Source: Zygnema cylindricum
Lineage: Eukaryota > Streptophyta > Zygnematophyceae > Zygnematales > Zygnemataceae
Length of the DNA stretch: 62,000 nucleotides
Assembly: GCA_037447655.1 (NCBI GenBank)
Contig: JBBHKE010003319.1
Location: 1 to 62,000, forward strand
Direction of reading: 5' to 3'
Shown here: positions 1-62,000 of the stretch, in pieces
How the letters are laid out: the number at the start of each line of letters is the position of its first letter
How positions within the stretch are numbered: position 1 is the first letter of the stretch
Made by a program: the position numbers and the translations under genes
Notes under the pieces: generated by a model
The model's input: the letters and a program-made list of their open reading frames with translations, nothing else
Databases searched by the model: none
What the model was told of the DNA's origin: nothing

Positions 1-1347
1 GCAAGACCAGCTTCAAGCTGAGTTCTCGCTATTTCCACCCCCTCTACACTTTGACATCTTGCTAAGGTATCGTGTGCAATTGACAATTTGCTCATTGTTT
101 CCAAAAAGCCTTCAAGATTCCATCGTGGACCTACGGCAATAGTTGCTTTTAGCTGCAAAAACGACAAACAGAATTACTAGGACCAATTGTTGTACCCGTT
201 GGAGATATTTTCCAGCCATAGAATTCAAACAAAGAGTTATAGCTAACATTCATAAATACAGTGGAAAATCAGGAATATAACAAAAATGCTCCTTGCATGA
301 CTACATGAACTGCAACAAATCCACATAAGTCTCTTCCATCTCAAAGTTTCTTTTTATTAAGATCAATAAGAATAGTCATAAACCACAGACTTTTCTGCCT
401 TTGCACACAACCAACTAAAACGAAATTTTCAATCGTTCACAATCCATTGTCGAATGTCTTAAGAGCACATTACAAGCAGATTACAGTTTTCAAAAAACAT
501 CTCCATCCACTTTCTAGTCCATTCGTTTCAAAAAACTATTGTCGTTTACCAATTAGCATGAATTCATGCTCAGATTCCTAACTGCAGGCTGGCGCAAAGA
601 CAGATAATTTGTACATGATATTATGACACTTTCCAGAGAAAACCCGAAAACACTACAAATTCTAAGCAACTAAACATCAATCATTTCAAAGTTGAAATCT
701 TTCCATTTAACAATTCAATTTTGTGTGAACATAATGAAGCACAATTGTATACATGCGACAACTTCCGCGGAGTTTACTATCCATAACATCCATCGCATGC
801 TATGGAGTCATGCTATGATGAATCGATAGCATCATGGCGCTATGGATATCCATGGCACAGCATGTTCAGTTGGTGAGACATTGACAGATTGCTGCTAATC
901 CAAACCAGAATCGTGGAACTCAAAAGTTAACCTATAAAACACGATTAGATAGGCCCGTGGCAACAAAGAGCCAACGAGCAAACGAAAACTGATTCTGGAG
1001 AGCAGGAGAAGATAAAACCAACAGCATCGTTGACCTCTCGACCTAGACAAATGTTGAACTCACCTTCATAGAAACGTACCTTAAGTTTATGCAACTTCCG
1101 TCCTTTCTTGTTATTAAGCATATTGTCCATTTCCATACATTGACAAGTAAAACATAAAGAAAGGGAAGCTCTCAACTCTCTCTTGGTCCTAAGTTGGGAA
1201 TAGACCACACTGAAGTCTTGTGGTGTTGAACAAACTCACTGCTTGCACGGTGCACAGAGCATCCAAGACGTCATGTTTGGATTCCAAACCAGGAGAGCTT
1301 GAAGAATCCTGTCCCCCAGGCAGAAGCATGAAAGATTCCTCTCCCAT
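1..1347 (-). CDS. Partial gene leaving the left edge, first two exons, product unknown
   Basis: Two exons are predicted. Exon 1 runs 1347 to 1240 (36 codons, beginning MGEESFMLLPGG) and ends at a GTGAGT donor. Exon 2 runs from 152 to the window edge after a TTTTTGCAG acceptor and is fully open (about 50 codons). Both borders are phase 0, so they join in frame. The joined protein begins with a short Ser-rich head and continues as a helical, Leu/Ala-rich stretch (for example GPRWNLEGFLETMSKL and IARTQLEAGL). The intron, 153-1239, holds nothing I recognise. A tiny upstream ATG-Ser-stop overlaps the chosen start out of frame. The pattern GP..NLE.FLE...KL loosely recalls N-terminal helices of exocyst EXO70 proteins, but the N-terminus is too short for a good match, so I do not name it. 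The exon structure is moderately secure; the function is unknown. Confidence 0.5.
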
Positions 1348-2167
1348 CAAGACATCAAGACCTTGTTTGGAACTTCAAATAATTTAAACCTAAAACAGTG
1401 ATGCAACCTAATCCTTAATTTCTTGGGTCTACCAGCTTCACCAGCTTCTACTAGGGTAATTACATGGACGCAATTACTGGAAATACTGGCCAGTAATCAC
1501 CGTCATCGTACAAAAAATGTAGTTTCCTGTAACCTGTAAACCTGTACAAAGCAGTACAGGTTTTTACGAATACTATGATTTCTGCGCTAGTAACGCCAGT
1601 TACAGAGCTCGTATAATTCCCCTATAGCTGAATAAGTCCCATTTTCACCATTTCCAGAACCTTCCAAATATCACCTCTATTCCAACCCCAGACGCCACAT
1701 GCCACTCCTGTGGTTCAAGTCACCATCCATTTCGACAAATTCTCCCCACCCTTCTCCATTCCCAACTCTCCCCTTTCTCATACCATTAACTCCTAACCCC
1801 CTTAAAACCTTGCCAAGCCACATAACAGCAAACTTCACATTATGTCAATCCGAAATTAGAAACTGTTTCTTCTTTATCACTTTCCAGATTGCAATACAAC
1901 CAGCATTTCCACTTCAGCATCTAATTCATCACTCTCCTGGATTTTCATCATAGTATTAAAGCAAAAAGGTATGGGAACGCTGTATGTGGTTACCCCATGC
2001 TATACCGGTAGTGTATGCAAAAAAACCATATAGTACCATGTGGGAGAGGGTCAACAGATATAGCGTTTCTGCGTGGTTTCGAACTTTTGTACTATGATTT
2101 TTATTGGTGACACACATCCACTGGTTCCAGATATTTTGCAGGGATTTCTGGTCAGCTCTCTATTTAC
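1348..2167. other. Intergenic stretch, likely 5' region of the left-edge gene
   Basis: No coding exon with credible splice borders was found. Because the gene at 1-1347 is read leftward, this stretch should hold its 5' UTR and promoter. I see no clear TATA box or other landmark. A C-rich, purine-poor run around 1690-1810 is the only compositional feature. Confidence 0.3.
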
Positions 2168-2254
2168 CTGTTGGTCTTCAAAATCGGACAATTCCAAAGC
2201 CGAATCCATTCTCTCACGTTCCATTTTATCGAGATTTGCTATGTCCTCCAGCAT
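2168..2254 (-). CDS. Possible isolated first exon (29 codons)
   Basis: An ATG at 2254 directly follows an in-frame TAA and opens 29 codons rich in charged residues (starts MLEDIANLDK, ends SDFEDQQ). It stops at a good CAG/GTAAAT donor at 2167. Codon use and acidic composition look protein-like. I could not find a partner exon: the only acceptor near the 1347 start has the wrong phase. It may be the first exon of a small gene, an alternative first exon of the left-edge gene, or chance. Confidence 0.22.
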
Positions 2255-3360
2255 TTAACCAGCTTCATATACCATCACACATTTCATGAATTCCTGTATG
2301 CACATTGGCCTTCCATAAACCAGCCAACCAGTAATAATAACCCTTTCACACCTCACCGCTTACTCTTACATGAAATCTTCGACCAAATACACATTGGACT
2401 GCTCTGCAACTAAAACAAAAAAAATGCTGATATAACGTGTTACTTAATAAAACAGAATCAAACTTGTAATAAAATGGAAAGGGCTGCCGGAGCCATGAAG
2501 TTAAACGCAAACTATGACACTTTACATCACTCCAACAATGAAACTCTCTTCCCTGTCCGCCTCCCTGCAATGAAATACACACACCATGACCACAATTAAT
2601 AAGGCGCAAGGCTAGGGGAGGAGAGGGGTTAGAGCTTCAGGTGTTATGATTATAAGGATGTCCACATTATGTCGTCATCATACAACTGACAAAAAGTTGA
2701 TTATGCATTTTTTAGAAAAAAATCTCTTGAGTACAAAAAATATAATTGACAAGCTATTCTAATACATTAAAATAAATAACTACTGACTGCATGTAAACAA
2801 TACCCTGGAAGAAAACAAATTGTAAAGCATTAACCTGCATTATTTAATTGGGAAATTATATGAACAGAGGGAAAGATTTCAGCTGACCGTCGCAGGAGCA
2901 TAAATCCATAATCCTTCCAATGGCTACAACCAACCTCCTATACGTTTTCACTAGGAGACTTCCCTCTTTCCTTCGCTTCCATTCTGTTCTTTCCTTTTCG
3001 AGTCTTTCAGGATTGCGCAGTTGCCACATCTGCGGACCGTACAGTACAATCCGTCCGGTTTTTATTCCGTTCACATTTATGTCGTCAGAACTTCTATTTC
3101 GTCAACAGTTGTACCGTCGACCTTTCTGTTAGATAAATCTGAGAGAAAGGTAGGAACGTAGAACGTCCGTTTAAACATAGTCTCAACTTTTTGCATTCTG
3201 AAGTCTTCAGTACAGTACTGTACTTAAAATCCGTCAATTTCACCGTATCAAAGTACAGAAAAACCGAACATAGTACACATTAACCGTAAAGAATTTGCGA
3301 ACGACCAGAAATGTTTAATAACTGTGTATCGAGAGCATCATGCCGATATTCATTATGGAC
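2255..3360. other. AT-rich intergenic stretch, nothing recognised
   Basis: Short open frames on both strands lack splice borders, known motifs or start context. No RNA gene or repeat structure is visible. Confidence 0.3.
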
Positions 3361-3596
3361 CTCTTTTGGCCTACCGATAACCGATATATTGGCAAGATTT
3401 ATCGGTACTGGTCAGAGGTCGCAAACGGTCAACCGAAGCCGTGACCGACCGTTAACCGACCGCCCGCGCCGGATCCGGAACGGATTCGGTTGCCAAATTT
3501 TGGGGGTCGGGCGGTTACGGTCGGTTGACTCACCAAGAAAAAAAAAACGGTCAGTTACGGTCGGTCAAACAAAAAACCAAAAAAAAAAAAAAAATT
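3361..3596. repeat. Fragment of a foldback-element arm (ACCGACCG-rich)
   Basis: The stretch GGTCAGAGGTCGCAAA followed by runs of ACCG/CGGT resembles the right arm of the inverted-repeat element at 4532-5265. It ends in a run of A. It looks like a one-armed or decayed copy of that family. The composition is strongly skewed to CCG/CGG steps compared with the AT-rich surroundings. Confidence 0.45.
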
Positions 3597-3666
3597 GTAC
3601 TTATTTTTTCCAACATTATTGTTCTTTGTACTTTTGGTATCGTGGAAGTACGTGGCATCATGATTA

Positions 3667-3970
3667 GCGTCGCAAATCTGACACAGTACTAACACTATTC
3701 ATTTCGCGAATCTTACAAAAAGATAATCCAACATTCATGTACTTTGTACTCTTTGGCATCGTGGAAATACGTGACATCATGATTAGCGTCGCAAATCTGA
3801 CACGGTACTGTAGTAAGCTATTTATTTCGCAAATCAAAGGGAACGCGACAAAGCGTCGCAAATCTGACACGGTAGTGCAATATTTAATTCGAAAATCTTA
3901 GGGAACGCGACAAAGCGTCGCAAATCTGACACGGTAGTACAGTATTCATTTCGCAAATCTTAGGGAACGC
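3667..3970 (+). repeat. Tandem repeat, about 62-66 bp units
   Basis: The string GCGTCGCAAATCTGACAC occurs at about 3667, 3787, 3853 and 3915, each followed by a GGTA-ATTCATTTCGCAAATC-like tail. The last three copies are head to tail with 62-66 bp spacing; the first is about 120 bp away. The array abuts the left end of the inverted-repeat element at 3971. Confidence 0.65.
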
Positions 3971-4493
3971 TACACCGTGAATCGCTATTAGCGTAATGAA
4001 ATAGATAGCGTAATGAAACAATTAGCGTTATTTACGCTAATTGGGAATGTCGTTTTTTTTGGAAATAATTTTTATTCTAATTTTTCGTACACTCTAATTT
4101 GCAAACTGCTTTGTAAAAAATTTCGGTGCAGAATATCTCCACACTACAATATGTGCATGTACGAAATTGTTCAAATCGTACGCCGTCGCATTTTTTTTTC
4201 ATCCGCGAATGCCGGAAAAAAATTACGCAATTACATGTTAGCGCGACTACGGGACAGCGTGAATATCTTTTCTGTACTTTTCAACTAAAAAAAGTACTAA
4301 ATTGTATGGCTCTGACAGACCGTACACCACACTATTTACGATGGCACTATATTAGAGTCATGAATCCTATTTTATGGAACACCTCAAATAACGTGTAGGA
4401 ACATTTAGAATGTCTAATTCTATTTGAGAATTTGCCCAAAAAAACAGGGTACCTCAATTAGCGACCAACACGCTAATAGCGATTCACGGTGTA
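3971..4493. mobile_element. MITE-like element with perfect 24-bp terminal inverted repeats
   Basis: The left end (TACACCGTGAATCGC...) and the right end are exact reverse complements over 24 bp. The interior is AT-rich and has no transposase frame, so this fits a non-autonomous miniature inverted-repeat element of about 523 bp. If the outer TA is counted as target duplication the element would suit a TA-inserting superfamily such as Tc1/mariner; this is inference. Diverged relatives of the same terminus occur at about 5290, 5700, 20911 and 21129. Confidence 0.7.
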
Positions 4494-4531
4494 CATATTG
4501 TAATTATTGGCTTATTCCGTCGTACATTGAT

Positions 4532-5265
4532 TAATTTTGTACTTTTTCGGTTACGGGCGGGCACGGTTAGTCGCGAAAAATCAAGATTCGGTTAATTTTT
4601 TGTTTTCGTAAACGACGGCCGGTTAACGGTTAACAATTTTGGAGCGTGACAAAACTCGGTCGGGCGTCGTTACTCAGATTTTGAAAAAAAAAAAACGGTC
4701 GGTTTCGGGTATGAATTTTTTTGACTTTTGCGACCTCTGGTACTGGTGTTATCGCGATAAAAAACCAATATTTATCGGTTTTTTATCGCGATAAAAAAGG
4801 TTCGAAAACTATCGGCAATATATTGTACGGTTCATACTGTGCAATTGTACGGTTAATTCTACGAGATTGTTATACGTGGCATGCAATGCTATATATAGTG
4901 AAAATTATAATACAATGTATTATGAAGTACTAATATATAGCATACCACATTCTTTCCCCCTTATCACAGATGAGGAATTTGGTACCGGAGCGATATATCA
5001 GGACCCCTCACCGTTTGATAATGACGATATGTCGATTATCCGGTACCCAACATTAGGTCAGAGGTCGCAAAAGTCAAAATTTTACATAACCGAAACCGAC
5101 CGTTTTTTTTTTTTTCAAAATCTGAGTAACCGACGCCCGACCGGGTTTTGTCACGCTCCAAAATTGTTAACCGTTAACCGACCGGCGTTTACGAAAATAA
5201 AAGTTAACCGAAACTCGATTTCTCGCGACTAACGTACCCGCCCGCAACCGAAAAAGTACAAAATT
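4532..5265. mobile_element. Foldback element with about 205-bp imperfect inverted arms
   Basis: The left arm starts TAATTTTGTACTTTTTCGG and the right arm ends with its complement at 5265. The arms run to about 4736 and from about 5061 and stay alignable through the CGGTCGGGCG and GTTAACGGTTAAC blocks. The loop also contains a local palindrome built on ATCGCGATAAAAAACC at about 4750-4795. There is no coding capacity. It lies 39 bp right of the MITE at 3971-4493. Flanks suggest a 3-bp TTA/TAA duplication at most, which is uncertain. Confidence 0.65.
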
Positions 5266-6734
5266 ACAACTCTCATTGTTATTAGCGTTAAGCATTTATT
5301 ACACCGCGAATCGTAATTATCGTAAATAAATAATTAATGTTATCCATCCTAATTTAGATTTTTTCGTTTTTTCAAACAAAAGTTTTACTCTAGTTTATCA
5401 ATAACTCTAATTTGGGTTTCTGTCCGCAATAATTATCCGCTTTTAATATCTTTTAGGTACACATACAGAATCTGACAAACGTACAATTTCACGTCATTAT
5501 GACGTTTTCACTACGCGGTTTGTGAAAACGCATTCTGTCAAAACATACAGTTTCACGTCATTATGACGTTTGCACTACGCGGTTTGTGAAAACGCAGTTA
5601 CATCATAACGGCATGTATTAAATCATTTTTTGTACTTTTTTCGTTAATACGGTACAATTTTGTAAGTAGGCCACACTATTTAAAACGGCACTATACTACA
5701 TCGCGAATCGTTATTAGTGTCAAAGTCACTAATTTGGGTTTTTAAAATTTTGATTTTTTTCCTCAAATAGGATACATGATTTTAATTTTTCCTTGACGTT
5801 AATTAAGGTACCGTACAAATTAGCGTAAAGCCTGAAAGTACAACATAATATAAATAGTGTGGTATACGGTTGATGTCGGACGGTACATAAATGTACCTTT
5901 CCAAGTGAAAATTTTCAAAAAATGAATTAAATCAAACGCTCACGCATAAGAACGTGCGCTAAAAAAAACAGGTTTAGTCTGACACGTAAATTAGTATTGC
6001 ATGTACGGATATAATAAATTCGCGACGGCGTACGATTTCAAACATTTTGTACGGATACATATATTAATGTATATAATCGTACGACAAATATTCAATTTTT
6101 GCTGTTCCCAAATTAGAATTAACGTCGAAATTAGAATACACCTTTTTTTTAATTTTCAAATTCTTAATTAGCATCAATTACGGTATATTTTCTTCAACAC
6201 TATTTAAACTTTGACACTAATAACAATGAGTGGTGTAGTGGTACATCTCCCTTTGCAAAAAAACAATTCGTGTACCTCTTCTTTTTACTATTTTGTCTTT
6301 TTGCAATCTCCCATAACGAATATTTTTTTTCCTCGACAGTCACCTCCTTCAAGAGATTTGTTCCTAATTTTGCGTGTAACTCTTAGATTAATGCTTATTC
6401 TCTCGCAAATCTATTTTTTTCTCTACAATTTTCGGACGATTTTTCTTTCGACTACGATACTATGTTTCGTTGGAATTTCATGCAAAAAAACAAACTAAAA
6501 TTTTCGGGTTTGTCAACAAAAAAAACATGGCGGTCGCAAATTTAATCCGCTCAAAATCGTTAATGCTCTCATATCATGGAATATGTTTGCGTTGCTGCAC
6601 AAATGATATGATGCCGCTGGTGTCAATAATCCAATCTTTTTTTTCTATTTCACAACCGCTCACGGATTCAACAATTATATTTATAATTGGGAAGGTTTAG
6701 CCATCAACAACATCATTTTAATAATCCATGTAAT
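5266..6734. repeat. AT-rich repeat block with MITE-end relatives and a 64-bp tandem duplication
   Basis: Two direct copies of a 64-bp unit (TTTCACGTCATTATGACG...GTTTGTGAAAACGCA) start at 5487 and 5551. Diverged forms of the 24-bp MITE terminus occur at about 5290 and 5700. The rest, including 5720-6734, is AT-rich with no credible exon. Confidence 0.5.
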
Positions 6735-6790
6735 TTCGTTGTGTTGTCGCGACCACGACCACGACCAACGTCGCGGTCGTGACCACCTCG
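6735..6790. repeat. Short CGACCA-type simple repeat with dyad symmetry
   Basis: GTCGCGACCACGACCACG is followed by its approximate complement CGCGGTCGTGACCAC, giving a small GC-rich hairpin in AT-rich DNA. No function is inferred. Confidence 0.4.
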
Positions 6791-8189
6791 GTCGTACCTC
6801 CTATTGCCCGTTGTCGTGATTTTTAGCACAAAATTGAGGATTATTATTGTAACAGTAATAACAAATTAAACTAATATATACATAGGTACCTAAGGAGTTG
6901 GAACATAAATCCACTAAATCAATTGATATCCGTGAAAGGGTCGTAGAGATCAGATATATACTTAGAATTATATATTAATTGAGGTTTTTAAGTGAATGTG
7001 TTGGGTCAAAATAGCGAGTGGGTATTTGTTGCAGCGGACTATTGGTGAAATTAGTGGAGTACCTTTATGCGCATTGTTTGTAGAGTGCGAAACTAGTAAG
7101 TCATTTTTGAAAATTTGTAGTTAGTTTCGAGCACTAGTTCGGAGTTCAACACCTTTTTCTCCGGAAAAACAGTGATGTTATTTGAGATTTTTTTAACTAA
7201 AAGCTAGCCTTGAGCGAATAATCCAAAATGGCGAAATGGATATTTGTATTGAAAATCTTTTACTAACAATTAGTATTTCATAATAGTTAATAGGGGAGAT
7301 TACTCTAGTAAGAGGAAAAACAAAAAGAGACCTAAAAGAGGGTTGAGCTAAAAGGCAAGAGACCAACCTATGTTATGTGAACTATAAATTGTTTTGAATA
7401 AACCTTGATTTTGAATGTGAGTGTTTCCTTTGTAAATTTGTATTTTCCAATTGATAAAATGCATGGATGAGAATTAATGTCGTAATGTGAATTTATCATA
7501 GTACGAAACAAGTTACATATGGTATAAAATCTTCGGTTAAAAGCCACAAAGACATTAATTCACCCCATGATGGGCGAGGGCTATTGGGGGTGGAATGGCG
7601 GACTCCATGAAATCATACATAAGAGAAGATTGACGCATAGATGTGTTAAATTGAATTGAATTTGGGCATGATTTCTTCAAGTGAGAAAAGTCCTTTATAT
7701 ACAAATCACACAGTGTTAATTACCGTGGAGTCGAAATGCGCTTTAGTGCGTTGTAACGTTCAGATCCTAATCTAGATTCTAATTGATTGTTTTGGGGCAG
7801 CAATGTACAACGTTAGGGAGACCTGAATCAATCAAGTGGATTTGGACAACTAGCGGAATAGAAATTACAATTACTCGACCAAAGAAAAGTAATTAAAAGG
7901 ATTGACAAATATAAAAGTATAATTACACGACCAAGGATATTAATTTAGGTGAAACTGACGAATAGAGGCATAAGACGTCACGATAACGAAAAGATAAAAA
8001 TGTAGGACGTAAATGAAATGACTTAGGGAACCGAAACAAACCATTATTTAGGACGAAAAGAAAAGTACAACGGAGAACCGACGCCAGATTACCGTTAACA
8101 CCTCATCAAAAACTAGGAAGTAGATTGAGATGAAAAGAAACGAAATACAACCATGAGGAGTAGGAGGAAGACAAAGGCTCAAGGAAAAG
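6791..8189. other. AT-rich stretch, no gene recognised
   Basis: No exon or motif is visible. Because the decayed copia pol at 8190-10535 is read leftward, this region could hold its 3' LTR, but I could not find a matching partner or polypurine tract. Confidence 0.3.
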
Positions 8190-10535
8190 CGATGTTGTTT
8201 CGAAATGGGGCCGATAGAGAGCCTTGGTGAGAAAATCGGCCACCTGATCTATGGATTCAACATAAATAAATTGGAGAGTACCATCCTCAACCCGCTCTTG
8301 AGAATAATGATACTAAATGTCGATGTGTCTCGTCCTCTTATAGTGAACAAGATTACGAATCAATGCAAAGGTTCCTTGGGAATCGGAGGACATATCAGTC
8401 GGTGCCGAAGGGGGAAACCCAAGCTTGGAGAGAAGAGCTCGAAGCCACACGACTTCTTTGGCGGCGTGGCATGCGGCCATATATTCGGCCAGAGTGGTGG
8501 AACATGTGGTGGTGGGTTGCTTTCTGCATGACCAAGAAATGAATCCATTGCCCAAAAAAAACCACAAGCTTGTAGTGGTACAACGAGAAAGATCGTCTTG
8601 GGCCCAATTTGAATCAACGAAACTGATTAGAGCACTGGAGCCAAAGGAGGAGTATGTGAGACCACGAGATTTAGTGCCTTGCCGATAACGGAAAACAAGT
8701 TTTGGGGCAACGAGATGGTAACGGGATGGACGGGACGTTGCAAAAGCTGGGTAAGTTTTGTGACAGCTGTAGCAATGTTTGGGCGAGTGGCTTACATGAC
8801 ACGCATAAGAGCACCGACCATGGAGTGATAAGTAGCACGAAAGGAGGGGGCGAGAACTGAGTTATGGGAAGTAGAAAAAGAGCATTGGCATCTGAGGAGA
8901 AAAGGAAGATCAATTCGCCATGCCAAAGCGGTATAAAGGATCAGAGATGAAGGTTTCTTGGGAGAGACAAAAGGTTTTGATGGAGCGGTCACGAAGAACC
9001 TGGATGCCCAAGTAATAGGTGAGTTCGCCAATATCGGTCATGTCAAAGTGGCTTTCAAGTAAGTATTTCACGGTAGATATTTCAAAGAGGGAAAGGTCAC
9101 CAAGAATAAGATCATCAAAAACAATGGCGAAAATAACGAGGGGCCAGAGTCATAAGAGTAAATGATAAAGTCGGCATCAATTCTAGTAAAGCCTCCTTTA
9201 CGCATGATTGCATCTATGGTGTGATTCCATACACGAGGGGATTATTTCAAGCCATAGATAGTTTTGACGAGGTGAAAGACGAGGTGTTCAGACCATGGGG
9301 AAATGTAGCCTTCATGTTGATGCATAGAAATGTCTTCTAAAAGAACATTATTTAAAAAGGCATTCTTGACATCCATTTGGTGAACATGAAAATCATGTTC
9401 ACCAGCCAAAGCAAAGAGAGTGCGGATAGATTTACTACTGAGGCATAGGTTTTTGTAAAATCAATACCTTCAATTTGCAAGAAACCCCTTAGCCACCAAG
9501 CGAGCTTTATACTTGTCTTACGATCCATCCGGCTTTTGTTTTACAGGAAAAATTCACTTGGAGCCGATTATTTTTTGTCCAAGAGGAAGGGGAACGAGGT
9601 TCCATGTTTTGTTGGCGATTGGGGCATAGTACTCGACATCAACATCATTTTTCCAAAGGGAGCCATCCGGGTGTTTTAAGGCAATTTTGAGAGAGAGAGA
9701 GGGGGCGGAATGAGAGAGGCAGAGGCCCCGACTGAGTAGCATAGGCAGGAGAGGCATGCGCTAGAGAGGTAGTAGGAGGGAGGCGCCCGAGCGCAAAGGA
9801 CCGCGATGTGATTGAGAAGGAGGAGACTCATGAAGAGATGTGGAGGGAAGTGTATCAAAGAGGGGTCATCAGGGGAATGAGAGATGGAAAGAGAGAGAGC
9901 ATCGGAGGTGTAAATCGGCTCTTCAGAGGTTGTGGATGGAAGGAGAGGAAGAACAAATGAGTGATTCAATGAAGTGATTGGAGCAGCACCTGTAAGACAT
10001 AGGAGGGAGGGGAAGACGGTGTTAAAAAAAGGAGTGGAGATGGGCGAGATAGAGGGGAGAGAGAGAGAGAGAGAGAGGCTAGGAGTGGGGAGAACCGGCG
10101 GATTCAGATGCGAGGGTTTGAAATTGTAAGGTAAGAAAGATCTCTTGGGTAAGGGTATGTTGGGAAGGAGGGAGGAGTGAGGGAGAGGGAGATGAGAGAG
10201 GGGGAAAGGCAGATAGAGGAGGGCGGGGGGGGGGGAGTGAGGGGCGCAGGAGACAAGGTTTGAAGAAGTGGCGTCTCGTTGAAGGTTACTTCCCTAGTAG
10301 TGAGGACGCGTCGCTGATGCGGACACCAGATGCGATACGCTTTGGAATTTGAAACGTGCCCAACGAATACGCCGCGATGGGCGTGAGCGCCCCATTTGCC
10401 GTTGTATTCCAAAAGATCTTTATAACACGCCTCAGATCCAAAGATTTGAAGGTGGCAAATATCGGGTTTCACAAAGGACCATGTTTCCATGGGTGTAATT
10501 TGACATAGGACGCCATTGGGACAAAGATGGGTCAT
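8190..10535 (-). pseudogene. Decayed Ty1/copia pol fragment (integrase C-terminus, RT, RNase H)
   Basis: Read leftward, the fragments follow copia pol order. At 10535-10260 is the integrase C-terminal region (KPDICHLQIFGSEAC, then GVFVGHVSNSKAYRIW). A purine-rich, low-complexity linker follows to about 9680. The RT start is near 9660 (ALKHPDGSLWKNDV, NKTWNLVPLP). An RT active-site relic with FDD stands in place of YVDD near 9100. RNase H at about 8570-8310 includes TTLAEYMAACHAAKEVVWLR. Many stops and frameshifts break it. The sequence differs from the other copia elements in this window, so it is a separate and older lineage. Gag, protease and both LTRs are not recognisable. Confidence 0.85.
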
Positions 10536-10990
10536 TGCTCGGAGTGAGTTGCTTAATGTGAGTGGTTGGGAGTGAATTGCTCAAGTGAGTAACTAGAAGT
10601 GAGTGGCCACGAGTGAGCAGCTCGGACTGATTGATTCGGAGTGAAAGGCTCGAAGTGAGTAACTAGGAGTGAGTGGCTTGGAATAAGAGGTTATGAGTGA
10701 GTAGTCTGGGTTGAGTGGCTCGAAGTGAGAGGCCTCAAGCGGGTGGCTCAAAGTGAGTGGAGGAAATGGCTTGACGTGAGAATAGCTAAAAGTGAGTCGC
10801 TCCTATTAAATGGCTCGAAGTGAAGGACTCAGAGCAATTGGCTCAATGTGAGGAGCTCCGGTCATGTGGCTAAGAATATATGACATGGGAGAGAATGGCA
10901 AGGCGAGAATGACTCGAATACAAGGTGCTTAAAAGTTAATGGGTCAGAATGCGCTGAACAAAGAGAGAGGCTCACTGGGAGAGGCTGGGA
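10530..10990. repeat. Degenerate minisatellite, GAGTGAGTGGCTCGA-like units
   Basis: About 460 bp consists of imperfect units of roughly 14-16 bp built around GTGAGTGGCTCGA, with variants such as GTGAGTAACTAGGA and GTGAAAGGCTCGAA. It abuts the right end of the copia fragment. No open frame runs through it. Confidence 0.65.
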
Positions 10991-12293
10991 GTATGGTGCT
11001 GTAAGTGACCAGCTCACAGTGATAACATTAAAATTAATAGTTTGGAATTTGTTCTTGATATGTACCTTTGTTAAGCAAACAGCTCTTTACATATCATAGT
11101 GTATACTACAAACGTCATTGGAGACATTTTCTGTGACAACAAACAGTTTTAAGGAGGGGTAAACTATAAATCAATGTTTTGTAGTTAAACCATTATGGAT
11201 TAAGCTTCAGCCAAAGTTGCTGAGGGTGCTCAAGCCATAAACAATCAGAAACAATCCACGATGTGCAATTACACTTCTATTGCGTACAAATCAGACCAGC
11301 AAATCAGCTGTCTATTGAGAATTAGGTAAATGTCAGATATGAAGAGGAAACATGTACAACACTGCGTCATTGCATATCAACATTGATAGGTCAAAATATA
11401 CATCACAACAATAACAAATGTAACAAATCCTCTTTGATGAACATATCAAGAAATTAAATCTCGAAAGATTCTTCCATCAATGTTCACTGAGATTGAAATA
11501 TAGCATGAGACGAGATCGTATAGCTATGTGCTCAGCCAGACTGGACTACTTAACATACGTTTACATCAATTATTTAACACAACTAGATGGCTTTTTTTTG
11601 GTAAAAAATTTGGCAAGATAAACAGGAATTATCATAACCTGAAAAAACACTAATGTGAAGATCATTGAATCTGAGAGGGTACCCTGACAAGGAACAGCAC
11701 CCCATTGCTATTACTGGAAAAGGGTTCAGAATCCCAACCGTCATCCAAAAAGGGTGCTCAGGAAAAAGTGTAGGCTACGCATAGGGGAGTTGAGCAACTG
11801 ATGTAGGAAGAACTGCAGACACATTTAGCCCCCCTACTTTTAGCTACGTTTGAGAACAAAAAAAAAAATGTAGCCATCAGACTTACCAGCTATTATTCCA
11901 GAAAAATGCTTGTCAAAAAACCAAGCCTAAAATGAGGAATAATTATTAAATAGCTTTACCTCTTATAGCTTAGTTACTGACAATAACATACAAAAGGAAG
12001 AAGAAAAAAAGTGCGCATGCCCCTCCTGTGACTAACTTGTGCCAGCATCAATCATAATTTCTGATGCATGATCTATCCAAATTCCTATTCAATGACCGTG
12101 CAGCTCAATCTGCCACAGGACCACATAGAAACTAATCTTGCTATCTTCTAACAGCTTTTCGATACATCCCTTAAACATTCCTCAAAATCAAAAGAATCAA
12201 CCTTAAGTGCATCATTGTCCAGAGAAACATGAGCAGCTCTCAGCTAACATTTGTTGCTCTATCAGTTGTCCCACAGAAAGCATTATATACCTG
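10991..12293. other. 3' flank of the PAS-receiver gene
   Basis: No exon or repeat was recognised. The 3' UTR and polyadenylation region of the leftward gene ending at 12294 should lie here, but I cannot place the cleavage site. Confidence 0.35.
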
Positions 12294-15200
12294 TCACAGG
12301 CTGGCATCTAAACTCCTGGGTTTGCCACTACCTCTCTGGTTCAGCACACTACGTAGGCGGTGAATTAACTTATCCCACGTCAGCGGCTTACTCACAAATT
12401 CATCAAATCCACTCTGTGCACACTTCACCATGTCTCCATCTGGTTCACCAAAATAAAACAAAGCATTAATTTGGATAAACCTGTAAAAATCATCTTTGGG
12501 CAAGACGTAGTGGCAACACTAGCAAAGAATGATGACAGCTGCAGTGCAAAACAATAAGGATTTCATAAAATTTGATATGAAACCCAAAATGAACGCAAGA
12601 CAATTTAATATTGCAACAAGTGCAAGGAATGGTGTTAATCCAGATGGCAAGATCAAATAAAAAGGAACATCTCCTACCAGCAACCGCCAGCATTCCTTAC
12701 TTAAAAAGATTGTTAATAAACTAAATGGAATAAATAGTTCACTAGATATGAGGATCAAAATCTCAATGCTAAAAAAAATATGCAGCAAAATGTATAAATG
12801 GCCAGAAAATCGGTCACCTCAATCTAATCCGACCAGTAGCTGACATGTACAAGATAGTGATCATCATCATCAGGAAATCAGGAAATCTAATCTGCTGTTT
12901 TATTGGAGATCAACAGGTTGCCACAGGCTCTTGCCACTTACAATCTGCCGCATATTTCATTTTACAATCAGCATTCTGATCACTGTAATCATTCTTCTCC
13001 TCACATAGACTATACATCATTAAGTTCTCCAATCAAAATCTCCACACCTCCATGTTGAGTAAACACCTAAACCACAACACTCCCTCAAATTTATGACACT
13101 AAACACTATTTGCAGGGATTCCGAGTGATTCCTATCGAGGACGATTTTCGGACAGCTAGTAATAACATTATTCAGGGTTTGATACTGGATAAAAAGAAAA
13201 ATTGCTATCACAATATATCATAACCTGTAAAATAACCAAATTAAACGTTTGAGAAGTATGGACATGGAGGAAATGATATTCGGATACAAGAAATGCATAA
13301 TAGATGTATCCTACTTGGTGTACACCAAAATGTACTGCCTGCCACAAAATGTCCGACAGCAAGCTATTTTCCAGTATTTTGTACACGTACAAAGACATAA
13401 AAAGCACCTCATACATACACTTACGAGTAGAGAAGACCACAAAATCAAGTACAAAGTACATAAAACGGTTTTCTATGCGCAGCTGATAATCATCATATGG
13501 ATAATTTATCTGCAGCCTACGAGAGAACTAAGGCAACCATTTGACATAATTTTTTTTTGCTAAGAATTATTCAAGACCTCAAAACCATCAACGTCCAGAC
13601 CATAGTCACCGGCATCCGAACGAAACCGGCCTATTCGGCAGAATGTATTTTAGGATTTAATTCAGTACAAACTGAACCCCTGAATTTTTGCACGGATTTC
13701 CTTTTGCAGAATCCATTGTTGGACAAAACTTCATCCAACCGCAATAACATGCTATAGCTTGAGGAACAAAGCCTGGCTAAGTTTTCATTCTACGTCTACT
13801 GTACTTTGAAACTGTTACTGTTTCACCTGCAATTACATCCACTTTTTCTGCTTTCTTTTCTCAATCTGGTAACATCTACTTTCTTTTTACTATTTCCCTT
13901 TTTTTCACCTTTGAATTCAGTTTTCATCTCCCTGCTTATTGTAATGTCAATTAAGTCATGGGAATGGTCTGATTATGCCATCTTAGGCCAAAAGACCGTA
14001 GGCAATCAATATTGTGAGGTTATAGTAAGAACAAGGGAACATCTACTGGAAACAGAAATACTGGAGCAATCGCAGTGAACATGAAAAGTTGATGAAGCTA
14101 CGGAGTTTGTGTTTTTTTTGCACTTGACATATCTTATGCATTAGGAAATAGATTATTAACACACAGGCATAAACATCAATGTGTCTTTGTAATTCTTTTT
14201 TTCGTTTATGTATTCTTCTTCATCTTCTAACCTAAAAATACATGATCCTACTCCTTCCATGGAAAAACACTTTCTTGTAGCTATAGCTTATAAAATACCC
14301 TAAAAATCTCCAATATAACCTAAAATGTGTTGAAAGAATTTAAGACGCCATGAAACACAGAATTGAAAAACTCCAGATTTAGATAGAAATTGCATCAAAA
14401 ACTACTTTGATTGGCATGGTTTCATAACTGACTAAACATATGGTTTTTTAGAAGCCATAGCATATAGCATGAATGAACATAGACATACCTTGGAGCATTG
14501 TACTTCGTTTGCAAAAGTTTGCAATGCGGTACAAAGCTCAACAAAGCTTGATGCAGTTTTGAACAATATCTTCATAAAGTGGGGTTTTCGCAATGAGCTA
14601 TGCAACTATCATAGACCATTACTCTGTATTATATTCTACTTTATGCCGCAGACTTGCGGCAACATGTATGAGCATACCATCTAAAACTTTCTGTGTGAGG
14701 TTGTAGTCCAGTTGGCACTAAAGTAAACTGAAAAAAAAAAGAGCGAAAAACATGTTGTTCACTAGAATGTTTATAAATAAATAAAATTATGAATCTATAC
14801 CTGCTACATCTGAAGGTTTTCAGTTTTTCACCCGGAAATCCACATTATTGTTAAAAAAACGACTCCCGTTTTTCTGTTGAAACAAAACTAAAACCTATTT
14901 CTTGACAATTCGGTAATCAACTCCACGATAATGTGAAGTTCCAGTGCAAACCAAATCATAATTTGAGAGCTAGGCAGTGAAGGCAACCAAATTATTCTTC
15001 ACAGGATTAAAAGAACCCCCTTGGCCAAGTTTTGTTCAAAAAAGCCATGGGCTGATGTGTCTGCACATGTTCTGGACCATAGTCATTAACAGAGAGAATG
15101 CGGACTACAAGCGTCCTTTCCAGTGTACACAGAAAAAAGTGGAGTAACAGTAACCTTAAACCAAACTGACTAATTAGAAGGAAGGTGTGCTCTTGCACAT

Positions 15201-18200
15201 ATTCCTTACCTGTTACATTTGCAGTAACAGCAAAAATAAGCATACGCCGCCGCTTAGGTGATTGGCAAGCTTCCCAGTCACGAAACTGCTCCACCTGCAT
15301 TTCCCATACTCTTCCTCCATAAAGTCAAGGTCGTGACAGCAGCATTGCATTATTTTCAATTAACTTGATGCTACAATAGGAAGCCACCGCCGTTAGTGAA
15401 GAATATTGAAAACTGCACAGATCTAAAATTGACATAGAGATCTCACAGCTCTCAACCCATCAAGGACAGGCATAATAAGGTCCATAAGGACAAGGTCGAA
15501 CTGCGGAGGCAGTTCCTCCCCTTCCAGAAGGCCTTCTCCCTGGTAGACTGACAGCTCCTCCCCAATATTCCCCTGCATGACCTCTAAAGCCTCTTTCCCA
15601 TTGCATGTAACAGTGACTTGGCATCCAAGGCTCTCTAAAAGCCGCTGGCCCATTGTACGATTCACCACATTATCCTCAACAAGCAGCACCTGCCCACACA
15701 TACCACAACAACACACGAGTTGACGTCTGTGATCCAGGCCGAGAGGAAAGAAGGCCAGATTGCACAAAGTTCACACTTTTGAACAGCAAGATTAAGACCT
15801 TAATCTTTCAACACATTTCCACACTCGAAGAAAAATCAGAATAACCAGGCTGATCAAGAAGAATAATGAACTCAGCACAAACTATCAAAAGAAGTCAACA
15901 ATGCATGGACTATTCTGCAAATTTCTATCAACAAAGTTTATTCTCAAACCCATCCTCCCCATCAACTTCTGCAGAGTACAATGGGGTTTTCATGCGGGCA
16001 CGCACCCACCTTCTGTCCACGAATGAGGCTAAGGTCCTCCTGCGGCAGCCCTGCAACAGCAAGCACCTGCGTGGCACGTGGTTTAAGGGCACCTGCCCCC
16101 CCCGGAAGGCTTCCAAGCCCAGCTCCTGCCACCACTCCTGGCACTAGTCCTGGCCCTGAGCCTGGCTGTTGGACAGGCGGTGGCCCAGGTGGACGACGGC
16201 CAGCTGCACGGGCAGCGCTGGGGGCCGTAGGCCCACTGCGTGCTGCAGGGAGGGGAAGCTCAGGGAGGATGCGCGCACCCTTCCGCCAAATAGTCTCAAC
16301 CTCTTCACCTGACCCCACACTGTTGATGCAATCGACCATAATCAGGAAAAATAAGTCAATTCTCAACCATAAACGTTTCCGTTTGTCCAAAAGAAAGAAA
16401 AGGCAAGAAGATTTTACATGTAAAACTTGATAACTTAGGTTTTCGGGAATATACAGCAAATCTTGAACATCTGATGAAAGGATATTATGGAACCATACAG
16501 TTGTAAATAAAAAGAGCTTCTACTACAGTGCAAGAGCATGCTCTTACAGCTATAACCTTGCAACAACTACAAAAGCATATGCTACAGGTCAAGAACCACA
16601 AAGATTCTTACACAATGTCAAAAAAAGAACCATAGAGCCATGTCAAGAAGCCATCTCAGTGCATTATGATACCCATCATGATCCATCAAAGATAAACATC
16701 GTGCAATACACAATCATTGCAAGCCATCACCAAACTGCAACACAAACAGCTCCCTGAACCGAAAATTAAACACCCAAAGCTGAAGAAGGAACCAGTCACT
16801 GGAAGAGAAAACCAAGCTCACCTTTCGAGGCTTGACTTCTCGGGGGCACTTACCTGTATCAAATGAACAAGTCACAGTGGGCATATTAGACAACATGATC
16901 AAAAATGAGATGGACAGGCTCATGCTGACTTCTAAGTCACAGTGGAACTTCAAAAAGTAAGAAACTAGCAGAACGGTGGCAAATAAGCTTACCATGTTGT
17001 TCAATAACTTGAGCAGAAATCGACTGCTTTCAGACTGATTCTAGCTGATATTACATGAGCCTCCTTAACAATAAAAGTGATTTCAAATTAGAAAACAACA
17101 CAAATTGGCAAGTTTCCTCCTTTGAGCCGATATGCAACTTCGTTTCAGTAACATCAATACGTCAGACAGCAGTGGAGAAAGTAGCCATGAAACCATAAAA
17201 CTTTCAGACCATACACACTCATAAATGCAACGGCCCTTAGGCTAGCTATTTCAGCAAGAGAAGTAGAGATGCAGGGAGGTGATGCTGGAACATTAACCAT
17301 TTGTACCAGTTAGAAAGGAAGATTGAATGGATAGAGTCTGCTAACCAACAATGTCACGCTGTGAGTTTACTGCTATCACTTTCACACAGACCTCAAGATT
17401 CAGCCATCACAAAATGAAAAACCAGTAAGCTAAAGCAGAAGTTCTCAATCATCACATGAACACACAATCTTCCGAAAAGTGGTAAACAATGTAGTAGTTT
17501 CACAGTTTCAGGTGGTCGACTAAGGGGTATGTACAGCCTTGAATGGCAGCCCAGATGCACTTGCATATGTTTATTCAGTATTTTTTTAATAAAAGAAAGT
17601 CACCAAGTAATTTGATGCAAAGTTCATTAGATAGAACATGTACACTGGATCCAATGCCAGCAAATGTCTTTCGAAAAATATCGAAAGGTTTTCAGCCTTG
17701 AGAATACCAAAACAGTTGACCCTGGTAGTGCAGATAAGAAGTTAGCACATGGCCCAATTCTTTAAACCGACCAAGACCTAAAGCATCAAAAGTGCCTTAG
17801 AATCCTGAACATTACAATAAATGTTGTTGCCACAGCAAAATGTCAACAAACAAAAGGGCAATTGACAGTTACAGCAAAATAATTTGCTCACCCCTGCAAT
17901 TGGAAGGAGAGCACGTGAATCGTCCCTGTCATTGCCCCGTCCCTCCTTCACATGTCGAGAAACAATACTCGTATCTGATTCCGCGCCTTCCTCCTCTAAT
18001 TCACTCCGTCCTCTAAGTTCCCGAATCTTGTTTGCATCAAAAGTTGGAGAAACTTTTCCCAGCTTATTTCCTAAAGCTGTCGCATTAACACGTCCCTTGT
18101 CGATTTGCAGCAGCAAATCAGAGTTATACGGAAGCGAGTATGAAGCTGTTTCTGCTGCTGCCCGTCTAAGCGGTGCCCCTCCTTCATGTTCCCCTCGTGA

Positions 18201-20671
18201 GAGAGAAAATGCACTTCTGTGAAGAGAATTTGAATGAGTGAGGCCCGGAGCTATTTTTCGGGAGAGTAACCTTGACTGATTAATTTGTTCATGGTCAGGG
18301 TCTTCGACGGGCTGTTTCATAGAATGAGATTTTGGAGCACTCAATGTGCTTTTAGGGCTGCTGATTGCTGGAGATACAAGAGATGGCAGCGCCAGATTGG
18401 GATCAGGAGGTGTCCAAGCACTTCCCACCTGCGAGAACCAGGATAAGGGACTAACATGTCCAGTCACAGACATCCACACAGCAGCCAACGAAAAAGAATG
18501 AAGCATTTCAGCAGACGAACTTCCGACAATTACATGGCTAACTGCAAACACGTCTGGTTAAATGAACTCATTCTCAATTATTTATATATGAAAGATGGCC
18601 GGTAAATCACCAAAACCAGGTTGTCAATACCAGCGAGTAGGAGTTAAAGAGGCATGGAGAGACGACTGCAGCTTTGCTAAGGACATTGGACAGCATAGTC
18701 CCTTACCATGAGAGAAGCCGAAGAGAGATCTGGCACATCGGAAATGAGGAGCTCTACCCATGCATACCAGCGGGCGCCAAGAGGACGACCTGTGGCCTGC
18801 ACAGTTGCATACGAGCAGTTTCTGCGCATGCGTCGATAGTGCACAACCTGAGACCTGCCTCCAGGCTTGTCGCCGTCACTGAGCATCTGCAGGCAACTGG
18901 TTTACATAGTCAGGGGAAGACATGCAGGAAAAACAAAGCCATGCGACTGGTGCAAGAAATCTTTCTAAATCAGAGTAAAAGGGACTGCATGGACAGAGAG
19001 CCCACCCTTTGAACATCTGCAACATCGTCAGGATGACAGCCCTCCCATGCCACGGAGCCCATCAACTCAGGCTGCCTCCATCCAAGAATACGCTTACAAC
19101 TTGGAGAGATGTAACAAAGGGTCCACTGCCACACATGCTGCACACAACAATTAACAAATGCATGGCACAGCCACCCACTAACAAATCGTATCCCTAACAA
19201 AAACCTTCGAGTCAACAGAAAAACAGCCTCATTATCATTGGAAATTCAAGCCACCATTCAGTCAACGAACGTCAATTGTCCCCAATAGAACCATCCTTCA
19301 ACAAATGAGCACCGTCATCCTAATCAGAATGCATAAACTTGTATATATAAAGTCCTGACGCCTTAAGTCCAGAAGTCATCATAAAAAAGTTGCTTGGCAT
19401 TCAATCTAAAAATACTTCCTAACATGGCAAGAAGTCAGTAAACCTTTCAGAATCAGTGCAAACGAAATTCTACTACCTGGGCTCTTTCGGCAACATATAC
19501 AATCCATGGCGATGTTGCACTCAACATCAGCATGTCAGTAATAAGTGACAAGTCTAGTCCTTCAACCTGCGGACCATCAGAATCCGCAGAATCTGCAGAC
19601 CATGTCTCTCCGCCTGTAGCCCTGCACGTGACCACCAGTTGCAGAAAACCGTAAGCACAATGGCTACCTAAAAGGTGAGATTCAAAAAAATTGAACATTC
19701 TATCTGGCCAATTGGCAAACAACAACAAACTGTTTGTGCATATACGGGAATGAAGTACTTACAGCTTATTCTTCCCTAGTGAAGATACGGGCTGATGTGG
19801 AACAACCCTTCTTTGATCCAGAATGTATGACCTTGAATACATATCTCCAAGCTCGGTGCTTAGAATAATGAGCTCCTCCAAACACCGAATTTCCGCATCC
19901 AGCAAACTGCAGCAACCTTTCAGAGAAACAAACCTAGGGATAACTAAAATACATTATATAGAAAGGACTCGCCAATCCACCAAGGACAAATAGAGTAAAC
20001 GTAAGCATATGAGAATTATTAATGACCTTTATCAGGCAATGCACATGCTTTAATGTTCAGCCTTCATATATTAGTTTGGCTCCATATATTAGTTGAACGA
20101 GTAGCTCCATGTCCAATTTTGAACCACGAAAAATGGTGACATGTGGAGACATGATTGTTAGGATAGTCGAGAAAATCTAGTCATTTCTTGATGGGCTGGA
20201 CACAGATTCCAATGACACCATGTTTTGAAAAAACTCGCATAAACGATTCAATTATGTTCAATAAAATTTAAATCGAACTTCTCCAGGAACAGTTACAACC
20301 CATTATGAAAGCATAAAAGCATACAAAAAAACACTTATGCATGTGGAGCACCACCAGTAAACATGATATCGCACACGTCCAGAAGAATGACATACATCCA
20401 AAAGCATGCAACTATACAAAAATTTGGACAAGTAGCCGCACCCCTGGGTCCTGCGGTCTTCTGGAGTGTCACCGTGCAGGTCGCTGCGACGCTGGTCCAG
20501 TTCATGGTACCACTTGCGGTACAAACGAAGGCGTTCTCCGTCCGAGGTCGCAGCTGGGGGAGCGGCAACCAGCTGTTGCAGCTGCTGCTGAGGAGGAGGA
20601 GACAACTGCTGTTGCTTAGAACCTAGCTGCTGGGGCTGCTTGTTGGCGGTCACTTGACCGGGCAGCATCAT
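12294..20671 (-). CDS. PAS domain plus receiver (response regulator) protein, 11 exons, about 727 aa
   Basis: Exons, all with GT/AG borders and matching phases: 20671-20442, 19906-19763, 19621-19477, 19137-19006, 18886-18707, 18428-17892, 16853-16822, 16319-16010, 15689-15447, 15294-15210, 12439-12294. Residues 1-77 are Gln/Pro-rich. Residues about 150-268 form a PAS domain (ISPSCKRILGWRQPELMG, CHPDDVADVQ, then YATVQATGRPLGARWYAWV). Residues 278-570 are a Ser/Pro/Gly-rich linker. Residues 571-727 are a receiver domain with acidic pair E575/D576 (LLVEDN), phosphoacceptor D640 (LMDLIMP), T675 (AVTAN) and K697 (FVSKPL), so phosphotransfer chemistry looks possible. About 20 extra residues separate D576 from D640. 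No histidine-kinase H, N or G box was found between PAS and receiver. The start at 20671 is uncertain: the frame extends upstream to an acceptor near 20740 with a hydrophobic run, so a further 5' exon is possible. It probably receives phosphate from a separate phosphotransfer protein (inference). Confidence 0.8.
12440..15209 (-). other. Large intron (2.77 kb) splitting the receiver domain
   Basis: The donor at 15209 (CAG/GTAAGG) and acceptor at 12440 (AACCAG) split the receiver domain between the Thr and Lys active-site segments. The other introns of this gene are about 110 to 1,040 bp. I see no nested gene or retroelement coding inside it; the sequence is AT-rich. Confidence 0.6.
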
Positions 20672-21674
20672 CACGGTGAGGACAATGAGAGCGAGAGTAA
20701 AGCGGCGTCCTGAATGCACCCTATGCCTGTCAACAGTATGTCATACGCTATCCGCGAAGGCCAATTTCAGGAATAACAAACTAATCTCTTACCGACCCCA
20801 TAGTTTCAATCATAGATCAAAAGTGCGGCTTGGAACACCTAATGTATCCACTGAAGTAGTAAAACAGGTTCAGTAATTAAGTGCAGGAATGGCAAAGACC
20901 GGTATAATCTACCGTGAATCGCTATCAGTGGAAAAAAATTGGTGTAACGAAACAAACAGTGTTATTAACGCTAACGCTATTTCAATGACCCAAACTTAAC
21001 AAAACATTTTCGCTAATTAACAAACATCAGACGAAAGGCACTTTCCCATGTAGCCGAAACTTAGTCGGTGTGCCCATGTAACCGAATTTTACAATGTTAT
21101 TCCGAATTTTAGCGCAGATTTTACGGTGTACACAGCGAATCGTTATTAGCGTATAGAAATTATTAGTGTATATAATGAATTAGTGTCATGTACCCTAATT
21201 TGTGTATCAATACCATTTTAAAAAAAATGTTTAATTGTAATTTCTCCATAACGCTGATTTGGGTATACATGATCCGCCGTCGTAGCATATACGGTAAAAT
21301 TGGTACAAGTACAAAATCTGACAATCCGTACGACGTGGCGTCCGTCCCATGTACAATTCCATAATTATATTTTGGGTTTGCGAATATACAATCATTACAC
21401 CGTGCATAATTATACACTAAAATAGGTACGAGTATAAATTGTCGAAATGTACGGGTATGTGTACTTTCACGTAAGTTCATTCGTGACTATAATAAGCGTT
21501 TGTTTCGCACGCGATGAATATGATAACAGTAAAATAGGTGCGAGTACAACGTATGCGAAACGTTCATTGTCACGTCGTATAATCGACTCTATGCACCGGG
21601 CTGTAAAACGCAGTTACGTTACAACGCTATGAAACCGTACAATTTCAATATGTTCATTCAGTTAGATTTGTATT
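20672..21674. other. 5' region of the PAS-receiver gene with MITE-end relatives
   Basis: Upstream of the gene the DNA turns AT-rich. Diverged copies of the 24-bp MITE terminus occur at about 20911 (ACCGTGAATCGCTATCAG) and 21129 (CAGCGAATCGTTATTAGCG), in direct orientation. A possible upstream exon border (GTTGACAG acceptor) lies near 20740. No other gene is visible before the retroelement RT fragment at 21675. Confidence 0.45.
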
Positions 21675-22417
21675 GTACAATGAAAATCTTTGTATTGATT
21701 GAAACAAGCCCCCAAACAATGTAACTTAAAACTAGATGAATTTATTACTGGACTAAGATTTCAAAGGATTAGTTCAGATCATTCAGTGTATGTATTGCAA
21801 TGGGAGGATGGGATTCTTTATATTGCTGTATATTTGGATGACTTGCTTTTAATAAGCAAGTCTATGGATGAGATAAATCGAATTAAAGTGGCATTAACGT
21901 CGAGGTTCGAGATGAAGGACCTTGGTGAATCTAAGTATATTTTAGGAATACAGGTAGAGAGAGACAGAAACACAAAACTCATTATGTTAACCCAAAAGGA
22001 AGCAATAATTAATATGCTGGAAAAACTTGAAATGAAACATGTAAAAGGATCTGTAACTCCAATGGAATTCAGACAGAAGCTTGATGGAACTGAGTCAGAC
22101 TCACGTATAATGGTTAGTGAGAGCCTAGAGTCAGGGGAGGAAGAGTTTATGGCTTCAAAGCCGTATAGACAGGTAGTGGGAAGTCTGATATACTTCATGA
22201 ATTTTACGAGATATGACATTGCAGTAGCTGTAGGAGTCCTAAGTAGAAGTCTGCAGAATCCTAAGAAGGCAGACTGGGAAGCTGCAAAAAGAGTTTTGAG
22301 ATATCTTGCAGGGACTCGAGATCTTAAGCTGATACTCGGAGAAGTAGAAGTGAAAATGCATACTACGAGTGACGCCATCTATGGGGATATGCAAAGCCGA
22401 AAATCCACAACCGCCTT
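21675..22417 (+). pseudogene. Copia element B, reverse transcriptase (left piece)
   Basis: The reading begins in the middle of RT (SLY.LKQAPKQ, with a Gly codon turned into TGA) and continues through YLDD at the catalytic site, SRFEMKDLGESKYILGIQVERDR, SLIYFMNFTR and the start of the RNase H region. It is cut at 22417 by the insertion of element A. Gag, protease and integrase are absent on the left, so B is 5'-truncated. The frame resumes at 28767, once one copy of the 5-bp target duplication is removed. Confidence 0.9.
22413..22417. repeat. Left target-site duplication of element A
   Basis: GCCTT lies directly left of the LTR start TGCAATT. It matches GGCTT at 28762-28766 with one mismatch. 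Removing one copy restores the RNase H reading of element B (STTAFVLRIGDG). Confidence 0.85.
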
Positions 22418-23032
22418 TGCAATTCTTTGTCCTCCATTGGACTACATAATACAAGAAGCCTCTAGATCGTATTTAACTAACCCACTTCAAGCAACAACCA
22501 CTGCTACCAAAAAGGGCAAACTGACAATTTGATTGCACCCTGTGCACCCTTAACTCCCCTGAGTCCGTAGCAACAAGAATCACTGAAAACGACCAACCAA
22601 CCGATAAGTTATGAGTGGCAAAAATGCCAAGTTTATACAAACTCTCAAAGGGAGAGAGGTTCATATATACCAAACTCTCTAAGTCCTAAATTCCTCTCAC
22701 AACCCGTATCTATTGAAGTACGCACCAATCATATCACTGTAGGGTACAAAAAAGTACAATGGCAAATGTACTTTTTGTACGTCCCATGTACGGGAACGAC
22801 ATTGAGTGGACGCGTGTCCACTTTTCACTTGTCCTTATGCTCGTCGGAATTCTTACGACCAAATGCCATCCCTCCGCATGGCGCCACGTCATGCCACGTC
22901 TATAAACGCCAAAAGTGACCATTCCGCGATCTCGGCATCGATGTACGCTGTCGGATTAGATTCGATATTGAATGTCCGCCGTAAAAAACAAATGTCCGAT
23001 TCATTTGTTTTCGTGCGAGATAATGTTTGCAC

Positions 23033-23040
23033 TATATAAT
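23033..23040 (-). promoter_or_regulatory. TATA-like box in the LTR of element A
   Basis: ATTATATA on the minus strand lies about 375 bp into the LTR. The same block is kept at 28370-28377 and about 49757 but is lost in the LTR at 53927-54934. If it is the promoter, U3 is about 400 bp and the tRNA-like block lies upstream of it in U3. Confidence 0.5.
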
Positions 23041-23139
23041 ACTTGGTTCCATGTTCTTTCGTTTGCAATTCCGTTAATCAAATTCATGGTTGTAACACTG
23101 TTTAAATAAATATCAAACCTATCATATGTTAACGGACTT

Positions 23140-23215
23140 CTAGGACAGACTGGTTAGAGCTAACGGCTAAGCCGCGCTTTACTGATCGGAGGTTCGAGTC
23201 CTGCCAGACTCAACT
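23140..23215 (+). repeat. tRNA-like block inside the LTR (copy 1)
   Basis: The plus strand carries a D-loop-like TGGTTAGAGC and a near-perfect pol III B box GGTTCGAGTCC, about 40 nt apart. The acceptor and D stems do not pair, so it is not a working tRNA. It is antisense to the retroelement and recurs at the same LTR position at about 28482, 49870 and 54650. It may be a captured tRNA or SINE head. Confidence 0.5.
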
Positions 23216-23413
23216 CTGACATAAGTCACTCTTTAGCCCAACCTGCTTAAGCTAGGATAACCATGGCTCAGCCACCCTCTTCATCCCTCAGTGACTACGA
23301 TAAGTATTGTGGGTAGAGAGAGGAGGCGGAGGCAGGCTGTCCGCCTATTTCCTTTTTCCATTTGTACTAAATTCAAACTGAGAAAACACCACATAAAACT
23401 AGTAATTTCAACA

Positions 23414-23426
23414 CTCCCCTTATTTT
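23414..23426 (-). promoter_or_regulatory. Polypurine tract of element A
   Basis: On the minus strand AAAATAAGGGGAG directly precedes the 3' LTR. This is the expected primer for plus-strand cDNA synthesis. Confidence 0.8.
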
Positions 23427-26400
23427 CTGGTCTAATTTAAATTTCAGTTTTAATCCACACTTTTCCTTGCAATATTTGAACTTGGGAGAAGGCACCAGAT
23501 TTGTAATCATATCAGCTACCATTTCCTCATTAGATATATATACAAGATTCACGATTTTATTTTCAACTTTTTCTCTTACAAAACTTAATCTTATGTCCAT
23601 ATGTTAAGCTTTAAAATGATGTTTTGGATTAGCTGCAATTGTAATGGCAGCTTGATTACACAAAACACTTCATGCACTCCCATTTTCATATACCCAGTTC
23701 TTGCATCAAGGACTTGACCCACATCAACTCTTTTACAGCATAACAAGAGGCCATGTACTCAACCTCCATAGTAGACTGAGCAATCACCTTTTGTTGCTTA
23801 CCGCTCCAACAGCAAGCCCCTTCCCCAACAAACAACACATACCACAAGTACATCTTCTCATAGGTGCGTCCCCATAACTGGCATCACTCCAAGTAGTGAT
23901 GTCAGTGTGCTTCCCTCCCAAATGCAACCATAACTCTCTGGTTCCTACCAGATATCTCATGACTCTCTTGGCTGCCTTCCAGTCTCTCTTCCTAGGATCA
24001 TTAAGACTCCTAGTGAGGACTCCAACCGCTGCCGTTATGTCCGGTCTGGTACAATTCATAAAATAGATTAAACTTCTTACGACCTGTCTATAACGGATAG
24101 ACTTCATAAATTCTCTTTCTTCTCGACTCATCTGATCATCTAAGATCATCACTCCTCCTACTACACTCCCATCACTTACTTTTTTCAAGTCCATGGGAGT
24201 GGTACAACTGTTAGCATTTTCCATCTGGAATTTCTCAAGCATATTACCTATTGCTTCCTTCTGAGTAAGTCTGATAATTGTTTTCCCCCTATCTCTCTCC
24301 ATCTGAATACCCAAAATAAATCTTGCCTCCCCTAAATCCTTCATATCAAATCTGCTTCCAAGATCTTTCTTTAACTTATCGGTTTTTTCCAAAGATTAAC
24401 TCAACAGAAGCAGATCATCCATATAAATTGCAATAAAAATGGCACCATTCTCATCTTCAAACATATAGATAGAATGAACACAGGTGATACGGATATATCC
24501 CAGACCTGTAAGAAACTCATCTAGTTTCTTATTCCACTGTCGAGGAGCGTGCTTCAGTCCATATAAGGACTTTATGAGTCTGCAGACTTTGCTCTCTTCT
24601 CCTTCTTCTACGAACCCTTCGGGTTGTCTCATAAAAATTTCTTCCTCTAACTCACCATTAAGAAAAGCAGTCTTAATGTCCATCTTGTGAATTTCCATGT
24701 CTTCTGCTGCTGCCAGACTGAGGAGAATCCTTACTGAGGGGAAACCAACAACTGGAGCAAAGGTCTCCTCATAGTCAATCCCCTCCTTTTGGGTGAACCC
24801 ATTCGCTACCAATCAAGCCTTATATCTCTTAATGGTATTATCTGGGTTCAGTTTTAGTTTAAATACCCATTTATACCCAATAGGTTTTATGTCTGCAGGG
24901 CAATCCCCTAGTTCCCAAGTATTTTCTTCCATGATAGAAGCCATCTCATCATTTATGGCTCTAATCCATCTTTCTTTCTCTGGACTGTTCACTGCCTCCG
25001 AGTAAGACTGAGGCTCATCTGTGTGGGATAGCTTAGTTACCTTATAAACGGCTTATTTTTCTTGTATCTGTTTGCTGCTCCTCCTTCCTCCCTCAAACTC
25101 CGAAGCTGGAATAGATGGAAGTCTTGGGTTTCTTCTCACTGTCTCATCGGCTCCTTTGTCCATGGAAGCCGGTTCTTGTCCCGCTTCTTCTATCTCCTCG
25201 AAGTCCATAGGAGTATGTGAGGTTTCCGCTAAGTCTCTTGCATCATGGATCTCCTTTGAATCCGCAATCACGGTTTCACTCATGTCCCTTTCGGGAACGA
25301 CCGAGTTCTCCTCACTTTCGGACTCAAATATGATTCTTATCTTCTTTGTATATTTGAAGGGGTCAAATGACTTCCCTTCATCCATGACAACTAAGTGTTT
25401 CACCAGAATGATATCTTTCTTTGCTAAGTCATAGACTCTATATTCCTTAACATCCTCATCATATCCCACAAAGTATACAGGTTTTCCCTTAGCATCTAGT
25501 TTCCAGTTTTTCCTATCCGTGTCAAGACTCTAAACTTGGCTACCGAATACTTTAAGGTGTGAGATATCTAGTTTCCTTCCAACCCATCTCCCATAAGGTG
25601 TCACTCCTTTTACAGCTGAGGTATGGACTCTATTTTTAATGTAGTTGGCACAGTTCATTGCTTCTGCCCAAAATATCTTTCCTATTTTCTTATCTGCCAA
25701 CATACTGCATGCACTATCTCCTACTGTTCGATTCAACCTCTCAGCTACCACATTTTGTTCCGGGTTATATGGTACAGTTTTTTGGTGCTGCACTCCCTCA
25801 TCTCTCAGATATTCCTCAAACTGGTTAGAGGTATATTCCCCCCAATTATCACTCCTTATCCTCTTAATGGGGGTTTCATGCAACTTCTCACTCCAAGCTT
25901 TATATTCTTTGAAGTAAGTTGATGCTTTAGACTTTGTTTTCAAAAAGTAGACTTTAGAATATCTAGACCAGTCATCGGTTATTGTCATCATAAACCTCTT
26001 TCCTCCAACCGAGGGTACTTTTGTCGGACCCCAAATATCTGTGTGGACCAAATCTAACACTTTCTCACCTCTATATGTGGCGGCTTTGGGAAATGGAAGT
26101 CTATCAGCCTTACCTTGAGCACAACCACTAGAATCATCCATCATTTCATTATCCCCAAACTGAATGTCTTCTACTACTCCAAGCCTTTTCATTTCCCTCA
26201 ACCTATCAAAATGCACATGCCCCAACCGCTTATGCCAAATCATAATCTTAGGAACACCAACATAGTAAACATTCTTCTTTTCATTACTCAGGTTAAGCCT
26301 AAACATTCCTTGGCTACCCTTATCTGCCGTGAAGTAAACTTCATCCCCATTTTTAGCTGTAAAGACCCCCTTTCGAGTGAAGGTATCAAATTCTTTGTCA

Positions 26401-27752
26401 TCTAACAAAGACGTAGAGACAAGATTTTTACTCAGCTGAGGAATGTAGAATACATCTGAGAATGTAAGTATAGAAGTCTTACCCTCCACTAAGACTTTCA
26501 GATCTACTGATCCCACTAGATCTGTAGTAACTACTCTCCCATCCTCATACTCTATCTCTACAGTAGGGATTTTCCTTAACTTAGTGAAGAGTTCTTTATC
26601 GCGACACATATGCATGGATGCACCTGAGTTGATAATCCATCCTTTCTGTGGAGCTTCACGAATTGCTCCAAGGGCACACTTCTGTCTCCGAGGGATCTCC
26701 TTCTCCCCTAGACTCTCGTCAAGAAGAAGCTCCCCATCCTCGTCAGAAGACTCATCCTCGGTTTCTCCTGTCACCTTTGTAACAACAAGTGCCTTTTTCT
26801 TCCCTCTTGAAGAACCCCCTCTACCGTTCTCTTGGAGCCTGAGCTTTGACAACTTGACACAATCTGCGATGAAGTGTCCCGACTTTTTGCAAAAATCACA
26901 AAGACCTTTTGGGGGCCTTGGTCCTCCAGGATGATCTCTTTCCCTTTTGTACGGTTTCTTCGGTTTCTTCCCTTATCGGTCCCCTCTTGTTGCTAGAGCT
27001 TGAATGCTCTTTCCTCCTCTCCTAATCTCCATTGTGTTTTCCTGCATTAGTATCATCCTGACCACTGTATTCCATCTCTATGAACTATCAGGCATTTCCT
27101 GTACTGGATACATTATGTTCTCGAACTCATTTGGTAACTTCATGATAAGAGTGTTAACTTTCATTTTCATTGTACCTGTCCATCCGACACTTTCCATCTC
27201 CATATACAAACAAGAAAGATCATTACAGTAATCTAACATCTTTCCTCCTTTGTAAGTGTAACTCACTAGCTTTTGCTCAGCCAACTGGAGCTCCTGAATA
27301 GTTCCAGCTCTATAAATCTCCACCAAACTCACCCACAACTCCTCGGCCTTGTAAATGTGAAGATGATGAGTGGCCAAAGCTTGAGTGAGGTTCGTGAGGA
27401 TAAAGTTCTTGGCAACCATGTTTACATCTTCCCCCATTTGAGTATCGTTCTCCGTGGTCTTCACGGTCGTCGCTCTCGGTACTGTGATAATAGAAGTGAG
27501 GGGTGTCTCTTTCCCTTTCCCTTTTTCGGACACATTGCTGTCCCCATCATCTGCCTCCTCCGCTGAGGCAGTCGTTGCTATAGGGAACCTTACTCCTCCA
27601 AATCCGGGTGGAGTTCCCGAAGGTGGTCGTTCACTTGTCCACTGATGATACCCCTGTATCGTTTTTCACACAAAGCTCCCATCTTCATGGCTTCCAAATA
27701 GATGAACCCATATCCATTGAAGGTGGGTACCCTTGAGGGTGGGCCCATAACG
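23414..27752 (-). pseudogene. Element A gag-pol, broken by stops and frameshifts
   Basis: Read leftward. Gag starts at the LTR border (GPPSRVPTFNG), runs through 27533-27078, and has a CCHC knuckle near 26900 (CDFCKKSGHFIADC). Protease near 26630 reads INSGAS, so the catalytic Asp has become Asn. Integrase has HKRLGHVH with a damaged zinc site (SSGCAQGK), HTDIWGP, RSDNWGEY and the catalytic Glu in VAERLNRT near 25730. RT at 24812-24396 has the YMDD site. The RT end and RNase H run from 24392 to about 23400 with a 1-bp loss near 23670. The element has most of the family's domains but is not translatable end to end. Confidence 0.9.
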
Positions 27753-28761
27753 TGCAATTCGGTGTCCTCATTTGGACTACAGAATATAGGAAGCCTCTAG
27801 ATAGTATTTTACTAACCCACTTCAAGCCACAACCACTGCTGCCAAAAAGAACAAACTGACAATTTGACTGCACCCGTGTTTAGCTTGGACTCCCCTGAGT
27901 CTGTAGCAACAAGAATCATTGAAAACGGCCAACCAGCCGATAAGTTATGAGTCGACAAAAATGCCAAGTTTATACAAACTCTCAAAGGGAGAGAGGTTCC
28001 TATCTACCTAATTCTCTTAGTCCTAAATCCCTCTCACAACCCCTATCTATTGAAGTACGCACCAATCAGATCACTGTAGGGTACAGAAAAGTACTATGGC
28101 CGATGTACTTTTTGTACGGCCCATGTACGGCAACGACATTAAGTGGACGCGTGTCCACTTTTCACTTGTCCTTATGTTCGTCGAAATTCTTACGACCAAA
28201 TGCCATCCCTCCACTTGGCGCCACGTCATGCCACGTTCATAGACGCCAAAAGTGACCATTCCGCGATCTCGGCATCGATGTACGCTGTCGGATTAGATTC
28301 GATATTGAATGTCCGCCGTAAAAAACAAATGTCCGATTCATTTGTTTTCGTGCGAGATAATGTTCGCACTATATAATACTTGGTTCCATGTTCTTTCGTT
28401 CACAATTCCGTTAATCGAATTCATGGTTGTAACACTATTTAAATAAATATCAAACCTATCATATGTTAACGGACTTCTACGACAGACTGGTTAGAGCTAA
28501 CGGCTAATCCGCGCTCTACCGGTCGGAGGTTCGAGTCTTGCCGGACTCAACCTTTTGTTGAGAGTGATATAAGTCACGTTTTAGCCCAACCTGCTTAAGC
28601 TAGGACAGCCATGGCTCAGCCACCCTCTCCATCCCTCAGTGACAACGATAAGTATCGTGGGTAGAGAGAGGAGGCGGAGGCAGGCTGTCCGCCTATTTCC
28701 TTTTTCCATTTGTACTAAATTCATATCGAGAAAATGCCACATAAAACTAGTAATTTTAACA
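27753..28761 (-). repeat. 5' LTR of element A (1,009 bp)
   Basis: It pairs with 22418-23413. The TATA-like block is at 28370-28377 and the tRNA-like block at about 28480-28550. The in-LTR gag start codon is damaged here (CCAAATGAGG in place of CCAATGGAGG), while the other LTRs keep ATG. The internal sequence starts at 27752 with the gag codons for GPPSRVP and no TGGTATCAGA-type primer site. Confidence 0.9.
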
Positions 28762-29166
28762 GGCTTCGTCCTAAGGATCGGAGATGGAACTTGTTGCTGG
28801 AGCAGTAAGCAACAAAAGGTTACAGAACAGTCTATAATGAAGTCAAAGTACATGGCAGCAGCTTGTGCACTCAAAGAAATCTTATGGGTTAAGTCCATTT
28901 TGAAGGAACTTGGATACATGCACACAAGTCCACAGATTATTTGGTGTGACAACCAGGCAGCCATTGCTATTGCTACTAATCTGAGTCATTATTTTAAAAG
29001 CAAACACATAGATGTCAGCCTTCATTTTGTGAGAGAAAATATGCTTGCAATAGTGTTAAAATTGTGTTATTTATCAGACGAGAAAATGATTTTTGACATG
29101 CTTACCAAACCCATTCCTACTCCCATGTTGCAGTTTTGTAGAAAGGCTATTGGGTTGAGTGAGTGA
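28762..29166 (+). pseudogene. Copia element B, RNase H (right piece)
   Basis: This continues the RT frame split by element A. It has GTCCWSSKQQKVTEQS (TGTCC read as GTCCW here), KEILWVKSILKELGY, IIWCDNQAAIAIA, KHIDVSLHFVRE and MLTKPIPTP, and ends in TGA at about 29164. These are the usual C-terminal copia RNase H motifs. The polypurine tract and LTR follow directly. Confidence 0.9.
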
Positions 29167-29178
29167 CTGAGTCTAAAT

Positions 29179-29189
29179 ATTTAGGGGAG
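29179..29189 (+). promoter_or_regulatory. Polypurine tract of element B
   Basis: ATTTAGGGGAG directly precedes the LTR start TGTTGAAATTG at 29190. Confidence 0.75.
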
Positions 29190-30176
29190 TGTTGAAATTG
29201 AAAATCTTTACTCAGTAGATAGAGCTGTGAGGAGGAATTAAGGACTTAGAATATTTTGGGAAATGAAAACCTGTAATACTTACCTCAAATAGTGTTATAG
29301 TAACAAGAGATTAAGATAGTGTACTGTACCGCCAGTTGAACACGCGCCGGCAGGAAAAGGGTGTTGCAGGTTTCACGGAGTAGCGCCGATGACCAGTTAC
29401 ACGTGTCGGGAGATTAATGAGCGGATTGATGAAATCGGACAAAATGAATGCAAACCGCATATCTGGAAAAGTATAGTACGGTCAGCCAAGAAGGGCCGTT
29501 GATTGACATCGAATTGACGGAAACAATTGAGAAGGGACCACAAATGACGAAGCACACTTGGACGATATCAGGTGCTTCGTACTTCATGACAATAGTCAGC
29601 CGGATGCTATGCACCACTGCTGACTAAGCGCCAGGAACATTTAATGTAGGACCTTCTATTTATAAATATCTGGAAACAAGAATTTGTAGTTTAGCTAATT
29701 TAAAATAGTGTCGCACTATTCAGATTTAGAGAAAAGGCAAAATTAGGTTTTGGAAGTACTCTTAGAATAGTAAATACAGTTTTAGTACTTTGTCGTAGCA
29801 TAGAACAGTACTCTAGTACAGTCACTTAAATTAGTGTGACCACTAGATAGTCACTGTGAGTATATAGTTTAGGACTTCGACAAATTGTGATCATCCAAGG
29901 TTTGGGATATTAGTCAACTATGGCGGTTTTTGTGAATATGCAGTGTGAATATCTTATGGTTGGCTAAATCAATTGAGTTGAATCTTTGAAGAGTGATTCT
30001 ACACTGTGCTTACTACTGTTATGCAGAATTTGAGTCTGCATAGATCACTAAGTTGCATTCTATCATATCTTGAAGTTGGCTGTTGAGTAGGGTGCTTGAT
30101 AGCTTCTGCTTTAAATGTCTACTTCCACTACTACTGCTGCTGGCTCTCCTCCTCCTACTGTGGTTGTAGAACAACA
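29190..30176 (+). repeat. Probable 3' LTR of element B (987 bp) containing a gag start
   Basis: It starts TGTTGAAATTG after the polypurine tract and can be ended at ACAACA (30171-30176), giving TGTTG...CAACA ends and a length close to the other LTRs here. An ATG at 30115 opens a Ser/Thr-rich N-terminus (MSTSTTTAAGSPPPTVVVEQ) that runs to the LTR end, like the gag starts in the other families. No second LTR of this element lies in the window, so the right border rests on analogy. Confidence 0.6.
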
Positions 30177-30214
30177 CTTTGTCTTACAATAGTGGAACGA
30201 ATTTTGACTTTCGG

Positions 30215-30958
30215 CCGTGGATCTAGTCGCAGTCGGAAGTATAACTTTTTTCCCTAAGTGTAGTACGACTTACTTTGTCTTATTTTAGTTTGATAGCATC
30301 TGCTTTCCTTTCATTGGCTCTTGGGATTGCTTTGACTTTTGGACCTGAAACTGGACAAATTTGGTTGTATAAGGCATTTGGGGCCGAAGGAGACAGGCTG
30401 CTGTTTCAAAACTGTCTCATATGAAAACCCCCAGAAAATTCCAAACAAACCTTTTTTTTGGAAGAATCTTTGTCTTGCTTGAGTGTTTAACTCTATTGCC
30501 ATCTTGGTTTGGATTTGTCTTTTTTGGAGGTCGTAGTCCGGGCGGTTAGTTGGCACTATCCATCCCTTTGGGCGATCTTGACTTTTGCCATTGAAATTGA
30601 GAAGAGTCTAGTTGATTCCGATCTGCAGAAATCAAGGTGTGAAAGAGGATTGTACCTGTTATTGGTGCCACCGGGAGATATTTCGTCTTCTCTTTGTGCC
30701 AGTTTGGCTTTCTGGGGTATGTTGAGCTTGCTTTGCTAACATTATTAATTCTATCTTTTATTCCATTTTCTAGGGCAAGCTGATATTGTTACATCTGAAA
30801 CAACCAATTCTTTTTATTTTCATTATTTCTGCGTGGAAGTTTATTTGGTCCTGTTTGCTAGCCCTTTTTGCTTTGCGACGGTCCCGCCGAAACAGACTGC
30901 TAGAATTTTTTGTACCAGAACAGTCGGTTTTGAGGACACATTTGCTACGATAACAATT
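30215..30958 (+). repeat. Element H leader repeat, unit 1
   Basis: First of three related units of about 650-750 bp. Shared anchors include GGACAAAT (30353), GGAGACAGG, GTTGGCACTATCC and GATATTGTTA (30782). It contains no protein domain. A GTATGT...TTCTAG pair (30717-30773) looks like a very short intron and is echoed in unit 3; 57 bp is short for a plant intron. Confidence 0.6.
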
Positions 30959-31560
30959 TTTGGCCGTTGATTGGCTTCTGGTATTGCTTTGACTTTTGCA
31001 CTTGCAGTAGGACAAACTTTGGTGGTATAAGGCACTTGGGGCCGAGGGAGACAGGTTGCTTTTTCAGTACTGGCTCCTGAGAAAACCCCTAGGGAAATAC
31101 AATCAATCTTTCTGTTGGAGAACTATTGCATTGTGTTGTGAACTCTTTTGCCATCTTTGTTTTGTATTGTCGTTTGTGGAAATCCTAGCTCGGGGCGGTG
31201 GTTGGCACTATCCTCTCTTTGGGCGGTTTGGACTTTCGCTATTTGAAACTTAGAAGAGTCTTGTTGGATACGTACGGCGGAACCGAGGGTTGAGGGAGAA
31301 TCATATCAGTCTTCGGGGCAATTTGGAGAGATTTCTTCTTCTAAGTTTTGTCTTAGTTGCACTCCGGGGTATGTGAGCTTGCTTCACCATTTTCATTGAT
31401 TTCTATCTTATTTCTATTTTTTGGGGCAAGGTGATATTGTTAATCTGAAAGAGCCGATATTTATTGTTTCTATATTTCTGCGTGGGAGTTATTTGCGCAC
31501 TGTTTTAATAGTCTTTGGTTTCTGTCCGGAGTTTTTTGGGCCGGATCGGACGGCTAACAT
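30959..31560 (+). repeat. Element H leader repeat, unit 2
   Basis: The same anchors occur as in unit 1: GGACAAAC at 31010 and GATATTGT at 31432, so the offset is about 655 bp. It is head to tail with unit 1. No coding was recognised. Confidence 0.6.
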
Positions 31561-32389
31561 TCCCTTTCCATCCTTTGGATAGTATCCAGGAGTTTAGCAT
31601 TTATTGGGCTTCCGGCGGATAAGCACGAATTTGGGTGGGTACGGGGAACTTTTTCCTCTTTTCACTCGCTCCCTCACTATTACCCATGCATATCCACGGG
31701 GAAAGGAGAGACAGAGAAGGGCGTGGTCATGCATGCGAAACCGCATTAGCATTTGGGGTGGATTGCAGGTCTTCTGTGCACACCTTCTCGAACTTGCCCC
31801 CCCTAAACCTCTCGGTTTCCAGGACCCCAATGCACTCTATTTCTGGCGGTGGGCCTTCTCTTATGTTTCCCAGGCACGCTCGACAGCAACCAGGGTTTTT
31901 ACCTTCGTTGTGATAAATTCCTTTTCCTTGAAGCTTAGTGGGTAGTGCTTCTGCCAAACAGTCGCTGTCTCATGTCAAGCTCGTGTGCTTTACCGGCACT
32001 TCTTTATCTCACCAAGGATTTGCGGGCCCTTTCTTCCCTGTATGGTCATCAGAGCACGGAGGAAGGAGAGTACCTAGCCGGACAAGACTCCTCTATTTTC
32101 TAAACTGAGTGGAACGCACTTTATTTCGCGCCTAACGTAGGCTGGATGACAAAGTTATTCCGTCTCACAGATGGCGATTCCGTTACACGGGACCAGTTTA
32201 CATCGGCCCTCGTGGGGGGTACATGGTGGATGGCCACGTAACTTTTCGGATTGTCATTTAGATTTTGCTGTTTGTTGTCAGTAGAACTTCAGTTCAGGTT
32301 CAGCTGACTTTTTTGTCCATTAATTACCCTAGGTCAAAGTGTGGTATTCCCACGTCAGTTCATGATTTTTGGTAGTTTATTGGTTCCGA
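31561..32389. other. Unrepeated stretch between leader repeats of element H
   Basis: About 830 bp separates repeat units 2 and 3. Short open frames exist on both strands, but none carries a known motif. It may be unique leader sequence of element H or a separate insertion. Confidence 0.3.
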
Positions 32390-33135
32390 TTGGGACTCTG
32401 TGTTCCAGATTTAGCTGGAGACTGAAGTAGAACTCTTTTCTTTGAGTGTGGTACGACCTTATTCGTCCTATGTCAGCTCGATAGCAATTGCTCTCCGCTC
32501 ATTAGCTCCTTGCATTGCGTTGACCTTTTAGATCTGAAACTGGACAAATTATGTTGTATAAGACACTTGGGGCGGAAGGAGACAGGTTGCTGTTTCAGTA
32601 CTGTCTCGTGAGAAAAACCCTAGAAATTCCAACAAACTTTCTTTTGGCGAACTTTGTTTTGTGTGTGATTGTGACCCTATTGCTATCTTGGTTTGCATCC
32701 GTCCTTTGTGGAAGTCGTAGTCCTGTTTGGTAGTTGGCACAATCTTTTTTGTTTGGGCGATTTAGGACTGGTGTCTGTTGGAAACCGGGAAGGGTCTTGC
32801 CGGTTCCGGGTTGTGGAAACCGAGGAGTTAACGAGGCTTTACCTATTTCAGTGTCTTCAGGAAAAGAATTCGTCTCTTCTTGTTGTCAGCGTGACGTTTT
32901 GGGGGTATGTTAAGCTCGCTTGCTATCATTCCAAATTATACCTTCATTCTCTATTTTGTAGGTCACGGTGATATTGTTAATTCTGAGACAGCATATATTT
33001 ATTTTATCCTTTCATTATTTTGAGTGGAAGTGCCTTTGTTCTCTCTTTGGTAGTCCTTTTTGGGGCTTCGGTTGGTTTTCCTCCGGGGTCGATTACTAGA
33101 ATCTTTTGTACAAAAAAATTGGATTTTGAGAGAAT
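32390..33135 (+). repeat. Element H leader repeat, unit 3
   Basis: Anchors GGACAAAT at 32542 and GATATTGTTA at 32969 match units 1 and 2. It leads directly into the gag-like coding region. Confidence 0.6.
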
Positions 33136-33249
33136 CTTTGTCACACTTTTAACAAGGAGTGACAGTACTGAAACATCCACCTGTCTCTTTCGGCTTAGAG
33201 GGGATAGGAGCTTCAGTTTGGAGCACCTCACCTTCTTTGGAGGAGTTAA

Positions 33250-36200
33250 GGTTGTAAGTTTAACCTCCTTTCGAGTCATCCATTGCATCATAGGAAAGGG
33301 AGAGGTCCAAGAGAAAGGGGCTCCGGATAACGGATGCGGAGAGCAGGATAGACCCGAGGTACAAGCTCCGGGACCCGAGCCTGAACTGTCCGACGAATCT
33401 GTCCCGGTGGCATCTGTTTTTGATTCTCCAGCAAAGAAACCGGGAGGGTCGCCTTTTCTTCACATCCCCCGAGCCTAATCCTTGAGCAGTTATCGTCGTT
33501 GGCCGAAGCCGCCAGGGCCCAAGCCGAGGAAAGGAAGAAGTCGTCACCTACTGCGCGCTGGAAGGGTCATGCCCATAACGAAACATTTGCCGGACATTTT
33601 CCCGAAGTTGGGTTCCCTATTAGGTCTAAGGTTCCCTAGGCGGAGATCCCCATAGATCTTGAGATTTTGCCATATCCTCGTCGGCCGGGTCGGAAAGAGT
33701 TTTTGGCCCTTCATAATCTACACGAGTTCAAGGTGAAGAAAGAGTTTGTTGAGAGGGTAGCCCACACCGACCGTGCCCGGACAGTCAGGCCGATAGGAGG
33801 ATTAGTTGAGATTTCGAGTAGCTTTTCCGAAAGCAGTTCCTCTCGCTCAATACCAGAGCGACATTGGAGGGAACCAACTCCCTTTTCTAAAACCGCTCAA
33901 TCGGAAGACACGGCCACCAGTAAACCATCACGTGGTCGAGCCGCCTCTCATCACCAGGAAGGCACTAGCACGCAGAGCTACAAAGAGACTAGGAGAGGGA
34001 AAAGATTCGATCACCGTGACAGTAAGGGCAGGTTCACCCCGGTTGTGAAAGAAGAGATGTTCCCTCCGCGCGTGACGACATCACCTAAAGAGCCTCCTAA
34101 ACTTGCCCCAACTGTGCGACCTCCAGGAGGATTGTGGCAATCAAAACCTACCAATCTAGAGGTTTTGGGCATGGGAATAACAGATTTGGCCAGGGTAGTC
34201 AGCAGATCCCAAGAACTGGTAAATGTTTTAGCATCACAAGGAAAGGCTACGGCGGGGGTCGGACCCGTCATCGTAGACTAGGAAGCATTGGAGGCAGAAA
34301 GAAGAAGTTCATGGGAACATGATTTGAACATTATTAGGGAAGCGCGGCGTAGGTCTAGTGGGCTTCTTAGCGGGCAGACAAACCCTACTCTCAAGACCGG
34401 GACACACCCCAAAGCACCAGTTCAGGGACCTGTTTCTATTTCAAGGACTCCTTTGGGGATGCCTCCTTTAGAGACTGACTGAGATACTCCTCTTCAGCGG
34501 GAAGGGGGGGAAACCACAGGACCTAATGGGAGGGTTTGGGCGCACATTACCGGCCTGAACTTGCTGCTTCTCCCTAGGCGCGCCAACCTTGGTCTTAGCA
34601 GTGGCCTCGTCCCCAGAAGAGGCTTTCATGGAATTGTGACCGGACGAGAGGATACACATTACATTGATAACGACCTCCTTGCCTCGATCACCTCCACATT
34701 CATCCCTTTATCTTCCCTCTTCTTCTCCTCATCTACCATCACCACCTCACGCCCCCTCTCCTTCGCCATCCTTATCTCCCGCTGCAGCCGTCTAGGGGTC
34801 CCGGACCCAATTCTGTTACCCTACAAATAGGACGTACCCGCCTACTCACCTCCTCACCGACGTTCTCCTTCTACTAGCTCCGCAACTCCATCTCCCGAGA
34901 CATCTAGGAGGCGAAACAGGAGACAGACGCCTTTCCCCACGGAACCCCAACAGTCTCCGTCTCCGTCTCCATCTCCGTCTCCGCCACCGTCCATTCCACA
35001 AAGGACTTTGAACAAATCTCGTCTTCACATCCCATCAGTGGAGGAAGTTCTAAGGGGGGAGCGTGCCTTTCCTGGGTATAGAGGAGCAGACACGCGGACA
35101 TCTTTTTCCAGAGCAAAACCAACTGGAAATATAGGCCCTCCAGCTATATACCCAGTAGCGGGAACTTTCTCAGCGGGGGGGGTCCACCTCTCACCGGGCA
35201 TCTCCTTCCACCAGAGGAAAAGGCGGCTCCGATCCAGAAGACGCAGATCTTAGGGTCGTTTCACCGGTTCATTTTGTAAGTACCACCCGTCCTTCCTCGG
35301 CGCAGTTTACCAACCTCGCAGAGGAGGAGCAAATAGGTGACGTAAGGATTTTTATAGGGGACAGTTCGGGGATCGCTTTCTCATTTTTTGAACTGTTATG
35401 GAAATCTTTCAAATAATCCGAGATAAACAAATATAGGGAGGGGGGGCAATCCCAGATGACTGCGAAACTACCCTCTTCCCAATGATGGTTAATTATCTCG
35501 TTGGGGGTGCTTTAGCAGATTACAAAGAGCGACAACCTCTCCTGATGGCTCCCAGCATCAAGATTTCTGACCTGATCCTCGATGCGGCACTCTTGCAAGC
35601 ATAATCCGGCTTGGATGCAGCTGCAGCCGCTCCTACCACCGCCGCCTTCACAGATGACATGAAATTACAGGCACAAGGTTAGGCCTATGTGAACAAGCTG
35701 CAGGCCATCGAGGCCGCCAAAGCCGCCACCCAAATGGTTGCAGATCCTACACCCTGTAGAACTCTTTTGAACACCTGGAGGTTCATTTACACTGAAAGGA
35801 ATGAATCGGCTATCAAGAAATTCACGAAATTCCGTTGTCTGAAGAGTGAAACCCCCCAGACTTTGTTCAACAGACAGTCGAGCCTCAGCCAAAAGACAAA
35901 AGTATCGACCATTGATCTTCCGGCTATGGCAACCAAATACTTTATCGCAGTCCGAAATTAGTTCGGGCCCAAAAGGGGACTGCCTTCGACAATTGGATCG
36001 CCAGACGAGCCATCCAGGACATTAATCCATCCGCTAAAGAAATATCTCTGGATGCAATGAAGTTCTACGACCACTTCGTTCATAGTGAGGTCAGAGAGAA
36101 GGCGATAACAAGCAAAACTAGGGGAAACTTTGCAGGGTTTGCCAGAGAATGGCCTCCTAACAACGCGGATTCAGCATAACTTTTAGCTTTGCGGAAGCTT

Positions 36201-37145
36201 AAGGGGACACAGGTGGTGGATAGCGGATCTGAACAAGCAATGGGGGCCGATGACCGAGTCTTCATGTACAACTGTTTGAACTGCCAGCAAACCAGTCATG
36301 GTTGGAAGCGTTGCCTCGGAAGCTCAAACCCGAATTGGCACTCAAGCAAAAGAAATGGGAAAATGAAAGAGCTAAACGGACCAAGAAAAAGGAAGAAATG
36401 AAACAATGCGGAGGATCGGAAGACATAACACCGGTGACCAAAAACAATTACGGCCCAACTCCCTAGTCTGAAACTGCCAAAATGTCCCAAGCTCAGTTGC
36501 GACAAATCAAACTCTCAAAGTTCGATGATTCCCAAATCTCCAATGAGTTACGGAGAAAATACACCACGGATTGCTGCAAATGTGAGGCTTGTGAATTCAT
36601 CGGACACAAGGAGGGGCAATGTTTTTGAAAGAATGGGGTCCCAAAGGAGATGATGCATTATGCACTGTTTACCGGCGGACGAGAAACTGCCGTGAATCCT
36701 CTCCCTCTCTAGCTCCTTTACCCTTGGGGGCATCGCGCCATAAACAAACCAGAAAGAACTCCAACGGTTCAATCCAGACTTACCCTGGAGAATATAATCC
36801 AACATCAGAGTTTGCAAGTAGCCGCGGTGGCTGTAGAACAGGCAGCCCTGCGTTTGGGATCTCCCTCTCGGACTCTTCCTCTGACGGCCGCTCAGAAACT
36901 CTACCGGAGAAAAAAGAATTACTACAAAAGGTGGCAGAGCTTGAAGAGTAATCCGCGACGGGCGAAGATGACGAAGTTGTGATGGGGTGGGATCTGGAAC
37001 CTCCTAAAGCGCATCACGCACAAACTTTCCTTTCGAGAGCCTAGAATATTAGCGTAAGAGACAATCGAAGGCAGCTTCGTACCTCAACATCGTCGCAAAG
37101 AAGAGACAAGCAAAGACCGACTTATCAGCGTCGGCCGTAAAGACT
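33250..37145 (+). pseudogene. Element H copy 1, gag-like region with two CCHC knuckles
   Basis: Broken frames encode a Pro/Ser/Arg-rich N-terminal part (33290-35250, with an SPSP repeat near 34960-34990). A capsid-like helical stretch follows at about 35480-36060 (GGALADYKERQPLLMA, ISDLILDAALLQA, FTKFRCLKSETPQTLFNR). Then come two zinc knuckles, CLNCQQTSHGWKRC at 36273-36314 and CEACEFIGHKEGQC near 36590-36630. This layout is that of an LTR retroelement Gag. The sequence shares no similarity with the copia gags here apart from the knuckle pattern. It ends near 37145 where copia fragment D starts. The second half is duplicated in copy 2 from 45592. Confidence 0.7.
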
Positions 37146-38361
37146 AAGGAAAAACAATATTCAAATGTGGGAATACAAAAACATGGCTGCCAGACATTTC
37201 ATTCTGAGGCACCTTACTCAAGCTGTGGCAACCTCTTGTCTTGACATTCTCAAGGCCAAGGAGTTATAGGAGACTTTATTGGAGATCAATAGAGCTAGTA
37301 CCATTGAGAAACTCCAGCGTTGCGAGCAAAGGCTAGGGGATAACACTTACAAAGGGGAAAAAATGCTAGACTACTATAATGATCTCTTTTTTTTGTTCAT
37401 GGAGATGGAAAGTGCCGAGTGGATAGGAACAATGAAGGTAAAAGTCAACACTCTCATAATGAAGGTTCCCAATGAATATGAGAACATAATGTACCTCGTG
37501 CAAGAAATAGATTACACTTTTTGGAACTAGAACACAGTTGTCCAGATGATACTTGTGCACGAGAACACTATTAAGATTTGGAGTGGAGAAACGAGCGTTC
37601 AATCTATAGTTGCCGCAACGACCGGTGGGGGAAGGATTCTAGGAAGCCTTACAACAGATTCAAATGAGAGAGAGATCAGTCTGGAGGACTAAGGCTCCCA
37701 AAGGGTCTTTGCCACTTTTGTAAAAAGCCGGGACACTTCATTTCGGATTGTATCAAGCTATCGCAGCTGAGGCTCTAAAATAAACCATAGAGGGGGTTCT
37801 TCCGCAGGAAAAAAGAAGACACTTGTGGCCACACAAGTGAAACAAGTGACCGAGGAGGAGAAGCTTTTGTAAAAGAAGGATGAGGAGCTTCTTTTTGGCA
37901 AGAATTTGTAGGAGATGGAGATACCCTGGAAACACAAGTATGCTCTTGGAGTGATTCAAAAAGCTCTAGAAGAAGGTTAGATTATCGACTCAGGTGCATC
38001 CATTCATATGTGTCATGACAAACACCTCTTCACCAAGCTAAGAAAGATCTTTGCTGTAGAGATAGAGTATGGGGATAAGAGAGTAATTACCACAGATCTA
38101 GTGGGATCGGTAGATCTGAAAATCTTAGTACAGGGTAAGACTTCTATACTCACCTTCTCAGATGTACTCTACATTCCTCAGCTGAGCAAAAATCTTGTTT
38201 TTACGTTTCTATTAGATGATAAAAAATTTGATACCTTCACTAGAAAATGAGTCTTTACAGCTAAGTATGGAAATGAAGTCTACTTCACAGCACATAAGGG
38301 TAGCCAAAGAATGTTTAGGCTTAACCTAAGTAATGAAAAGAAGAATGCTTACTATCTTGGT
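37146..38361 (+). pseudogene. Copia fragment D, gag to protease/pre-integrase
   Basis: This is a plus-strand relative of element A. It has gag (ARHFILRHLTQAV, TYKGEKMLDYYNDL, VKVNTLIMKVPNEYENIMY), a CCHC knuckle near 37715-37760 (CHFCKKPGHFISDC), and an intact protease signature IDSGASIHMC near 37985. The region continues to NEKKNAYYLG, just before the integrase zinc domain. It is cut at 38361 by the truncated LTR of element C and has several stops. Confidence 0.88.
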
Positions 38362-38970
38362 CGAATGCACATAATTATTTACAACAATCAGACAGCCGCT
38401 TGAAATGAAATAGTACGTAGTTAAAGTCCGTCCGCTGAAATGACGGTACAGTCAATACTTCTTTTCCAAAAATTACGGCAAACTCCGTCCGCTTTCTTGG
38501 TATTCTTTCATCACCGAAGATGAACCTCCACATGTAACTTTGGTCCTTAAATGTAACAGTACCTTTTCTTCTAGAACAACCAAACTTGACTTTCTCACGG
38601 ACTAACACGTGTGCCTGGAGTGCACCCAATCTGTGTACTCCTTTTCGAGTTGTATACTCACTAAATCATTCCTCGTCAATTTATCTTCACACAAACTGAC
38701 TCATATTCAGAACACCTTTCTTGCGCAGACTGCTATAGCTGCTATGACTCTGCTACGACTGCTATGACTGCTATGACTGCTATGACTACTATGATCTGTC
38801 AGTGCAACCGTGATATTAGAGCAGCGCAACTGCGATGTCAGATCAGAGCAATATAGCAGCACAGCAACAAGTGTAGAGTGCTCAAGGTTTGTAGCTGCGA
38901 TGTCAAACTTAGCGCAGCATGACAGCATAGCAGCAAGATATAGAGATGACTCAAGGCTTCCTAAACAACA
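38362..38970 (-). repeat. Truncated 3' LTR of element C (609 bp)
   Basis: It matches the outer 600 bp of 44580-45591, from AATGCACATAATTATTTACA to AAACAACA. It includes a tandem stretch of nine-base CTGCTATGA-like units at about 38728-38800. The U5 side is missing. The polypurine tract CTCCCCTAAA (38971-38980, plus-strand reading) follows. Confidence 0.85.
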
Positions 38971-38980
38971 CTCCCCTAAA
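38971..38980 (-). promoter_or_regulatory. Polypurine tract of element C
   Basis: On the minus strand TTTAGGGGAG abuts the LTR start TGTTGTTTAGG. Confidence 0.75.
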
Positions 38981-39008
38981 CCTATAGACTCTCTCAGCCA
39001 CTGAGTCC

Positions 39009-39281
39009 TCATTCCTCTTTACATAACTTCAACTTAGGTGCAGGTAAAGGCTTAGTTATCATATCTGCTACCATATTCTCATCCGGAAGATAACTTAGCT
39101 TTAAAATTCTGTTCATCACCTTCTCTCTTACAAAATGCAACTTGATGTCAATGTGTTTGCTTTTGAAGAGATGACTCGGGTTGGATGCAATTGCAATAGT
39201 TGCCTGGTTATCACACCACACTATTTGAGGTCTGGATGGCATAAAATGAAGTTATTGGAGGAGGGATTTCACCCATAGTAA
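39009..39281 (-). pseudogene. Element C RNase H, C-terminal part
   Basis: Read leftward it gives LLWVKSLLQ, then a stop, then MPSRPQIVWCDNQATIAIA, KHIDIKLHFVRE and MITKPLPAPKLKLC, ending at 39009. It is separated from the rest of RNase H (40696 onward) by the solo LTR. Removing the LTR and one AGTAA copy restores VKELLWVKSLL. Confidence 0.88.
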
Positions 39282-40690
39282 TGTTGTCCATAGCCTATTT
39301 CAGCCATGGATTACTCACGGAAACACCCACAGACTACCTCAAAAACAGCTGTGTTACAGACAACACATATTGCTCTTATATTAACGGAATCACCTCAAAC
39401 TGCACTTATATGCATTATACCATATACACTGTAATCTCCCAAAGTTATAACCATATCTACCAAGGCATCTAGATGATATTAGCTCCAGAGTTTCACAAAA
39501 ACAGTTGACAACTTCACAAACTAACCAATTTGACTGCTCACAGAATCTTACACAAATACTGGAATACAATGAAACTTCACACATACATAGATTATATATC
39601 ATAGAATAACCCCACAAAGTTTCACATGAAAGCACCAAACGGAGTGATCACACCAACAGGTCAAAGATGCAGAAAACAGTTTGCCATTGCTTTGATAAAC
39701 TTGACTGTGATAATCAAAATATTCTAAGTCCTACATGTTATACTCACAGAGTTCACTACCGAATGTACGGAGGCATACCAGCCGTTTGATATCTACCATC
39801 TACCTAAACTATTGTAAGTATACCCGAATAGTTCGAGGTATGTCAGACCGAACAAATCTACACTAATAACTAATTAGCAAAAAGACAAACCTATGTTGTA
39901 CATAATATTTACACCGACATCTCCACAATCTTCGTACATCAAAAACCAAGCTACCACTAAGTAACCACTAAACAAATATCATTACTCAAAATCTATACTA
40001 GTTACATTATCCGCAGCTGCGTCAGCTGCTTTGTCCGTGCGGATCATATCAAGGTAACCGCAGCTGTGTTGACTCGTCTTCGTCGCAGCTGCTCCGTACC
40101 GGCGGCGCATATTCATCCAAAATAACCGCAGTTGCGTTGTCCTGTCTGCGTCGCAACTGCGCCGTACCGGCGGTGCCTGTTTTAATATTTCGTTTATTCC
40201 ACATCGGATCGCTTCGCCATCCGCCGTCCATTTGTCAATGCTTGTACACGCCACTTAGTGAGTCTTTTACATCACTTAACTTATATCCGTTCGTTTGCTC
40301 CCCCAATCCATGAATCCATTCGAACCTCCACATTAAATTCCATAGCGCACGAACTGTCGCGTACGCACGAAAAAACTTTTCAAAACAACACTCCCCCGAA
40401 AATTTAGTTTCGTGCACCTATTAAAATATGCATCGTGTAATGTTATGTTGCTACGCTGCGCTAGTTCAACATTGCAGCGCAGTATGAATACAATATGCAG
40501 CGTGCACTGCTATGCTGCTACGCTGCGCTAGTTTGATATCGCAGCCCAGTACGAATACAATATGCAGCGTGTACTGCTATGCAGCCATGCTGCACTATGT
40601 TGACATCGCAGCTCTAGCAGCTGCTCCTTTCACCCTTAACTTCCTCTTCATAGCCTCATCTACTGAGAACTAAAGCTTTCAATTTCAACA
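39282..40690 (-). repeat. Solo LTR (1,409 bp) inserted in element C
   Basis: On the minus strand it starts TGTTGAAATTGAAAGC and ends GGACAACA, with perfect 5-bp flanks AGTAA at 39277-39281 and 40691-40695. Its first bases resemble the element B LTR (TGTTGAAATTGAAA, CTCAGTAGAT). U3 contains about three copies of a roughly 68-bp unit rich in GCAGC/TAGCAG (about 40420-40620). Near 40388 there is a GGGGGAG/TGTTG junction, so it may be a composite LTR. Its last codons read ATG-GCT-GAA...CAA-CA, a gag start as in the other families. Confidence 0.8.
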
Positions 40691-43600
40691 AGTAACTCCT
40701 TCACAGCTGAGCTTGTTGCCATATATTCAGCCTCCATTGTAGACTGAGCTGTTACCTTTTGAAGCTTGCTGCTCCAGCAGCATGTTCCAGTTCCAATCTT
40801 CAAAATGAATCCAGTGGTGGAATGGCGGCTTGGCATGTCTCCATAGCTAGCATCGCTCCACGTCTGAATTTTGACTTCATCTCCACCAAGAGCAAGTCGA
40901 AGATTCCGTGTGCCTGCAAGGTACCAAAGAACCCTCTTTGCGGCCTTCCAATCTGTTTTTCTCGGATTTTGCAAACTCCGGCTCAAAGCGCCAACTGCTG
41001 CCGCAATATCCGGCCTCGTGTAGTTCATGAAGTAAATTAGGCTGCCAAGAATCTGTCGGTATGGAATGGTGGCCATAAAATCTGCCTCCCTTGACTCCAA
41101 GGTATCGTCAAAAATGTTTCCTCCATCGGTCTCCACGCCTTCCACTTTCTGCTTAAATTCTATGGGAGTGGCACTTCCGTTTGCCTCTGCCATGGCAAAC
41201 TTTTCAAGCACATTTCCTATCGCTTCACGCTACAATAGATGGATTGTTCTCCTATCTCTATCCCTTTCTACTTGAATTCCAAGAATATACTTTGCCTCAC
41301 CTAAGTCTTTCATCTCAAATCTTGAATTCAAGGCTGCCTTTATTTTGTTAATCCCATTTAATGACTTGCTTAACAGCAACAAATCATCTACATATACCGC
41401 AATGTACATAATCCCATCTTTCCCTTCCATAACATAGACTGAGTGATCTGAGCTAATCCTAACGAATCCTATACCGGTTAAAAACTCATCTAGTTTTAGG
41501 TTTCACTGACGTGGAGCATGCTTCAAACCATACAAAGATTTCAATAGCTTACAGACTGGATTTTCTTTTCCAGTCTCTTCATACCTTTTCGGCTGCTTCA
41601 TATAAATTAGTTCTTGTAGATCTCCATACAAGAAAGTTGTCTTAACATCCATTTGATCTAGTTCCATATTCTCAATGGTTGCTAGGGATAACAAAATTCT
41701 AACAGTTGGAAATCGGACAACCGGAGAGAAAGTCTCTTCATAGTCAATTCCCTCCTTCTGACTATAGCCTTTTGCAACAAGCCTAGCCTTATATCTTTTA
41801 ATAAAGTTATCTAGATTCAACTTTACTTTAAAGACCCAGTTACAGCCGATGGCTTTTTGGTCTAGTGGAAGCCCCAAAAGCTCCCAAGTTTGAGCCTCCA
41901 TTATCGATTGCATTTGATCGTTAGCCGCAGCGATCCATTGATCTTTTTCCGGAGCTGAAAAGGCTTTCGATATTGTGACCGGTTCGATCATGCTGGAAGA
42001 TAATAAAGCAGTTTCGCAGCTTCGCAATTTTGCAGCGTCGCAGCTTTGCAGTTTCGCAGCATCGCAGTTTGGCAGCGTCGCAGTTTTCATTTAGATCCAA
42101 CGTACCGACATAAAATAGAGCAGCTTCACAGTTTCGCAGGCTGCTGCTTTGCCTTCTTCCCCCCGGAAAATCTGATGCTGGAACTGTTGGATCCGTAGGT
42201 TGCCGCCGAGGAGGAGGTGGAGGAGGAGGATGATTCTCCACACGTGGACCAGCCGGAGGGTCCAAAATGGGACTAGAAGAAGTGAGAGTAACACTTTCAA
42301 AAATAACATATTATTTGATTTTGGAATGTTTTTCAAAATCTGTCATACCAAAAACATCTACCGATCTGCTCTCTTCTTTAACCTGAAAATTTCTAGCAGT
42401 CTGAAAAGTATTCCTATCCCTATTAAATACTCTATAGCCCACGGATTCATCATCATAACCCATAAAAATTCATGGAATCGATTTCGAACTAAGCTTAGAA
42501 ACAGGGAGATTATACAAAATAAAACATTTACTCCCCAAAACCTGGAAGTGACTAACATTCGGTTTTCTTCCGGTCCACACTTCATATGGTGTTTTCCCTT
42601 TTACTGCTCTAGTCTTTATTCTATTCCTAATATACGACGCACACGAGAAAGCCTCACCCCAAAATTTGAAATCTATTCCCTTATCTAGTAACATAGATTT
42701 TGCACTTTCCGTTAGAGTTTGGTTGAGTCTTTTAGATACTCCATTTTGTTTCGGAGTATAAGGAACTGTAAATTGCCAAAAAATGCCATTGTCTTTTAAA
42801 TATTTAGAGAATGTATGAGAAATATATTCCCCTCGGTTGTCACACCGAAAGGAAAGGATCGGTTTTCCATGAAGTTTTTCCGCCCATACACGAAAATGCC
42901 TGAAGTGAGTGAGCACTTCACTCTTTTCTTTCATAAAGTAAATCTTGCTATATCTTGAGAAGTCATCCGTAAAAGGGACCAAAAACCGGTTGCCACTCAG
43001 TGAAGGAACTTTTGAAGGTCCCCACACATCCGAATGAATAATTTGCAGCAAATCCGTGGCCTGGTTATCCGCTGTTTCAAGTAGCGACAGCTTATGAAGT
43101 TTCCCCAAAGCACATCCATCACATACATGGGAATCTGTTTGTCCTAATTTAACACCATCTATCATATTTTTCTTTACCATTTTATCAAGCCTTTCATGAT
43201 AAACATGACCGAGCCTCTTATGCCACAAAACATTTTTCGGAAGGACACTAGAGTATGCAAAGTCAATTTCATTAGCCAAGTCCATCCGGTACAACAAGTT
43301 TGGGCCTCTAGTTCCTACCAAAGCTACCTTCCCATCTTTGCTTAATACCTTTTTTCCATTCTTTTGTAAAATTTCAAAACCTTTCATTTCTGCTACCGAA
43401 GTGGAAAACAAATTTTTTGTAAACTTTGGGATAAAGAGAACATCATGCAAGGTTCTCTTTACAATCTGACCGTTGATATCACATGCTAACTCCACGCTTC
43501 CCTTTGCCGTAGCCTCCACACCGCTGTCATCCGCGTAATAAATCGGACGAGTGGGAATTGGAGTAAGGGTTTTGAAGTAAGCCCGATTGCCGCACATGTG

Positions 43601-44579
43601 GGAGGAGCATCCGGAGTCCATAATCCATCCGTTCTCTCGAGGTCCCTCCATGAGATCTTATGCAAGAGCAAAGAACACGTCATCATCCGATTCTGGAAAT
43701 CTGACCACATATTCTTTTCCTTCCGGTCGTTCATCTTGTGACGTCTCAACAAATGCAAAGAACGCCGCATTTTTAATCGGCAGTTTTGATGTCACAAATT
43801 TTGGTGATGAACCCTCCGATCGTACCCTCTATCCCGCACGATAAATTCCCGTTTCACACGCTTTTATAAATGCCAGACACAGCCGGAAAACATGACCTTG
43901 ACCAAAGCAATAGACACACCTATCATATTGCCTATAATTCGGATTGGGGGTAAAGTTTCTGTTTCCAGAAAATCCAGCCGGCTTATATGTCTGTGCATTG
44001 TAAGCAACCACTAATTGACCACCGTTTAATGCTATTTGAGTTGCCTCTTCGTCTAAGATATAAGCTTGAGTTACTGCTTTATTCCATTTACTCTTCTCTA
44101 ACCTTCTTAGCTGCTCCGCTGCTCCTCTATATTCAGTAGGAAGCCCTCTCATTAGAATCATAACTTCATGATAAGGAGGAAAACTCCCCCCGGAACATGC
44201 ATTCTCCGACAATAAAAGTTTAAAGCCATTACAATATGAGTTAATGTCACCCCCAGTATATTTATAGTCCCAAATTTTTCCAGCAGTAACAACCTCATTC
44301 TGCTCACTAGCTAAGACATAAGATTCACTCAAGGCCTTCCATATTTCAGATGCCATAGAGATATTGATATATGTCATGTTAATATCTTCTGACAAAAGTA
44401 ACTTTAAAACATGCAATGCATCTTCATTTTTCTTTCCAAACTCTGGATCCGTATCCGCAAGAAAACCAAAAATCACATCATATAATTTCACTTGTTTCAA
44501 ATAAGACTTAGTCAAATCCGCCCAATAAAGATACTTTTGCCCATTAAACACCACGATCCGTGAGGGAGGGCCCGTGACC
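40691..44579 (-). pseudogene. Element C gag-pol
   Basis: Read leftward. Gag continues from the LTR (VTGPPSRIVVFNGQKYLYW) with a CCHC knuckle near 43905 (CVYCFGQGHVFRLC). Protease near 43620 is MDSGCSSHMC, with the Asp kept. Integrase at 43651-42470 has HKRLGHVYHERL, the CDGCALGK zinc site, HSDVWGP and RCDNRGEY, but reads VSKRLNQT where the catalytic Glu is expected. A linker near 42000-42150 carries an eight-residue CDAAKLR-type repeat. RT at about 41960-41230 has YVDD and SRFEMKDLGEAKYILGIQ. RNase H starts at 41211 (TWSDASYGD, CCWSSKLQKVTAQSTMEAEYM). Only a few stops interrupt it, so it is fairly young. Confidence 0.9.
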
Positions 44580-45591
44580 TGTTGACTTGAGGCAGCTGAT
44601 GCCACTAAAGAAGATGAAGAAGCATCGGCAGTTGCCATGATAATCAATTGTGCAAAGAGGAAACTCTCACGAAATCCCACAAACAACCAACTTCACAATG
44701 AAGCCCCAAGCAAATTAGACACACCCTAAGTCTACAAATTTGCCACAATATAGAATATATACACCAAAGAAACCACATGCAGAATTTCACAAAGTTCTGC
44801 CAAATGATCACAATGATCTTATAATTCAAACACACCCAAAAACTGCTTCGCAGTTTTCCTACACAACAATCCTATTTTTTCTAAAGTAATCTAAGTCCTA
44901 TATATGCAAGTGAGCCTAGAGTTGATCACACCGTACTACAACTAGCGTGGTCAATTGGTACACTACTATTCATTAACAAAATCCCACCGTTGAATGCACA
45001 TAATTATTTACACCAATCAGACAACCGCTAGAAATGAAATAGTACGCGGATAAAGTTCGTCCGTTGAAATGACGGTACAGTCAATACTTCTTTTCCAAAA
45101 ATGACGACGGACTCCGTCCGCTTTCCACGTATTCTTTCATCACCCAAGATGAACCTCCACGTGTAACTTTGGTCCTCAAATGTAACTATACCTTTTCTTC
45201 TAGAACAACAAAACTTGACTTTCTCACGGACTGACACGTGTGCCTGGAGTGCACCAAATCTGTGTACTCCCTTTTGAGTTACATACTCACTAAATCATGT
45301 CCTCGTCACTTTATCTTCACACAAACAGACTCATATTCAGAACACCTTTTTTGCGTAGACTGCTATAGCTGCTATGACTCTGCTACGACTGCTATGACTG
45401 CTATGACTACTATGATCTGTTAGCGCAGCTATGATATTAGAGCAGCGCAACTGCGATGTCAGATAAGAGCAGCATAGCAACACAACAACAAGTGTATAGT
45501 GCTCAAGGTTTCTAGCTGGGATATCAGACTTAGCGCAGCATGGCAGCATAGCAGCAAGATATAGAGAGGACTCAAGGTTTCCAAAACAACA
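44580..45591 (-). repeat. 5' LTR of element C (1,012 bp) encoding the Gag N-terminus
   Basis: The outer 600 bp match 38362-38970. I place the inner end at TCAACA (44580) by analogy with the solo LTR and the element A border. The gag ATG at 44638 lies inside it, so the first 19 codons (MATADASSSSLVASAASSQ) are LTR-encoded. The nine-base CTGCTATGA array is repeated near 45358-45415. Confidence 0.7.
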
Positions 45592-47249
45592 AGCTCTACG
45601 ACCACTTTGATCATAGTGAGGCCCGAGAGAAGGCGGTAACAGGCAAAACTAGGGGAAAATTTGCAAGATTTGCCGGAGAAATGCCTCCTGACAATGAGGA
45701 ATCGGCAGAACTTATAGCTTTGAGGAAGCTTAAGGGGAAACAAGTGGTGGATAGCGGATCTAAACCCGCCATGAAGGTGGATGACCCCAACTTTCTGTAC
45801 AATTCGTTGAACTGTCAACAAACAGGTCATGGATGGAAGCGCTACCCCCACAAGCTCAAACCCGAATTGGCCCTCAAGCAGAAAAAATGGGAAAAAGAGA
45901 GAGCTGAAAGGACCAAGAAGCATCAGGAAAGGAAACAAGGAGGGGGATCGGAAGACAAAACACCGGTAAACAAAGATAATTACCGTCCGACTCCCGGTTC
46001 GAAACTCCAAAAATGTCACAAGCCTAGTTGCGACAAAGCAAACTTCCAAAATTCGATGATGCAAAAATATCGAATGAATTAAGGGTCAAATACACCATCG
46101 AGGGCTCCAAGTAAGAGGCTTGGGATTTCATGCTCACTAGGAGGGGTAGTGTTTTTGAAAGAATGGGGTCCCAAAGGAGATGATGCAATATGCACTGTTT
46201 ACTGACGAAGGTGCAACTCCCGTAAACCCTCTCCCTCTTGTGCTTCTTTATCCTTGGGGACTTCGCACCACGGAAGAACAGGAACGACAAACACTAGGTC
46301 AAGCAAGACTCACCCCGTAGAGTATCATCCAACAGCAGAGCCAACAACTAGCCGCCATGGATGCAGAATTGGCAGCCCTGCGTTTGGGATCGCCCTCCCG
46401 GACTCCTGCTATGACAGGCGCTCAGAAATTCCACCAAAGAAAACAAAAAGTACTACAAAAGCTGGTAGAGCTTGAATAGGAATCCCCGGTAGGCGGAGAC
46501 AATGCCCATGTGATGGGGTGGGATATGGAACCTCTTAAAGCGCATCACGCACAAACTTACTTTTTCGGAGCATGGAATGTCGGTGTGGGAGACAGTCGCA
46601 GGCAACTACGTAACTCAACATCGGAGGAGAGGAGAGAGAAGCAAAGACTGGATCATGGAGATCACAACACGAAGACCACTAGACCTTTGTCATTCACCCC
46701 CAGGGAAGTTATTCTGAACGACAAAACAGGTCTCGGAATCAAAACCACAAATCTGCCTCCCCCGGCTCTAAAGAAATTCACTCCCAGATTCGAGAATTAC
46801 AAGACAACTAAGCAAAGGGAGATGGAAAAATAGGCGGAAGAGGATGAAAAACGAAAAAACAAAGACTGGTTCGAACGATATTTGATGGAACGCCCGGAGG
46901 ATAAAACACCAGAAATGCCCCCTGAACCGGATTCCGGCTAAGAAAGTGAGGAAGCAGGGGGAGGGAGCAGGAAAAACCAGAGGAACCAGGTTCCCCTATT
47001 TCGTCGCCAAAAACTCAACCTCCTTCCTCCAAATCGGCAGTGATGTTAGTAAGGCATCTCATGCCCTACGTCCTCACTCACGTGAAAACACTAGCCTCTT
47101 CCCATAACTTGCCGGAAAAAATTCTCATACAGGCCCTCGGAGAGGAGATTCACTCAGAAGGGGAGAAAATACCCCGGGCAGATCAGCTCTGGTCAGTCTT
47201 TTGGTCAGCAGACCCAAAGACCATTATAATGGATAAAGATTATAAGACG
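45592..47249 (+). pseudogene. Element H copy 2, gag-like region
   Basis: It begins abruptly at the LTR border of element C and matches copy 1 from about 36062 (YDHFDHSEAREKAVTGKTRG versus the same words there). The first knuckle is damaged (CQQTGHGWKRY). Downstream of the copy 1 end it adds SFTPREVILNDKTGLGIKTT, a Lys/Glu-rich stretch, and MPYVLTHVKTLASSHNLPEKI. Several stops break it. It leads straight into the protease. Confidence 0.72.
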
Positions 47250-47690
47250 TTATTTGTGGCTCTAATCCTCAACCGGACAGGAAATTTCAAACTCAACGGG
47301 TACGGCGAATACCAAGATGCAGTGGTTGACACAAGAGCACTCCCAAACCTAATTACAACTTCGGCTCTACAACAAATGCCCGAGGAACTCTGACCGGAAA
47401 TTTGCCCCAGTAACATCATCTTGAGCAGGGTTAGCAGTGGGAACTAGCCAGTTCACGAAATTATCAAAGCCATGTTAATCGAGTTCTCTGATGACGCGGG
47501 TCAAAAAGTTCGAATTCAACTTCCCTTCTTGGTGGTGGAAGGTAAGCTGTTTGAAATTATATTGGGGATGGTCACCTGGGCAAGGTTGAATATGGGTTTA
47601 AGTGTGTGGAAGGAGAAGTTTACTGATCGGGACCTTGAGGATACGGAGGGGGTCAAGGTGGTGGTACCCTTGGATTTATAGAATCGGGGG
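47250..47690 (+). pseudogene. Element H protease (retropepsin-like)
   Basis: AVVDTRALPNLIT at about 47320-47360 corresponds to the retropepsin active site D-T-G, with Gly changed to Arg. A typical second half follows (VRIQLPFLVV, FEIILGM). Two stops lie near 47391-47445. It sits between the gag-like region and the methyltransferase in one direction of reading, as expected for a Gag-Pol order. Confidence 0.68.
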
Positions 47691-47779
47691 AAAACTAATG
47701 CTCCAGTAGCCGGATGTTATCTTGTTTATGCTACCCACACTCCATCAGAACTTCTCGCCAGCGCTACTGACATTACAGA

Positions 47780-48960
47780 CGTGATATAGCAATTCCTTAT
47801 TACCAAGCGGTGGGATAAAAGATACCAGAGTAGATTATCACAGGTAGCCACACTTCGGCAAGAAGTGGACCAGTCCTTCGCAACTATTTTTGCCAAGGAG
47901 AAAAAGCGTCGGTTAGAATCTTTGAAGGTTCCACCGATAAATAGAAAATTCTTTCGACAGGTGGTGCCATTATCAATTTCGGATTCTGGACTCCGAATAC
48001 TATGACTATTATCTGGAATTAGCTTAGACTTAGAGGCTGTATTGAAAGCAGGGTATAAAGTGGAATCTTATGTGGCCATGGAAATTTCTCCTGATAATCG
48101 GGCCGTCAGTGAACACAGACTACAACTGCTTCACCAATTGTATCCCCAACAACTTCCCATATCCGCCATCTGTAGATCTCACTGAAGCCTTCCCTACAAT
48201 AGAGACAATATCTTCGGACCCCATTTAGCTATGCTGGAGCAAGTAAATTTGGTAATAGAAGGATGGCCTTGTCAAGAATACTCTTTAACAGGGAAAGGCG
48301 AAGGGCATCAGGATAGTCAAAGTCAAACCTTCTTCAAGATGATCAAATTAATTTCCTAGCTCCAGCAATCTCAATACACACCAGTAGGGTACGTTTTGGA
48401 AAATATTCACCTAAGAGATGATAAAAGAAAACCGGTCACCAATACTTGGAACCAAGTTAAGTAGATTCTAGGGGCTCCACTCGTTTTCAATGTAGCACAA
48501 CTAAGATCTAAAGGTCACACAATTTGGGCTTAATGGACCAATGTGATACCTTTGTCAGTCCTAAACCAACTCCTACAAAACCACAATATAGATCCCTAAA
48601 TTACTTTGCAAAAAATTTTAGGGCCAAGGCGGATGGCCACTCTAGTAACCAAGGTTTATCGTCCGCCATTATTGCAATGCAACAAACTAGGAGCACTACG
48701 GCAAGCCTTACCAACCTTGATTTCTATCCCCAACAGCTATGCGTACCGGAAGAAAGCAGCTCAAATGATATTGGACAGCAAAAGTGGAGTTTGGAAACCA
48801 CCAATGGTGGAAGAACAAGAACAAGCAATGGGATTCAAACTGCCACCAAGGCAGCACCAGGTATTTCAGACCTCCAAAGATGTAGGCTACTAGGACACAA
48901 CATGGACCTCAATGTAATCAGATGGGTTTTAAAACATTCTCTTCCCTTTTATAGCCTACA
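47780..48960 (+). pseudogene. Element H cytosine-5 DNA methyltransferase domain, inactivated by stops
   Basis: One frame from about 47960 to 48850, then a +1 shift to 48960, reads as a compact C5-methyltransferase. Motif I region: SGLRIL.LLSGISLDLEAVL followed by VESYVAMEISPDNRAV. Motif IV: VIEGWPCQEYSLTGKG with the catalytic Cys codon at 48270-48272. Motif VI: GYVLENI with ENI at 48399-48407. Motif VIII: AQLRSKGHTIW.WTN near 48495-48543. A target-recognition part follows (ALPTLISIPNSYAYR, EEQEQAMGF). Motif IX/X: ISDLQRCRLLGHNMDLN near 48870-48915. Such enzymes transfer a methyl group from S-adenosylmethionine to C5 of cytosine. In-frame stops at 48003, about 48183, 48356, 48462, 48531 and 48597 rule out activity of this copy. 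It directly follows the protease. The family call is strong; the subfamily is not settled. Confidence 0.82.
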
Positions 48961-49149
48961 AAAGGGCTATCTACCTTCAAGCACCACGGTTGTTAGCAGT
49001 ACAGGCCAACTTGCAACTTAAGGGGGGGAGGGAGGGAAAGAAATATATTTTATCATCAAAATTGTCAGTCCCAACATTCCACCCAAATCAAGGGATTCCT
49101 CATTGGGGAGGAGCGGAGGCTCAGAACGGGACAGCTAAGCGGAAGTTGT
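48961..49149 (+). other. Tail of element H copy 2 after the methyltransferase
   Basis: About 190 bp follow the last methyltransferase motif before the LTR of element E begins. I see no RT motif in it, so the pol of element H is either truncated here or lies outside this window. Confidence 0.4.
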
Positions 49150-50152
49150 TGCAATTTTGTGTCCTCCATTGGACTACAAAATTTATAAAGCCTCTAGATA
49201 GTTTTAACTAACCCACTTCAAGCCACAACCACTGCTGCCCAAAAAGGCAAATTGACAATCTGAATACACCCTTTTGCAGCCTGGACGCCCCTGAGTTCTT
49301 AGGAAAATAATCACTGAAAACGTCCAACCAACCAATTAATTATGAGGTGTAAAGATGCCAAGTTTATACAAACTCTCAAAGGGAGAGAGGTCACTACCTA
49401 CCAAAATCTCTAAGTCCTAAACCCCTCTCACAACCCCTATCTACTGACGTATGAACCAATCAAATGACTATAGGGTACAAAAGGTACTACGACCGATGTA
49501 CTTTCTGTACAGCCTGTGTACGATAAGGCCTTTGAGTGGATGCTTGTCCATATTTAACGCGTCCTTATATTCTTCGGAACTCCTGCGACCAAAAGTCATC
49601 CCTCCACATGGCGCCAAGTCATGCCACGTTGATAAACCCCAAAATGACCATTCCGCGATCTCGAGAATGATATATGCCATCGGATGAAATCCGACATTAA
49701 ATATCGGCCGTCGAAACAAATGTCTGATTCAGTTATTTCGTGCGAAATAATATTCACACTATATAACACTTGTATCTATGTTCATTTGTTCTTCATTGCG
49801 TTAATTGAATTCATGGTCTTAACACTGTTTAAATAATGATCAAACCTAATGTGTCCTAACGGACTTGTACGACAAACTGGTTAGCGCTAACGGCTACGCC
49901 GCTCTCTGTCGGTCAGAGGTTCGAGTCTTGCCGGACTTAACCTTTGTTTGAGAGTGACATAAGTCACTCTTTAGTCTTTCTTGCGGAGCTAGGACAGCCA
50001 TGGCTCAACCACCTTCTCTATCCCTCAATGAGTACAACAAGTATGGTGGGTAGAGAGACGAGGTGGAGGCAGGCTATCCGCCTTTTTCTTTTCCTATTTT
50101 TACTAAACTACTTAGACCTAGATAATACCATATAAATCTAATAATTTCAACA
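49150..50152 (-). repeat. 3' LTR of element E (1,003 bp)
   Basis: Same family as the element A LTRs: starts TGTTGAAATT and ends AATTGCA on the minus strand. It carries the TATA-like block near 49757, the tRNA-like block near 49865-49940 and the in-LTR codons ATG-GAG-GAC-ACA-AAA-TTG. Confidence 0.88.
49865..49940 (+). repeat. tRNA-like block inside the LTR (copy 3)
   Basis: TGGTTAGCGC and the B box GGTTCGAGTC occur at the same LTR position as in the element A LTRs. The stems do not pair as in a tRNA. Confidence 0.45.
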
Positions 50153-53100
50153 CTCTCCTTATTTTGTAGTCCAACTTTAACTTCAGTCCACACTTTTCTC
50201 TACAATACTTTAACTCGGGAGAAGGCACCGGTTTTGTCATCATATCAGCCACCATGTCCTCATATAGTTTATATACAAGATTCACAATCTTATTCTCAAC
50301 TTTTTCTCTCACAAAACTCAACTTTATGTCCATATGCTTAGCTTTGAAATGATGCTTTGGATTAGCTCCAATTGCGATGGCAGATTGATTATCACAAAAC
50401 ACTTCATGCACCCCCTTATTCATATACCCTAGTTCTTGCATCAAGGACTTCACCCACATCAACTCTTTCACAGCAAAACAAGAGGACATGTACTCAGCCT
50501 CCATAGTAGACTGAGCAACCACCTTTTGTTGCTTATTGTTCCAGCAGTGAGCACCTTCCCCCACATATAACACATACTTAGAAGTGCATCTTCTCAAAGG
50601 TGCGTCCCAATAGCTAGCATCACTCGAAGTTGTGATGTCAGTGTGGTACCATCCCAAATGCAACCATAACTCTCTAATTCCCACTAGATATCTCATGACT
50701 CTCTTTGCTGCCTCCTTGTCTCTCTTCCTAGGATCATTAAGGCTCCTACTAAGTACTCCAACTGTTGCCGCTATGGCCGGCCTGGTACACTTTATAAAAT
50801 AGATCAATCTTCCTATGACCTCTCTATAAGGGATGGACTTCATAAACTCTCTCTCCTCTGGACTCATCTGATCATCTAAGAGCATCACTCCTTCTACACT
50901 CCCATTACTTATTTATTTCAAGTCCATGGGAGTGGTACATCTGTTTTTCTTTTCGATCTGGAATTTTTGAAGCATATTACCTATTTCTTCTTTCTGAGTA
51001 AGTCTGATAATCCTTTTCCCCCTATCTCTCTCCATTTGGATCTCCAAAATGTATTTTCCCTCACCTAGATCCTTTTTATCAAATCGGCTTCTAAGATATT
51101 TTTTTAGCCTATAAATCTTTACCAAAGACTTACTGAGTATAATCAGATCATCCACATAGATTGCAATAAAAATAACACCATTCTCATCCTTAAACATATA
51201 GATAGAATGGTCAGAACTTATTCTGATATATCCCAGACTGGTGAAAAACTCATCTAGTTTCTTATTCCATTGTCGTGGAGCTTGATTCAGTCCATATAAG
51301 GACTTTATGAGTATGCACACTTCCTCTTTTCTCCTTCCTCCACAAATCCCTTTGGTTGCCTCGTGAAAATCTCTTCCTCTAACTCACCATTAAGACAGGC
51401 AGTCTTAATATCCATCTGGTGTATTTCCATGTCTTCCGCTGTTGCCAGATTGAGGAGAATCCTTACTGGCGGGAACCGAACAATTCGAGCAAATGTCTCC
51501 TCATAGTCATCCCTCCTTTTGGGTGAACCCCTTTGCTACCAGTCGAGCCTTATATCTCCCAATGGTGTTATTTGGGTTCATTTTTAGTTTAAATGCCCAT
51601 TTACAACATATCGGATTATGTCTAGAGGATAATCTGCTAGTTCCCAAGTATTTGCTTCCATGATAGAAGCCATCTTATCATTTATAGCTCTAATTCATCT
51701 TTCTTTCTTCGAACTTTTTACAGCCTCCGAGTATGACTGAGGCTCATCTACGTTAGATAGCTTTGTTACCTTGTGAGCCGCCGGTTTTTTCTTGGATCCT
51801 TTTGCAAATCCTTCTCCCCCCTTTAAACTCCAAAGTAGGGATGGAGTGAAGTCTTAGATTTCTTCTTACTAACTTATCGGCTCCCGTATCCGTAGAATTC
51901 AGTTCCTGTCCCTCCTCTTCTGTCTCCTCAAAGTCCATAGGAATATGTGAGGTTTCCGGTGGATTACGTGTGTCTTGGATGTCCCTTGAATCTGCAATCC
52001 CAGTTTCACTCATGTTATTTTCGGGAAGGATGGAGTCCTCCTCACCATCAGACTCAAATTTGATTCTAAGCTTTTTGGTATATTTAAAAGGGTCAAATGA
52101 CTTCATTTCATCCATGACAACTAGGTGTTTGACCAGAATGATATCTCTCTTTGCTATGTCATACACTCTATATCCCTTGATATCCTCATCTTATCGTACA
52201 AAGCATTCAGGTTTTCCCTTAGCATCTAGTTTCCATTTTTTCCTATCCATGTGAAGACTGTAAACTTGGTTACCGAATACTTTAAGGTGGGAGATATCCG
52301 GTTTTCTTCCCACCCACCTCTCATAACGTATCATTCCCTTTACAACTGAGGTAATGACTCTATTATTAATGTAGTTGGCAAAGTTCATGGCCTCTGCCCA
52401 AAATTTCTTTCCTTTTTTCTCATCGGCCAACATACTATATACACTATCTCTTAGTGTTCGGTTCAACCTCTTAGCTACCCCATTTTGTTCCGGGTTATAT
52501 GGTACAGTTTTTTGGTGCTGAACTCCCTCATCTCTCAAATACTCCTCAAACTGTTTAGAGGTATATTCCCCCCAATTAACACTCTTTATTCTTTAAATGG
52601 GGGTTCCATGCAACTTCTCAGTCCAGGATTTATATTCTTTGAAGTAAGTTGATATCTAAGACTTTATTTTTAGGAAGTAGACTCTAGAGTATCTAGACTA
52701 GTCATCAATTATTATCATCAAAAACCTTTTTCCTCCAACCGAAGGTACTTTTTCAAGTCTCCAGATATATTTTTGTACCAGATCTAGTATTTTCTCACCT
52801 CTATATGTGGCGGCTTTGGGAAAGGGAATTCTGTGAGACTTATCTAGGGCACAACCACTACAATCATCCATCACTTCATTATCCCCAAACTGAATGCCAT
52901 CTATACCCCAAGCTTTTTCATTTCCCTCAACCTATCAAATTGCACATGCCCGAATAGCTTATGTCAAATAATCAACTTTGGAACAACAACATAGTATGCA
53001 TTCTTCTTTTCATTAATCACGTTAAGCCTAAACATACCTTGACTACCTTTATCTTTCGTGAAGTAAATTTCAACGCTATACTTAGCTATAAAGATTCCCT

Positions 53101-53926
53101 TTCTAGTGAAGGTATCAAACTCTTTGTCATCTACAACGTAGAGACAAGATTTTTACTCAGCCGAGGTATATAGAGTACATCTGAGAAGGTGAGTATGGAA
53201 GTCTTTCCCTCCTCTAAGACTTTCAGATAAACTGATCCCACTTGATTTGTAGTAACCACTCTCCCATCCCTATACTCTATCTCTAGAGTAGAGATATCTC
53301 CTAGCTTAATGAAGAGTTATTTATCACGTCCCATATGTATGGATGCACCTGGGTCGATGATCCATCTTTCCTGTGGAGCTTATTGAATTGCTCCAAGGGC
53401 ACACTTCTGTCTCTGAGGGATCTTCTTCGCCTCCAGACTCTTTTCAATAACAAGCTCTTTATCCTCCACAAAGGACTCGTCCTCGGTTTGTCCTCCAACT
53501 TTTGTGACCACAAGTGCCTTTTTCTTCTCTCCAGAAAAATCTCCTCTACAGTTCTCTTTGAGCCTCATCTCCGACAGCTTGATAAAATCCACAATAAAGT
53601 GTCTCAACTTTTTTGCAAGAATGACAAATGCCCTTTTGAGGCCTTGGTCCTCCACATTGATCTCTTTCCCCTTTGAATGTTTTCTTCGGATCCTTCCCCC
53701 ATCGTTCCCCTCCTGCAACTAGAGCTTGAATGCTCTTTCCTCATCTCTTAATCTCCATTGTGATTTCCTGCACAAGTATCATCCACTCTATTCCACTTCC
53801 AAATACTATTAATTATTTCATGTACTCGGTACACTATGTTCTCGAACTCGTCTGGTAACTACATGATGAGAAAGTTAACTTTCATCTTCATTGTAAAATC
53901 TTCATTGTGGGCACCCTCGAGGGCGG
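50153..53926 (-). pseudogene. Element E gag-pol, internally deleted
   Basis: Read leftward it is a close relative of element A. RNase H is at 50888-50118 (VFCDNQSAIAIGA, KHMDIKLSFVRE) and RT at 51320-50913 with YVDD. The integrase end is at 52538-52191 (EQNGVAKRLNRT, with Lys where the catalytic Glu is expected). Protease near 53350 reads IDPGAS. Most of the N-terminal half of gag is missing: the frame jumps from the VNTLIM region to only about 20 bp of gag start at the LTR. The internal region is about 560 bp shorter than in A. Confidence 0.88.
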
Positions 53927-54934
53927 TGCAATTATGTGTCCTCCATTGGACTACAAAATACAGGAAGCTATTAGATAGTGTTTAACTTACCCACTTCAAG
54001 CCACAATCACTGCTGCCCAAGATGGCAAACTGACAAATTGACTTCACTCGTGTGCAGCTTGGACTCCTCAGAGTATGTAGCAAAGAGAATCACTAAAAAT
54101 GGCAAACTAGCTGATAAGTTATGAGCCGGCAAAAATGCCAATTTTATACAAAGCTCTCTTAGAGAATGAAGACGATCTACCAGATTTTCCAAAGTCCTAG
54201 ATCCCTCTCACTACCCTTATCTACTGAAGTACAGACCTATCACGTGAGTGTATAGTACAGAAAGGTACAATGGCCGGTGTCCTTTTTATACGGCATGTGT
54301 ACGACAAGGCCACTAAGTAGACGCGTGTCACTTTCCACTCGGATGTATATTCCACGGAATTCTCGAGACCAAATATCATCTCTCCACGTGGCGCCAAGTC
54401 ATGCCACGTCCATAAACGTCAAAGTGACCATTCCGCGATCTCGGTAGTGATATGCGCCGTCGGATTTAATCACACATTAAATGTCGACCGTTGAAACATA
54501 TGTCTGATTCATTTGATTCGTGCGAAATTACGTCCGCACTGAAATACTTTAACTAGTTCTATGTTCCTTTGTTCACACTTCAGTAAATCAGTTTCAGGAT
54601 CATGTATTAGTTTAAATACATATCACACCCTATGTATTTTAACGGGCTTCACGACAAACTGGTTAGAGCTACCGGCTGCGCTGTACTCTACCGGTCGGAG
54701 GTTCGAGTCATGACGGACTCAACCTTTTGTTTGAGAGTGACATTTGTCACTCTTTAGTCCTGCTTGTAGAACTAAGGCAACCATGACTTAACCACCCTCT
54801 CTAACCTTCAGTGACTACAACAAGTATGAGGGCTAAAGAGAGGAGGTGAAGACTGGTTGTCTACCTTTTTTTTTCCCTTTTATACTAACCTATTTAAACC
54901 TAGAAAATACTCTAGAAATCAATAAATTTCAACA
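53927..54934 (-). repeat. LTR shared by elements E and F (1,008 bp)
   Basis: It is the 5' LTR of element E and, at 54935, abuts the polypurine tract of the next element, so it also serves as the 3' LTR of F. The tRNA-like block is near 54650-54722. The in-LTR gag codons end in TAA here (ATG-GAG-GAC-ACA-TAA). The TATA-like block is lost. Confidence 0.88.
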
Positions 54935-57911
54935 CTCCCCTTATTTTTTAATCTAGTTTTAACTTTGATTTTTGTCCACATTTTTCTCTACAATATTTCA
55001 ATTTAGGGGTTAGCACTGGTTTTGTCATCATATCAGCCACCATTTCCTCATCGAATCTATTTACAAGATTCACAATCTTTTTCTCAACCTTTTCCCTCAC
55101 AAAACTCAAACGTATATCCATGTGCTTAGCTTTGAAATGATGTTTTGGATTAGCTGAAATTGCAATGGCAGCTTGATTATCACAAAACACTTCATGCACT
55201 CCCTCCTTCATATACCCCAGTTCTTGCAACAACAACTTGACCCACATCAATTCTTTCACAGCAGAACAAGAGTCCATGTACTCAACCTCCATAGTAGACT
55301 GAGCAACCACTTTTGGTTGCTTACTGCTCGAACAGCAAGCACCTTCCCCCACATACAACATATACCCAGAAGTGCATCTCCTCTTAGGTGCGTCCCCATT
55401 ACTGGCATCACTCCAAGTAGTGTTGTCAGTGTACTCCCCTCCCAAATGCAACTATAACTCTTTGGTTCCCACCAGATATCTCATGACTCTCTTGGCTGCC
55501 TCCCAGTCTCTCTTCTTAGGATCATTAAGACTCCTAGTGAGTAACTCCTGTTGCTATATCTGGCCTGGTACTGTTCATAAAATAGATCAAACTTCCTACG
55601 ACCTGTTTGTAAGGGATAGACTTCAAAAACCTTTCTCACCTCTGGACTCATCTGTTCATCTAAGATCATCACTCCTCCTTCTACACTCATATCACTTACT
55701 TTCTTCAAGTCCATGGGAGTCGTACAACTGTTTGTATTATCAATATGGAATTTCTCAATCATATTATTTATTTCTTCTTTCTGAGTAAGTTTGATAATCC
55801 TTTTCCCCCTATCTCTCTCCTTTGGATCCCCAAATCGTATTTTGCCTCACCTAAATCCTTCATATCAAATCTGCCTCTAAGATTTTTCTTAAGCCTATTG
55901 ATCTATTCCAAAGACTTACTGAGCACAAATAGATCATCTACATAAATTGCAATAAAAATGACACCATTCTCATCCTCAAACATATAGATAGAATGGTCAA
56001 AACCCCAGACCGGTGAGAAACGCATCTAATTTCTTATTCCACTGTCGGGGAGCTAGCTTTAGTCCACATAAGGAATTGATGAGCTTGCACACTTTGCTCT
56101 CTTCTCCTTCCTCCACAAATCCCTCTGGTTGCCTCATGAATTTCTCTTCCTCTAATTTTGCATTAAGAAAGGCAATGTTAATATCCTTCTGGTGGATTTC
56201 CGTGTCTTCTGCTGCTGCTAGAACGAGGAGAATCCTTACTGATGGGAACCAAAAATTTAGAGCAAAGGTCTCCTCATAGTCAATCCCCTGTTTTTTGGTA
56301 AACCCCTTCGCTACCAATCGAGCCTTATATCTCTCAATGGTATTATTTGGGTTCAGTTTTAGTTTAAATACCCATTTACATCCAATAGGTTTTCTATCTG
56401 GAGGACAATCTGCTAGTTCCCAAGTATTTGCTTCCATGATAGAAGCCATCCCATCATTTATGGTTCTAATCCATCTTTTTTTTTATGGACTATTTACTGC
56501 CTCCGAGTATGACTTAGGCTCATATGGGTGAGATAGCTTAGTTACCTTATGCGCGGCCTGTTTTTCCTGTATTCTTTTGCTGCTCTTTCTCCCTCCCTCA
56601 AACTCCGAAGTTGGAATGGATGGAAGTCTTGGATTTCTCCTCACTGTCTCATCGACTCCCCTATCTATGGAAGCTGGTTCTGGTCCCACTTTTTCTATCT
56701 CCTCGAAGCCCATAGGAGTATGTGAGGTTTCCGGTGAGTCTCCTGTATCTTGGATCTCCCTTAAATCTGCAATCACGGCTTCACTCATATCCCTTTCGGG
56801 AACGACCGAGTCCTCCTCACTTTCGGACTCAATTCTATTTCTTATCTTCTTTGTATATTTGAAAGGGTCAAATGACTTACCTTCATCCATGAAAACTAGG
56901 TGTTTAACCATAATGATATCTTACTTTGCTAAGTCATATAGTGTATTTCCCGTAACATCCTCATCATACCCCACAAAGTATCTAGGTATTCCCTTAGGAT
57001 CTAGTTTCCAGGTTTTCCTATCCGTGTCAAGACTGTAAACATGGCTACTGAATTCTTTAAGGTGTGAGATATCAGGTTTCCTTCCAATCACATCTCATAA
57101 GGTGTCACTCCCTTTACAAGTGAGGTAAGGGCTTTATTTTTATTGTAGTTGGCAGAGTTCATTGCTTCTGCCCAAAATCTCTTTCCTATTTTCTTGTCGG
57201 CCAACATACTGCTTACAATATCTCCTAATTTTCGATTCAACCTCTCATCCACCCCATTTTGTTCCGGGTTATATGTTACGGTTTTCTGGTGCTGCACTCC
57301 CTCATCTCTCAATTATTCTTCAAACTGGTTAGAGGTATATTCTCCCCCATAATCACTCGTTATTCTCTTAATGGGGGTTTCATGCAACTTTTAACTCCAT
57401 GCTTTATATTCTTTGAAGTAAGTTGATGCTTCAGACTTTGTTTTTAGAAAGTAGACCCTAGAGTTTCTAGACCACTCATCAGTTATTGTCATCATGAACC
57501 TCTTTCCTTTAACCGAAGGTACTTTTGCAAGTTTCTAAATATCTGTGTGGACCAAATCTAATACTTTCTCACCTCTATATGTGACGCCTTTGGGAAAGGG
57601 AAGTCTGTGAGCCTTACCTTGTGCAAAACCATTACAATCATCCATCATTTCATTATCCCCAAATTGAATGCCTTCTACTACCCCAAAATTTTTCATTTCC
57701 TTCAACCTATCAAAATGCACATATTTCAACAGCTTATGCCAAATAATCAACTTAGGAACTCCGACATAGTAAGCATTTTTCTTTTCATTACTCAGGTTAA
57801 GCCTAAACATTCCTTAGCTACCCTTATCTGCCATGAAGTAAACTTTATCCCCATACTTAGCTGTAAATACTCCCTTTCTAGTGAAGGTATCAAACTCTTT
57901 GTCATCTAACT
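54935..57911 (-). pseudogene. Element F, protease end to RNase H
   Basis: Read leftward from 57911 to 54935: the end of the protease/pre-integrase region (KEFDTFTRKGVFTA), integrase zinc region (HKLLKYVHFDRL), integrase core with VDERLNRK (Glu kept), RT with YVDD near 55940, and RNase H at 55451-54948. It is of the element A family. Its upstream half is replaced at 57911 by element G sequence, so it has no gag of its own. Confidence 0.88.
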
Positions 57912-60133
57912 GTGAAATATCTTGATTTTGGCCTGTCCATCTCTCATAAGGAGTTTGGCCTTTTACTGCCAAAGTAAGAACTTTATTCTAAAGATAATTA
58001 GCACAGATCATTGTTTCTGCCCAGAATCTCTTTCCTATCTTCTATTCGACAACGTTATTTTAGTACTATCACGTAGTGTTCTATTCAACCTCTTGGCTAC
58101 ACCATTCTGCTCAAGATTTTTGGGGACTCTCTTTTGAAATTGCACTCTTTCTTATCTCAAAAAATCCTCAATTTGATTTGAGGTATATTCTCCCCCATTA
58201 TCACTCCTTACTCTCTTAATTGAGGTTTCATGAAGTTTCTCACTTCACGGTTTATATTCTTTAAAAACCCGTGTAGCCTCTAATTCATGTTTCATAAAGT
58301 ACACTTTATAATATCGAGACCAATCGTCAGTGATTGTCATCATAAATCTTTTACCCCCGGGTGAAAACACTTTGGACGGTCCCGAAATATCAGTGTGTAC
58401 CAAGTCTTAAAACTTTTCTCCTTTATAAGTGTCTTCTTTTGGGAAGGGTTACCTGTGTGCCTTACTTTGAGCTCAACCACTACAGTCACTTATGTTTTCA
58501 CTTTCTCCAAACTAAATTCCTTTCACTATTCCCATCTTTTTCATTTCTTTCAACTTATCTACATGCACATGTCGAAGCCTCTTATGCCAAAACATAATAA
58601 TATAAACACCTGCATAATAAAGTCTTTTCTTTTCATTGCTTAAAATCAGCCTAAACATCCATTGGCTACCTTTTTCATAAGTGAAATAAACTTTCTCCTC
58701 AAAGTTAGCAGTAAAGGTTCCCTTTGTAGTGCTAGTCTCAAAACCCATATCATCTAACACAGACGTTGTGATAAGGTTTTTTTTTACCTCTAGAATAAAC
58801 AACACATCAGAGAATGTCACTATGGATGTGTTTCCCTCCACTAAGACTTTTAGATCTACTAATCCCACCATAGTAGTGACTACTCTCCCATCCCCATACT
58901 CTATCTCTACGATGGGAATCTTTCTCATCTTAGTGAACAAGTGTTTGTCCTTACACATGTGCATGGAGGCAGCCGAATCCACAACCCAACCTCTTTCACC
59001 TTTTAATCCTCCGAAGACACATTTTTGATTTCGTGGAATTTTGACCTCGGTCTTCATCACCAACTCCTCATCCAACAATAGCTCATTGTCCTCGTCCTCG
59101 GATTCCTCTTCATGTACCTACGTCACAAGAGCCTTTTTCTTTCCTCTCAAATATAGACCGATCTGCCCCTCTTTTAACATTAGTTTGGTTAGCTTAGTGC
59201 ACTCAGCCATATAGTGACCCGGTTTCTTACAAAATGACAGAGCCCCTTAGGAGCCCGTGAACCCAACACATCAGACTGATTTTTTTGCCACCCCCCTTCG
59301 TAGTTTCCAACCGGTTTTCTACAATCCTTCTTTCTCTATTTTGTCCTTACTGCCATGGCTTGCCCACTCTTTCCTCCTCTTCGAATCTCTATCGTATTCT
59401 CTCGAAGGAGAATCATCCTCACCACAGAATTCCATATCCACCTTGAGTCGCGCAAGTCCTGCACTCATTTAACTATATTATTGAACTCATCAGGTAACTT
59501 TATGAGCAAGTTGTTAACCTTTTCTTTTTCAGTTTCTACTTTTCCAACACTCTCTATTTCTATAAAAAGTGTTGCAAGCTCATTACAAAAATCCAACATC
59601 TTCCCCTTTTTGTATACAATTGCTTCTATTTTGTGATCAACCAACTGCTGTTGCTAAATTTTACCACTTTGGTACATCTCTATGAGAGCCACCCATAGAT
59701 CGGATGCCCTTTCTACCTGCAAATTAGGAGATGCAAGTCCTTGAGTAAGATGGCGGAGTATGAAGTGTTTTGCCGCCATATTATTGTAATCCCATTTATA
59801 AATATCATTTTTCCTCATTCCTCGAAACAAGCGACATGAGAGTCGATCTCGTTGCTATATAGGTGTTGCGATCGGTGTGATTTTCTCCTTTTCTTTCCCA
59901 TTGTCGATCAGAATACGCTCCCCATCCTCTCCTCCGGTGGAGCTGGATTTGCATTTTTTATAAACCTGATCCCTGCAAACCCCGAAAGATTACCGAGGCT
60001 GGATGGACGCCTCACTCGTCCACTCCCTATCCCCCAAAACTTTTTCTCACATAGAGCTCCTATCATCATACTCTCCAAGTATATGAAGCCAGTTCCATTA
60101 AAGAAGGGTACCCTAGAGGGTGGGCCGATAACC
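57912..60133 (-). pseudogene. Element G, gag to integrase, fused to element F
   Basis: Read leftward. Gag starts at the LTR border (VIGPPSRVPFFNGTGFIYLE) and passes a CCHC knuckle near 59210 that has lost one base. Protease near 58985 reads VDSAAS. The zinc region is HKRLRHVHVDKL. The integrase core extends to about 57912 with VAKRLNRT near 58100 (Lys in place of the catalytic Glu). At 57912 it joins element F upstream of F's own integrase, so the combined element has two integrase regions. The sequence is clearly diverged from A, E and F. Confidence 0.85.
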
Positions 60134-61154
60134 TGCAACTCTCAAACCTCCATTCGTCCACAGAGTAGGCAGCTCACACGAAGCCCCTAGGATAACCATG
60201 ACTCCTTTGTGTGTCATCAAGAATAACTGCCACCCTCACAAAAAAAAAATCTGGCCACCTTTACCCTTGTGAGGGCAAGACTCCTCTGAGTCGATGGCAA
60301 TAAGAATATCTAAATTTCCTTGAAATGGCTACAATGATCAAAGTTGACCTTCTGTACACAAGCTCTTTGGGAGAGAGGGGGCTACCTACCAAATTTTCTA
60401 AGTCCTACATCCCTCTCTAAACCATCTACTACTACAATACGACATCAATCACTAGACTGTGTCGTAAAGAAAGGTACAGGTGTCGAAGTACTTTATGTAT
60501 GAACATTGTACGCCATGGCTAAAATGTTGACGCTTGTCATATTCGAATTAGTTCCCATATACTTCGGAGATGCCGCTACCCATATGATGGCGTGCAACGT
60601 GGCGCTTGACGTGACGCTGACCAAAAAATGCCAAAACGCCTATTTCGCGATCTCAACACCTATCGTGGCCGTTCGATCAAAACCGATATTTGATTCAAGC
60701 CGTCAAAAATCAATGGTCGATATTTGTTTGGCCATCGAAACAAAACATGACATATTTATTTCGCGAAAAACTAAACGCCATACATATTTTTTAGCTATGT
60801 TTATGATTTAATTTATGTAATCGTACGTCTTTAAATATCTTTCAAACCCTATATGTCTCAGAACCCATCCTATACTAGATAAATCTACCGCCTATTACTA
60901 ACTTGACGGAAATTAGGTACCACGATCAAATCATGTGTGTGTCAAGTACATAATGGTAAACCTACCAAAATCTATCTCTTGTCTCATTATCTCTAGTCAG
61001 CATAGGCAGCCATGGCTCTAGCTCCCTCTTTAACCTTGAGTGATTACGACAAGTGTGGGAGCTGAAGAGATGAGTAAGAGGCATACTGCCTCTATTTCTT
61101 TTTTGTATTTCATTTAAGACCTAGAAAATACTAAAAGAACCATTAATTTCTACA
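60134..61154 (-). repeat. 5' LTR of element G (1,021 bp), diverged
   Basis: Minus-strand ends TGTAGAAATTAATG and GAGTTGCA. It follows the same layout as the other LTRs but is much more diverged. Only a weak trace of the tRNA-like block remains near 60900-60950. The in-LTR gag start ATG-GAG-GTT is followed by TGA. Confidence 0.75.
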
Positions 61155-61510
61155 TATACGACTCCCATGGATCTAAAGAAAGTATTAGAGGGGAGTAAAA
61201 AAAGAGGGATATAGATTTTGAATAATGAGATGTATGAGGAAGAAAATAGATTTATGCAAGGAATTCCTTATCACCAAATTGTAGGCAGTTTAATTTCCTT
61301 TATGAACTCTACACGTCCGAAAATAACTGCAACTGTAGGTGTTTTCAATAGAAATCTAAATAAACCTAGAAAAAGAGACTAGGAAGCAAGCAAAATAGTG
61401 ATGAGTCATTTTGTGGGAACAAGGGAATTATGATTATATTTGGGAGGGGAGCACACTGACATCACCACTTGATGTGATGCCTGTTATAGAGATGTGCAGT
61501 TAAGACGATA
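61155..61510 (+). pseudogene. Copia RT/RNase H fragment on the plus strand
   Basis: Broken plus-strand reading with TTPMDLKKVLEGS, PYHQIVGSLISFMNSTRP, ATVGVFNRNLNKPRKRD, LGGEHTDITT and CDACYRD. This is the RT-to-RNase H connection of a copia element related to A. The LTR of element G begins exactly at its left edge, so G may have inserted into it. It has several stops. Confidence 0.85.
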
Positions 61511-61696
61511 TATGTTAAAATTTGTGTATTTTCTAGGTCTGAATTTATTCTATGTGCTTCTTAGATGGTCTTGTCCAAGTCATCTATACTTTTCATAGTC
61601 ACTGGAAGACAGAGATAGCCATGGCTGCCCCCATAGTCAGAAAGAAATAGGCAAAAGGTAGGCAGACAGGCAGAAAAATTGAGAGTTGACCAAAAT

Positions 61697-61775
61697 GTTG
61701 CCTTAAGCCAGATTTGAACCTGGGTCCGACATAATTGATGTAGGGTGACGCCTTAGCCATGCAGTTGTTACCAAA
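61697..61775 (-). repeat. tRNA-like sequence (possible SINE head or decayed tRNA)
   Basis: The minus strand carries a perfect pol III A box TGGCTAAGGCG (61759-61749) and a near-perfect B box GGTTCAAATCTGG (61720-61708), 39 nt apart. The acceptor stem does not pair well and no clean anticodon arm is seen, so I do not call a functional tRNA. Confidence 0.35.
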
Positions 61776-62000
61776 ACGATACACGTGAAGGATCTTAAAT
61801 ATATATAAACATTGACGCGATGGCTAATTAATGTCAAAAGCTCACTCCGGGTGGCGGCTATAATGTTGGTCGTCCGATCAAACATATTTTACATGGTTCT
61901 GATTCGCGTACGTGCATGAATTGTTTCCTCTTCGCCAGTTTGGTATTAATTAGTTGTCGCGTTTTTGTTTATATACCTCTAATATCCGTCACGTGTATCT
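61776..62000. other. Right edge, nothing recognised
   Basis: AT-rich sequence with no exon, LTR border or RNA motif that I can support. Confidence 0.3.

Follow-up and report, generated by a model that had tools for sequence, protein, structure and literature searches.

A Ty3/gypsy-type retrotransposon family in Zygnema cylindricum with a DNMT3-like cytosine methyltransferase between protease and reverse transcriptase

In this study, we undertook a comparative analysis of element H, a decayed retroelement located in a window of 62,000 nucleotides from the charophyte alga Zygnema cylindricum, and found that it belongs to a multi-copy retrotransposon family in the same genome. As read from the sequences, the architecture of this family is characterized by a C5-methyltransferase between the protease (PR) and the reverse transcriptase (RT), with a PHD finger at the C-terminus in most of the copies examined. 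The explanation that best accounts for the results as a whole, and that we regard as probable, is that element H represents one dead member of a Ty3/gypsy-type family with a DNMT3-like enzyme, and that this family would rely on self-priming, a circular intermediate and marking of new copies and, in class B, on stop codon read-through.

Copies of the family in the genome

The assembly searched comprises 352.8 Mb in 2689 contigs, the window lying on contig C2491. At least 123 matches to DNA_methylase (PF00145) were identified, all over the cut-off (123 of 782 candidates scored), together with at least 139 matches to the PR (139 of 1061 candidates scored). The window copy is included among the latter (E 1.2e-122) and is absent among the 123 PF00145 matches listed. 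A first-pass annotation of the window had proposed that element H is a member of a retroelement class in this genome, of which intact relatives may exist; the number of matches bears out the first suggestion, and relatives with intact frames of up to 2395 aa at the PF00145 matches bear out the second.

Eight short and 14 ten-kb loci were studied, representing 20 distinct places, the ten-kb loci having been selected because they had long open frames or ranked high. PR, methyltransferase and RT are present in all 14 of the ten-kb loci, an integrase (INT) in 13 and a C-terminal PHD finger in 12, and RT was found in three of six short loci. In relative L090, a single ORF encodes two CCHC knuckles, DNA_methylase, RVT_1, RNaseH, H2C2, rve and PHD, the last with 38.1 bits (cut-off 24); L093 and L094, the two class B loci scanned, have the same domain order, with PHD below the cut-off in both. 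The Ty3/gypsy order PR-RT-RNaseH-INT with an rve integrase is present in all three of these relatives, and it was rve rather than any tyrosine recombinase family that was found among the Pfam matches of the five proteins scanned. Most of the loci could be assigned to class A (10 places: L085, L086/L097, L090-L092, L095, L096, L099-L101) or class B (seven places: L082, L083, L087/L094, L089, L093, L102, L103), and two more distant loci, L084 and L098, to class C. The window copy is of class B (62% identity over 285 aa). At one other locus, L088 (G000:C514:126680-126928), no PR or RT accompanies the DNA_methylase match, which may represent an exon from a host gene for a methyltransferase.

The first-pass annotation had named the adjacency of PR and methyltransferase in other copies as one of two points on which its reading would stand or fall, and a homologous PR was found just upstream of the methyltransferase in 19 of the 20 distinct loci. 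Among the matches listed, 37 of the 139 PR matches have a methyltransferase 0.2–1.7 kb downstream on the same strand and 102 have no listed methyltransferase partner, as may follow from the limited length of the two lists, while no PR-methyltransferase pair is in the wrong order or on the wrong strand within 3 kb. These counts bear on the possibility that the association arose by chance, with a gypsy element landing in a host DNMT gene or retrocopy, or the gene or retrocopy landing in a gypsy element, at this one place. Such an event would agree with there being only one methyltransferase copy in the window, and that a decayed one, but it is opposed by the near-constant adjacency and order, by a single ORF of 2395 aa with all the domains, and by the constraint on the enzyme described below. 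Because the architecture is multi-copy, we consider chance association refuted and its remaining probability negligible.

Element H in the window

The first-pass annotation had placed the element at 47250–48960, and an element is indeed present there; its extent, however, is larger (45591–49149), with the methyltransferase part at 47790–49043 by homology. The features identified in the window are as follows.

45591..49149, plus strand: what survives of element H, with copia-type elements truncating it at both ends (tblastn with a relative; borders from self-BLAST)
45591..46168, plus strand: C-terminal part of gag with a degenerate zinc knuckle (58–62% identity to the L094 gag; 79% nucleotide identity to the sibling at 36060)
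46177..46407, plus strand: gag-PR linker region (60% identity to L094)
46950..47786, plus strand: aspartic protease and upstream linker (71% identity to L094 over 279 aa; DTGA decayed to DTRA)
47787..47789, plus strand: in-frame UAG, followed by CAA UUC, at the PR/methyltransferase boundary, a candidate read-through stop (conserved among copies)
47790..49043, plus strand: DNMT3-like C5-methyltransferase and start of the stretch toward RT (PF00145, 30.4 bits; 55% over 428 aa to L094)
48267..48275, plus strand: motif IV PCQ with the catalytic cysteine (translation and alignment with human DNMT3A)
48399..48407, plus strand: motif VI ENI (translation and alignment)
48872..48960, plus strand: motif X region, in a shifted frame (50–69% identical to class B loci from six places)
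30246..33003, plus strand: A-repeat remnants of one or more sibling class B elements (blastn with A1 and B of C1374)
30947-31619 (A) and 31634-31823 (B), plus strand: A-B junction within the remnants at 30246-33003 (blastn with A1 and B of C1374)
33733..37035, plus strand: sibling class B element, with ORF1 at 33733-34401 and gag with intact knuckles at 34816-36643, then linker to 37035 (tblastn)

Of element H, the window keeps just gag, PR and methyltransferase. On the left, at 45591, the fragment abuts an LTR belonging to a copia element on the minus strand (38360–38970 and 44989–45591, the two LTRs being 90% identical). On the right, at 49149, it meets a second copia family, whose four copies, starting at 22417, 27753, 49149 and 53927, have 77–91% identity to each other, and several minus-strand copia elements in 38360–45591 and 49149–57910 cut the gypsy elements of the window to pieces. 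A purine run at 49020–49043 was considered as a polypurine tract, with the element ending after the enzyme; this reading was rejected because the frame runs on, with homology to relatives that continue to RT. Rfam and tRNA scans of the whole window gave no match.

That this copy is dead, as previously annotated, is evident from three stops in the PR and six in the methyltransferase, and from a frameshift near 48867 after which the frame is restored by about 48963. The gag with knuckles reported for element H was confirmed as to gag, the end of which is present, and requires amendment as to the knuckles, as the first has lost two cysteines; the sibling gag at 36060–37117 (79% nucleotide identity) has intact CX2CX4HX4C motifs, as do several relatives. 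For the retropepsin-like protease, the annotation stands by homology and not by profile: the decayed window protease, whose motif is DTRA, had no Pfam retropepsin match, whereas it shares 71% identity, across 279 aa, with a relative's ORF bearing DTGA, an ORF that itself scored 22.3 bits against PF13650, under the cut-off of 24.3. The class A protease was assigned from its MDTGA motif and its position. Protease copies at G000:C1156:24056, C1527:33158 and C549:25226 sit in open frames of 1466–1754 aa, which suggests that the gag side is greatly extended and terminates at the UAG.

Identification of the methyltransferase

The conceptual translation of the window enzyme (METHYLTRANSFERASE; 310 aa from 47961, in the frame at positions divisible by 3, with stops as X) matched the C5-methyltransferase family profile PF00145 with 30.4 bits (E 3.5e-7), over the cut-off of 22 bits, in agreement with the first-pass annotation, which had proposed this search. 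The same read had 35.4 bits against NCBIfam TIGR00675, below the cut-off of 100.65, and the relatives L090, L093 and L094 had 44–49 bits against PF00145. As a control, the whole window was translated in all six frames and, divided into overlapping chunks of 330 residues, compared with a vertebrate DNMT3 profile and with M.HhaI. The methyltransferase region alone passed inclusion, having 27.0 bits (full read) on the DNMT3 profile, for which the next unrelated chunk had 1.6, and 19.6 bits with M.HhaI, for which the next chunk had 4.3.

An alignment of the window enzyme with human DNMT3A extends over motifs I to X, with 26% identity. The ordered motifs that had been noted in it were recovered, with motif I at about 48006, IV (PCQ) at 48267–48275, VI (ENI) at 48399–48407, VIII (SKGHTIWA*WTN) at 48507–48542 and X (LLGHNMDLNVIRWVL) at about 48887–48931 in another frame; the labels I, IV, VI, VIII and X are those that we take to apply to these motifs. 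In searches of 5.8 billion proteins, in which proteins of more than about 1075 aa are missed, no close relative was found for the 310-aa window enzyme (E up to 0.001) and no relative for the 615-aa window piece spanning PR and methyltransferase (E up to 0.1). When human DNMT3A was added to the alignment for a protein search, the best 120 of 1004 matches had vertebrate DNMT3 names or were unnamed proteins.

Origin of the methyltransferase

In a tree with eight class A and class B enzymes, six vertebrate DNMT3, 22 viral enzymes and HhaI, the enzymes of classes A and B form one clade (100/100), and their grouping with DNMT3 against the phage enzymes has a support of 55/84, the tree including no plant DNMT3, DRM, CMT or MET1. 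A tree built with the decayed window copy was discarded, its branch being too long for use. The modest value for the DNMT3 grouping is one of three observations in favor of an alternative origin, in which the source of the enzyme is a methyltransferase of phage or bacterial descent rather than a DNMT3 gene of the host. The others are that phrog_116 matches almost all of the class B enzyme, with 78.6 bits, and that phage enzymes share PCQ and the WTN of motif VIII. Conversely, the class B enzyme has 67–73 bits on the vertebrate DNMT3 profile as compared with about 26 for HhaI, and de Mendoza et al., in the available part of their paper (PMC5890265), assign a charophyte Gypsy DNMT to Dnmt3. On balance, we regard a phage or bacterial source as possible but somewhat improbable.

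Several searches addressed viral enzymes. Viral contigs searched with gag and with the class A enzyme gave no match; another such search gave a single chance match of 12 residues; and in a further one 80 of 369 confirmed viral enzymes were retained, with 22–28% identity. Among named phages, one record matches the decayed enzyme and 114 match the class A enzyme, all at less than 60% identity. The viral C5-methyltransferases L002-L081 resemble DNMT3, and those aligned have a motif VIII like SAxxRxRxxWTN.

Selection on the enzyme and CpG content

Pairwise dN/dS of the enzyme (Nei-Gojobori, 16 sequences from 14 places) was 0.12–0.38 in class B (18 of 21 pairs with enough dS) and 0.16–0.32 in class A (four of 36 pairs, the close ones). 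In 30 of the 36 class A pairs dS was saturated, with dN of 0.115–0.172, the remaining pairs being near-identical or one place twice. The enzyme is under purifying selection in the copies measured. All seven class B sequences (six places) have PCQ in motif IV, and all nine class A sequences (eight places) have ECQ, with the cysteine kept; the ECQ in place of PCQ makes the activity of the class A enzyme doubtful.

The observed/expected CpG ratio is 0.42 in the window enzyme, 0.58–0.69 in four class B loci and 0.87–1.06 in nine class A loci, compared with 0.68 for the whole window and 0.96 and 0.62 for two host gene loci. The low ratios hint at past methylation of class B copies, although only weakly, as the host loci cover the same range.

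A conserved UAG between protease and methyltransferase

In class B the protease frame closes with TAG, followed by CAA TTC in the enzyme frame, which in the window occurs at 47787. TAG CAA TTC was found in L082, L083, L087/L094, L089, L093 and L103, in L084 of class C, and in 20/20 further copies, which were picked down the PR list (71–95% PR identity, alignment reaching the query end). Variants of the boundary are TAG TAA TTC in L102 (class B) and TAG CAA TTG in L098 (class C). Across the 20 copies TAGCAATTC is constant while the flanking bases vary, and it was taken as selected for this reason. To judge from these comparisons, the TAG at 47787 has been conserved and does not reflect decay, and DNMT-RT-INT of class B probably need read-through of this UAG, whose context UAG-CAA-UUC presumably resembles those of tobacco mosaic virus and other known leaky UAG codons. 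Read-through would not be needed throughout the family, since PR and enzyme are in one uninterrupted frame in six class A loci (L090-L092, L095, L097, L099); three others (L096, L100, L101) have a stop or frame change within the PR region.

Some other green algae use codes in which UAG is glutamine. Were this so in the host, UAG CAA would simply read QQ and there would be no read-through signal. This explanation is highly improbable, given that no TAG occurs within long stop-to-stop frames of the same elements (1520, 1525 and 2395 aa) and that the TAG keeps to one fixed place.

Split repeats, target duplications and priming

Repeats were examined in L090, L095 and L096, chosen for their visible terminal repeats, and in L094 as a class B example. 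The order A1-ORF-B1A2B2 was found in all four, in place of simple LTRs at both ends. In L090, the A repeat is 931 bp and 100% identical at both ends, B (about 242 bp, beginning in a run of 12 G) is found before and after A2, the outer ends are TGTC...GACA, and TTGG flanks both sides. A is about 1385 bp in L095 and about 1475 bp in L096, about 99.6% identical in each, with B of 190 and 192 bp and target duplications of AAGG and CCCT, respectively. In L094, A is 1186 bp (97.8%) and there is no target duplication, so that 4-bp duplications, within the 4–6 bp typical of Ty3/gypsy elements, occur in three of the four copies. The identity of about 99.6–100% between A repeats in three copies indicates that some copies are young. 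L094 (G000:C1374:31633-35348) also has about 3.7 kb between two B1 copies, a stretch bordered by directly duplicated sequence of about 330 bp and representing either a nested insertion or a rearrangement, and L101 has a terminal repeat of 158 bp (91.8%).

The B1|A2 junction is the palindrome GACAGCTGTC in all four copies and the outer ends are without its middle GC, which fits cutting at B|A in a two-repeat circle, a step that we infer. Just after A1, the leader begins at nucleotide 1 with an exact complement to an internal part of A, 17, 18, 19 and 15 nt long in the four copies, and none of the other 1019, 774, 722 and 1132 leader positions, respectively, reaches that complement length. There are three unrelated types of primer sequence, each pairing solely with its own A site. 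This self-complement adjacent to A1 would be compatible with self-priming. A tRNA-Met primer site just after A1 was sought in the relatives and rejected, the single match in 14 loci being inside L098 and located elsewhere.

DIRS/PAT-like retrotransposons have split direct repeats in the order A1-ORF-B1A2B2, integrate by means of a tyrosine recombinase and are not known to duplicate their target site. The repeat order of the family studied here is alike, whereas its members have an rve integrase and 4-bp duplications.

Comparison with known elements

The closest known relative, and one of the same kind, is KnitGypsy-Dnmt3 of Klebsormidium nitens, with which our comparison is by description. In the portion of the paper available, de Mendoza et al. 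(2018; PMC5890265) describe an intronless Dnmt3-type enzyme in the Pol of a Gypsy element, with Ka/Ks below 0.2 and DIRS-like repeats alongside Gypsy domains. As far as that description extends, the two have in common a charophyte (streptophyte) host, a DNMT in Gypsy Pol, DIRS-like repeats and purifying selection. Found here and not in the description are the PHD finger, the UAG between PR and DNMT, the self-complementary primer site, the palindromic junction and the 4-bp duplications, all of which the K. nitens elements may share; the words 'PHD' and 'protease' are absent from the main text of PMC5890265. The ECQ in motif IV of class A is a further point of difference from KnitGypsy-Dnmt3. 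On account of the class A ECQ and the class B UAG, the family is counted as a variant of the KnitGypsy kind, unless the K. nitens elements share both.

The first-pass annotation had cited precedents for methyltransferase capture from algal and dinoflagellate genomes. Klebsormidium, a charophyte, fits this precedent, whereas the Symbiodinium elements SymbioDIRS-Dnmt3 and SymbioLINE-Dnmt, also retroelements with a cytosine methyltransferase in the available text of PMC5890265, are of the DIRS or LINE classes in dinoflagellates and the family here is Gypsy. The SymbioDIRS-Dnmt3 enzyme was shown to methylate CG (same source and portion). Chromoviruses of the Tf1/Sushi and Tcn1 groups, as covered in the part of PMC6317226 available, are predicted to self-prime with no tRNA primer and carry a chromodomain; the present family may likewise prime itself, and the chromodomain is theirs. 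In the main text of that plant survey (PMC6317226), the words methyltransferase and PHD are absent. Apart from de Mendoza et al. 2018, the literature covered, as far as its text was available (preprints and most subscription papers being outside its scope), yielded no DNMT in a Gypsy element, nor UAG read-through or a PHD finger in one. Two candidates were rejected: the PHD in a Culex gypsy is merely a neighboring gene, and the Ectocarpus transposon methyltransferase is an unrelated N4/N6-type domain in a Sola1 element.

Proposed mechanism and its implications

In class B, normal termination at the UAG would yield gag-PR, and a minority of ribosomes would read through it to produce DNMT-RT-INT-PHD; with read-through in a minority only, the enzyme would be packaged in small amount with RT. 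The element RNA would prime its own reverse transcription, the inner A stretch pairing with the site after A1, and the resulting cDNA, in which the repeat is B-A, would circularise. Integrase would then cut the circle at the B|A palindrome, generating A1-ORF-B1-A2-B2. The methyltransferase would mark the new cDNA before or at integration, either matching it to host DNA or setting its chromatin state, and the PHD finger would tether the complex to histone H3. As a general proposal, which we offer tentatively, these would be integrase-using retrotransposons that integrate no linear LTR cDNA and instead enter through GACAGCTGTC as a self-primed, two-repeat circle, with read-through co-packaging a DNMT writer and a PHD reader with RT and each copy being methylated as it is made.

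In the first-pass annotation, the enzyme was a candidate for the tuning of silencing, through methylation of element or host DNA. Alternatively, the main target of the methyltransferase may be the host, or the enzyme may hold the element in check through a self-limit on copy number or an RNA substrate, rather than acting on the element's own cDNA. A low amount of enzyme, as read-through would maintain, is compatible with such a role, and restraint of retrotransposition is among the options discussed by de Mendoza et al. in the available part of PMC5890265. Against this, the enzyme is part of Pol and would be co-packaged with RT; we consider this alternative unlikely. Cytosine methylation silences transposons, yet a family of this size, by its methyltransferase and PR matches, keeps a methyltransferase under purifying selection in the copies measured. 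With intact relatives in the same genome, one may ask how a genomic parasite benefits from depositing the very mark by which it is normally silenced. As young copies are present, the host permits direct tests of the benefit of the enzyme to the element. In addition, the combination of split repeats with an integrase and target duplications bears on the origin and integration of split-repeat elements.

Other observations

Two regions of the window (15870–16519 and 17778–18557) have long open frames without a Pfam match (minus-strand frames scanned), and are possibly host exons. Elsewhere in the genome, 88 matches to chlorophyll a/b-type light-harvesting genes were identified, and clustered light-harvesting (chlorophyll a/b-binding) genes occur on contigs G000:C519, C2590 and C1116. 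One light-harvesting gene is closest to seed-plant CP24/Lhcb6 (313–320 bits), CP24 being known from streptophytes, in keeping with a streptophyte host, and another is closest to Lhcb-type chains.
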